Both the position numbers and the translations under genes were made by a program. A DNA stretch of 40,192 nucleotides from a virus: the IMG/VR virus record IMGVR_UViG_3300023548_000003, positions 1-40,192 of that record; one strand, 5' to 3'. Of the stretch, positions 1 to 40,192 are shown one piece after another. Within the stretch, counting starts at the first letter, position 1, and each line of letters starts with the position of its first letter. Under the pieces are notes generated by a model. The model had not been told where the DNA came from. It saw nothing but the letters and a program-made list of their open reading frames with translations, and did no database searches.

Positions 1-2
1 GG

Positions 3-959
3 AACGTAACATATCCCGACTACGCCACAGCCACAGTAGTAGCCGCTGGTGCCATGATGAATGATGCTGGAAAGTATTACTCCACTGCGCTTGGCGGCAC
101 TACAAACGGGGCTACACTCCTCACGGATATTGGTGTTACTGATTGGGTTGAAGAGGGCATCTATTCAGCTAACTTCGGGTTACTTGTTGAGCCGGGAACC
201 ACTAACCTCTACCCGCTACCCGAAGCTGTTGTAACTCAGACCTTCGCCGTTGCTCTTGGTGACAACACTCTATCGGTTACTGGCACAGGCTCACTTCTCA
301 CATCTGACTCTACAGCAGTGAGTACAGGGCACGGCACGGCAACAGAGGGTACTGATGTAACTATCAATGTTACTACTGCCGGAGATATTACCTGCACTCT
401 GACCGGATCACTTACTACAGCACAGATGGAAGCAGGTTCAGTATCAACCTCATTCCATCCATCTATTCGGGCTACGGAAGCAGGGAATGTAAACTGGCCT
501 ATTGCGAATAACTTTAGTAATGCGGCTGGTGTTTGTGTTGTTGATGTCATATTCAGCCAGTCACTTCAGGCATCCCCGTCTTCAAACTGGATGGGCATAC
601 TCACGACATCGAATCTAAACGCAAAGGACTTAATTTATCTCAGGTGGAACTCAGGGGTGATTGAAATCACAGACGGCCTTACTTCCGTTAACGCACCATA
701 CGCATATACCGCAGGTGAAGTGCTAACACTGGCAATTAGATATAGTACCAGTTTGAACGAAATGCAGCTTGGATATAAGTCAAGATCAAAATATGGAGCC
801 TCATTTGTATGGTCTACAACTGTCGCGTATGACGGGAATTTTGTTAATTCTATATTGCGCTTAGCTGTATCAAATGACTTCCCCATAACCTACCGCAACC
901 TCCCACTAATATATGACACTGACATGGATGTGGCTACCATAGAAGGAAAATTCTCATGA
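3..959 (+). CDS. Tail fibre protein, C-terminal part (5' truncated by window edge)
   Basis: The reading frame is open from the first bases of the window, so the first internal ATG (54) is not the real start. The encoded end matches the C-terminal 400 or so residues of the large fibre gene at 37805-40132: the first ~60 residues, a middle block of about 25 residues (TEAGNVNWPIANNFSN) and the last ~20 residues (ending DVATIEGKFS) are the same or nearly so, while the segments between differ completely. The last ~160 residues resemble a LamG/concanavalin-like beta-sandwich, common in receptor-binding tips; that is inference from composition and spacing. The stop overlaps the next ATG (ATGA). If the molecule is circular, this is an alternative 3' end of the fibre gene rather than a separate gene. 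Confidence 0.8.
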   Translation, partial: NVTYPDYATATVVAAGAMMNDAGKYYSTALGGTTNGATLLTDIGVTDWVEEGIYSANFGLLVEPGTTNLYPLPEAVVTQTFAVALGDNTLSVTGTGSLLTSDSTAVSTGHGTATEGTDVTINVTTAGDITCTLTGSLTTAQMEAGSVSTSFHPSIRATEAGNVNWPIANNFSNAAGVCVVDVIFSQSLQASPSSNWMGILTTSNLNAKDLIYLRWNSGVIEITDGLTSVNAPYAYTAGEVLTLAIRYSTSLNEMQLGYKSRSKYGASFVWSTTVAYDGNFVNSILRLAVSNDFPITYRNLPLIYDTDMDVATIEGKFS

Positions 960-1426
960 GTATTAACCTAATAATCACCACCCCAACAAACTTCGACCTG
1001 TCCCTCCCAAAGAAGCCGACCAAAGCACAGCAAGCAGTCCAGGACGCTATCCAGAGCCTTGGCGTGCAATGGCCTGACTCTTCAGTAGGTACAGACGGCA
1101 CAAGTAAGCTGTATATTGTCGTTACTCGCACAGGCGACTTACAAGGGCTTATCGACTTAATCAAGGGCTACGGCCTACCCATAGTTGTAAAGCACGCTCA
1201 GGACTCACAGAAGAGCCTTGTCACTAATAAAGATGGCCCTATTCTGGACGCTGGCGGCAACATGCAATATAAAGTCTTTGTGTATAAGCAGGCTACCACT
1301 GCAGAGCTGCTTCCCTTCATGGCTCCCGTTCGCACTTATGATAAGACGGGCAAGATGCTTTCAGAGAAGCCTGCTACCGTTGTCACTCTGCCACAGTATG
1401 GTGGGCATGAGGCTTGGCAGATATGA
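956..1426 (+). CDS. Hypothetical phage protein downstream of tail fibre
   Basis: A 156-residue soluble protein with no signal peptide or membrane segment. I do not recognise the family. The N-terminal ~20 residues are rich in T, N, P and K, followed by a mixed alpha/beta region. It starts in an ATGA overlap with the fibre gene and ends in an ATGA overlap with the next gene, so it is translationally coupled to both. Genes directly after a fibre are often fibre-assembly chaperones or attached tip proteins; that is a positional guess only. Its first 64 bases recur at the very end of the window (40129-40192). Confidence 0.8.
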   Translation: MSINLIITTPTNFDLSLPKKPTKAQQAVQDAIQSLGVQWPDSSVGTDGTSKLYIVVTRTGDLQGLIDLIKGYGLPIVVKHAQDSQKSLVTNKDGPILDAGGNMQYKVFVYKQATTAELLPFMAPVRTYDKTGKMLSEKPATVVTLPQYGGHEAWQI

Positions 1427-1725
1427 AAACAATCTTATTCCTACTAATGATAATTCCTATGTCTGCTAACGCAGAAGACTGGAGATTTCAACCAGACAAA
1501 CAATTCCACTTTACTGCCAGTGCGGCGTTGACAGGAGCCTTGCTTCTTGAACCCACATACCCGCACGAAATTGATATGGCGATTGTCATGGGCTTGGGGC
1601 TGGCTAAAGAGATCGCAGACACGCAAAAGAAGGGCGGTTATTTCAGTGTTGCAGATTTGGGCTATGACGCGCTTGGCATTTTGAGTGCCTATGTTACCTA
1701 TAGATTTCTAACAATAAGGTGGTAG
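1423..1725 (+). CDS. Secreted/periplasmic DUF2279 (YfiM)-like protein
   Basis: A 100-residue protein. The ATG at 1423 overlaps the upstream stop and gives a clean signal peptide: MKTI, a hydrophobic core, then SANA before EDW; the in-frame ATG at 1414 would place three extra residues before it. The mature part has PDKQFHF early, a GLAKEIADT segment in the middle and a SVADLGYDALG segment later, the DK..HF / G.KE..D / DL..D..G pattern of the DUF2279/YfiM family, whose function is unknown. It opens the lysis cassette, so an envelope role is plausible, but none is shown. Confidence 0.75.
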   Translation: MKTILFLLMIIPMSANAEDWRFQPDKQFHFTASAALTGALLLEPTYPHEIDMAIVMGLGLAKEIADTQKKGGYFSVADLGYDALGILSAYVTYRFLTIRW

Positions 1726-1727
1726 TG

Positions 1728-2045
1728 GTGGAACATGAAATTACAGTATTGAAACAACAAGTCCAGACAATAGCGGACGGGCAGGTTGAGATGAAAACGG
1801 CGCTGAAGGATATATCGGCAAGTCTCAAGTCATTGACCCGGCTTGAAGTGCAACACTCTGAAACACAGGCATCTATCAAGAGAGCGTTCTCTCGCATAGA
1901 TGACCATGAAGAGCGCGTAAGGAAAATTGAGGATTCATTGCCAACCATGAAAATGGCAACAGGGCTCGTGTTTAAAGCCACGCTGGGGGTGCTGGGGATC
2001 CTTGGAAGCGCTGCATTGCTGGCAACAATTAAGGGGCTGATATGA
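1728..2045 (+). CDS. Coiled-coil membrane-anchored protein (XhlA-like lysis accessory)
   Basis: About 105 residues: an N-terminal ~75-residue coiled coil with heptad-spaced L/I/V and many charged residues, then one C-terminal transmembrane helix (GLVFKATLGVLGILGSAALLA) and a short tail. This is the layout of XhlA-type haemolysin/holin accessory proteins. Four candidate starts lie at 1719-1728 (GTG, GTA, GTG, GTG). GTG 1728 is chosen because AAGGTGG at 1716-1722 sits five bases upstream. It lies between a secreted protein and the endolysin. The sequence shows a membrane-anchored coiled coil; a role in lysis is inferred from position. Confidence 0.7.
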   Translation: MEHEITVLKQQVQTIADGQVEMKTALKDISASLKSLTRLEVQHSETQASIKRAFSRIDDHEERVRKIEDSLPTMKMATGLVFKATLGVLGILGSAALLATIKGLI

Positions 2046-2131
2046 GAATCGCAATTTGTCCGGAAAATAAGGTTTGCTCGAAGTGTGAAGGTAAAAATGT
2101 TATAAGGAAGGGTAACAAATGTTACGTATAG
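2042..2131 (+). CDS. 29-residue Cys-rich mini-ORF overlapping the endolysin start
   Basis: The ATG overlaps the upstream stop (ATGA) and the stop at 2129-2131 lies 13 bases inside the endolysin gene in another frame. The peptide has four cysteines spaced C-x5-C-x2-C-x11-C. Its first residues (MRIAICP) nearly repeat the start of the endolysin (MLRIAICPG). It may be a coupling leader that delivers ribosomes to the endolysin start, or a remnant of a duplicated endolysin 5' end. Expression as a peptide is unproven. Confidence 0.4.
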   Translation: MRIAICPENKVCSKCEGKNVIRKGNKCYV

Positions 2132-2667
2132 CAATCTGCCCAGGACATCATGAAAAAGCACGTGGCGCGGTCAACAAAAAGCATTCTCTAAATGAGCACA
2201 ATGAAGCACTGAGGGTTGTTGCGTGTATGACGCCGCTGCTTCGCGGCATGGGCCATGAGGTTGGAATTTTCATAGGAACGCTTGGCTCCAAAATAGCGCA
2301 GATCAATGCCGGAGAGTTTGACCTTGCCCTTGATATTCATTTTAACGCTGGCGGTGGGCGCGGGTGCGAAGTTGTTTACGTTCCCCATTCAAGGACACGC
2401 AGGGAACAAGCGCGGGTGATTAGCGAGTCCATCGCTACCTATATGAACCTGAAGGATCGCGGCCCGAAGGAGGGCTGGTATCAAGGGGGTGAGAACCCCG
2501 GTACGAAACCCGATGCCTTTGTTGCGCAAACGAATTGCCCCGCGTTTATCCCGGAACCGTTGTTTATTGATAATGATTCAGAGGTCGAATACTGGTTTGT
2601 GGCTGGACGTCACGCACAGATAGCCGAGGCAATCACCTTGGGTATATCAAATTCATTCGGAGGTTAG
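2119..2667 (+). CDS. Endolysin: N-acetylmuramoyl-L-alanine amidase (Amidase_3)
   Basis: A 182-residue single-domain zinc amidase that cuts the bond between MurNAc and L-alanine in peptidoglycan at the end of infection. Expected Amidase_3 residues are in place: PGH near the start (H10), NEHNE (E26), LDIHFNA (H74) as zinc ligands, and a glutamate in the FIPEPLF segment (E146) as catalytic base. There is no cell-wall-binding domain and no signal peptide, so it should need a holin to reach the wall. AAGGAAGGG lies just upstream of the ATG. It is followed at once by a tiny lipoprotein gene and a holin-like gene. Confidence 0.93.
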   Translation: MLRIAICPGHHEKARGAVNKKHSLNEHNEALRVVACMTPLLRGMGHEVGIFIGTLGSKIAQINAGEFDLALDIHFNAGGGRGCEVVYVPHSRTRREQARVISESIATYMNLKDRGPKEGWYQGGENPGTKPDAFVAQTNCPAFIPEPLFIDNDSEVEYWFVAGRHAQIAEAITLGISNSFGG

Positions 2668-2670
2668 CCA

Positions 2671-2772
2671 ATGAAATATATACCAATAATTACAGTCATT
2701 TTACTCCTGATTATTCTGGCAGGTTGTGGCCCGGTCGGGGATTTCCTGGACTGGTACAATTTACCGTCATGA
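2671..2772 (+). CDS. Small lipoprotein (33 aa), possible o-spanin-like
   Basis: This gene encodes a short basic start, a run of I/L/V and a lipobox LAGC, followed by only about 14 mature residues. AGGAG-type sequence (CGGAGG) precedes the ATG. Tiny lipoproteins next to endolysins in phages of Gram-negative hosts are often the outer-membrane half of a spanin pair (Rz1-like), but this one lacks a proline-rich mature part and no clear Rz partner overlaps it. The lipoprotein call is strong; spanin is only a possibility. Confidence 0.7.
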   Translation: MKYIPIITVILLLIILAGCGPVGDFLDWYNLPS

Positions 2773-2861
2773 GTATGACACCTGAAAAGTTTAATGATTG
2801 GCGGGTGATTCTTGGGATGGAGATCACGCACTGGTATGTGTCGCTAGGGAAGGGGGCTTAA
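2769..2861 (+). CDS. Small hypothetical protein (30 aa)
   Basis: The ATG overlaps the stop of the lipoprotein gene and the stop precedes the holin-like ATG by one base, so this mini-ORF is tightly packed in the lysis operon. The peptide is amphipathic with two tryptophans and no membrane helix. I do not recognise it. Confidence 0.5.
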   Translation: MSMTPEKFNDWRVILGMEITHWYVSLGKGA

Positions 2862-2862
2862 T

Positions 2863-3264
2863 ATGCTAGGGAGTTTATTATCAGGACTCATTGCCCCAGT
2901 TGCTGGTGTAATTAACAAATGGCAGGACGGTCGCCAGAAAAAGGCTGAGCGTAAAGATCGCCTCGCAGAAGCAGAGGTGAACGGACGGATCGCACGCATA
3001 GCAAGAGAATCCGAGGGTGATATAAATTATGACATCGAAGCACAGCGACAGATGCAGTATTCATGGAAGGATGAATTTCTCATGTTCGTTTTGTCACTTC
3101 CATTCATCGGTTCATTTATTCCGGTGGTTCAGGATTATGTAGTAAAAGGCTGGGAATATCTGACGCTTGCTCCGTCATGGTATCAATGGGCGTTTCTTGG
3201 TGTTATATCAGCAACATTTGGGCTTCGTGGCTGGAAAGCTTTAAGCTGGAAAAAATCAGCATGA
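2863..3264 (+). CDS. Holin-like membrane protein (3-TM GTA/phage holin type)
   Basis: A 133-residue protein with a hydrophobic N-terminal segment (about residues 2-18), a charged helical region rich in R/K/E/A (about 19-65), and two hydrophobic segments near the C-terminus (about 72-90 and 105-125), ending in a basic tail (KKSA). This layout fits the '3TM holin' family of gene transfer agents and Gram-negative phages. Holins pore the inner membrane so the endolysin can escape. It is two genes after the amidase and overlaps the next gene by ATGA. Confidence 0.7.
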   Translation: MLGSLLSGLIAPVAGVINKWQDGRQKKAERKDRLAEAEVNGRIARIARESEGDINYDIEAQRQMQYSWKDEFLMFVLSLPFIGSFIPVVQDYVVKGWEYLTLAPSWYQWAFLGVISATFGLRGWKALSWKKSA

Positions 3265-3599
3265 GTATATTCTCTTTCGCCGGTTTCGCATATCGCAACC
3301 CATCATACGTAACACGAAAGGCTCGCCGTGCCTGGAAGGTCCATAAGGCCATGCAGGCATACCGATTCACGCACACAGAATGCGCTTGGTGTGGCCGGAC
3401 AAAAAAGCTGGACGTGCACCATATCACTCCTGTTTCAGTGGCTCCAGAGCGCGCTGATGACCTCACGAACATGCTTATGCTCTGCCGGAAGGGCTGTCAT
3501 ATTAGACTTGGCCATGCTGGAAACTGGGGGCGGCGCTATGTTGAGAATGTGAAAGAAGCTTGTGCTATGCGGAAGGTTATCAGGACTCGAAAGAAGTAG
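3261..3599 (+). CDS. HNH endonuclease-like protein
   Basis: A 112-residue protein. The ATG at 3261 overlaps the previous stop, so it is preferred over 3177. A basic N-terminus is followed by a CAWC knuckle, then the DVHHI-P core (HNH His pair), a conserved N (NMLML) and a second metal knuckle (C..GCH). Phage HNH proteins nick or cut DNA; some help packaging and others are homing-type parasites. A packaging HNH (20256) also exists in this genome, so this one is more likely a free-standing accessory nuclease at the end of the late operon. Confidence 0.8.
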   Translation: MSIFSFAGFAYRNPSYVTRKARRAWKVHKAMQAYRFTHTECAWCGRTKKLDVHHITPVSVAPERADDLTNMLMLCRKGCHIRLGHAGNWGRRYVENVKEACAMRKVIRTRKK

Positions 3600-3608
3600 C
3601 CTTTAAAT

Positions 3609-3625
3609 GCCCATAATCTCTGGGC
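3609..3625. terminator. Weak hairpin between convergent genes
   Basis: GCCCA (3609-3613) and TGGGC (3621-3625) can pair across a 7-base loop, followed by TCAATTT on the plus strand and by ATTTAAA on the minus strand. It lies between the stops of convergent genes (3599 and 3632), where a bidirectional terminator is expected. The stem is short. Confidence 0.3.
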
Positions 3626-3631
3626 TCAATT

Positions 3632-3844
3632 TCATCCAACACACTCCCCTACCCATTTCAGGTCGAATGGATATTTAATGTCAGGATACTTAGCCCTGAA
3701 TTGATGAATATTCAAGCATGGCGTGATTGCCATTGACCTTTTTTCCTGATAGGGAAATATGGTCTGATCCTTTTGCTTTGATTCAGCAAACATGGCTGCG
3801 CAGATCATCAGCCAAACGATTATGCCTATGATTGTTTTATACAC
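3632..3844 (-). CDS. Hypothetical exported protein (70 aa)
   Basis: Starts at GTG with AGGAGG seven bases upstream. The N-terminus is a signal peptide or membrane anchor (MYKTIIGIIVWLMICAAMFA), followed by about 50 soluble residues with two cysteines. I do not recognise it. It is the last gene of the leftward early operon. Confidence 0.6.
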   Translation of the reverse strand: MYKTIIGIIVWLMICAAMFAESKQKDQTIFPYQEKRSMAITPCLNIHQFRAKYPDIKYPFDLKWVGECVG

Positions 3845-4100
3845 CCTTAACCTCCTTCGCCTTCTTTCTCAGCAAATCCGCATAGTCACAGATTGCCGCG
3901 TTGTATGCCCAAACCTCATTTACTGTAAAATCATCAGGAGGCAGCAGTACCCGCTCGTCATCTTTGAGTGCAGCTGCCTCGTCCCAAATCTCAGCGTCAT
4001 GGGATGTGAAGGATTGGGCTGTCGTTTGACTCGTTTGACTGCACAATGCCTTTATTGTCTCGATTTCTTTCTGCATATCTTTGATTAATTCTATTGGCAT
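3837..4100 (-). CDS. Hypothetical protein (87 aa)
   Basis: A mostly helical acidic protein: an N-terminal amphipathic helix (about 1-20), a T/S-rich linker, and a C-terminal helix ending in a basic RKKAKEVK tail. No known motif is seen. It overlaps the next small gene by eight bases. No strong Shine-Dalgarno is visible before its ATG, and a strong hairpin separates it from the exonuclease gene upstream, so it may be less expressed than the recombination genes. Confidence 0.55.
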   Translation of the reverse strand: MPIELIKDMQKEIETIKALCSQTSQTTAQSFTSHDAEIWDEAAALKDDERVLLPPDDFTVNEVWAYNAAICDYADLLRKKAKEVKGV

Positions 4101-4164
4101 TTATGGTTAATCCCGCTTTCATTGTCCCCCATCGGCTCTGCATCTACACAGGCAGCAGATTGCA

Positions 4165-4202
4165 GCCGGGACACAGGAGGGGAGGCGGGTCTGTGTCCCG
4201 GC
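4165..4202 (-). terminator. Strong 12-bp hairpin after the exonuclease gene
   Basis: A perfect 12-base inverted repeat (GCCGGGACACAG at 4165-4176, CTGTGTCCCGGC at 4191-4202) with a 14-base loop begins six bases past the YqaJ stop. There is no U-run on either strand, so it is either a factor-dependent terminator or an RNA end-stabilising structure, not a textbook intrinsic terminator. Confidence 0.5.
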
Positions 4203-4207
4203 ATTTG

Positions 4208-5842
4208 TTAAGCCTGCTTCGTTCCGACTTCTACAGGCACATGACTTTCAAGAATTTCTACAAGCTCATTTGCAGCCTGTTCATGGATTGCCCATGCATC
4301 GCACCAGTATGCAACATCCTCCATCAATGTTTTTGGCTGTGCGCTTGCTGGCTTCGCCTTTTGCAGCGGAACAACCTTTGCGGAGCCATGTTCTACTGGC
4401 TCAGGCTTCATATCCTGCCGCTCAGTGAGATTTTCCGCTTCGGTCCGTGTCTTGGCCTGCATTTCCTGCTGAATGCGCTCACGTTCGATTCTGGTGGACT
4501 CTTCGGCTTTCCGCTCTTCCTCCTGCCGGATACGTTCACGCTCTACCTCAAGCCTTGCTTCCTCGGCCTGCTTGTGTTCAGTGATCCTCATCTTAGCCAG
4601 GTTCAACAGGTCTTCACGATCTTTGGTTATGATCTGCTGTAGGTCGCGGAACAGGAACCCATAGTCCCCGGCAATCTCTTTCAGGGCTTTCAGGTTCGCT
4701 TCGATATTGTCGGCAGATTCGTTGGCTTCGATCTTGCAACGTGCAATCTCGGTGTTTACGGCATTCTGCAATGATTCAATAGTACGCTTGTTTTTGATAA
4801 CACCTGCAAAGTCAGGGGAGCAGTCAGGCACTCGCACCCCCTCAACACGCGCGTTCAGCTTGTCCATGTGCTCACTGAATGCGCGGCGTGCCTTTAATAC
4901 AATTCCTTCACGAATTGATTGCTTCTTGGCCTTTACAAGTTTCTCTAATGACAGCCGCTTGGTGCGCATTTCCGCCTTCAATGTGTCGATTATCTTGAAC
5001 AGGTCGGCAATGTCTGATGTCTGGTTCAGTGCAGCCTGTTTTACATCGTCCAGTTCCTTCTCGGTCTTTCCGCAGAACTTCACCATTGCATCTGCATCGG
5101 CAAAGTCCTGATCTGTTTTCAGGTCGGTATTGATTGCCCGGATAAATTTCAGCGCTGATGTTTCATATTCAGTCAGATTTGATTTTGTTACGCCGCCGGT
5201 GATTTGAACATTCAGCGCCGGCAGTGATTCTATTGTTAGTGCCACTGGCTCAACGACCACTTCCTGCGGAGTGTAGTCTGCAAGATCAGCCTGAAACTGC
5301 TCCCAGCCTTTAAGCAGCCGTTCGGCGCGACCCTCAACCGGGTAGTATTCCATGTACTCAAAGTTTTCCTCTGTGCCATCGGAGACAACGAAAATCACCT
5401 TCTCAGCGCCTGATACAAGCAGCTGTTGTTCAAGCTGCCAGTAATAAAACTCTGACATATCATTGTTGCGAACGTCAGCGGCCAGTCTTTCGTTCCACAG
5501 TTTATGCTCATAAAGAATGGTTTCCATCATGGTTACGCCATCGAACGAGGCGAGCAGGTGCGGGTATTTGTCAGATATTGCCGTGATCGGAAAAAACTCT
5601 TCGCCAAACATCCCTTCAACAACCTTCCGTGCTGCGGATTCTGTAGCGTGTCCCCTGTCAAACAGGGCTTGTTGCTCCGGGGTTACTTCCGGTGTGACGC
5701 CAGTCTTAACTTGCCGCATAAGATCGTCGCGTGTCATATATTTGCTGGCCCCCATCATAGCCTGAGCCTCTGATGCTGTGCAGTAATTCTGGCGCAATGC
5801 CAACCACTCTTTGCTGCCTTGCTTTACATCAGTTATTTTCAT
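4208..5842 (-). CDS. YqaJ-type (lambda Exo family) exonuclease with long coiled-coil C-terminus
   Basis: A 544-residue protein. The N-terminal ~200 residues carry the YqaJ/lambda exonuclease PD-(D/E)XK core: GSKEWLALR (9-17), RGHATE (63-68), SFDG with D101, and E112-x-K114. It should digest 5' strands of linear duplex DNA for RecT annealing. The rest (about 260-480) is long charged helix/coiled coil with many R/E repeats, like DUF1351-type proteins normally encoded separately beside phage recombinases; here the two appear fused. ATG 5842 is chosen over TTG 5851 because GGAGG lies nine bases before it. It overlaps the recT stop by 14 bases. Confidence 0.85.
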   Translation of the reverse strand: MKITDVKQGSKEWLALRQNYCTASEAQAMMGASKYMTRDDLMRQVKTGVTPEVTPEQQALFDRGHATESAARKVVEGMFGEEFFPITAISDKYPHLLASFDGVTMMETILYEHKLWNERLAADVRNNDMSEFYYWQLEQQLLVSGAEKVIFVVSDGTEENFEYMEYYPVEGRAERLLKGWEQFQADLADYTPQEVVVEPVALTIESLPALNVQITGGVTKSNLTEYETSALKFIRAINTDLKTDQDFADADAMVKFCGKTEKELDDVKQAALNQTSDIADLFKIIDTLKAEMRTKRLSLEKLVKAKKQSIREGIVLKARRAFSEHMDKLNARVEGVRVPDCSPDFAGVIKNKRTIESLQNAVNTEIARCKIEANESADNIEANLKALKEIAGDYGFLFRDLQQIITKDREDLLNLAKMRITEHKQAEEARLEVERERIRQEEERKAEESTRIERERIQQEMQAKTRTEAENLTERQDMKPEPVEHGSAKVVPLQKAKPASAQPKTLMEDVAYWCDAWAIHEQAANELVEILESHVPVEVGTKQA

Positions 5843-6578
5843 CTGTAACAACCTCCGCGTCGGTTGGAGCGTTTTCCATCTCCGCCTGCTTGATTTTTGT
5901 AATTTGATCCAGGGTGAGTTGTGCCTTGGTGTTAATCATTTTGATTAAATCTTCAGCAGACCTCTTGCCTGATTCGATGGCCAATTGCCATGCTGGGAAA
6001 TTCTTTTTGAAATCTTCATCAGGGTAGTATTCGGGTTCCGCAGGCGTAATATCGACGATGTCCTGTGCCTCTTCGGCAACAGCCAGCCCCTTTAGCAGAT
6101 CCCCGAATGCATCGCGCAATGCGAATGCCCTGGCACGCATCTGGAGCATGCGCTTCGGATACTGTGTCCATGGCCCTTTCTTTCCCCACAGCCCTGCTGT
6201 CTGCGCATCATCTTGTGAGAAGGTTCTGACCTCTTCATCCTGACCCTTACGCTTAACCCGGCATGTGGCTGTCATACGGTTCCCATCAAAGGTTTCTTTG
6301 ACGTATTCGCACTTTGATGAGTTGCGTACTACTGCAACCAGGGCATCACCCCATATTGAAGGCCGGCCATTGATAACTGCTATATTCTGAAGCGCCTGCA
6401 TTGGCTTCAGTCCAATCTCCATACCCATCTGCACGGCCACAAGTACATTGCCAGCCTTGCCTTTATATTCGGGTGGAACCATGTCGCTGTTTGCAATCAG
6501 CTCTGCATAGTCCTGCGCTTCTTTCAGGGTTGTAGGAGCCAGCGAAAACCCCGTTGCCTGCTTCAATTCAGTTGTCAT
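5829..6578 (-). CDS. recT: RecT family single-strand annealing protein
   Basis: A 249-residue recombinase. The central region has the family hallmarks: LVAVQMGMEIGLKPMQALQNIAVINGRPSIWGD (in part), a typical 'G-x-P-x-x-A-x-x-x-I-x-V-x-G-x-P' stretch, and KRMLQMRARAFALRDAF further on. RecT proteins anneal complementary single strands behind an exonuclease; the partner here is the YqaJ gene that overlaps its 3' end. The ATG overlaps the upstream stop (ATGA). The C-terminal ~70 residues are acidic and helical, as usual for the family. Confidence 0.92.
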   Translation of the reverse strand: MTTELKQATGFSLAPTTLKEAQDYAELIANSDMVPPEYKGKAGNVLVAVQMGMEIGLKPMQALQNIAVINGRPSIWGDALVAVVRNSSKCEYVKETFDGNRMTATCRVKRKGQDEEVRTFSQDDAQTAGLWGKKGPWTQYPKRMLQMRARAFALRDAFGDLLKGLAVAEEAQDIVDITPAEPEYYPDEDFKKNFPAWQLAIESGKRSAEDLIKMINTKAQLTLDQITKIKQAEMENAPTDAEVVTDENN

Positions 6579-6862
6579 TTCTTTCTGTCTCCGTTATTAC
6601 GTGATAGGTGTTCATGCCACGGCCTGCCAGCATACCACATGATAATGCGTTCTTCTTCATCGATGTTTTCATCTAGATATGCATCGTGCATCGAATAGAG
6701 CATGCAGCAGATCAGGTTGCCAAGAGATTCGGGGGCAATACTCCCGTTATAATTTGTCGCCTCTTGGATCGCTGCAACAATCTCGCCAGTTGAATCCTTT
6801 AATTGAGCGTGCATGTTCTCGCCGTCTTCAATCCATTCGCGCATGTTTAATGGGCCACACAT
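6575..6862 (-). CDS. Hypothetical protein (95 aa), partner of pentapeptide gene, copy 1
   Basis: A small acidic protein. Its first ~60 residues match the start of the 81-residue gene at 7571-7816; the two diverge after MHDA(Y/H)LD. Here the tail is E/R-rich with WYAGRPWHEH. Its start overlaps the pentapeptide gene by 16 bases, with AGGTAGGA upstream, and its stop overlaps recT (ATGA). No known domain is recognised. The C-terminus of this copy is likely the ancestral form, because the other copy ends in duplicated leader sequence. Confidence 0.7.
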   Translation of the reverse strand: MCGPLNMREWIEDGENMHAQLKDSTGEIVAAIQEATNYNGSIAPESLGNLICCMLYSMHDAYLDENIDEEERIIMWYAGRPWHEHLSRNNGDRKK

Positions 6863-7527
6863 GATTTTCCTACCTCATCAAATATGCCTAAATCTATAAG
6901 TTTTAGTTTCCATTCATTCCACCATTCCAAAGCGCCCCCATCCATTTTTGAGATAGTGTTATCGTCAAATTCAAGCCATTCAGTTTTTTTGTGGCGCTCA
7001 CAGCCGATTTGTAAGTAAGTGTCTGTGTAAGAAATATCATATTTGGTAATATGTAGAGACTTTATTTCTCTGTTATTCCCTCTTGCTCCGTCAAGGTTGG
7101 AACCGGAAAGGTTGCACCCGTCAAGTTTGGCCCCGTCAAGTTTGGCCTTGTAAAGGTTGGCCTTGTAAAGGTTGGCCCCGGAAAGGCTGGCCATGTAAAG
7201 GTTGCACCCGGAAAGGTTGGCCTTGTAAAGGTTGCACCCGGAAAGGTTGGCCCCGGAAAGGCTGGCCCCGTCAAGTTTGGCCTTGTAAAGGTTGGCCCCG
7301 GAAAGGTTGGCCCCGGAAAGGTTGGCCATGTAAAGGTTGCACCCGGAAAGGTTGGCCCCGTCAAGGTTGGCCCCGGAAAGGTTGGCCCCGGCAAGCGAAG
7401 CCCGGTTTTTAACAGCCCATTTAACAGCCATCCCGAGCTTAACTGAGTTTTTTTCAGTCTTATCGCAATCAATTTCAGCTGTAAATTGAATATCACCTGT
7501 ATATCTATTTAATACATTGAATTCCAC
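6847..7527 (-). CDS. Pentapeptide-repeat protein, copy 1 (intact)
   Basis: A 226-residue protein: a ~45-residue head, about 21 pentapeptide repeats of A(N/S/K)L(S/D/Y)(G/K/M) type (about 45-150), then a ~75-residue C-terminal domain with several W and C. Such arrays fold into a right-handed quadrilateral beta helix; some members (MfpA, Qnr, McbG) mimic B-DNA and bind gyrase. A DNA-mimic role against host enzymes is possible but not shown. GTG start with GGAGG nine bases upstream. It sits in a recombination operon, where lambda places its anti-RecBCD gene. A second copy lies at 7801-8527. Confidence 0.85.
   Translation of the reverse strand: MEFNVLNRYTGDIQFTAEIDCDKTEKNSVKLGMAVKWAVKNRASLAGANLSGANLDGANLSGCNLYMANLSGANLSGANLYKAKLDGASLSGANLSGCNLYKANLSGCNLYMASLSGANLYKANLYKAKLDGAKLDGCNLSGSNLDGARGNNREIKSLHITKYDISYTDTYLQIGCERHKKTEWLEFDDNTISKMDGGALEWWNEWKLKLIDLGIFDEVGKSCVAH
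7087..7400. repeat. 15-bp tandem repeat array, copy 1
   Basis: About 21 units of a degenerate 15-base repeat (plus-strand form like GGTTGGCCCCGGAAA) encode the pentapeptides on the minus strand. Because the unit is a multiple of three and rarely contains stops, neighbouring frames also stay open, giving long false ORFs on both strands. Confidence 0.9.
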
Positions 7528-7570
7528 TTGCTTTTTCCTCCGTTCTCGCCGTCTTCAATTTTGTTATCCC

Positions 7571-7816
7571 TTATAAACTGTTGTGGTGTCCGGTGCTGAT
7601 CTCCAGATTCTCTTCCTTACACAAATCCAGGTGTGCGTCGTGCATTGAGTGCAGCATGCAGGTTATAAGGTTCCCTAGAAAGAGTGGACTGATATTCCCT
7701 GAATCGCTTGTGGCTTCTTGAATGGCCTCAACAATCTCGCCAGTTGAATCCTTTAATTGAGCGTGCATGTTCTTACCGTCTTCAATCCATTCGCGCATGT
7801 TTAATGGGCCACACAT
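7571..7816 (-). CDS. Hypothetical protein (81 aa), partner of pentapeptide gene, copy 2 (chimeric C-terminus)
   Basis: The N-terminal ~60 residues match the 95-residue gene at 6575-6862. The last residues (ISTGHHNSL) are encoded by sequence identical, bar one base, to the untranslated leader at 8574-8606, so the C-terminus was replaced when the cassette duplicated. It overlaps the pentapeptide copy 2 by 16 bases. Function unknown; it may be a partial or degenerate copy. Confidence 0.6.
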   Translation of the reverse strand: MCGPLNMREWIEDGKNMHAQLKDSTGEIVEAIQEATSDSGNISPLFLGNLITCMLHSMHDAHLDLCKEENLEISTGHHNSL

Positions 7817-8527
7817 GATTTTCCTACCTCATCAAATATGCCTAAATCTATAAGTTTTAGTTTCCATTCATTCCACCATTCCAAAGCGCCCCCATCCATT
7901 TTTGAGATAGTGTTATCGTCAAATTCAAGCCATTCAGTTTTTTTGTGGCGCTCACAGCCGATTTGTAAGTAAGTGTCTGTGTAAGAAATATCATATTTGG
8001 TAATATGTAGAGACTTTATTTCTCTGTTATTCCCTCTTGCTCCGTCAAGGTTGGAACCGGAAAGGTTGGAACCGGAAAGGTTGGAACCGGAAAGGTTGCA
8101 CCATGTAAAGGTTGCACACGTCAAGTTTGGCACCGACAAGGTTGGAACCGACAAGGCTGGAACCGGAAAGGTTGGCACCGTCAAGGTTGGCACCGGAAAG
8201 GCTGGCCATGTAAAGGTTGGCACCGGAAAGGTTGGCCCCGACAAGGTTGGAACCGACAAGGTTGGAACCGACAAGGCTGGAACCGGAAAGGTTGGCACCG
8301 TCAAGGTTGGCACCGGAAAGGCTGGCCATGTAAAGGTTGGCACCGGCAAGGTTGGCCCCGGCAAGGTTGGCCCCGGCAAGGTTGGCCCCGTCCAGCGAAG
8401 CCCGGTTTTTAACAGCCCATTTAACAGCCATCCCGAGCTTAACTGAGTTTTTTTCAGTCTTATCGCAATCAATTTCAGCTGTAAATTGAATATCACCTGT
8501 ATATCTATTTAATACATTGAATTCCAC
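7801..8527 (-). pseudogene. Pentapeptide-repeat protein, copy 2, frameshifted within the array
   Basis: The GTG start, Shine-Dalgarno, N-terminal head and C-terminal domain match copy 1 closely. The array is longer (about 24 units). One unit near 8096-8111 is 16 bases instead of 15 (GTTGCACCATGTAAAG against GTTGGCCATGTAAAG in copy 1). Reading from 8527, the frame leaves the pentapeptide pattern there and ends at 8045 (160 aa, ending in FRFQP repeats). The correct C-terminal half stays open in the next frame down to 7801. Total length exceeds copy 1 by 46 bases, three units plus one base. It is a broken gene, a frameshift-regulated gene, or a sequencing error. Confidence 0.75.
8042..8400. repeat. 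15-bp tandem repeat array, copy 2, with 120-bp higher-order repeat
   Basis: About 24 units of the same 15-base repeat. Positions about 8132-8226 recur almost exactly at about 8252-8346, an offset of 120 bases (eight units), so a block of the array was itself duplicated recently. Confidence 0.85.
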
Positions 8528-8723
8528 TTGCTTTTTCCTCCGTTCTCGCCGTCTTCAATTTTGTTATCCCTTATAAAGTGTTGTGGTGTCCGGTGCTGAT
8601 CTCCAGTTAAAATGTCGCCTTCCTACTGCGCAGTTGCTAGCTGCCATGCGTAAGTGCATAACTATCTCCAGCTTATCTGACCAATTACGCCTTGCGCCTA
8701 TGGCCTCTCCGCTGACCCCGAAC

Positions 8724-8750
8724 ATTATAGAAGCCAATGCCTTCTGTCAA
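8724..8750 (-). promoter_or_regulatory. Early leftward promoter
   Basis: On the minus strand TTGACA (8750-8745) and TATAAT (8729-8724) are both perfect consensus hexamers but only 15 bases apart, shorter than the usual 17. It would transcribe the pentapeptide/recT/exonuclease operon after a leader of about 190 bases. The -35 box is one arm of the dyad shared with the rightward promoter. Confidence 0.5.
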
Positions 8751-8765
8751 GAGAAAAGATTGACA
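8745..8765. promoter_or_regulatory. Candidate operator dyad between divergent promoters
   Basis: TGTCAA (8745-8750) and TTGACA (8760-8765) form a perfect inverted repeat with a 9-base centre. Each arm is also a -35 box of one of the two divergent promoters. One regulator dimer here could block both operons; the HTH protein encoded just to the right is the obvious candidate. This is inference. Confidence 0.4.
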
Positions 8766-8789
8766 ACGGTAAACATAAGGATTTATGCT
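8760..8789 (+). promoter_or_regulatory. Early rightward promoter
   Basis: TTGACA (8760-8765), 18-base spacer, TATGCT (8784-8789), about 20 bases before the HTH gene at 8811. The -35 is consensus; the -10 matches four of six. Confidence 0.5.
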
Positions 8790-8810
8790 TCGCAACATAA
8801 AGGAGTTACT

Positions 8811-9029
8811 ATGACCATTTGGCAGAAGCGAATCGCAGCATTAAAAGAGAAGGGAATAACGCAAGCAAAGATAGCGAAAGAGGCCGGCTGCACTGATGGC
8901 GCAATATCTCTACTTGCCGACGGCAGCCGTAAAGACCCAAGCTTTCGGATTGGCAATCGAATTGTTGAGTTGTGTGCATTGGTCAGATGCGATATTGAGA
9001 GTATCGACGAGGCGGAAAAGGAGGGGTAA
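8811..9029 (+). CDS. XRE/Cro-type helix-turn-helix regulator (72 aa)
   Basis: A small DNA-binding protein: helices 2-3 of an HTH are seen in the segment ITQAKIAKEAGCTDGAISLLADG (about residues 16-38). ATG 8811 is chosen because AAAGGAG lies seven bases upstream; the longer frame from 8583 would run through the promoter. It is the first gene of the rightward operon and opposite the leftward operon, the place of Cro or a repressor in lambdoid phages. It likely binds the dyad at 8745-8765. No second repressor gene is visible. Confidence 0.8.
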   Translation: MTIWQKRIAALKEKGITQAKIAKEAGCTDGAISLLADGSRKDPSFRIGNRIVELCALVRCDIESIDEAEKEG

Positions 9030-9030
9030 A

Positions 9031-9261
9031 ATGACAGATTCACTGCATGAGGTTTATAGGATTTCAGTTCAAAACAAATTAAAGCGTGCGAGGCGTGAAT
9101 ACAATCAATGCTTTGACGCATATAATAGCCTCATTGATAAAAACACAGAATATGCAGAAGCTTTGAACGCCCTTGCTGGGCACATGGATGGCGTCTGTAA
9201 GATTTGGGGAGATGCCAGCCTCGCAATAAAGAACAGTGAAAAGGAGATCGGCGAAGCCTGA
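9031..9261 (+). CDS. Hypothetical coiled-coil protein (76 aa)
   Basis: The start ATG follows the HTH stop by one base, with GGAGGGG upstream inside the HTH gene. The protein is mostly helical and charged, with two cysteines and one tryptophan. No family recognised. It lies between the regulator and the replication gene. Confidence 0.65.
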   Translation: MTDSLHEVYRISVQNKLKRARREYNQCFDAYNSLIDKNTEYAEALNALAGHMDGVCKIWGDASLAIKNSEKEIGEA

Positions 9262-9262
9262 T

Positions 9263-10084
9263 ATGCACTACTACCGGCATCATATAGGTGATTACCGAAA
9301 AGACACCGGACACCTAAACTTGCTTGAGCATGGCATCTATCACAAATTAATCGAGTGGTATTATCTTGATGAATCGCCTCTACCATCAGACATAAAAGAA
9401 ATACGCAGAAAAATATCAGCAAGAAAAGGAGAAGAGAAAGAGGCCCTTGATAATGTGTTGGCTGATTTCTTTATTTTTACTGATGACGGATACACTCATT
9501 CAAGATGTGAATCAGAGCTAAAAAGAATCTATGATAAGAGCGAGAAAGCACGGTTATCAGCAGAAGTAAGATGGAAGAAAAAGAACGGAAAACATGCGAA
9601 AGGTATGCGAAAGGTGTGCGCTGAGGGTGCTATCGTATTGGATTCCAATGCGGACGCATTGAATTTGGATGCGAATGGCATGCTACCCAAGACCCAAGAC
9701 CCAGTACCGCATGACCCAATATCCATTAACCCACTACCCACTGCAAAGTCAAAACACATTGTCGAGCAAGCACGACAGGTAATCGACATGCTTAACGAGA
9801 TAACAGGTAAATCATTTCGATACACTGATTCACATTTAGCTAAAATTAAATCAAGATTTAAAGAAGGGTATTCACTTGAAGATTTTAGAAAGGTTATTGA
9901 GAATAAAAACAATCAATGGGGATGTGATCCTGAGAAAAAAAAATATCTAAGGCCAGAGACTTTGTTCAGTCCTAAGTTTGATGGCTATCTGAATGAAGGA
10001 AAGGTGACAGAGGAAGATTCATATAAAAACACTGGCGCATATCAATGGCTACAAGAGGAGCGGGAAAATGGTCGAGCAGGATAA
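9263..10084 (+). CDS. Phage replication initiation-type protein (DUF1376 N-terminus)
   Basis: A 273-residue protein. Residues 1-85 match the DUF1376 pattern: Y-x-x-H-x-G-D-Y near the start, T-x-H-L-x-x-x-E-x-G-x-Y, YYLDESPLP and I-x-x-I-x-R-K, a winged-helix-like domain at the front of many phage replication proteins. A low-complexity linker (about 120-165) leads to a C-terminal domain resembling the conserved phage replisome-organiser C-terminus (TGK-F, L-x-x-I-x-x-R, T-L-F-x-x-K-F-x-x-Y-L). It probably binds the origin and recruits a helicase loader. ATG 9263 is chosen over GTG 9236 because family members start near the YY..H motif. Confidence 0.8.
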   Translation: MHYYRHHIGDYRKDTGHLNLLEHGIYHKLIEWYYLDESPLPSDIKEIRRKISARKGEEKEALDNVLADFFIFTDDGYTHSRCESELKRIYDKSEKARLSAEVRWKKKNGKHAKGMRKVCAEGAIVLDSNADALNLDANGMLPKTQDPVPHDPISINPLPTAKSKHIVEQARQVIDMLNEITGKSFRYTDSHLAKIKSRFKEGYSLEDFRKVIENKNNQWGCDPEKKKYLRPETLFSPKFDGYLNEGKVTEEDSYKNTGAYQWLQEERENGRAG

Positions 10085-10688
10085 GCAGCAATTCGCTGAA
10101 ATGATAATTGCCACTATGGAGCTTTATAACAAGCACCCATCAAAGATGGCTATAAAGATGTACTGGAGCGTGCTGGAGCGGTTTTCTATCGAACAGGTAG
10201 AGCATGGCTTGAAGGCGCACCTTAACGACACCGATCAAGGAAAGTTCCAACCGAAGCCGGCTGACATCATTCGCCACATTGAAGGAACGAAAGCAGATCG
10301 CAAGACAGCAGCAGAAGCAGCATGGCGCAAGGTACTGGAGAATGTGCATCGGTACAACTCGGTAGTGTTCGATGATCCGGCTATTCATTATGGGATTCAA
10401 ATCGGGTTCGGGGACTGGTTAGGTGTCTGTAATTTTGTCCCTGAACAGTTTGAATATCAGCAGATGTATCGCTCATTTATCAATGCGTACACAAATTACA
10501 ACGGCCAACCATACCCACCCAGGATGGCTGGGATATATGAATTGGAAGAGGCAAAAGGCGAAACACACTACGAAATCCACTACATCGGTGACAAGCAGAA
10601 AGCGCTTGCTGTTGAGCAGGGCGGCAGGGTCGGTGGCATGTCGGCAGTCAATATTGAAATCCCAAAGGTGCTTAAGGCGGTGGCATGA
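10068..10688 (+). CDS. DUF6475-like phage replication accessory protein (helicase-loader candidate)
   Basis: A 206-residue protein overlapping the replication gene by 17 bases. The N-terminal part (F-x-x-M-I-I-A-T-M-E-L-Y, K-x-Y-W, H-L-x-D-x-D-x-G-K-F-x-P-K-P-A-D-I) matches the DUF6475 pattern seen next to phage replication proteins, in the slot of lambda P. The rest has W-x-x-V and a F-x-x-Y segment. Helicase loading is inferred from position and not shown by a motif; there is no Walker A. Confidence 0.7.
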   Translation: MVEQDKQQFAEMIIATMELYNKHPSKMAIKMYWSVLERFSIEQVEHGLKAHLNDTDQGKFQPKPADIIRHIEGTKADRKTAAEAAWRKVLENVHRYNSVVFDDPAIHYGIQIGFGDWLGVCNFVPEQFEYQQMYRSFINAYTNYNGQPYPPRMAGIYELEEAKGETHYEIHYIGDKQKALAVEQGGRVGGMSAVNIEIPKVLKAVA

Positions 10689-10805
10689 CATGAATATTTA
10701 CACCCCATTTCCATAAGCAAATCTTATGAGAAGCCGAAAAAGCATAACATATAGTGATTGGTATTTTTTGGATGATGGAAGATAATTGGCGGAACGAGGT
10801 GAAGA

Positions 10806-11093
10806 ATGAAGGAATACGTGCAATTTATACATATTAGTAAGCCAAGGGTTTCAACGGGTGCTCACCAGAAGATTAGATCAAATAACAGACTAAACAAGTT
10901 ACTTGGAAAGACGGGGCTTGTGATCGACTCTAAATTTGAAAACAACGAATATATAAAGGAATATATCAGGATAGACTTTGGAGGTTTTGAGAGTGACCCA
11001 AAAAATACAGATGAAATGATGTGGGTTTCAGGAATACAGGAATGGGTGCTTCGGTGCTGGACTCGAAGGGTCGGAGAGGGGGAATTGATATGA
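10806..11093 (+). CDS. Hypothetical protein (95 aa)
   Basis: A basic-to-neutral soluble protein with no recognised motif. It follows a ~117-base gap holding no convincing gene. GAGGTGAAGA precedes the ATG. Its stop overlaps the next ATG (ATGA). Confidence 0.6.
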   Translation: MKEYVQFIHISKPRVSTGAHQKIRSNNRLNKLLGKTGLVIDSKFENNEYIKEYIRIDFGGFESDPKNTDEMMWVSGIQEWVLRCWTRRVGEGELI

Positions 11094-11266
11094 AGTTGTC
11101 TGAAATAGAATACAGAAGGTGTAAATGTGGAATTAAATTTCCTCTAGCGAGCCTGAAATCTCAAAAAAATACAGCCAGCAAAGAAGTGCTGCCTGACGAA
11201 TACGTCGCGCATGAGAATAAAATGTGCCGCCCCTGCATGCATCTGGCTGAGAAAGCCCCGACATGA
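11090..11266 (+). CDS. Small Cys-rich (zinc-finger-like) protein (58 aa)
   Basis: ATG in a 4-base overlap with the previous stop. Two CxC/CxxC pairs (CKC near residue 10, CRPC near 47) could bind one zinc. Basic centre. No family recognised; it ends in an ATGA overlap with the next zinc-ribbon protein, so the two are coupled. Confidence 0.6.
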   Translation: MKLSEIEYRRCKCGIKFPLASLKSQKNTASKEVLPDEYVAHENKMCRPCMHLAEKAPT

Positions 11267-11445
11267 TATCTGAATGCCGCGATTGCGGCGACCTGACCGA
11301 AAACATCGGATCAATCTGCGCTGTGTGCTTGGGTAAACTGCACATGAGGGCGCTGGAGTCGAGAAAGGCCGCTGAAAACCATCGTTTAGGCACGCACAAG
11401 CCCCATGACGGCGTTTTAACTGACCCGGAATGCCTTGATAGATAG
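11263..11445 (+). CDS. Small zinc-ribbon protein (60 aa)
   Basis: CRDC (residues 5-8) and CAVC (19-22) make a compact zinc ribbon, followed by a basic helix with several R/K/H. Such proteins in phage early operons often bind nucleic acid or host polymerase, but nothing here is specific. Confidence 0.6.
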   Translation: MISECRDCGDLTENIGSICAVCLGKLHMRALESRKAAENHRLGTHKPHDGVLTDPECLDR

Positions 11446-11467
11446 AAAGGAGTAAAGGAGGATACAA

Positions 11468-11653
11468 ATGGATGATGAATTGATTACAACACCAGAGGCA
11501 GCCGAGATGCTTGGCGTAAAAGCGCAGACATTGCGGAAGTGGAGAATGTACGGAAAAGGGCCATGTCCTGCAAAACGAACAAAACTTGGATGGATGTATC
11601 ATAAGGCCGATGTGGATGCGTATGAACATGTTGACGATAGGTTTAACAAATGA
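11468..11653 (+). CDS. AlpA/excisionase-type helix-turn-helix protein (61 aa)
   Basis: A MerR-like winged HTH of the HTH_17 kind: TTPEAAEMLGVKAQTLRKWR (residues 7-26) followed by the G-P-x-P-x-R wing and a V-D-A-Y end. Family members are excisionases or small activators. No integrase is seen in the window, so a transcriptional role is more likely. AAGGAG...GGAGG precedes the ATG. Confidence 0.8.
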   Translation: MDDELITTPEAAEMLGVKAQTLRKWRMYGKGPCPAKRTKLGWMYHKADVDAYEHVDDRFNK

Positions 11654-11721
11654 TAGGATCGCCCCATCAAGACAAAAGCCCACCGGAATACGGCAGGCTC
11701 TTGATACGGGTTTCAGCTTGA
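11650..11721 (+). CDS. Possible 23-residue mini-ORF, or remnant of a longer gene
   Basis: ATG in ATGA overlap with the HTH gene. The peptide ends after 23 residues. The following ~60 bases are open in another frame, which runs into the 92-residue gene at 11789, so this stretch may be the broken 5' part of that gene. Weakly supported. Confidence 0.25.
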   Translation: MIGSPHQDKSPPEYGRLLIRVSA

Positions 11722-11788
11722 CGGCGACCCGAATAAGTCGCAAGACTATTCCTTTTCGCTGCCAAATTCAACCCATAGTGGTTTTGTG

Positions 11789-12067
11789 ATGGCGTATCCC
11801 CTAATTATGCTTGAGCGGCCTGAGCAGCCGAATAAAAATGTTCTACGTATGAGTAGTCGTGCAATGGTTAGGCTGCCAGACTATTTTGCTAAAGGGAGCC
11901 GCGTGCCGTTCGCCCATTGCGCCCCATCTGATATGAAGTCCATTATGGATTGTCGGAGTGACGTTATAACACAGCAGGGGTCAGAGTTATTCAGGACTCG
12001 CGTGCAAGGTGCAAAGATTAAGATGCAACCCCGTGCGAGCCAGCCTAGAGGATATAGGTCAAAGTGA
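11789..12067 (+). CDS. Hypothetical protein (92 aa)
   Basis: No good Shine-Dalgarno precedes either the GTG at 11786 or the ATG at 11789, and the frame is open upstream to a stop near 11700, so the true N-terminus is uncertain. The middle has an R-x-S-S-R-A-M-V-R-L-P segment and the C-terminus is basic. Not recognised. Confidence 0.5.
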   Translation: MAYPLIMLERPEQPNKNVLRMSSRAMVRLPDYFAKGSRVPFAHCAPSDMKSIMDCRSDVITQQGSELFRTRVQGAKIKMQPRASQPRGYRSK

Positions 12068-12126
12068 ATAAGGGGGCGTGCTGTCACTTGAAAATAAGGG
12101 GCGGAGTGACTTAAAAGGAGAGTGAA

Positions 12127-12357
12127 ATGGTTGAGATTGTAATAAAAACGAAGAAGAAGCAGAATGCCAAGAACAAGAATCGGAAGTATGGCCGGAATAA
12201 GGTTAAGTGTGCCCTGTATGCTTCACAGCATCGCCATGAGCGCAATCAGGTTCGTAGGCTACGCCGCCACTCAAAGCGCTATCCTGCTGATCTAAAGGCC
12301 GCTCACATATTGCAATCTTGTGTTGATAAGGCTCGTAATCTTGGAATCAGAGTTTAA
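12127..12357 (+). CDS. Highly basic small protein (76 aa)
   Basis: About a third of residues are K or R, clustered in residues 8-60 (KKKQNAKNKNRK and later RR-LRRHSKR). AAAGGAG lies upstream of the ATG. It probably binds nucleic acid. No family recognised. Confidence 0.6.
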   Translation: MVEIVIKTKKKQNAKNKNRKYGRNKVKCALYASQHRHERNQVRRLRRHSKRYPADLKAAHILQSCVDKARNLGIRV

Positions 12358-12415
12358 TGCTGTAATGGGCAATGGGATCAAATAAAGCGCAGCTATCTCT
12401 AAAGGAGCATAAGCA

Positions 12416-12736
12416 ATGAACCTACAAAAGGCTAAGCCAGTCCGATCAAAAGCAATCAGAGAAAGTGCACAGGGTGAGATGTGCCAGGTACGTGTGCCGG
12501 GGATATGTACTCATGATCCGCAAACAGTCGTGTTGGCGCATCTAGGATGTGGAGGCATGGGTACAAAGAAATCTGACATTCATGCGGCTTACTGCTGTCA
12601 TGCGTGCCACCAAATAATCGATGGAGCGGCTAGATCCGGATACCCGAAGAACATGCTCGAACTTTGGCACCGGCAAGGCGTGGAGCGGACACAGGACATA
12701 CTTATTGAGAAAGGGCTGCTGGTAGCGTTTCCATGA
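12416..12736 (+). CDS. YbcO-like (DUF1364) HNH nuclease-type protein
   Basis: A 106-residue protein matching the DUF1364 pattern of E. coli prophage protein YbcO: K-A-K-P-V-R-S-K, R-E-S-A, C-Q-V-R-x-P-G-x-C (metal knuckle), AHL, GGMG-x-K-x-S-D-I-H-A-A-Y-C-C-x-x-C-H. YbcO is a metal-dependent HNH-like nuclease encoded among lambdoid recombination genes (with NinB, NinG, RusA), which is the context here too. AAAGGAG upstream. Confident in family; substrate unknown. Confidence 0.85.
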   Translation: MNLQKAKPVRSKAIRESAQGEMCQVRVPGICTHDPQTVVLAHLGCGGMGTKKSDIHAAYCCHACHQIIDGAARSGYPKNMLELWHRQGVERTQDILIEKGLLVAFP

Positions 12737-12798
12737 CCGAGCCAACATGGCGCGGCTGGCTAGACTTGGCATATATCTGAGGGTTTGGAGAAGGTGGA

Positions 12799-13020
12799 AT
12801 GAAAAAACTGATCATTGAAAACAGGACACATCTACCGATGATAGACTGTCTAGGGTATTGCGAAGCTGTAATGATGGAGGGCCGGATCAGCGAGACAGGC
12901 AGGGGAAATCAATTCTGTTTCCACACCGATTTCCATGATGGCGTGCATGTTTCAGCATTTTTGAATGAGAAGTCTGATCGGCTGGTTGTGCATTACAATG
13001 TGGGGCCCAAGGATGAGTGA
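12799..13020 (+). CDS. Hypothetical phage protein (73 aa)
   Basis: A small alpha/beta protein starting M-K-K-L-I-I-E, with a hydrophobic strand pattern and a C-terminal V-V-H-Y-N-V. GAAGGTGG precedes the ATG. It resembles small conserved proteins of lambdoid middle operons but I cannot name a family. Confidence 0.6.
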   Translation: MKKLIIENRTHLPMIDCLGYCEAVMMEGRISETGRGNQFCFHTDFHDGVHVSAFLNEKSDRLVVHYNVGPKDE

Positions 13021-13297
13021 ACACGACTCAGTAACAAGCAGGCGGTATAAAGAAAATTGGGATGATGCGTGCGAACTGCTGAATGCTCAAGATACCAGGA
13101 TAGGGCATCTGGAGGCTGCTCTAAAAGGCACTTTAGATGAGTTGATGGAGCATCCTACATTCTGGCCAGAGGCATTTGAAGATCGTGATTTTAGCGGGCT
13201 AGTGGAAGAGGGAGGGGATTGTGCGTTTGTTACAATGATGGCTATAAGCATTGCCGATGCTTTGAGAGAGGTATCTCATGATGAGTGGAAGAGATGA
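13013..13297 (+). CDS. Hypothetical protein (94 aa)
   Basis: The ATG at 13013 lies inside the previous gene's last codons, with AAGGATG context. Helical, acidic; the middle (L-x-A-A-L-K-G-T-L-D-E-L) looks like a short coiled coil. No motif recognised. Ends in an ATGA overlap with the NinB-like gene. Confidence 0.55.
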   Translation: MSEHDSVTSRRYKENWDDACELLNAQDTRIGHLEAALKGTLDELMEHPTFWPEAFEDRDFSGLVEEGGDCAFVTMMAISIADALREVSHDEWKR

Positions 13298-13689
13298 AAA
13301 GATTTACTTTAACCTCCGACAACCATGACGAAGTTATCCCAAGAATCGGCCAGTATCTCCGCTCTCTTAACTTCGAAAAGCCTCAACGGGTAACGATTGA
13401 CGATAAGCAGGAGACTAGAAGTAGCCAGCAAAACCGGAGGCTGCATAAAATCATCGGCATGTGCGCCAAGGAATCAGGGTACACTATTGAAGAAATGAAA
13501 TTCACATTCAAGGCTGAGTTATGTGAGCCGGAGGCTTGGGTTGACTATAAGGGAAGGAAAACTCCAATATTCAAAAGCACCGCTACGATGTCAGTTTCAG
13601 AATTGAATTTATTCATGGAAGGGGTGGAGAATCTGGCCGCTCAATGGTACAGTGTTGTGCTTCCGTTTGATGAGGCTCGCTATGCCTGA
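13294..13689 (+). CDS. ninB: NinB-like recombination protein
   Basis: A 131-residue protein matching the NinB (lambda Orf) family: K-x-F-T-L near the start, V-T-I-D-D-K-x-E-T-R-S-x-x-Q-N-R-x-L-H as the hallmark segment, then the K-F-x-F-K region and S-V-x-E-L-x-x-F-M-E near the C-terminus. NinB binds single-stranded DNA and SSB and can replace RecFOR in phage recombination. ATG 13294 overlaps the upstream stop. The neighbours (YbcO-like, RusA) support the role. Confidence 0.85.
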   Translation: MKRFTLTSDNHDEVIPRIGQYLRSLNFEKPQRVTIDDKQETRSSQQNRRLHKIIGMCAKESGYTIEEMKFTFKAELCEPEAWVDYKGRKTPIFKSTATMSVSELNLFMEGVENLAAQWYSVVLPFDEARYA

Positions 13690-13768
13690 ATACTACACCA
13701 GACCATCCAGGAGTAAAAAGTGTCTAATTGGTATTATTTTTTTAATTCTAATGGGAGGCTATAGATGA
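13682..13768 (+). CDS. Small single-TM peptide (28 aa)
   Basis: The ATG is inside the end of the NinB-like gene and the stop overlaps the next ATG (ATGA). A basic N-terminal third (RPSRSKK) is followed by one hydrophobic helix (CLIGIIFLILMGG). Tight overlaps at both ends argue for translation. Confidence 0.45.
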   Translation: MPEYYTRPSRSKKCLIGIIFLILMGGYR

Positions 13769-13977
13769 CTAACTTTATCTGTTTTCCACGGCGTTACAAA
13801 TATAAAAAATGGACTTTTGAATTTAATCCAAATCTGGGGCCATGCCCGCTGAAAAAAAACGGCGAGTATTACAAGCGCACAAGTAAAGCTTTCTGGGAAG
13901 CGTTCGAAGAATTTAGAAATTTAACGCTTGATGAGCGGGAAAAGTGTAGAGTTTCTGGAGGTTGTATACCGTGGTGA
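13765..13977 (+). CDS. Hypothetical protein (70 aa)
   Basis: A basic, aromatic-rich protein (F, Y and W spread throughout) with three cysteines (P-C-P, C-R, G-C). GGGAGG precedes the ATG. Not recognised. Confidence 0.55.
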   Translation: MTNFICFPRRYKYKKWTFEFNPNLGPCPLKKNGEYYKRTSKAFWEAFEEFRNLTLDEREKCRVSGGCIPW

Positions 13978-13989
13978 GCGGCAGAAAGC

Positions 13990-14190
13990 GTGAAAATAAC
14001 GACCAAGCTGACCGGTGAATATCGAACAGCTGACTTCCGCCCTGCCGGAATGCCCAGCGTGAAGTGCCCAAAGTGGTGGGGTGAGTGGAAATGCGTTTCC
14101 CACTGCCTCGCATGCCCGAAAATGGAGGCTTTGCAGGTGAAAATTGATGGGTTTGCAGTGACTGTGTGGTGTAATTGGGAAGAGAAATGA
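13990..14190 (+). CDS. Hypothetical Cys/Trp-rich protein (66 aa)
   Basis: GTG start with weak GAGCGG upstream. Contains several Cys (KCPKWW, CVSHCLACP) that could bind a metal. Not recognised. Ends in an ATGA overlap with the next mini-ORF. Confidence 0.5.
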   Translation: MKITTKLTGEYRTADFRPAGMPSVKCPKWWGEWKCVSHCLACPKMEALQVKIDGFAVTVWCNWEEK

Positions 14191-14309
14191 GTAAACATGA
14201 ATCTGCGGAGCAATGCCGGAATGCCCGAAAGCAGCGGGAGCGAGCACGGGAAAAGTCGAGGAAATACTATGAGAAGAAGCGGGCTAAGCGGGCGAAGGGC
14301 TATAGATGA
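14187..14309 (+). CDS. Small highly charged helical protein (40 aa)
   Basis: Over half of residues are K, R or E, predicted as one long helix. It overlaps the genes on both sides by ATGA, so it is probably translated and may bind DNA or RNA. Too short for family assignment. Confidence 0.5.
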   Translation: MSKHESAEQCRNARKQRERAREKSRKYYEKKRAKRAKGYR

Positions 14310-15061
14310 TTGATTTAATCAATGGCGATTGCCTGGAGAAGATGCAGGATATACCAGATGGCTCGGTTGATATGATATTGGCAGACCCGCCCTACGGAAC
14401 GACTTGCTGTGCTTGGGATTCCATCATACCACTAGAACCGATGTGGGAGCAGTTGAATAGAATCATTAAGCCAAATGGGGCGATAGTTTTATTTGGAAGT
14501 GAGCCATTTAGCAGTGCTTTGAGAATGAGTAACATTAAGAATTATAAATACGATTGGGTGTGGGAGAAAGAAAGACCAGCGAATATATTTCAGTTAAAAA
14601 AAGTCCCTGCAAAAGTTCACGAAATAATATCCGTATTTGGAGGTAAAATATACCACCCTATAATGGAGTCCTCTAAACAGCCAAAAAACAATTCAAACAA
14701 CAAAAGCCAAAAAGGGTATATGAATGTGATAGAAACCCTCGGCAGCACTAAAACAAAAATATCAAAAGAGTATAATCCAGAATTAAGATTTCCACGAAGT
14801 GTTTTAAAAATAAATAGAGGAACGCGAGGAAATAAAAAACGCCACCCCACTCAAAAACCAGTAGCCTTAATGGAATACCTAATCAAAACCTACACCGACG
14901 AGGGCGACACAGTTTTAGATTTCACAATGGGCAGCGGCACAACCATGTTAGCCTGCCAGAACCTCAACAGGCGAGGAATAGGCATTGAACTGGATGAGTC
15001 TTACTACAAAATAGCATGTGAAAGGCTTGAGCAAGGCGCGAAGCAGGGAAGTTTTATATGA
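14306..15061 (+). CDS. DNA methyltransferase 1 (N6-adenine/N4-cytosine, beta-class layout)
   Basis: A 251-residue protein with catalytic motif IV DPPY at 27-30, then HPTQKP, and the SAM-binding motif I (DFTMGSGTT, 205-213) at the C-terminal side, the order of beta-class amino-methyltransferases such as HinfI-type enzymes. It transfers a methyl group from SAM to A or C in a target site; with no restriction enzyme nearby it probably protects phage DNA. Its first nine residues (MIDLINGDC) and its end (QGSFI) nearly match the methyltransferase at 15361, but the middles differ. Its lower-GC centre hints at recombination. Confidence 0.88.
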   Translation: MIDLINGDCLEKMQDIPDGSVDMILADPPYGTTCCAWDSIIPLEPMWEQLNRIIKPNGAIVLFGSEPFSSALRMSNIKNYKYDWVWEKERPANIFQLKKVPAKVHEIISVFGGKIYHPIMESSKQPKNNSNNKSQKGYMNVIETLGSTKTKISKEYNPELRFPRSVLKINRGTRGNKKRHPTQKPVALMEYLIKTYTDEGDTVLDFTMGSGTTMLACQNLNRRGIGIELDESYYKIACERLEQGAKQGSFI

Positions 15062-15077
15062 TTTTAGGTGGTTACAC

Positions 15078-15368
15078 ATGAAAGACATTGAGAGCGTGGA
15101 GGCAGGAATGAGCAACTGGAAAACAGGCGCACCGCCAAAAGACGGAAAACCATTTATCGGAATGTGCGGCTACCCATGGCCCACTATCATGATGTATAAT
15201 GAATTCGACGATGATTTTGTCTATGCCGAATTTGCCGCGCAAGAATTGCAGGAGTCACCGATGAAAAATGCGCCTGTTAAAACAGAAACGTGGTTTGAAA
15301 ACGAGCATTGCAAAGAAAATGAGATCGTCTGCTGGATGCCAATGCCGGAGTTAATTTTAGATGATTGA
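15078..15368 (+). CDS. DUF551-like hypothetical protein (96 aa)
   Basis: The ATG at 15078 has AGGTGG six bases upstream, so it is preferred over 15018. The pattern W-x-x-G-x-P-P-K-D-G-K-x-F-I...WFENEH...WMPMPE resembles the DUF551 family of small phage proteins, often annotated between methyltransferase and recombination genes. Function unknown. It ends eight bases into the next methyltransferase gene. Confidence 0.65.
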   Translation: MKDIESVEAGMSNWKTGAPPKDGKPFIGMCGYPWPTIMMYNEFDDDFVYAEFAAQELQESPMKNAPVKTETWFENEHCKENEIVCWMPMPELILDD

Positions 15369-16053
15369 TTTAATCAACGGAGATTGCATGGATTTCATGC
15401 GTGATTTGCCTGATGATGCTTTTGAACTGGCGATAGTCGATCCGCCTTATGGGATAGGCGCAAACAAGAAGCGGGGAGATACCGGCAAAAACAGCCACAT
15501 AAAGCAAAAGGATTATCATATTGGAGATTGGGATAATTGTACGCCGCCGACAGGGTATTTTGATGAGCTTCGCAGAGTAAGCAGAAATCAAATTGTATGG
15601 GGGGGCAATTACTTTCCGTATTTATGGGGTCATGGTGGAAAAGCCTTTGTGTTCTGGGATAAACATCAGCCAGTTAATAATTTCAGCGATGGTGAATTAG
15701 CATGGACAAGCTTCGATAAGCCTGCAAAAAAGTTTGATTTTTCTTACTATGGAAACATTGAAGGAAAAACTAATGCTACAAATAAGATCCATCCCACCCA
15801 AAAACCAGTCAAACTCTACGAATGGCTCCTAACCAACTACGCCAAGCCGGGTGATAGAATACTGGACACACACGGTGGCTCGATGAGCATTGCTATCGCC
15901 TGCCATAATTTGGGCTTTGACCTGACCTGCATCGAACTGGACAAGGATTATTTTGAGGCTGGCAAGGCTCGGCTTGAGCAGCACATGAAGCAGCCGCGCA
16001 TGTTTGAGATGCCGGTGGAGAAAAAAGAAGTTGAACAGGGAAGTTTGATATGA
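15361..16053 (+). CDS. DNA methyltransferase 2 (amino-methyltransferase, beta-class layout)
   Basis: A 230-residue protein with DPPYG at 27-31, a W-G-G-N-Y-F segment, HPTQKPVKLYEWLL, and LDTHGGSMS (168-176) in the place of motif I; the usual F-x-G-x-G is replaced by T-H-G-G-S, which is seen in some phage amino-methyltransferases. The C-terminus has ~25 residues beyond the catalytic fold and ends QGSLI. Start and end resemble methyltransferase 1. It likely modifies a second site for protection from host restriction. Confidence 0.87.
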   Translation: MIDLINGDCMDFMRDLPDDAFELAIVDPPYGIGANKKRGDTGKNSHIKQKDYHIGDWDNCTPPTGYFDELRRVSRNQIVWGGNYFPYLWGHGGKAFVFWDKHQPVNNFSDGELAWTSFDKPAKKFDFSYYGNIEGKTNATNKIHPTQKPVKLYEWLLTNYAKPGDRILDTHGGSMSIAIACHNLGFDLTCIELDKDYFEAGKARLEQHMKQPRMFEMPVEKKEVEQGSLI

Positions 16054-16078
16054 GCCAAACCCGCACGCAATCAGAAGA

Positions 16079-16183
16079 ATGAAACTCTCAGCAAAGATAA
16101 CGCTACCAGAGCCGCTGTCCCTGAACAGGGCGTATAGGACTGTTCATGGCAGGATTCTCATATCCAAGGCAGGGAGAGCTTAA
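16079..16183 (+). pseudogene. RusA N-terminal fragment (34 aa)
   Basis: The peptide has the RusA N-terminal signature I-T-L-P-x-P-x-S-x-N-R-A-Y-R-T and G-R-I-L-I-S-K-A-G-R-A, then stops at TAA. It is in the same frame as, and two codons before, the full RusA-like gene at 16187. No good Shine-Dalgarno precedes it. It looks like the remnant of an older rusA replaced by the present one. Confidence 0.5.
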
Positions 16184-16186
16184 GGG

Positions 16187-16558
16187 GTGAGGGTTGAAGT
16201 CCTGCGTATCCCATGGATTGGCCCCTCTATGAATGTTATCTGGGCTGGGAAGCACTGGAGCCTCAGGAAGCGTATTGCAGACGAGGCTCATTGGGCCGTC
16301 CACGCTGTTGCGCGCGATCTGGTGATGTTTGCCGCGCCTGTCCGACTTGAGTTTACACCGAAGCACAAGGGTAGGCCCTATGACCCAAGCAACTATGCGG
16401 TGACTGTGAAGGCAATCGAGGATGGGCTTGTGATGTCAGGGATTTTACCTGGCGACACAGGTGATAAGATTAAAAGCGTCACAATTCACGCTCCTGAAAA
16501 ATTAAGGGCAGAACAGAGCTATATGCTGGTGAAAATATCGGAGGTGCAAGATGTATAG
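16187..16558 (+). CDS. rusA: RusA-like Holliday junction resolvase
   Basis: A 123-residue protein: I-P-W-I-x-P-S-M-N near the start, V-R-L-E-F-T-P central strand, then DPSNYAVTVKAIEDGLVMSGIL and GDTGDKI, the D-x-x-N...D-x-L...D-D pattern holding the RusA catalytic aspartates (one of the later D pair is partly substituted). RusA cleaves four-way junctions, here serving phage recombination and resolving DNA before packaging. GTG start with GGGAG about ten bases upstream. It follows the methyltransferases and closes the recombination gene group. Confidence 0.78.
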   Translation: MRVEVLRIPWIGPSMNVIWAGKHWSLRKRIADEAHWAVHAVARDLVMFAAPVRLEFTPKHKGRPYDPSNYAVTVKAIEDGLVMSGILPGDTGDKIKSVTIHAPEKLRAEQSYMLVKISEVQDV

Positions 16559-16640
16559 TGATTATATCTGTATAAATATTTTGGCATTTATGGCAATTAT
16601 AGCAATATGTGTATTGTTAATTGATTATAAATTGAATTAA
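16551..16640 (+). CDS. Small single-TM peptide (29 aa)
   Basis: An excellent Shine-Dalgarno (CGGAGGTG) lies six bases before the ATG, inside the end of rusA. The peptide is almost wholly one hydrophobic helix (CINILAFMAIIAICVLLI) with a short DYKLN tail. Function unknown; tiny membrane peptides near the end of an early operon could be regulators or superinfection/lysis-timing factors. Confidence 0.5.
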   Translation: MYSDYICINILAFMAIIAICVLLIDYKLN

Positions 16641-16666
16641 GAGTTTTTGTAAAAGGAGTGGTGTGA

Positions 16667-17122
16667 ATGGTTGATCGAGTACGAATCGCGATAGCAATGG
16701 AGGGCATAGCGGCCTATCCGCAGAGCAGTGACGGGCGACTGGCTGGTTCTGACCCGGAGCAGACAACGCTTGGGGAGATCATCGAGGATAGATTTAACTA
16801 TGACGATGACGACTTCGCCAACCTGAGCAGACTGGATAAAGCGGCTCAGGCGGCAGTGTGGCGGGGAAAGATCGAGCAGGCTTGTAATGCTGCTGAAATG
16901 GCCGCACTGCGAATATACTATGGCATGGAGGGCCGGCACATCGAACAGGCATGTGAGGTTATGGGACAGGTTCTGATGATTGAGGGGCGCAGCTCGCATT
17001 ATGTGAAAACAGGGTGCTGGATTCTGGCGAGGAAGCCGAGTGATGCAGACGAGACAATAGCTAACATGGTGCTGGATGTTTACCATGTGGCACGAAAGAA
17101 GGCGAGTATGGCGGTGGAGTGA
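16667..17122 (+). CDS. Hypothetical protein (151 aa) at end of rightward early operon; possible late regulator
   Basis: A helical protein with an acidic N-terminal third (D-Y-D-D-D-D-F), a helix-rich middle with R-I-Y-Y-G-M-E-G-R-H, and a basic C-terminus. AAAGGAG upstream. No HTH is obvious. Lambdoid phages put the late antiterminator Q or an ArpU-like regulator in this position, so a late-gene activator is a fair guess from position alone. Confidence 0.6.
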   Translation: MVDRVRIAIAMEGIAAYPQSSDGRLAGSDPEQTTLGEIIEDRFNYDDDDFANLSRLDKAAQAAVWRGKIEQACNAAEMAALRIYYGMEGRHIEQACEVMGQVLMIEGRSSHYVKTGCWILARKPSDADETIANMVLDVYHVARKKASMAVE

Positions 17123-17129
17123 ATGATAC

Positions 17130-17149
17130 GGGCCCGCCTAAGCAGGCCC
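17130..17149. terminator. Hairpin between convergent operons
   Basis: GGGCC (17130-17134) and GGCCC (17145-17149) pair, with a further GC/GC step and one mismatch inside. It lies between convergent stops at 17122 and 17157. There is no U-run, so termination efficiency is uncertain. Confidence 0.35.
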
Positions 17150-17156
17150 ATGCTCA

Positions 17157-17573
17157 TCACCCTGCAATGGTGCGAATGATCTCCGGAAGGTCCTCATTCC
17201 AGTTATTTGACCGGAAGATTTGTACGAACGTCAGGATTGCGAATTGCTCGGCTTGACTCATGCCGTGGATACGCCGCACCAGGTCGACATTCGGATGCTG
17301 ATCGACTTCGAGTAATCCGAGGTCGTCCATCAGGTCTGATGCAACGCGGTATGGCTGACATTGCAGCGAGGCGCATGTGCCTGAATATGCATTTAAAATA
17401 ACCTGCCACTCTGCCGGGGTGAAGTTTGGAAGTGATTGTTTGAATATCCAGTCGGCAGCGGATAGTGTTTGATTGATGATTTCAGACCATTGCGGGTGTT
17501 TATCATCTCGCGACATACTGCGGATAATCTGCTCAGACTGATCCGATAGAAATACTGATTTTTTAATGCCCAT
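17157..17573 (-). CDS. Conserved hypothetical phage protein (138 aa)
   Basis: Starts M-G-I-K-K-S-V-F-L-S-D, with S-E-I-I-N-Q-T-L-S-A-A-D-W-I, then F-T-P-A-E-W-Q-V-I-L-N-A-Y and R-V-A-S-D-L-M-D-D-L-G. The pattern looks like a conserved family in phages of gammaproteobacteria, but I cannot name a function; the N-terminus hints at a ribbon-helix-helix fold (short strand then two helices). GGAGG precedes the ATG. It is the last gene of the leftward cluster. Confidence 0.65.
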   Translation of the reverse strand: MGIKKSVFLSDQSEQIIRSMSRDDKHPQWSEIINQTLSAADWIFKQSLPNFTPAEWQVILNAYSGTCASLQCQPYRVASDLMDDLGLLEVDQHPNVDLVRRIHGMSQAEQFAILTFVQIFRSNNWNEDLPEIIRTIAG

Positions 17574-17631
17574 TATTTTTCCTCCAGTTTTATTTATTAG
17601 GCAGTTTTGAGCCGTGCCGGGGCTTTGTTGT

Positions 17632-17692
17632 TATGTTATGCCACACGCTTTATAGGAGTGATGCAAGATGCACGATATTTGTATCGTTTCAT
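17632..17692. repeat. ~55-bp repeat, also at 19316-19371
   Basis: The sequence from ATGTTATGCC through the CGATATT stretch matches 19317-19371 with a few differences (ACACGC against ACTCTC, a two-base GT insertion). It covers the last 14 codons of the gene at 19321 and a little downstream sequence. Confidence 0.8.
17636..17692 (-). pseudogene. 18-residue ORF duplicating the C-terminus of the 229-aa protein
   Basis: ATG in ATGA overlap with the upstream gene. The peptide ends K-Y-R-A-S-C-I-T-P-I-K-R-V-A, the same end as the protein at 19321-20010. The DNA matches over about 55 bases. It is a remnant of a duplicated gene end, possibly still translated through coupling. Confidence 0.4.
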
Positions 17693-17853
17693 TTCATAAT
17701 CTCCTTATATCCGCATTTAATCGGGATGTCTTTAGCACGTTTCCACATGTAGCAAAAATATTGATTTTCCCCGTGGTTTTTGTTTGTACAGTTTAGGCAT
17801 TGTTCCATTTTTTTCTTGATTAGCGCACGTTCAACTGCTGGTATTTTATACAT
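17689..17853 (-). CDS. Small zinc-finger-like protein (54 aa)
   Basis: Start ATG has GGAGG seven bases upstream. Basic helical N-terminus, then four cysteines (C19, C22, C34, C47) and a histidine, able to bind a metal. No family recognised. It shares its 15-base initiation region (GGAGGTTATGAAATG) with the next gene upstream. Confidence 0.6.
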   Translation of the reverse strand: MYKIPAVERALIKKKMEQCLNCTNKNHGENQYFCYMWKRAKDIPIKCGYKEIMK

Positions 17854-17865
17854 TTCATAACCTCC

Positions 17866-18048
17866 TCATGTGATAAGTGTAAGCGTTTTAATGCCCAACC
17901 TGCGGCACTGGTTTTCTGCCGCTTTTCTAGTGCGGTAAAGGCGTATGAAGCCATCTTCAGAAGTTACAGCGAACCATTTGCCTGAATATTTGTATGGCTG
18001 GTACATTTTAAGCCTTTGCAAGTCATCCAGTTGTTGTAGTATTACCAT
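17866..18048 (-). CDS. Hypothetical protein (60 aa)
   Basis: ATG 18048 is chosen because GGAGG lies seven bases upstream; the longer frame to 18123 has no such site. Basic and aromatic: P-Y-K-Y-S-G-K-W-F-A-V-T and R-L-Y-R-T-R-K-A-A-E look like a small beta-sheet plus helix (Arc/APC-like 'mask' fold is possible). Function unknown. Confidence 0.55.
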   Translation of the reverse strand: MVILQQLDDLQRLKMYQPYKYSGKWFAVTSEDGFIRLYRTRKAAENQCRRLGIKTLTLIT

Positions 18049-18049
18049 T

Positions 18050-18190
18050 TCATAACCTCCCCGCCATCCGGCATAGTTCAAAATAATCCGAATCCGGCAG
18101 ACTCCGGCACTGTGAAGCGGCAACCATGATCTTAAATTGCTGCTGATGAGATTGTGCGTGTTTGAGCGCGTTAAAATAAAAGGTTTTCAT
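18050..18190 (-). CDS. Hypothetical protein (46 aa)
   Basis: ATG 18190 has GGAGGG about eight bases upstream. The peptide is helical with H-A-Q-S-H-Q-Q-Q and two cysteines. Its stop is inside the Shine-Dalgarno region of the next gene. Function unknown. Confidence 0.5.
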   Translation of the reverse strand: MKTFYFNALKHAQSHQQQFKIMVAASQCRSLPDSDYFELCRMAGRL

Positions 18191-18230
18191 TGTTTTACCC
18201 TCCTTTGGGTGTATAATAGTTGCTCGTTCT

Positions 18231-18500
18231 TTATAATTGAAGGCTCCTGCAATACTCAAGGTATTTTCTGGAGTAGCACCCTGAATGGCAATACACAACA
18301 GCTCTTGTGCCGAAGTTGTATCTGGTTGCCTCTAAGAATTCCTGAGCATCTTTCCGGCTAAAGAATGGGCCTGTTATCTGACCAGCTAATGCGTGAATGT
18401 TGCATTCCATATTCTGTTTCGGATCAAGGATCAACCAATAAGGTGCGTTTGTTGCTTCATTGCCTGCTGCCTTAAGCGTTTCAGTTATCTGGTTGTTCAT
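18231..18500 (-). CDS. Hypothetical protein (89 aa)
   Basis: GGAGGC precedes the ATG. Soluble, mixed alpha/beta, with four cysteines in the second half (C-H-S-G-C-Y, Y-C-R) and an F-F-S-R-K-D-A-Q-E-F-L-E helix resembling a phage DUF-type 'ligand-binding' motif, but no family can be named. Confidence 0.6.
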   Translation of the reverse strand: MNNQITETLKAAGNEATNAPYWLILDPKQNMECNIHALAGQITGPFFSRKDAQEFLEATRYNFGTRAVVYCHSGCYSRKYLEYCRSLQL

Positions 18501-18501
18501 C

Positions 18502-18732
18502 TTATGCCTCCGAGATAGTTATTTTGCAGTAGTCAATGCAAACAAACTTGCGACCCGATGCCATATACATGGATTCACCAGAGGCCTTGAGCAATTCAAG
18601 TCCTGCCTTTGTCCAGCGGTCTAATGCTGCCTTGTTAATCTTGGTTGAGCGTGTGTGAGTTGAAATATAAACCACGCTGCCGGATTCGATTGCTGCCAGC
18701 ATTGAGTCAATTTTTGCCTTGGCATCTTTCAT
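18502..18732 (-). CDS. Hypothetical protein (76 aa)
   Basis: ATG 18732 with GGAGAT upstream is preferred over 18747. Begins with a helical, K/A-rich stretch, then strand V-V-Y-I-S-T and a helix with W-T-K-A-G-L-E-L-L. Function unknown. It stops one base before the start region of the 89-aa gene. Confidence 0.55.
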   Translation of the reverse strand: MKDAKAKIDSMLAAIESGSVVYISTHTRSTKINKAALDRWTKAGLELLKASGESMYMASGRKFVCIDYCKITISEA

Positions 18733-18773
18733 CTTATCTCCTTGCACCCCGTCAGCCGGTGCCGCTTTGTTTC

Positions 18774-18792
18774 GCCGGGAAAGGCTCCCGGC
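18774..18792 (-). terminator. Hairpin inside the leftward cluster
   Basis: GCCGGGA (18774-18780) and TCCCGGC (18786-18792) form a 7-bp stem with a 5-base loop between two genes. No U-run; it may be an attenuator or RNA-stability element. Confidence 0.35.
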
Positions 18793-18805
18793 CGGCCTTG
18801 GTTTA

Positions 18806-18979
18806 CTAGCCTATATTTAGCCACTGCAAACGAGTGCCCACGAAGAATGGCTTTTTACGTTTGGTAAATGTCCACCTCCAGACCTCATTGCCACCGATGC
18901 AGTCATCAGGCTTGATGTTGTGCTCCCGCTTGTTCATTTCTACATTCGCTTCTTTTCGAGTTTTGAACCATGATGCCAT
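18806..18979 (-). CDS. Hypothetical basic protein (57 aa)
   Basis: AGGAGG lies eight bases before the ATG. The peptide begins M-A-S-W-F-K-T-R-K-E-A, is basic, and has five aromatic tryptophan/phenylalanine positions in its second half (VWRWTF, PFFVG, LQWL). Function unknown; small DNA- or RNA-binding protein is possible. Confidence 0.55.
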   Translation of the reverse strand: MASWFKTRKEANVEMNKREHNIKPDDCIGGNEVWRWTFTKRKKPFFVGTRLQWLNIG

Positions 18980-19073
18980 TGTGTTGCCTCCTGTTATACT
19001 ATTATTGTTCTGAATTCCATATCGGCCCGCTTGTTTGCGAAATAATTAAGGTCCCCCGGCTGGCCTTGGATAA

Positions 19074-19238
19074 TCACCGCCTCGAAACCTCATCCCCAAA
19101 ATTTGATGCCGCCTGTTTGTACTCATCATCCTCAGGATCGAGGCCAAGTTCCATAGCCAATGCTGCCCATTCGGAATTTAAACTATCGAGCTGTGACTGC
19201 GTGTAGCCGTCAGTGTTATCAAATCTAAACAATTCCAT
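19074..19238 (-). CDS. Small acidic protein (54 aa)
   Basis: An acidic protein with an F-R-F-D-N-T-D-G-Y-T-Q-x-Q-L-D-x-L-N-S-E-W opening and an L-G-L-D-P-E-D-D-E-Y middle, a pattern I have seen in small proteins of mobile elements and phages without known function. The Shine-Dalgarno (GGGG) is weak. It may be a DNA mimic or an antitoxin-like acidic partner; no evidence decides. Confidence 0.6.
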   Translation of the reverse strand: MELFRFDNTDGYTQSQLDSLNSEWAALAMELGLDPEDDEYKQAASNFGDEVSRR

Positions 19239-19279
19239 AATTTACCCCGTTTTTTATTTATTCCATCGTATAGACTGGC

Positions 19280-19304
19280 AAAAAGCGCACTATCCGAGCT
19301 GCGC
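19280..19304 (-). terminator. Modest intrinsic terminator after the 229-aa gene
   Basis: On the minus strand GCGCA and TGCGC pair across ten bases and are followed by TTTTT. The stem is only five base pairs, so partial read-through into the downstream small genes is expected. Confidence 0.4.
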
Positions 19305-19320
19305 CTTTGGTCAGGCTATG

Positions 19321-20010
19321 TTATGCCACTCTCTTTATAGGAGTGATGCAAGATGCACGATATTTATCGTTGTACACGTTGTCTCTGGCTCCCTCGACCC
19401 TCACGCGCAGAAAAATATCATTTATCTCCGCTGCGCGCCTTGCCTGCTGCAATGTCGGGTAATAATAAAATACCCCGGTGTGGTTTGGTGTTGCCCGCTC
19501 GATGCGTGTTTTACCCAGCGCCCAGACAGATCCATCCCAAACAGATACATAATGCCCCGCCCTTTGCATCACAGCTATGTATCCATAGGCTATCGGCTCC
19601 GCGAGGCTGATTTTGATTTCCCCGCGCACGGCCCTAATGATATCGCCCACATTTTTTGCGCGTCGGGCCCATTTAACAATCATACGTTTCGCGGGGTCTG
19701 GAATCTCCTCAACACTGCGCCCGCCTTTTGAGATGATCAGGTATGATTTTTGCGGGTGGTTACCATACCTATCGATGGTTGTGTGTCTCCGCTGTACCAA
19801 TACTATGCCCCTAGAAACATCGTAGATAGTATAGTTCAGGCAATTTCCTTCCCCCTTTTTAGTTTCGATATACTGCGGATCGAGGTTTCCGCGCCGGATC
19901 GCTGCATGCAACAATTTCCTGCCATTGACGAAGTTCGTCGGTTCGTTCTCGCCGCTATATCTCAGCGAACCATATATGTTTCGTGTCCAACCTGTTGTAG
20001 ATGGTTTCAT
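19321..20010 (-). CDS. Hypothetical protein (229 aa), first gene of leftward cluster
   Basis: ATG 20010 is chosen because GGAGAG lies seven bases upstream. A basic protein with an alpha/beta N-terminal part (up to about residue 110) and a C-terminal part with several short strands, G-H-Y-V-S-V-W-D-G-S-V-W and a helix A-R-R-A-A-E-I-N-D-I. I recognise no family and no catalytic motif. It is driven by the strong promoter at 20075-20102. Its last 14 residues and DNA recur at 17636-17692. Confidence 0.65.
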   Translation of the reverse strand: MKPSTTGWTRNIYGSLRYSGENEPTNFVNGRKLLHAAIRRGNLDPQYIETKKGEGNCLNYTIYDVSRGIVLVQRRHTTIDRYGNHPQKSYLIISKGGRSVEEIPDPAKRMIVKWARRAKNVGDIIRAVRGEIKISLAEPIAYGYIAVMQRAGHYVSVWDGSVWALGKTRIERATPNHTGVFYYYPTLQQARRAAEINDIFLRVRVEGARDNVYNDKYRASCITPIKRVA

Positions 20011-20070
20011 TTGTCTCTCCTTCAATCAGCCATCGGCTGTTTTGTGTTTTATTCGGGTGTCCCCGATGTG

Positions 20071-20091
20071 TGCTATTATAGCACCATGGTG
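20071..20091. promoter_or_regulatory. Overlapping palindromes in the leftward promoter (candidate operator)
   Basis: TGCTATTATAGCA (20071-20083) is palindromic around the -10 box and CACCATGGTG (20082-20091) is a perfect 10-base palindrome in the spacer. Both lie exactly where a repressor would exclude RNA polymerase. Confidence 0.45.
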
Positions 20092-20102
20092 TGATACGTC
20101 AA
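20075..20102 (-). promoter_or_regulatory. Strong leftward promoter
   Basis: TTGACG (-35, 20102-20097), 16-base spacer, TATAAT (-10, 20080-20075) on the minus strand, about 65 bases before the ATG of the 229-aa gene. It should drive the whole leftward cluster. Confidence 0.65.
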
Positions 20103-20127
20103 GCAGGGATTTGCCCTTAAACACCTG

Positions 20128-20157
20128 TTGACAGGGCTGTTTAATTTTGTGTAGTAT
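20128..20157 (+). promoter_or_regulatory. Rightward promoter ahead of the late operon
   Basis: TTGACA (20128-20133), 18-base spacer, TAGTAT (20152-20157). It lies about 100 bases before the HNH/terminase block and is divergent from the promoter at 20075-20102. Confidence 0.5.
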
Positions 20158-20255
20158 CCCTGCCGGGATTCGTGCGCCCTAAAAACTGTCAGCAGGTTAG
20201 ACACAGCGTGCAAATATGTTAGTAATTCGCCAAATAATTCAGAGATGAATGCCCG

Positions 20256-20573
20256 ATGCCAATAGGGGCAATGCGTCCGTGTTTATATCCGGGCTGTTCT
20301 AAACTGGTAAAATCAGGCAGATGCACCAAACATGCGAAAGCATATACGAAGTATACTAACAGGCCGAATGATCCTGCATTAAATAATCGAACATGGCGCA
20401 AGCTGCGCAAGTTAGTATTGGCACGCGACCCTATATGCAAGCATTGCAAGAGAGTGCCCAGCGTTGATGTTGATCATATCGTCCCGCGTAAGGATGGCGG
20501 TGATAATAGCATGAGTAATCTGCAAGGGTTGTGCAAAAGCTGTCACTCTAAGAAATCTGCGAAAGGTTTATGA
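20256..20573 (+). CDS. Packaging-associated HNH endonuclease
   Basis: A 105-residue protein of the HNH type placed just ahead of terminase genes: N-terminal zinc region with R-P-C-x-x-P-G-C and G-R-C-x-x-H, R-x-W-R-x-L-R, P-I-C-K-H-C, then V-D-V-D-H-I-V-P, G-G-D, N-L-Q-G-L-C-x-S-C-H-x-x-K. In HK97-type phages such HNH proteins work with terminase at cos cleavage. The start at 20256 is kept; ATG 20271 is an alternative. The cos-like segment follows. Confidence 0.88.
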   Translation: MPIGAMRPCLYPGCSKLVKSGRCTKHAKAYTKYTNRPNDPALNNRTWRKLRKLVLARDPICKHCKRVPSVDVDHIVPRKDGGDNSMSNLQGLCKSCHSKKSAKGL

Positions 20574-20711
20574 CTAAAGGCGGGGATCATACATTGCTTA
20601 AGGTAAGACTACACGCATAGGGGGTATACGGGGGAAAATCCCTGTGACCTGTCGATCGTAAACCGTAAGGATAGTCAAATTTTTATGCGTGCAAAATGAG
20701 ATATATGCCCT
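20574..20711 (+). other. cos-like packaging region
   Basis: A 138-base non-coding stretch after the HNH gene with G-rich runs (GGGGG at about 20620 and 20631), a central GTCGATCGTAAACCGTAAGG block, and TCAAATTTTTATGCGTGCAAAATG near its end. An 8-base inverted repeat (20612-20619, 20684-20691) brackets it. The same order of G-runs and a final T-run plus GCGTGCAAAATG is what one sees between HNH and terminase genes of cos phages. The cut position cannot be told from sequence. Confidence 0.4.
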
Positions 20712-21422
20712 ATGTTGGATAATTTTACGTTAAATAGCGATGATATTGCTGTTTTTTCTGATAATGATGTTAAATTCAAATCTCTAGTGATTGATAGGCG
20801 TGATTCTGATGAGCTTGTTGATGAAGCTGAGTTGCGCGGTGATGTTAAACGCGGAAAGGCTTTAGCGAGATTAATTAAATATCGTTTTGTTAAGCAGATG
20901 CAGATAGCAAACTTTTCTGAAATCGGATTGCCTGATTCTGGAGATGCATTTATTGCTATAACCTCTGGTAGTTTTAATGCATACACAATAGTTTTATATG
21001 CAATAAATTTGTTTGGTCATATTGACAAATTATCAGTTACAACATTTGATATGCATCAAGATGTTATCTCAGATATTTTTCATCAGTTCGATGTTGGTAA
21101 TATTGGCAAGTTGGATTTGATGTTATCTGAGTCTATAAAATTCAGAATGCCAAAACGATATATTCAGATGCAAGAATGTTTTGATGAACGGAAACATACA
21201 GATCGCATAAGGGTTAAATATAACTGGAATCATTCTAAAATAATTTTAATTAGAATTGGTAATGATAGATATTGTATCTCAGGTAGCGGAAATCTATCTG
21301 ACAACGCACAATTTGAGCAATATTTAATATCACATAATTTATGTGATTATGATTTTTTCGCTAATTGGATTGATAAAGATTTTGAAGAAGAGAGGTTTAA
21401 ACGTGAGAAAATTTTGGTGTAG
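20712..21422 (+). CDS. PLD-like (phospholipase D superfamily) nuclease-type protein, AT-rich
   Basis: A 236-residue protein. The C-terminal third has HSKIILI (H-x-K) and, about 12 residues on, GSGNL with N and then S/D, the single HKD-like motif of PLD-superfamily proteins, though the usual aspartate after HxK is shifted. The N-terminal part has an F-I-A-I-T-S-G-S-F-N-A-Y segment typical of a Rossmann-like PLD half. PLD-fold phage proteins can be nucleases or DNA-binding; this one may act on DNA ends. Its base composition is clearly more AT-rich than its neighbours. It separates the cos-like region from terS. Confidence 0.6.
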   Translation: MLDNFTLNSDDIAVFSDNDVKFKSLVIDRRDSDELVDEAELRGDVKRGKALARLIKYRFVKQMQIANFSEIGLPDSGDAFIAITSGSFNAYTIVLYAINLFGHIDKLSVTTFDMHQDVISDIFHQFDVGNIGKLDLMLSESIKFRMPKRYIQMQECFDERKHTDRIRVKYNWNHSKIILIRIGNDRYCISGSGNLSDNAQFEQYLISHNLCDYDFFANWIDKDFEEERFKREKILV

Positions 21423-21430
21423 AAAATAAC

Positions 21431-21880
21431 ATGGCTGGACGTAGGCCAGTGCCAACAAGATTAAAGATCATTAAAGGCACAGATCAACCATGTAGAATAA
21501 ACAGGAACGAACCTAAGCCATCAACAGATAATATTAAAATGCCGTCTGGATTATCTCCTGCTGCTAAAAAACACTGGCGAATCATTTGCAAGCAACTTGA
21601 AAACATAGGATTGATGACCGTGCTTGATGTTCCAGCACTTGCTATGTATTGTGAGGTTTTTGCACGGTGGATGGATGCCAATAAAAACATTGCAAAATAT
21701 GGAGCGATTATAAAATCAGCTAACGGGTTCCCCGTTCAGTCACCATATATGCAAGTTGCGAATAAAGCATTTGAGCAAATGCGTAGCATGTTGATTGAGT
21801 TTGGTATGACACCTAGCTCTAGAACAAAGGTAAGTGCGACATCTGAGAAAAAGCCAAAAAACCCATGGAATGAAATTTAG
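21431..21880 (+). CDS. terS: Terminase small subunit (P27 family)
   Basis: A 149-residue P27-type protein: MAGRRPVPTRLKIIKG start, N-R-N-E-P-x-P, a P-x-G-L-S-P-A-A-K-K-H-W helix, then the G-L-M-T-V-L-D-V-P-A-L-A-M-Y helix pair, and a C-terminal G-M-T-P-S-S-R-T-K. It recognises the packaging site and delivers DNA to TerL. The last codons overlap terL by 11 bases. Confidence 0.92.
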   Translation: MAGRRPVPTRLKIIKGTDQPCRINRNEPKPSTDNIKMPSGLSPAAKKHWRIICKQLENIGLMTVLDVPALAMYCEVFARWMDANKNIAKYGAIIKSANGFPVQSPYMQVANKAFEQMRSMLIEFGMTPSSRTKVSATSEKKPKNPWNEI

Positions 21881-23531
21881 TGATGTCGCCCTTGATTATG
21901 CGAGGGGCGTTGTAAATGGCGAAGTCACATCATGTAATTGGGTACAAGCCGCTTGTAAAAGGCATATTAAAGATCTTGATAATGCTTCGCTTAATTATGT
22001 TTTTGATCAAGAGAAGGCGAATCGCGTCTGCCGGTTTATTTCGGGACTGAGGCATGTAAAAGGCAAATGGGCTAGGGATCAATTAAAAATATCGCTTGAG
22101 CCTTGGCAGGTTTTCATCCTTTGTTGTGTATTTGGCTGGGTTGACCATAGCGGAAACAGGCGATTTAGAACCGTCTATATTGAGGTTCCGCGCAAAAATG
22201 CGAAATCAACATTGACCAGCGGGGTCGGCCTATACATGCTGACATGCGACGGCGAAGAGGGTGCAGAGGTTTATTCTGCTGCGACTACGCGCGATCAGGC
22301 GAAGATTATCTTCCAAGTTGCACAACAGATGGCGCGTAAGGATTCTGGATTCCGTGAGCATTTCGGGATTGAAGTTAATGCTCACAATATGAATGTGCTG
22401 ATGAGTGGTTCAAAGTTTGAGCCGTTGTCGGCAGATGCAAGTTCGCTTGATGGCCTGAATGTGCATGCTGGCTTAATTGATGAGCTACACGCACACAAGA
22501 CGCGGGAAGTTTTCGATGTTATGGAGACTGCTACCGGTTCACGTGAACAGCCTTTGTTATGGTGTATTACTACAGCTGGGAGTAATCGCGCTGGCATTTG
22601 TTACGAGCAGCACACTTATTTGACAAAAATTTTAGATGGTGTAGTTCAGGATGAAACATATTTCGGCGTGATTTATACTATTGATGATGGTGATCAATGG
22701 CATGATGACATGGCGTGGCGTAAGGCAAATCCAAACTATGGAATATCGGTTAATCCTGATGATTTGGCGCGAAAGTGTCGGAAAGCACAGGAAATGCCAT
22801 CAGCTACGAATAACTTTTTGACCAAGCACCTGAATCTATGGGTGAATGCTGATACTGCATGGATGGATATGCGGAAATGGGACGCATGTGCCGACCCGAA
22901 TTTAACCATAGACGATTTCAAGGGCGAGCAGTGTATAATTGCACTTGACCTTGCATCACGTGTTGATATTGCGGCCCTGGTTCAGATATTCAAGCGTGAC
23001 GGCCATTATTATGTGTTTGGTCGGTATTATTTGCCGGAAGAGACGATTGAAACGTCCGGCAACTCACAATATGACGGCTGGGTCAGATCAGGGCATATGA
23101 CAGATACTCCGGGCAATGTTATCGACTTCGAGTATATCAAGGATGATATGCGTAGTTATTCAAGTCGGTTTGAGGTGCTGGAAGTGCCCTATGATCCGTT
23201 TCAGGCAACTCAGTTATCAGTTGAGATGATTCAAGAGGGGTTTCCAATGGTTGAAATGAGACCCACGATCTTGAATTTCTCCGAACCGATGAAAGAGCTT
23301 GAGGGTTTGGTGCTTAGTGGAAAATTACACCATAACGGATGTCCAATTCTGACATGGATGGTATCGAATGTTGTTTGCCACATGGATGTTAAGGACAACA
23401 TTTATCCGCGAAAAGAGAGACCGGAAAATAAAATTGATGGCGTGGTTGCCTTGATCATGGCGATTGGCCGCTGGAGTGTTTGTGAAGATACAACATCAGT
23501 ATATGAGCATGGAGATCTGTTAGTGCTATGA
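21870..23531 (+). CDS. terL: Terminase large subunit (HK97-type)
   Basis: A 553-residue packaging motor and nuclease. N-terminal ATPase: V-P-R-K-N-A-K-S-T as Walker A (107-114), G-L-I-D-E as Walker B with catalytic E (about 201-205), and a T-T-A-G-S-N coupling motif. C-terminal RNase H-like nuclease: A-L-D-L-A-S-R-V-D (about residue 370), and D-G-V-V-A-L-I-M-A near the end. ATG 21870 overlaps terS, preferred over 21834. The stop overlaps the portal ATG (ATGA). Confidence 0.95.
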   Translation: MKFSDVALDYARGVVNGEVTSCNWVQAACKRHIKDLDNASLNYVFDQEKANRVCRFISGLRHVKGKWARDQLKISLEPWQVFILCCVFGWVDHSGNRRFRTVYIEVPRKNAKSTLTSGVGLYMLTCDGEEGAEVYSAATTRDQAKIIFQVAQQMARKDSGFREHFGIEVNAHNMNVLMSGSKFEPLSADASSLDGLNVHAGLIDELHAHKTREVFDVMETATGSREQPLLWCITTAGSNRAGICYEQHTYLTKILDGVVQDETYFGVIYTIDDGDQWHDDMAWRKANPNYGISVNPDDLARKCRKAQEMPSATNNFLTKHLNLWVNADTAWMDMRKWDACADPNLTIDDFKGEQCIIALDLASRVDIAALVQIFKRDGHYYVFGRYYLPEETIETSGNSQYDGWVRSGHMTDTPGNVIDFEYIKDDMRSYSSRFEVLEVPYDPFQATQLSVEMIQEGFPMVEMRPTILNFSEPMKELEGLVLSGKLHHNGCPILTWMVSNVVCHMDVKDNIYPRKERPENKIDGVVALIMAIGRWSVCEDTTSVYEHGDLLVL

Positions 23532-25012
23532 AATTGCTCGGTTTTGATATAACACGACGCTCATCAGGTGAGAATCCTGCAACGTCACTGGCTAATCCGG
23601 AGCAATGGCTGCGTGAATGGGTAGGCCAGAGCGTGAACTCTGGCGTTACAGTTAATGAAGATACTGCGCTCAGGCTCTCTGCCGTGTTTGCGTGTATCCG
23701 CATTTTATCAGAATCGATTGCATCACTTCCGTTGATTGTTTATGAGCGCACGAAAGACGGGAAAGCCCCTTCCCTGAATCATCCCATTGCCCGCCTGTTG
23801 CATGATTCGCCTAATGATGACATGACATCTTTTATTTTTCGCGAGACTTTGCAGGGGCACGTGAGCGCATGGGGCAATGGTTACGCCTTTATTGAGTCAA
23901 ATAATGCTCGCCGCCCTATTTCATTGCGTCCGCTACTTCCTGATCGCACATGGGCAGAGCGCAAGGGTGGTAAGCTGCGCTATATTACCAAGGTTGACGG
24001 GCAGGCTGTTGCAATTGATCCGTGGCAGGTGTTGCATATTCCAGGCCTTGGGTTTGACGGCATTTCCGGCTATTCGCCAATCAGGTTGGCTGCTGAAAAT
24101 GTCGGTGTTGGATTGGCTGCGCAGGAATTCGGGGCGCGGTTCTTTGGTTCAGGCGCGACTTTAAGCGGCGTATTGGAACATCCCGGAAAAGTTGGTGCTG
24201 AGGCGCAAGCGAGATTAAAGGAATCATGGAAAAAGGCACATAGCGGGCTTGGCAATTCGCACAATACAGCCGTTCTTGAAGAGGGCTTGAAATATACCCG
24301 AATAGGCATACCGCCAGAAGAGGCACAGTTTTTAGAGACCCGCAAGTTCCAAATCTCTGAAATCGCCCGGATTTATCGTATTCCGCCACACATGCTGGCC
24401 GATTTAGAGCGTGCGACTTTCTCCAATATTGAACAACAGAGCCTTGAATTTGTTATTCATACTTTGCGCCCATGGCTGGTTCGGTGGGAACAGGAGATTA
24501 ATAAAAAGCTCTTTCTTGAATCTGAAAAAGGGCGTTATTTTGTCGAGTTCAAGGTTGATGCGCTGCTTCGCGGTGACACAAAATCCCGGTATGAGGCATA
24601 TAACATCGGTAAACAGGCTGGATTCCTTTCAACTAACGATATTCGCAAGCTGGAGAATATGAATCCTGTCAAGGGTGGCGATACCTATCTTGAACCAATG
24701 AACATGGCCCCGGCAGGCTCTCAGGCGAATAGCGCAAGGGCTTTATCGCTTGCACAGGCTGCTGCTGAAAGAATTGCAAGAAAAGAGGCCGGAAGTATTG
24801 AAAAAATAGCCGATGATTCAGAAAAAGTGCGCTCTTTTTATGAAAAACATGCGGATTTTGTTGCAGATGTGATGAAAATCAGCCGTGAGAGCGCAGAAAG
24901 TTATGTGAAAGAGTCTCTTGATCAATTAAAAAATGGAGTAAATTTTGCAGAGTGGGAGCGGAGCAGGGCTGATGCCTTGGTTAATCTCGCTCTAGGAGAT
25001 GAAAATGGATAA
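23528..25012 (+). CDS. Portal protein (HK97-type)
   Basis: A 494-residue portal: S-V-F-A-C-I-R-I-L-S-E-S-I-A-S-L-P, L-L-H-D-S-P-N, L-Q-G-H-V-S-A-W-G-N-G-Y-A-F, then a central helix-rich part with L-E-T-R-K-F-Q-I-S-E-I-A-R-I-Y-R-I-P-P-H-M-L and F-S-N-I-E-Q-Q-S-L-E-F. It forms the dodecameric DNA entry ring. The C-terminal ~100 residues are a charged extension. Overlaps the protease start by eight bases. Confidence 0.95.
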   Translation: MKLLGFDITRRSSGENPATSLANPEQWLREWVGQSVNSGVTVNEDTALRLSAVFACIRILSESIASLPLIVYERTKDGKAPSLNHPIARLLHDSPNDDMTSFIFRETLQGHVSAWGNGYAFIESNNARRPISLRPLLPDRTWAERKGGKLRYITKVDGQAVAIDPWQVLHIPGLGFDGISGYSPIRLAAENVGVGLAAQEFGARFFGSGATLSGVLEHPGKVGAEAQARLKESWKKAHSGLGNSHNTAVLEEGLKYTRIGIPPEEAQFLETRKFQISEIARIYRIPPHMLADLERATFSNIEQQSLEFVIHTLRPWLVRWEQEINKKLFLESEKGRYFVEFKVDALLRGDTKSRYEAYNIGKQAGFLSTNDIRKLENMNPVKGGDTYLEPMNMAPAGSQANSARALSLAQAAAERIARKEAGSIEKIADDSEKVRSFYEKHADFVADVMKISRESAESYVKESLDQLKNGVNFAEWERSRADALVNLALGDENG

Positions 25013-25586
25013 AGAAATAAGAGCATTCACGCTTGATTCGGTTGAGATTGAGGACAGGGCAGAGGGTAAAGCGCCATTAATCAGGGGGCATGCGGCTGTT
25101 TTTGACAAATTAAGCGAGAATCTGGGCGGTTTTCGTGAAAAGATTGCACCGGGAGCATTCTCTGACGTTTTGACTAATGATGTGCGTGCTTTGGTTAATC
25201 ATGACCCTAGTCAGATTCTAGGGCGCACTACTTCAGAAACGCTCAGAATCAAACAGGATGAAACAGGATTACAGTATGAAGTTGATGTCCCGGATACCCA
25301 AGCGGGGCGCGATTTGATTGTAAGTATGAAGCGTGGCGATATAAATCAGTCTTCTTTCGGCTTTACAGTGGGCAAGGATTCATGGACTGAGGATTCAAAT
25401 GGATTCCCTATCCGTACTATTGAAAAAGTGGATAGGTTGCTTGACGTTTCACCAGTCACATATCCGGCATACCCTGATGCTACGGTTGGGCTTCGCAATC
25501 TTGAAACCTTCAAGAAAGAGAAAAAGGAAGATCAGGACAATTCAGTGGAGATTTACAAGATGAAAACACACTTAAAAACAGTTTAG
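25005..25586 (+). CDS. Prohead protease (HK97 family, peptidase S78)
   Basis: A 193-residue capsid-maturation protease. R-G-H-A-A-V-F, G-A-F, the catalytic H in L-V-N-H-D (H66) and S in N-Q-S-S-F-G-F (S117) are in the usual places, followed by D-V-S-P-V-T-Y-P-A-Y. It cuts the N-terminal delta domain of the capsid protein. ATG 25005 has TAGGAG six bases upstream, preferred over 24999. C-terminus is lysine-rich. Confidence 0.93.
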   Translation: MDKEIRAFTLDSVEIEDRAEGKAPLIRGHAAVFDKLSENLGGFREKIAPGAFSDVLTNDVRALVNHDPSQILGRTTSETLRIKQDETGLQYEVDVPDTQAGRDLIVSMKRGDINQSSFGFTVGKDSWTEDSNGFPIRTIEKVDRLLDVSPVTYPAYPDATVGLRNLETFKKEKKEDQDNSVEIYKMKTHLKTV

Positions 25587-25637
25587 GCGCATTTAATCGC
25601 TGCCCTTTGGTAGTGTAATAATGTGAGTTTGATTGCC

Positions 25638-25690
25638 CGTATCCTTTGATACGTTACCCAAACATTAAACCTGCTACGGCGGGATTTTTT
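25638..25690 (+). terminator. Tandem hairpins ending in an intrinsic terminator before the capsid gene
   Basis: Hairpin 1: CGTATC (25638-25643), CTTT loop, GATACG (25648-25653). Hairpin 2: CCTGC (25670-25674), TACG tetraloop (extra-stable UACG type), GCGGG (25679-25683), then a six-T run (25685-25690). Position in the untranslated leader of the major capsid gene suggests attenuation or mRNA processing/stability control. Confidence 0.55.
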
Positions 25691-25707
25691 ATTTTTAGGA
25701 GAGAGAA

Positions 25708-26946
25708 ATGAGCTTAGAACTTAAAAAGCTGCAAGAGGAGCGTGCTGAAGCTGTTACAGCCATGCATGCCCTTGTCGAAGCGGCTGAAAAAGAGGATCGC
25801 GGCTTAACTGCTGAAGAGCGTGAAAGCTGGGATAAGATGGATGAATCGATCGAGGCTTATGATAACCGTATCGAGATCGTAAAGCGTTCTGAATCGCTTT
25901 ATGGCCAGCTTGATCAGGTCAATTCTAATCATATCGGTCGCGAGCAGGCTAATGAAGGTCAGCAGACGACTCTTGATGAGCAGAGAGCGCAGACATTTGA
26001 TAAATTCCTTCGCTTTGGCGCTTCAGATCTTGGTAAGGAAGAGCGTCAGATTTTGCGCGGTATGCGCTTTGTTGATGAGCAGCGTGCTCAGTCTGTCGGT
26101 ACTACCACGGCAGGCGGACATACTGTGCCTTCATCTTTGGCTAATCAGATTGAGGATGCAAAGCTGGCCTTTGGCGGTATTCGTAAGGCTTCATCTGTTA
26201 TCACTACCGGCGACGGTGGCACAATGACATTTGTAACCGATAACGATACCGGCAATTCTGGTGCGCTAATTGCTGAGAATACTGCTGATTCCGAGCAGGA
26301 TTTGACGTTCGGAACCATGACCCTGGGGGCGTACAAGTACACCTCCAAGATCATCCGCGTGTCTAATGAGCTGTTGCAGGATTCAGCATTCGATATGAAC
26401 GCATACATTGCCGGTAAATTTGGCGAGCGTTTGGGGCGTATTGAGGCAACTCATTTGGCAACCGGCAGCGGTTCAGGGCAGCCTAACGGGCTTGTTACTG
26501 CATCCACTTTGGGCGTAACTGCTGCTGCGACTGCTGCAATTACCTATAACGAGCTGCTTGATCTGAAGCATTCTGTTGATCCGGCATATCGGAGTAATGC
26601 CCGCTGGGTGTTCAAGGATTCTACTTTCAAGGCTGTTAAAAAGCTTGCGGATTCCAACGGACTGCCTTTGTGGTCTCCCGATGTGACTGCCGACGCGCCT
26701 GCAACTCTGGACGGTGACCCTTATATCATCGATCAGGGTCTTGCTGCTCTGGCAACTGGTGCAAAGACCGTACTTTATGGCGACATTTCCAAGTACACCA
26801 TACGCTCTGTTAAGGGCTTTACGCTGGTTCGCTTGGTTGAGCGCTATGCTGAGTACGATCAGGTGGGCTTCATTGCGTATATGCGCATGGATGCAGACCT
26901 TCTGGATGCCGGTACTAATCCGGTAAAACACTTGATTCAGGCTTGA
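25708..26946 (+). CDS. Major capsid protein (HK97 fold)
   Basis: A 412-residue capsid protein. Residues ~1-100 are the coiled-coil delta (scaffold) domain, rich in E, K and A, removed by the protease. The mature part begins around Q-R-A-Q-S-V-G-T-T-T-A-G-G-H-T-V-P and shows the family motifs (T-M-T-F-V-T-D-N-D-T, G-A-Y-K-Y-T-S-K-I-I-R-V-S-N-E-L, the glycine-rich G-S-G-S-G-Q-P-N-G and the C-terminal Y-D-Q-V-G-F). GGAGAG upstream. Confidence 0.95.
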   Translation: MSLELKKLQEERAEAVTAMHALVEAAEKEDRGLTAEERESWDKMDESIEAYDNRIEIVKRSESLYGQLDQVNSNHIGREQANEGQQTTLDEQRAQTFDKFLRFGASDLGKEERQILRGMRFVDEQRAQSVGTTTAGGHTVPSSLANQIEDAKLAFGGIRKASSVITTGDGGTMTFVTDNDTGNSGALIAENTADSEQDLTFGTMTLGAYKYTSKIIRVSNELLQDSAFDMNAYIAGKFGERLGRIEATHLATGSGSGQPNGLVTASTLGVTAAATAAITYNELLDLKHSVDPAYRSNARWVFKDSTFKAVKKLADSNGLPLWSPDVTADAPATLDGDPYIIDQGLAALATGAKTVLYGDISKYTIRSVKGFTLVRLVERYAEYDQVGFIAYMRMDADLLDAGTNPVKHLIQA

Positions 26947-26965
26947 TTGAATCAATAAATGAGAG

Positions 26966-26992
26966 GGGCGGGCTTCGGCCTGCCCTTTTTTT
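26966..26992 (+). terminator. Intrinsic terminator after the capsid gene
   Basis: GGGCGGGC (26966-26973), a TTCG tetraloop, GCCTGCCC (26978-26985) and seven T (26986-26992): an 8-bp GC-rich stem with a UUCG loop. It should strongly reduce transcription past the capsid gene, giving capsid mRNA in excess of tail mRNA. Confidence 0.85.
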
Positions 26993-27003
26993 ATGGAGTT
27001 TTT

Positions 27004-27165
27004 ATGAAAATTAAAATGCTAACAGCTATTGCCGGTGAAGTTTGGTCTGCACGGTGTGGTGATATAATAGAAGTCACCGCTAAAGAAGGCAAAAGATTTT
27101 GTGCAGCTGGTCTTGCTGAGCCTGTGCGCCAGATAAAGCCTGAAAAGGCCGTGACTGTTAAATGA
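27004..27165 (+). CDS. Small hypothetical protein (53 aa) before head-tail connector
   Basis: ATG 27004 with TGGAG upstream. Small, basic, with a beta-strand pattern (A-I-A-G-E-V-W-S-A) and a F-C-A-A-G-L-A-E-P-V segment. Small proteins at this place in HK97-type operons are usually structural or connector accessories; function unproven. Confidence 0.6.
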   Translation: MKIKMLTAIAGEVWSARCGDIIEVTAKEGKRFCAAGLAEPVRQIKPEKAVTVK

Positions 27166-27737
27166 GTCTGATTCTTGTTACCGCTCCGGCAACTGAGCCT
27201 GTTACACTGACGGAAGCAAAAGCGCATTGTCGCGTGGATTATACCGATGATGATACGCTGATAACGTCTTTAATCGTAGCGGCACGGGAATATTGCGAAG
27301 AGATAACAAGGCGCGCATTTATTACGCAAACGTGGGACTACAAAAAAGACAGATTCAAAGGGGATGAGATTGATTTGCCGAAAGGGCCGCTCATTTCTGT
27401 CACATCAGTTAAATATATTGATAACACCGGTACAGAGCAGACCCTTGCAACGTCGGAATATGATGTTCGCACCTACACGTCAGAACAGGGAGAGATTGGC
27501 CTTGCATTTAGCAAATTTTGGCCAGTTGTGCGCGCTGTAGACGATGCTGTAACGATTCGCTTCGTCGCAGGGTATGGAGCGGCCTCTGATGTCCCGCAAG
27601 CGATTAAACAGGCTATGTTAATGCTAATAGCTCACTGGTACGAAAACCGGGAATCTGTTATTGCTGGAATCACGGCCTCCAATGTGCCGCAAGCGGTGGA
27701 TATGCTATTGGCCCCGCATCGTGTGCTGGAGTTTTAA
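27162..27737 (+). CDS. Head-tail connector protein (gp6/Phage_connect family)
   Basis: A 191-residue alpha-helical connector: P-V-T-L-T-E-A-K-A-H-C-R-V-D, D-D-x-L-I-T-S-L-I-V-A-A-R-E-Y, the R-A-F-I-T-Q-T-W segment, G-P-L-I-S-V-x-S-V-K-Y-I-D and the late A-I-K-Q-A-M-L-M-L-I-A-H-W-Y-E-N-R-E, all as in the HK97 gp6 connector. It binds under the portal. Confidence 0.9.
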   Translation: MSLILVTAPATEPVTLTEAKAHCRVDYTDDDTLITSLIVAAREYCEEITRRAFITQTWDYKKDRFKGDEIDLPKGPLISVTSVKYIDNTGTEQTLATSEYDVRTYTSEQGEIGLAFSKFWPVVRAVDDAVTIRFVAGYGAASDVPQAIKQAMLMLIAHWYENRESVIAGITASNVPQAVDMLLAPHRVLEF

Positions 27738-28048
27738 TGAGAGCCGGCCTTTTACGTAAAAGGGTAACTATCCAGCAATCTGTTAACACTCAGAATAGTT
27801 ATGGTGAAGTGTCAAAGTTATGGTCAACACTGACAACACGCTGGGCGCAGGTAATTATCAAGGGCGGTGGAGAGGGTGAGCTTTCCGGCGCAATTCGTGA
27901 GCAAGCGGATGTTGAATTTCTGATCAGGAAGCTAACAGGCGTGACCACACAGATGCAGGCCGTATATGACGGCAATACATATAATATTATTAGCGTCAAA
28001 AGTGACCAATGGGGAAAATCCACACGCTTATTGGCTAGGCTGGCATGA
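27737..28048 (+). CDS. Head closure protein (phage head-tail joining family)
   Basis: A 103-residue small beta protein: R-A-G-L-L-R-K-R-V-T-I-Q, N-S-Y-G-E-V, W-A-Q-V-I, then A-D-V-E-F-L-I-R at the family position and a C-terminal Y-N-I-I-S-V-K. Matches the H-T-join/SPP1 gp16-type closure family. Start in a TAATG overlap. Confidence 0.88.
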   Translation: MRAGLLRKRVTIQQSVNTQNSYGEVSKLWSTLTTRWAQVIIKGGGEGELSGAIREQADVEFLIRKLTGVTTQMQAVYDGNTYNIISVKSDQWGKSTRLLARLA

Positions 28049-28458
28049 GCCGGGGCGCGGATTTCGATGTCATTGGCGGTGAGGAACTTGAAAGGCAATT
28101 TGAGCGGCTGCCTAAGCGTGTGAGAGATACTATTTCAGGCACTGCATTAAGAAAGGGCGGAAAGGTTGTAGTCAAGGCTGCAAGGGATAATCTGAGGGGC
28201 AGGCCGTTTTCAAAGAATGACAGGCTTTCTAAGTCGATAGGCACAAAGTTAGGGCGTGACAAGATCACGCTACAGGTTGGAGCGCGAAGGAAGATAGGCA
28301 AGGGCGGCAGGCACGCTCATCTTGTTGAGTTCGGACACGGAGGCCCAAAGGCTGCGCCTCCCCATCCATTTTTAGAGCCTGCTGTACAAGAAAAAAAACA
28401 ATCTGTTTTTAATGCGATTAAGCATGAGCTAGAAGCTTTCTTTAAGGTGATGAAATGA
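28045..28458 (+). CDS. HK97 gp10-like tail/neck protein
   Basis: A 137-residue protein with the family pattern: F-x-V-I-G-G-E-E-L-E-R-Q-F-E-R-L-P, R-x-G-x-x-V-V-V-K-A-A-R, V-G-A-x-R, H-A-H-L-V-E-F-G and P-H-P-F-L-E-P-A. It links the tail to the head closure ring. Confidence 0.9.
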   Translation: MSRGADFDVIGGEELERQFERLPKRVRDTISGTALRKGGKVVVKAARDNLRGRPFSKNDRLSKSIGTKLGRDKITLQVGARRKIGKGGRHAHLVEFGHGGPKAAPPHPFLEPAVQEKKQSVFNAIKHELEAFFKVMK

Positions 28459-28829
28459 GCGTTGAAACAGAGTTATTTTCTATTCTTGATGTGCATTCCG
28501 GTTTATCCGCGCTTGTATCTTCGCGAATTTATCCGTTAGTAGCTGAGGAAGATGCAACTCTGCCGCTGGTGGTATATCGCAGGACGGGTGATTCAGTCGA
28601 GCGTGCAATGTCAGATGATGCGGCTGTCCGGTCTGTTTTCCGGTTTGACTGCTGGGATAATGACTACACAGGCGCGAAAGATGTTGCAGCACAGGTTAAG
28701 TCCGCCCTGAACAGGTATTCAGGTGGCACAATTTTAAGTATTTTATTCGAGAGTGAGTTGCCGATACGCGATGAAACCACAGAAGAGTGGCGGATCAGCG
28801 TAGCGATGGAGGTTATATGGCAAGTATAG
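28455..28829 (+). CDS. Tail terminator/completion protein (DUF3168 family)
   Basis: A 124-residue protein with S-V-E-T-E-L-F-S-I-L, the A-L-V-S-S-R-I-Y-P segment, L-P-L-V-V-Y-R-R-T and a late Y-S-G-G-T-I-L region, as in DUF3168 tail terminators that cap the tail tube next to the head. Overlaps its neighbours on both sides. Confidence 0.85.
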   Translation: MSVETELFSILDVHSGLSALVSSRIYPLVAEEDATLPLVVYRRTGDSVERAMSDDAAVRSVFRFDCWDNDYTGAKDVAAQVKSALNRYSGGTILSILFESELPIRDETTEEWRISVAMEVIWQV

Positions 28830-29527
28830 TCCAGAATGCCAAGGTTTATTTAGGCTCAACAGATTTGACAGGGCAGGCGAATGCCGTTGCGGTGAACTAT
28901 TCTGCCAATGTGCTTGATAATACCGTGCTTGGCAATGATACGAAGTCTGCTGCTGGCGGGGTCAAGCAATTTGATGCCTCAATAGAAGGATATTGGAATT
29001 CAACCGAGGATGCTGCCGTTTTCGGTAATGTCGGCGGCAATGATGTGCTCACGGTTGTGAATGGGACGGGCATTGTGACTGATCCGGCATTTATGATGGC
29101 TTGTGTTGTCGGCTCATACAATCCAAGCGGCTCGCATGGTGAATTATTGGCATTTAGTGCGGCTGTGCAGTCTCGCAGCAATCTAGGGCGCGGCCAGTTG
29201 GCATGTAATGCCGGATTAACTACTTCAGGAAGTCAATCAGGTGTAAATTTAGGGGCTGTGTCTTCCACTCAGAAGATAGTCGCGTCCCTTCACGCGCTGA
29301 CTGTTAGCGGCACTTCCCCCACTCTGGATGTGACGGTCGAGAGTGATGTTGACAATACTTTCGCATCGCCGACCACAGTTTTGACGTTTTCACAGGTAAC
29401 AGCGGCAACGGCTTTAGAAATTGAAGCTGACGGCCCGATTACTGACACATGGTTTCGCATCACTTACACAATCGCAGGGACTACGCCTTCGTTTGCTGTC
29501 CGTGCCGCGATTGGAATCGCCCTTTAA
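28817..29527 (+). CDS. Tail tube-like protein 1 (236 aa)
   Basis: ATG 28817 with GGAGG five bases upstream is preferred over 28787. The N-terminal ~75 residues are similar to the next protein (V-x-L-x-x-x-D-L-T...V-x-x-x-N-Y-x-A...D-T-x-x-G-D...G-G-x-K-x-x-x...E-x). It has a longer C-terminal half, with G-G-N-D, V-T-V-E-S-D-V-D-N and a final I-T-Y-T-I-A-G segment that looks Ig- or beta-sandwich-like. Probably the main tube subunit with a surface domain, or a second tube protein. Confidence 0.75.
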   Translation: MASIVQNAKVYLGSTDLTGQANAVAVNYSANVLDNTVLGNDTKSAAGGVKQFDASIEGYWNSTEDAAVFGNVGGNDVLTVVNGTGIVTDPAFMMACVVGSYNPSGSHGELLAFSAAVQSRSNLGRGQLACNAGLTTSGSQSGVNLGAVSSTQKIVASLHALTVSGTSPTLDVTVESDVDNTFASPTTVLTFSQVTAATALEIEADGPITDTWFRITYTIAGTTPSFAVRAAIGIAL

Positions 29528-29552
29528 AAGGGTAAAAAAAGGAGAATAAAAA

Positions 29553-29960
29553 ATGGCTAAAATGGTGTTAGACAATGCGTATTTAAGCATTGCTGCGAAT
29601 GATATATCTGCGAACGTGAAAAGCGTCACGCTGAACTATGCAGCAGGCATACAGGACATCACCGCGATGGGTGATTTGACAAAGATTAATTTAGGTGGAT
29701 TAAAGGAATGGTCGATTGAGGCTGAACTAAATCAGGACTTTGCAGCGGCTGGTCTTGATTCAATTCTATTCCCGCTTGTTGGTTCTACAGTTGCCGTGAT
29801 TCTGCGCCCTGATGCTGGTGCGGTGAGTACCAGCAACCCTAACTATTCAGGCAATGCTGTGCTGGCTTCATATCCGCCTTTGGGTGGTTCAGTTGGTGAC
29901 GTGGCAGGCACTTCAATCTCTTTGCAGTCTGCTAGCACATTGTCTAGGGCTACCGCATAA
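29553..29960 (+). CDS. Tail tube-like protein 2 (135 aa)
   Basis: A compact tube-type protein similar to the front part of the previous gene. A-K-M-V-L-D-N-A-Y-L, V-K-S-V-T-L-N-Y-A-A, D-I-T-A-M-G-D and G-G-L-K-E-W-S-I-E-A are the shared positions. Lies directly before the G/GT chaperone pair, as the major tail tube gene does in lambda-like operons. GGAG upstream. Confidence 0.8.
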   Translation: MAKMVLDNAYLSIAANDISANVKSVTLNYAAGIQDITAMGDLTKINLGGLKEWSIEAELNQDFAAAGLDSILFPLVGSTVAVILRPDAGAVSTSNPNYSGNAVLASYPPLGGSVGDVAGTSISLQSASTLSRATA

Positions 29961-30292
29961 TGGCATTGGATCGTGATGCTATTTTAAAATCAAAGGATAT
30001 TAAACGGATCGAAGTTGATGTCCCGGAATGGGGCGGCTCTGTCTTCATTGGTCAGTTGAATGTTAAGCAACGTGAAACAATGCTTCGCGACATTCAGGAG
30101 CTTGATGATAGCGATATATCTGCTCTGAAAATGCACCTGTTTATCAACACTGTTCAGGATGAGAAAGGGAATCTTTTATTTACAAAGAATGATATTTCGG
30201 AACTTGAGCAAAAAAGTGCAATGGCAATCGAGAAAATCTTTACTGCTGCTGAATCAATGGCTGCAACTACAGAGGGTAGCTTGGGAAAATAA
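29960..30292 (+). CDS. Tail assembly chaperone G (110 aa)
   Basis: A 110-residue helical acidic protein in the lambda gpG slot, with the TAATG start immediately after the tube stop. It ends ...E-G-S-L-G-K, and its last codons are the GGGAAAA slip heptamer (30283-30289) followed at once by TAA. Chaperones of this type bind the tape measure protein and guide tube assembly. Confidence 0.85.
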   Translation: MALDRDAILKSKDIKRIEVDVPEWGGSVFIGQLNVKQRETMLRDIQELDDSDISALKMHLFINTVQDEKGNLLFTKNDISELEQKSAMAIEKIFTAAESMAATTEGSLGK

Positions 30293-30483
30293 AGGAAGGG
30301 CTGGCGGGCAATCATATCCGTCGGTTCGTTTTCCGATTAGCAAAAGAGCTGTGTAAAACAGTGGCAGAGATTGAGACCATGAGTAGTTTTGAACTAACTG
30401 AATGGATGGCATATTTTATTCTGGAGGATGAGCGCATGCGTGATGAAAGGCTGAAACAACGCGCTTTGAGCGGGGTTAGATAA
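29960..30483 (+). CDS. Tail assembly chaperone GT, made by -1 frameshift
   Basis: Slipping one base back on GGGAAAA makes base 30289 read twice and continues 65 codons, stopping at 30481-30483, to give a 174-residue product. The added part has A-K-E-L-C-K-T-V-A-E-I-E-T-M-S-S-F-E-L-T-E-W-x-A-Y-F and a basic end, the typical T-type domain. No separate Shine-Dalgarno start is needed. The T stop overlaps the tape-measure start (TAATG). The frame and its extent are seen; the frameshift is by analogy with lambda G/GT. Confidence 0.85.
30283..30289 (+). promoter_or_regulatory. -1 ribosomal frameshift site GGGAAAA
   Basis: The heptamer is in the right phase (G GGA AAA) and is directly followed by the TAA of the G frame. 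The -1 frame is open for the whole T domain. Confidence 0.85.
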
Positions 30484-32507
30484 TGGCATCGATAGGAAGT
30501 CTGTTTGTAAAGCTTGGGTTGGATATTCCCGGATTTCAAAAGGATACGAAACGCGCTAAACGCTTGACTAAGCAATTCCGCAATGAATGGAAGCGGGACT
30601 TCAAATCAATGAAACGCTCTGTCTTCTCCTTACAGGGCGCATTAGTTGGCTTGGGTGCGGGCTTAATCTTTAAGAAAATTCTGGACGCAACAGTTGAGCA
30701 AGAAGCGGCTTTCAGGCAGGTGGAACAGGCCATAATCAGCACAAAGGGCGCTGCTGGTCTGTCCGCAAAAGAAATTGCGGCAATGGCTCAGGCGTTGCAG
30801 CACGTCTCCACGTTTGGCGATGAAGCAATTCTTAGGGTTCAGTCTAAGATTCTGACTTTCACGGGAATAGCTAAAGGTAATTTCCAAGCGACTACCGAAT
30901 CCGTTTTGGATATGGCTACGCGAATGCAGGGTGATTTGAATGGGGCTGTTGTTCAGCTTGGTAAAGTTTTAAATGCACCGACGAAAAACCTATCTGCATT
31001 GACAAGGGTAGGCATTCAGTTTACAGATTCACAAATAAAGATGATCAAAGGGTTAGAACGGTCTGGAGATTTAATCGGTGCGCAAAAGATTATTCTTCAC
31101 GAATTGCAGACTGAATTCGGCGGATCAGCAAGAGCGGCGCGTGATACATTTGGGGGTGCATTGCAGGGGCTTTCTAACGCCTTTGGTGATTTGTTAGAGG
31201 GCAAGTCAGGATTAAGAGAAGCAAAAGGCGAGATTGAGAAGCTAACCACTTTATTATCTGACCCTGAAACAATAAAACAAGCGGATAGACTTGTGACCAG
31301 TTTAATCACTGGATTTACAAAGATAGCAGGCGCAATTCCGGAGATCACAAAGGTTATTAATTGGCTATTTAATAATGTAGAAGAGAAAACACCACTACAG
31401 AAACAGATTGATACTGTTAATAGAATGCTTACGGCTCAAAAAGGGATAGTTAAATCCATTATTCAAACTGGATTGCCCGGCCCTGCTGGTGATTTAAAAG
31501 ACTATCAAGACTCTGTCGCCATTCTTAATAGCGAATTGAAGGAGTTACAAGAGCGTCAGAAGTCTTTATCAGCACCACCTGAAGCTCCAGCCGTTAAGCA
31601 AGTCAAGAGTTCAATCCCGAATCAGATTGTTGACCCTAAAGTCGTTGAGCGTCAAAAAATGCAGCTTGACAATCTATTGGCGAATCAATCCGCATTCTAC
31701 GAACAACTTGGATTTATGGCGCAAGATCATTTTGCATCTGATTTGGAGGTTGAGCAGTCGAGATGGGATCAGGAAGCACTCAAAGAAAATGAGAATTTCC
31801 AGAAGGTCTTTGAAGCCAAGGGTATAACGGATGAACAGAAGCGGCAGCTAGAGGCTGATCATTTACAAGCGCTCGAGGACATGCTTTTAATACATGAACT
31901 TAATGTGGCTGATATTCAGGAAAAGGCTGATAATGAAGAGTTTAAAAGACTAAAGGAAAAACATCAGAGAGAAGAGGCTTTAGAAAAAACATTAAAGCAA
32001 AACAAGAGTTCATTATTTAAGGATATGTTCGGCAATTTGGCTGCGATAATGAATACGGGCAATAGAAAAATGTTTGAAGTTGGCAAGGCCGCTGCTGTTG
32101 CGAATACCTTCATTTCGACAATGGAGGGCGCTCAGGCCGCCTATACAGGCATGGTAAAGGCTTTCCCCGGCCCCGTTGGAATTGCTCTTGGCGTTGCTGC
32201 TGCTGGTGCGGCTTATGTGGCTGGTTATGCGCGTGTGAGAGCCATTACATCTACATCCTTTGGGTCAAAGGGCGCAGGCGTTGCGTCTGGTGGCGGTGTG
32301 CCGAATATTGGCGGCGGTGGAAATCCAGTAAAACCCCCGGAAGCAACGAGGGGGGCTGGTATTTCAGGCTCAAACTTTACGATTAATCTGAGCTTTTTAG
32401 ATAAAAGTAATATAACAGCAGATTTACTTGATAATCTTGGCCGTGAATTAGCTTGGCGTATCCATGATCATATTGATTCAGGCGTTAGCAGGGCGGTGAT
32501 TGCATGA
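30483..32507 (+). CDS. Tail tape measure protein
   Basis: A 674-residue protein, nearly all helical with long coiled-coil stretches. Starts M-A-S-I-G-S-L-F-V-K-L-G-L-D, then G-x-x-x-F-K-K-I-L-D, with hydrophobic patches near residues 55-65 and near the C-terminus (A-A-A-V-A-N-T-F-I-S-T-M-E and V-G-I-A-L-G-V-A-A-A-G-A-A-Y-V-A-G-Y), typical of tape measures. The tail length scale suggests about 100 nm by the ~1.5 angstrom per residue rule, an estimate only. Confidence 0.9.
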   Translation: MASIGSLFVKLGLDIPGFQKDTKRAKRLTKQFRNEWKRDFKSMKRSVFSLQGALVGLGAGLIFKKILDATVEQEAAFRQVEQAIISTKGAAGLSAKEIAAMAQALQHVSTFGDEAILRVQSKILTFTGIAKGNFQATTESVLDMATRMQGDLNGAVVQLGKVLNAPTKNLSALTRVGIQFTDSQIKMIKGLERSGDLIGAQKIILHELQTEFGGSARAARDTFGGALQGLSNAFGDLLEGKSGLREAKGEIEKLTTLLSDPETIKQADRLVTSLITGFTKIAGAIPEITKVINWLFNNVEEKTPLQKQIDTVNRMLTAQKGIVKSIIQTGLPGPAGDLKDYQDSVAILNSELKELQERQKSLSAPPEAPAVKQVKSSIPNQIVDPKVVERQKMQLDNLLANQSAFYEQLGFMAQDHFASDLEVEQSRWDQEALKENENFQKVFEAKGITDEQKRQLEADHLQALEDMLLIHELNVADIQEKADNEEFKRLKEKHQREEALEKTLKQNKSSLFKDMFGNLAAIMNTGNRKMFEVGKAAAVANTFISTMEGAQAAYTGMVKAFPGPVGIALGVAAAGAAYVAGYARVRAITSTSFGSKGAGVASGGGVPNIGGGGNPVKPPEATRGAGISGSNFTINLSFLDKSNITADLLDNLGRELAWRIHDHIDSGVSRAVIA

Positions 32508-34522
32508 CAACTGACTACCCTCTGATCGCTTGGGATAACCATTTAGCATTTAGTGACCCTGCCCTGGATTCATGCGTGCTTGATTGGCCCTTGACTGAGT
32601 CAATAACTCCGAACATTGGAAGCGGCGCGTCCTTTACCCGTGCCACAACTGCAACTTATATTGATATTGTAGACAGGTTAGTGAAAACCGCTGCAATAGA
32701 TACGGCGCGATTTGAACGCGCGGCGGATGGTGGCCCTGCGTTATTACATGAAGGCACAAGCACAAATTTGGCCCTTTATTCTGAGCAGTTTGATAATGCG
32801 TGGTGGAATAAAACAGGCGCCGCTATTACAGCTAACACAACATCTGCACCGGATGATAATCTGACTGCTGACTCTCTAATCGAAGACACAAGCACCGGAA
32901 GGCACAGGGTATCAAAAAGCACGCTCTTGACCGCTGGCGACAATTCACTTTCAGTATTCCTTTCAGCAAATGGCAGGACACAGGTTAGCCTTGAGTTATT
33001 CAATTCAACAGATGGCACTATAGCTGAAACTATCTTTGATTTAGCCACAGGTACTATAACCAGCGCCATATCCGGCACATCTAAGATTCAGTCTGTAGGG
33101 AATGGATTCTACCGTTGTTCAGTCTCCGGCACTTCCACGGTCGCAACGGGCATATTTATTCAGCTTTATGACGGCTCATCAATATCATACACGGGGGATG
33201 GTAGTTCGGGTGTCTATATTTGGGGTGGGCAGGGCGAAGACTTAAGCGATTCAACATCTTATATTCCTACTACTACAGCATCAGCTGCCAGAGCGCGTGA
33301 TAATTTAACTCTAACTGATGTGGGTGATTTACCTGAGCATGATCATCAGGGCGCTACAATTGTAATGGAATCTGATTTAAGTCTGGTGAATTCCAATCAG
33401 GATTTAATGGCTTCGGTTGGACGTAATTACAATTATACGATGAGAGTAACGTCTGCTGACGCATATACAGCATTCGCTGGTGATTTAAACAGTACCGCTG
33501 CAATAACAATACCCGATCGGACAAAGATGGTCAGATATGAATATGTTTCCGATGGTGTGAATGATTGGGGCCAAATCAACGAAGCATCGACAATCGGCAC
33601 AACTGGAACCACTGGAACGTCCACGGGAACCATTACCTCAATAAATATATTTGCATTTTCGGCGGGCACAAATGAAGCTTATGGGCATCTTCGTAATATC
33701 AAGATTTACAAACGGCCTCTTTCTACCTCTGAGTTTCAAAACCGAAGGGGATGGGTTTCGATTGATACGGGTGTGGAGTCTGCTGGTGGTGAAATCACCG
33801 AGGCTGCAACATGGGATACCCTTAAACCTGCAATTGTTGATGCTGATGAGTTTGGAATAATTGGAATTATTTTATGGGCTTATGGTGACGCACCGGATTT
33901 ATTGATAGTCGGGGCACACAAGCATGATTCCACCGGGTTCAGATTCGATCAAGGCACTGTAAGCGCATATTCAACAGGGCCGTTGGGCTCAGGTGCTTCA
34001 GTGATTTTGGTTGGAACAAAATCCATGGCCGGGAATAGAAATGATCCGGTTCTGATTAAGCTGGCCGATATTTCTACATACTCTCCCTATACTTCAGCAG
34101 GCGGCAGAATCTATAGAATTGAATTTACAGGGCTGGCTCCAAACGAGACATATGTCATCCCTGAGTTATTTTTTGGTAAAGCCTTGGAATTGCCACCAAT
34201 GGATTATAATTATGATGAGTCTTTAGAAGAGTGGAAAGGTGTTTCATTTACTGCTGAAAATGGCAGAATTTATGAATCGGCTTTAAGTCGTAGATACAAA
34301 GCTGATCCGGTATGGGGAGTGTTGCCGGAATCTTATGCGGCTGCAATTGAAACATTCAGGGAAGAGCATTTAGAGGAGCGTCGTCCATTCTGGTGGGCAT
34401 GGCGACCTGATACCTATGATACTCAAGTGTATTTGATGCATCATAATGCGCGAACGGCTCCTATGCCGCGTGATACGATGGCCTATAGGCATTTTAGGTT
34501 GCCTATGATTGAGTCAGTATGA
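32504..34522 (+). CDS. Tail protein with carbohydrate-binding-like N-terminal modules and distal-tail-like C-terminus
   Basis: A 672-residue protein. Residues ~45-270 are a module very similar to one in the tail fibre at 37805: F-T-R-A-T-T-A-T-Y, L-L-H-E-G-T-S-T-N-L, L-Y-S-E-Q-F-D-N-A-W-W, G-N-G-F-Y-R-C-S-V-S-G, S-Y-I-P-T-T-T-A; then a LamG-like domain to about 420 ending in the I-Y-K-R-P-L-S segment. The C-terminal ~200 residues (L-E-E-W-K-G-V, F-W-W-A-W-R-P) look like a distal tail protein. The module is probably a surface adhesin grafted onto the tail tip. Overlaps the tape measure by four bases. Confidence 0.75.
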   Translation: MTTDYPLIAWDNHLAFSDPALDSCVLDWPLTESITPNIGSGASFTRATTATYIDIVDRLVKTAAIDTARFERAADGGPALLHEGTSTNLALYSEQFDNAWWNKTGAAITANTTSAPDDNLTADSLIEDTSTGRHRVSKSTLLTAGDNSLSVFLSANGRTQVSLELFNSTDGTIAETIFDLATGTITSAISGTSKIQSVGNGFYRCSVSGTSTVATGIFIQLYDGSSISYTGDGSSGVYIWGGQGEDLSDSTSYIPTTTASAARARDNLTLTDVGDLPEHDHQGATIVMESDLSLVNSNQDLMASVGRNYNYTMRVTSADAYTAFAGDLNSTAAITIPDRTKMVRYEYVSDGVNDWGQINEASTIGTTGTTGTSTGTITSINIFAFSAGTNEAYGHLRNIKIYKRPLSTSEFQNRRGWVSIDTGVESAGGEITEAATWDTLKPAIVDADEFGIIGIILWAYGDAPDLLIVGAHKHDSTGFRFDQGTVSAYSTGPLGSGASVILVGTKSMAGNRNDPVLIKLADISTYSPYTSAGGRIYRIEFTGLAPNETYVIPELFFGKALELPPMDYNYDESLEEWKGVSFTAENGRIYESALSRRYKADPVWGVLPESYAAAIETFREEHLEERRPFWWAWRPDTYDTQVYLMHHNARTAPMPRDTMAYRHFRLPMIESV

Positions 34523-36861
34523 TTCCAACTACCGATGCGTTTCTGGATGCCACACGGTCACAGACAGGGCTAGTGCCTAGCATGGATATGCGGATATTCG
34601 CCAACAGGGGCATCAAAGGCGCGATTGATACGAAGGCACAATTTGAATCTGAAATTTCTACAGGCATAGCTGACGTTAATGTTTCAACAACGCGAAAGCC
34701 GGGCAGTATTGTCATGGGCAATGGCGGGGCTGCGGCTGCGGCTGTTTATACAGCGCCGGATGTATTTGCCGGGTCTGTTACATTTTCGCTGCGCAGGACT
34801 GACCACTGGAAATATGACGGATTCTGGAAAGGCACGCACTCAATAAAAAGCACAGATTGGAAGGTGCTTAATCAATCTGACGGCGTGGCTTTTTCTTTTA
34901 AGGCGACATCAACTCAGTTACTGAATGACGTGCTTCTTAGGGTTGGTTATGTTGGAAACAGTACCATGGTTATTTATGTGCGTATTGCCACCATTTCAGG
35001 CAATCCGGTAGGCTCACAGGTAGCATATACACCGACATCAACTGTAACTAGCGCGACCATTACCGGACTAGGTGCAAGCGTATTTAAAGGCCGAAGATAT
35101 AGGCTGGAGATTAGCTATATTCCTTTTGGGAATGTTATTCCACCCGCCCCGAATCAGGGTGTTATAAATCAGATATGGACATCAACCGTTAACATTTACG
35201 GGTATACAGTTACAGACGCATCATGGCGTATTCCTGCGACACCAGCTTCTTATTTCTCCATTTCAGGAAATACAGGCTATACAACGTCAACGGGCACGTT
35301 TTCCCGTACAGTTGATGTGGGCTCTTTACCGTCCGCCGACGGAATGGTGACCATCACAGACCTGACTCCGGTAGGCACAACGCTGACGTGGACGCTGGAT
35401 TATTCAGAAGATAACGCAACCTGGACAACCTCCAGCGTTACAAAATCAGGTTCAACCGTGCCAGCTCACAGGTATTGGCGCTTCAACTTTACCATGGCAG
35501 CCAATACGGCTGGTGATGCCACGCCCGAATTGTCAGCGATTGAAGTCAGGTTTATGGGGGAACCTCTACTATTCGGCACGGAGTCAGAATTATTCAGCGG
35601 CGTGATTGGCACAGGTTTTTTTCTACCGTCATCTCTTCCGGCTAGCTGGATTGATATAAAAAATACTTACGTTTCCAAGCATAAAGTTTTGAATACGATC
35701 AGTTCTTTTGCTTCTCAATTATCGCCAAAATTACCGCGCTCAATTATGGGCAGCACAAGCGTAGAACTTTCCCCTGCTCCTATTGTGGATTCGCTATTGA
35801 CTCAGCCGCTAAGGGGTGCGGCGGTTGAAATTGAAATTGGTTATGAGGGAATAACTGACAAAATTAAAATGTACAGTGGCTCTGTTAAGGATTTATCATT
35901 TAGCAAATCGTATAAAATGTTTCTGACAGATAACCTTGAGCTGGCTGACATGAAGGTGCCGGATACGAAGTCGATTTCTGATGTATGGGCAACTGCTACG
36001 GCATACGCACTGAACAAGGGAATCATACATGGAATCACAACCTATGAATGCATATTAGCTCATACATCGTCAGCTAGTGACGAGCCGGGGGTGGGCGCAA
36101 ACTGGACTACATATTGGCTTCTTGTCGGCTCTGTATGGGCCAGTATCGACTTTTCAAGCACGCACCTTGCTGATGCCATCAAGTCGTTAATCACGGACTA
36201 TATAAATGTACCGAACGAGCGGTTCGACTTTCAGTCATTGGCTGATATTAAAACGGCATTACCCAATAGGATTGGCGACCGGATTATAACAAAGCCGACA
36301 TCTGCAATGGAATTGATTGCTGAAGCCGCATGGCTTCTTGAAAGCCAGTTTGTTATCAGAAATGGACTTATAGCACTTGTTCAGGAGCCAACATCAACAA
36401 CATCAGTGGATGAGAATATAAGCCCGTCAGATATTAAGAATGGAAGTGTACGATATAGACGCGGCTGGAAAGAACTTGTCAATTCAGCGATTGTTTTATC
36501 TGGGTATACCGGGGATGGCAAGGGTGAAAACCAGTTTGCACTCGGTGAGGGTTATTCTGATGCGAAGTCGATAAGCGATTACTATGTGACTTTGATGGAT
36601 GATTTCGAGGATAAATGGAATTTACCATCTACAGAATTGCAGACACGGCTAACTAATTACATCAATAAATATAGAGATGGCAGAAAAGTTATCTCATGTG
36701 AGACGGCAATGCGCTTGATCGCAGTTGAGCCGGGTGATGTTGTTTTATTCAAGTCAGGGCAACTTCCGGCTGGTGAAAGAAACACGCTGAAAATGATGGT
36801 ATTGAAAAAAGATATGGATTGGGGAGTTCAGACTTTGAGCTTTACCCTGTTGGGGGTTTAG
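34519..36861 (+). CDS. Tail tip/hub protein with CBM5/12-like insertion
   Basis: A 780-residue protein of the tail-tip central hub type. Two beta-rich parts (about 95-215, and 235-345 with a W-T-L-D-Y-S-E-D-N-A-T-W signature) precede a C-terminal hub-like part. Around residues 488-535 the pattern W-A-T-A-T-A-Y-A-L-N-K-G-I...Y-E-C-I-L-A-H-T-S...P-x-V-G-A-N-W-T-T-Y-W matches a CBM5/12 chitin-binding-like motif, seen in tail proteins as a surface-binding insert. The end (E-P-G-D-V-V-L-F) is typical of tail hubs. Four-base overlap upstream. Confidence 0.75.
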   Translation: MIPTTDAFLDATRSQTGLVPSMDMRIFANRGIKGAIDTKAQFESEISTGIADVNVSTTRKPGSIVMGNGGAAAAAVYTAPDVFAGSVTFSLRRTDHWKYDGFWKGTHSIKSTDWKVLNQSDGVAFSFKATSTQLLNDVLLRVGYVGNSTMVIYVRIATISGNPVGSQVAYTPTSTVTSATITGLGASVFKGRRYRLEISYIPFGNVIPPAPNQGVINQIWTSTVNIYGYTVTDASWRIPATPASYFSISGNTGYTTSTGTFSRTVDVGSLPSADGMVTITDLTPVGTTLTWTLDYSEDNATWTTSSVTKSGSTVPAHRYWRFNFTMAANTAGDATPELSAIEVRFMGEPLLFGTESELFSGVIGTGFFLPSSLPASWIDIKNTYVSKHKVLNTISSFASQLSPKLPRSIMGSTSVELSPAPIVDSLLTQPLRGAAVEIEIGYEGITDKIKMYSGSVKDLSFSKSYKMFLTDNLELADMKVPDTKSISDVWATATAYALNKGIIHGITTYECILAHTSSASDEPGVGANWTTYWLLVGSVWASIDFSSTHLADAIKSLITDYINVPNERFDFQSLADIKTALPNRIGDRIITKPTSAMELIAEAAWLLESQFVIRNGLIALVQEPTSTTSVDENISPSDIKNGSVRYRRGWKELVNSAIVLSGYTGDGKGENQFALGEGYSDAKSISDYYVTLMDDFEDKWNLPSTELQTRLTNYINKYRDGRKVISCETAMRLIAVEPGDVVLFKSGQLPAGERNTLKMMVLKKDMDWGVQTLSFTLLGV

Positions 36862-37524
36862 ATGGCCACGCAAGATTTTGCTGCATTACAAACGGCAGGC
36901 ACACAAGTTACTGGTTCGCATTTGAACATCCCGGCTCAATATGATGCCACAGCCGAAAAATTCAAAGATGGAAGCGGATCAATATTAGTTGACCGGGCCA
37001 GCACGGCAGAAATGCAGACCGGGACGCTAACAACTCCCAGAATAATGAGTCCGGCTGATATTCGTGCAGGCGTGAAAACGTTACAGGTGATTCATAATGT
37101 TTTGCAAACGGCATCTTCGGGCAATACAGTGATTCCATTCGATACTACAATTCCCCAAAATACCGAGGGCACTCAGATTTTCAGTCAGGCAATTACCCCA
37201 AAGTCCGCCACCTCAAAAATCATCATTAAATGCAGGCTTCAGGTTGGTGCAAATATTGCATTGAATCTTGCGGCGGCATTGTTTAAAGATACGACGGCAA
37301 GCGCACTTGCTGCGGCGGGATTAACAATATCATCCGCTGCATACATGCAATCATTGAGTCTTGATTTTTCTGAAGTGGCGGGGTCAACAACGGCACGGAC
37401 ATATAAGGTTCGGCTTGGTAACAATAACGCATCGTATAATTGGTATTTAAATCAGAATTCCAGCGCAGCAACTTTGGGTGGAGTGTTGACTTCCATCTTT
37501 GAAATTTCAGAAATAGAGGTATAA
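36862..37524 (+). CDS. Tail fibre-associated protein with jelly-roll-like C-terminus
   Basis: A 220-residue protein: A-S-T-A-E-M-Q-T-G-T-L-T-T-P-R-I-M-S-P-A-D-I is the short repeat found in phage tail fibres and their head domains; the C-terminal ~140 residues look like a C1q/TNF-like jelly roll (strands V-I-P-F-D-T-T, S-K-I-I-I-K-C, Y-N-W-Y-L-N, G-V-L-T-S-I-F-E-I). It starts directly at the hub stop. Likely a side or central fibre. Confidence 0.65.
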   Translation: MATQDFAALQTAGTQVTGSHLNIPAQYDATAEKFKDGSGSILVDRASTAEMQTGTLTTPRIMSPADIRAGVKTLQVIHNVLQTASSGNTVIPFDTTIPQNTEGTQIFSQAITPKSATSKIIIKCRLQVGANIALNLAAALFKDTTASALAAAGLTISSAAYMQSLSLDFSEVAGSTTARTYKVRLGNNNASYNWYLNQNSSAATLGGVLTSIFEISEIEV

Positions 37525-37535
37525 GGAGAAATAAA

Positions 37536-37808
37536 ATGGTAGCAGATACTACAATTGATGGATTTATTGAATCGGCAGATATGCCAGCAGATGATGCGGA
37601 AGTAGTTGTTCCTCATGACACCACGAACTTGGCCAAAACATCCCGCGCCCTTTATGTGGGAGTGGGCGGCGATGTCTCGGTTGAGATGGCCGGTACAGGC
37701 TCTGCAATAGTATTCACTGGCGTATTGGCCGGAACAGTGTTGCCCATCCGTGTAACACGGGTGAATGCAACTGGAACCACTGCTACAAACATGGTTGCTC
37801 TGTCATGA
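37536..37808 (+). CDS. Small structural protein, spike-base (RCAP_Rcc01079)-like
   Basis: A 90-residue beta protein with the pattern D-D-A-E-V-V-V-P-H-D-T-T-N-L-A-K-T-S-R-A-L-Y-V-G and G-x-I-V-F-T-G-V-L-A-G-T-V-L-P-I-R-V-T-R-V-x-A-T-G-T-T-A-T-N-M-V-A-L. Matches small 'spike base' proteins of gene transfer agents and phages that hold fibres on the virion. AAGGAG upstream. The stop overlaps the fibre ATG (ATGA). Confidence 0.75.
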   Translation: MVADTTIDGFIESADMPADDAEVVVPHDTTNLAKTSRALYVGVGGDVSVEMAGTGSAIVFTGVLAGTVLPIRVTRVNATGTTATNMVALS

Positions 37809-40132
37809 AGTTGGGAATTAATCTGTCTATCACGGGTGGGTTGATGGCACGTATTGCACCGAAGTTCCACCCGCTAATCACAACTTTAGTCAACCAGTTC
37901 GGCGGTGATTCAGCAGGCGTAGCTATCAGGAATAGCACGGGTACATTCAAAGTGTATGATAGTGTTGCAGGCTCAATTCTCAAGACTGCTGCTATTGATG
38001 AGCATAGGCCAGAGGGGCATCGTGAGGTTGTTAATCTGCTGAGTTATCCAGAGGACTTTAGTAATGCTGCTTGGGCGAAAACACGAGGAACCCTTACAAC
38101 AGGGATCAGTGATCCTGACGGGGGCAATAACGCATTCACATGGACATCCAGCGCATCGGCAAATGGTGACTTAACACAGTCGGTTAGCATGACGGGTGAT
38201 GCCCGTGTGAACATATGGCTGCGTCGTAGAACGGGCACAGGTGATGTGTGGATTTTCTCAATGGGCACCACACAACTAGTTACGCTAACCTCCTCATGGC
38301 AACGATTTTCTGTGCTAGAGGTAGGCACAGTAGGGGGCGCTACTGGAGTCAGGGTTAACGCTGCACTTGACGCTATTGATATTTATAAGCCAATGGCGGA
38401 AGACGTAACAGGCATGGGCAACCAGAACCCTAGTGAGTATGTAGCTAAGGATACTGCTACTGGTGCAGAGCTTGTTACTAATGGGACGTTTGATGCTGAT
38501 ACGGATTGGGCGAAAGAGGCGGGCTGGACGATTGCTTCTGGAGTTGCAACATCCAATGGTGTTGTAAATCCCTACTTGACAGAGGTTGGGATACTAGAAG
38601 TAGGTAGAAAATACATAATCACCACTGAGATTAAAAGGCTTGCTTCAGGAAGTTATAGAGGTTACGCGGGGACGAACTTCGCTGCCCTTCCAGCGAGCTT
38701 AGGAGTGCATGCGGTATTGGTCACATGTGCTGGCACAGGCGACCTCCGCATCCGAGCGATTACTGCTGATGGTGACATAGACAATGTTTCAGTCCACGAA
38801 GCCACAACAGGCCGCCAGATATTCACCACAACCAACGCCAACACAGTAGCAGCCAATGTAGTCACAGAAGCTACAGGCGTTCCCCTATTTCCTACCAAGA
38901 CAATAGACACAGCCGTATGGAACGTAACATATCCCGACTACGCCACTGCCACAGTAGTAGCCGCTGGTGCCATGATGAATGATGCCGGAAAGTATTACTC
39001 CACTGCATTAGGCGGTACTACAAACGGGGCTACACTCCTCACGGATATTGGTGTTACTGATTGGGTGGAAGAGGGCATCTATTCTTCGGGATTCGGGTTA
39101 CTTGTTGAGCCTGCTGCTACTAATCTGATGACATATAGTGAGCAGTTTGATAATGCGGCTTGGACAAAAAGTAATGTGACGATAACGGCTGATGATATTG
39201 CGGCTCCCGATGGTTCTACTACATCAGATAAACTGGCTGCTACTACCACAGCTGGCAATGTGTATGCGAGCAACAGTCTCTCTGCTGTAAAATACTCGCA
39301 AGGTGTTTTTGCTAAAGCAGGAACAAATACTACGTTCAGGCTTGACTTCGTGACTAGTGGGTTCGGAGAAGGCGGACAGGTAGTTTTCGACCTGTCCGCA
39401 GGCACGGTAGGCACAATAACTAACAGAGGAGGAACTACAGATACTACAGGCACAATAGAGTCATTTGGAAACGGTTGGTATAGGTGTTCAGTATCATTGA
39501 CGGCCACTGCCGGAACGTACTTCACCCAGATATTCCAGACATCTATCGGATATATCCACGCATGGGGCGCACAACTAGAAGCAGGCTCAGTCCCAACATC
39601 CTACATCCCTACAACCACAGCAGCCGTTACAAGGGCTACGGAAGCAGGGAATGTAAACTGGCCTATTGCGAATAACTTTAGTAATGATGCTGGTGTTGTG
39701 GTGTTAGATGTTGTGTTTAGTCGTGATAAATATGTACCGAGCGTAAACCAGAGGCTATTTTCTACCGATCCTGTCACAACTGGCGGCAATGGTTTAAACG
39801 TGCATTTGTCAGCACCAGGTACAGGTAACATACGCGGGTATGACGGAACAACCGTGTCAGATAATCCCATTGCATATATAAAGGATAGATGCTATCGAAT
39901 AGCTTCTCACTGGAATGCTGCAACCAGTAAAATGCAAATAGGCGTACTTGACCTTAGCACTTATGGAGCATCGTGGGTGTGGAGCACAGAGGTTGCCTAC
40001 GATGGGGCTTTTTCTACTGTCACTTCGATTTTGCTTGCAACTATATTTGAGCAACCGCTCACATTCCGCAACCTCCCACTAATATATGACACTGACATGG
40101 ATGTGGCTACCATAGAAGGAAAATTCTCATGA
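37805..40132 (+). CDS. Tail fibre/receptor-binding protein (multi-module)
   Basis: A 775-residue modular fibre. After a ~75-residue head come repeated carbohydrate-binding-like modules: about 76-205 (N-L-L-S-Y-P-E-D-F-S-N-A-A-W), about 220-340 (G-A-E-L-V-T-N-G-T-F-D-A-D-T-D-W), a linker with I-T-D...Y-P-D-Y-A-T-A, about 435-600 (N-L-M-T-Y-S-E-Q-F-D-N-A-A-W, close to a module in the protein at 32504), then a LamG-like domain to the end. The C-terminal ~400 residues are an alternative form of the fragment at 3-959. It probably sets host range. The stop overlaps the next ATG. Confidence 0.82.
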   Translation: MKLGINLSITGGLMARIAPKFHPLITTLVNQFGGDSAGVAIRNSTGTFKVYDSVAGSILKTAAIDEHRPEGHREVVNLLSYPEDFSNAAWAKTRGTLTTGISDPDGGNNAFTWTSSASANGDLTQSVSMTGDARVNIWLRRRTGTGDVWIFSMGTTQLVTLTSSWQRFSVLEVGTVGGATGVRVNAALDAIDIYKPMAEDVTGMGNQNPSEYVAKDTATGAELVTNGTFDADTDWAKEAGWTIASGVATSNGVVNPYLTEVGILEVGRKYIITTEIKRLASGSYRGYAGTNFAALPASLGVHAVLVTCAGTGDLRIRAITADGDIDNVSVHEATTGRQIFTTTNANTVAANVVTEATGVPLFPTKTIDTAVWNVTYPDYATATVVAAGAMMNDAGKYYSTALGGTTNGATLLTDIGVTDWVEEGIYSSGFGLLVEPAATNLMTYSEQFDNAAWTKSNVTITADDIAAPDGSTTSDKLAATTTAGNVYASNSLSAVKYSQGVFAKAGTNTTFRLDFVTSGFGEGGQVVFDLSAGTVGTITNRGGTTDTTGTIESFGNGWYRCSVSLTATAGTYFTQIFQTSIGYIHAWGAQLEAGSVPTSYIPTTTAAVTRATEAGNVNWPIANNFSNDAGVVVLDVVFSRDKYVPSVNQRLFSTDPVTTGGNGLNVHLSAPGTGNIRGYDGTTVSDNPIAYIKDRCYRIASHWNAATSKMQIGVLDLSTYGASWVWSTEVAYDGAFSTVTSILLATIFEQPLTFRNLPLIYDTDMDVATIEGKFS

Positions 40133-40192
40133 GTATTAACCTAATAATCACCACCCCAACAAACTTCGACCTGTCCCTCCCAAAGAAGCCGA
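38919..40192 (+). repeat. Window end corresponding to window start (two alleles of fibre tip)
   Basis: Position 38919 aligns with 1 and 40192 with 1019. Bases 1-~170 match 38919-~39090 with few changes; a block at ~467-530 matches ~39633-39700; bases ~890-1019 match ~40063-40192 exactly. The stretches between differ in sequence and length (1019 against 1274 bases in all). Confidence 0.9.
40129..40192 (+). CDS. Start of the 156-aa hypothetical protein (3' truncated by window edge)
   Basis: The first 64 bases are identical to 956-1019, including the ATGA overlap with the fibre stop. It is the same gene seen through the circle or terminal redundancy, cut off by the window edge. Confidence 0.85.
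   Translation, partial: MSINLIITTPTNFDLSLPKKP

Follow-up and report, generated by a model that had tools for sequence, protein, structure and literature searches.

The 40,192-nt window, i.e., the whole stretch of DNA analysed here, most probably represents a circular assembly of ~39.17 kb (about 39,173 bp) that ends where two alleles of a tail-fibre gene merge. The virus is a phage from an environmental sample. Both alleles (A at the start of the contig, B at its end) would be present in one population at one locus, and would be swapped via homologous recombination. The initial annotation had proposed that positions 1-1019 and 38919-40192 are one locus. Self-comparison and global alignment bore this out, with coordinates correct to the base and with the shared blocks in the same order and frame (Table 1).

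Self-comparison gave three shared blocks: block 1 is 93% identical over 193 bp (E 2.6e-80), block 2 is 94% identical over 79 bp (E 1.2e-27), and block 3 is 100% identical over 127 bp (E 3e-62). Global alignment of the two ends indicated that the inserts between the blocks differ in length and have no DNA similarity. In the same alignment the terminal exact match was 127 nt, with a mismatch immediately upstream (892/40065). Seven of the nine differing codons in block 1 are synonymous, and the two non-synonymous ones are both at the inner edge; the two copies are therefore real, constrained coding alleles and no sequencing noise. The proposal that the fibre exists in two forms is supported by the shared blocks around unrelated inserts, and by the same pattern in two unrelated phages (G009 and G019, see below), in which conserved blocks also flank the swapped modules as had been suggested for this phage.

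Table 1. Coordinates of the fibre locus, the paralogous tail protein and the recombination genes in the window.
Feature	Position	Strand	Remarks
Fibre allele A, truncated 5' by contig start	1..892	+	ORF 3-959, 318 aa, start codon not within contig
Shared block 1, A copy	1..193	+	93% to 38919-39111; encodes NVTYPDYATA...GLLVEPxxTNL
A insert 1, short Ser/Thr/Gly-rich module, about 75 aa	209..468	+	No family match
Shared block 2 (hinge), A copy	469..547	+	94%; encodes RATEAGNVNWPIANNFSNxAGV
A insert 2, variable C-terminal domain	557..892	+	Weak similarity to C-terminal domain of B
127-nt exact merge node (block 3), first copy	893..1019	+	Fibre C-terminus, stop codon, first 64 nt of next gene
Downstream gene, 156 aa	956..1426	+	No family match; start inside shared 127-mer
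RecE-like exonuclease, YqaJ domain	4208..5851	-	
RecT-like single-strand annealing protein	5829..6578	-	
RusA-like Holliday junction resolvase	16187..16558	+	
Second tail protein, same module family (PHROG 5939), possible internal donor	32504..34522	+	Self-comparison, family match
Small tail-fibre protein, PHROG 12296	37536..37808	+	Directly upstream of fibre
Complete fibre gene, allele B, 775 aa	37805..40132	+	ORF, family match
Shared block 1, B copy	38919..39111	+	Self-comparison
B insert 1, carbohydrate-binding-type jelly roll, PHROG 5939	39127..39632	+	Related to RcGTA head-spike fibre, E217/Pa193 fibres
Shared block 2, B copy	39633..39711	+	Self-comparison
B insert 2, variable C-terminal domain	39721..40065	+	Alignment with A
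127-nt exact merge node (block 3), second copy, contig end	40066..40192	+	Alignment

The length of the terminal match is informative, as the k-mers in commonly used settings of SPAdes, a short-read assembler, go up to 127. Among records of this collection that carry the same fibre module, genuine circles overlap at their ends by exactly 127 nt (G022 and G046) or 141 nt (G024), which indicates that 127 is an assembler k-mer length; others close with 123 or 49 nt. The exact terminal overlap in the window equals an assembler k and comes directly after a mismatch, as expected if a circular phage assembly contains an allelic bubble. Strain variants of a circular phage are known to form bubbles in the assembly graph, where contigs terminate (Phables, PMC10563150). 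The present case would be alike in that the paths of two variants part and meet again, with the contig ending at the meeting point, but it is read from a single finished contig through a one-sided 127-nt overlap. The genome is that of an HK97-type siphophage, and the contig would be one lap of its assembly graph: it would start in allele A, cross the A/B rejoining point at 893-1019, run through the rest of the genome, return through allele B and stop at the same rejoining point. Because the circular assembly ends at the merge point, both alleles appear to have coexisted in one sample. Position 1 has no 127-mer in common with allele B (exact match of 28 nt only), and to explain the contig start one must assume either a third allele or a gap in coverage on the 5' side of A. 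The record was classed as "linear" because its first 127 nt do not match its last 127 nt. The genome is nevertheless probably circular and complete, and a single contig thus gives access to the two receptor-binding alleles of one wild phage.

The initial annotation left the choice between a mixed population and a spare fibre tip in tandem. The mixed population is favoured by the overlap of exactly one 127-mer and by a shared tail that enters a non-fibre gene. A tandem arrangement, in which two fibre genes (or fibre and next gene) lie in the order B then A and were left unjoined by the assembler, has little probability, even though at least two adjacent module-bearing ORFs were found in 28 of 79 related loci. 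One such locus (L071) carries five adjacent module-bearing fibre-like ORFs (5755-11927) with a 64-nt exact repeat at the ORF junctions, and in G019 a neighbouring gene (138/141 aa) is also found at both ends, at 77% DNA identity. A tandem second fibre is unlikely here because the shared tail, identical over all 127 nt, runs through the first 64 nt of the unrelated downstream gene, and no second copy of that gene was found within the 40,192-nt window. In the L071 array, by contrast, what follows within the repeat is the beginning of another fibre ORF. Read pairs would normally bridge a repeat of only 127 nt, and a two-copy model leaves the contig start unexplained. No adjacent complete fibre ORFs were found at the locus within the contig.

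Equally improbable is a chimera, in which allele A derives from a different phage that shares a 127-mer by chance at the fibre end and the assembler wrongly extended the contig backwards. Allele A is traceable only to position 1, with the backbone 5' of it outside the contig, and fibre modules do move between unrelated phages. However, the three blocks, which are 93-100% identical in DNA and agree in order and reading frame, argue that A is an orthologous allele of the locus. The chimera and the merging of two alleles from one population differ only in the extent to which the genome of A matches outside the fibre. A programmed switch inside a single genome, driven by a diversity-generating retroelement or by an invertase that swaps tips, would account for two tips in a clonal phage but is very improbable, as the genome gave no family match to a resolvase, reverse transcriptase or integrase, no template copy of the tip elsewhere, no A-specific (adenine) substitution bias, and no long inverted repeat at the locus. 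The retroelement was rejected for lack of a reverse transcriptase and a template repeat, and an invertase-driven tail-fibre switch for lack of a serine/tyrosine recombinase match and an inverted tip cassette.

Homologous exchange, either between co-infecting phages or with the paralogue at 32504-34522, is likely the most economical route to the two fibre alleles, because RecE/RecT-like recombinases are encoded and no invertase, integrase or reverse transcriptase was detected. The phage also encodes a NinB gene beside the RecE-like, RecT-like and RusA-like genes. It was reported previously that RecT/RecE-type pairs recombine DNA at 78% identity (De Paepe et al. 2014, PMC3945230), as compared with 93-100% identity in the shared blocks described here. 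The tips would be exchanged by homologous recombination across the shared blocks between co-infecting phages or prophages, with assistance from the phage's own RecE/RecT-like proteins; the paralogous tail protein may serve as an alternative donor within the genome. This scheme resembles the exchange by Rad52-like phage recombinases (PMC3945230) in its phage-encoded RecE/RecT-type pair and its short, diverged homology blocks, but here it is proposed from the genes and sequence blocks.

We compared the locus with 54 further IMG/VR records carrying the same fibre module. In G009 (33,320 bp) and G019 (39,333 bp), both unrelated to this phage, the first 127 nt are repeated exactly within the module-bearing fibre gene at the other end; the repeat is followed by divergence and then by later shared blocks (ends L200/L201 for G009 and L202/L203 for G019), and the modules are swapped at the same protein boundaries. 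Protein alignments indicated that the three A/B pairs are built alike. The shared edge, which ends in EPxxTNL, is followed by a differing module; next come a hinge common to both alleles, around AQxExGSxxTS...TRxAD/E, and a differing C-terminal domain. A shared tail follows the C-terminal domain in this phage and in G019, where both C-termini are complete, and G019 has an additional, earlier swapped stretch before the EPxxTNL edge. In all three fibres the non-homologous inserts begin and end at domain boundaries and are flanked by conserved blocks, as expected of a receptor-binding fibre with swappable tip modules.

Swapped inserts at one-sided overlaps were found only in this phage, G009 and G019. 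The idea that all one-sided overlaps sit in fibres was rejected: the overlaps of G040, G042, G033 and G051 are collinear, SNP-like and located elsewhere, and broken circles are therefore not confined to fibres. Module-bearing genes were enriched at contig ends (9 within 500 bp vs. 2.6 expected; n=49; KS p=0.005; the records are not fully independent). Near-identical flanks with different fibre inserts were also found in the closely related pairs L034/L048, L011/L027, L032/L034 and L009/L010; the inserts of L034/L048, L011/L027 and L009/L010 lie around 76-290-bp blocks. It is a tentative and somewhat doubtful idea that unrelated phages share a standard pair of protein "sockets" on either side of the exchangeable module (EPxxTNL in front of it, AQxExGS...TSxI...TRxAD/E behind it), that tips are traded across distant phages like plug-in cartridges, and that one-sided k-mer overlaps in "linear" records are the trace of such trade in one sample. 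Publicly available viral contigs could be screened with the one-sided k-mer signature for natural fibre alleles, with two further cases among the 54 other records. Another record, G038 (56.5 kb), carries a 2,688-bp terminal overlap (1-2688 vs. 53847-56534; L411 and L413) at 99.8% identity, i.e., an unrecognised, almost closed circle.

A and B are most likely alternative tips of one tail fibre. Allele B would present a carbohydrate-binding-type jelly roll plus a C-terminal domain, and allele A a shorter module plus another C-terminal domain, with the conserved blocks around them being the same. Residues 431-610 of allele B, its long module, are predicted to form a beta-sandwich/jelly roll (pLDDT 94-98). 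The module resembles the fibre domains of Pa193 and E217 in fold (E 1e-11) and the RcGTA head-spike fibre in sequence (E 7e-22), which places a known carbohydrate-binding-type domain in the B insert. The RcGTA head-spike fibre (PDB 6tb9) and the fibre domains of Pseudomonas phages E217/Pa193 (8env, 9b45) are homologous to residues 426-617 of allele B, but they belong to other particles with other hosts. The RcGTA head-spike fibre binds wild-type cells, whereas binding to a capsule-less mutant is only about 4% (PMC10218006). The receptor of phage E217 is the O-antigen, recognised via its fibre (PMC10329688). The allele A insert gave no recognised relative or family match in viral contigs, phages and family searches, and its structure prediction (pLDDT 33) was an unusable model; a function for it is suggested by its position.

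Both tips may be retained since they would bind different surface polysaccharides, and an effect of the swap on host range is plausible. Host-range switching had been put forward in the initial annotation; polysaccharide binding by the module family in a solved relative agrees with it, but the genome, in which resolvase, reverse transcriptase and integrase families had no match, gives no indication that a single genome can switch. In uncultured phages that co-occur and are otherwise almost identical, tail-fibre and carbohydrate-binding genes are hypervariable, the tips more than the N-termini ("metaviromic islands"; Mizuno et al. 2014, PMC3909814). The present locus is similar in that a tail-fibre gene varies at its tip. 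The islands were detected by under-recruitment of reads, whereas here two assembled alleles are found at the ends of one contig. Swapping of receptor-binding modules is a known, common route to vary cell binding, and this phage is a new example.

No close relatives of this phage were found among viral contigs, phages and bacterial genomes, and the downstream gene has no relatives in viral contigs or phages. The best terminase match was to Marinobacter phage AS1 (59.5%). A search for the host via terminase or portal in bacterial genomes gave no close match, the portal matches being too broad. The pair of small tail-fibre protein (PHROG 12296) and fibre is also present in L006, L039, L019-21 and L081. 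Elsewhere in the genome, a gene pair is present twice in tandem at 6575-8496 (minus strand). Each copy ends in a pentapeptide-repeat protein (6847-7527 and 7801-8496), and an exact repeat of 293 nt (6822/7776) points to a recent duplication. Two adjacent DNA methyltransferases, both of PHROG 67, are encoded at 14306-15061 and 15361-16053. A 49-nt direct repeat (17632-17680 and 19317-19365, 96% identical), each copy of which ends at ATG, is possibly a repeated regulatory leader.
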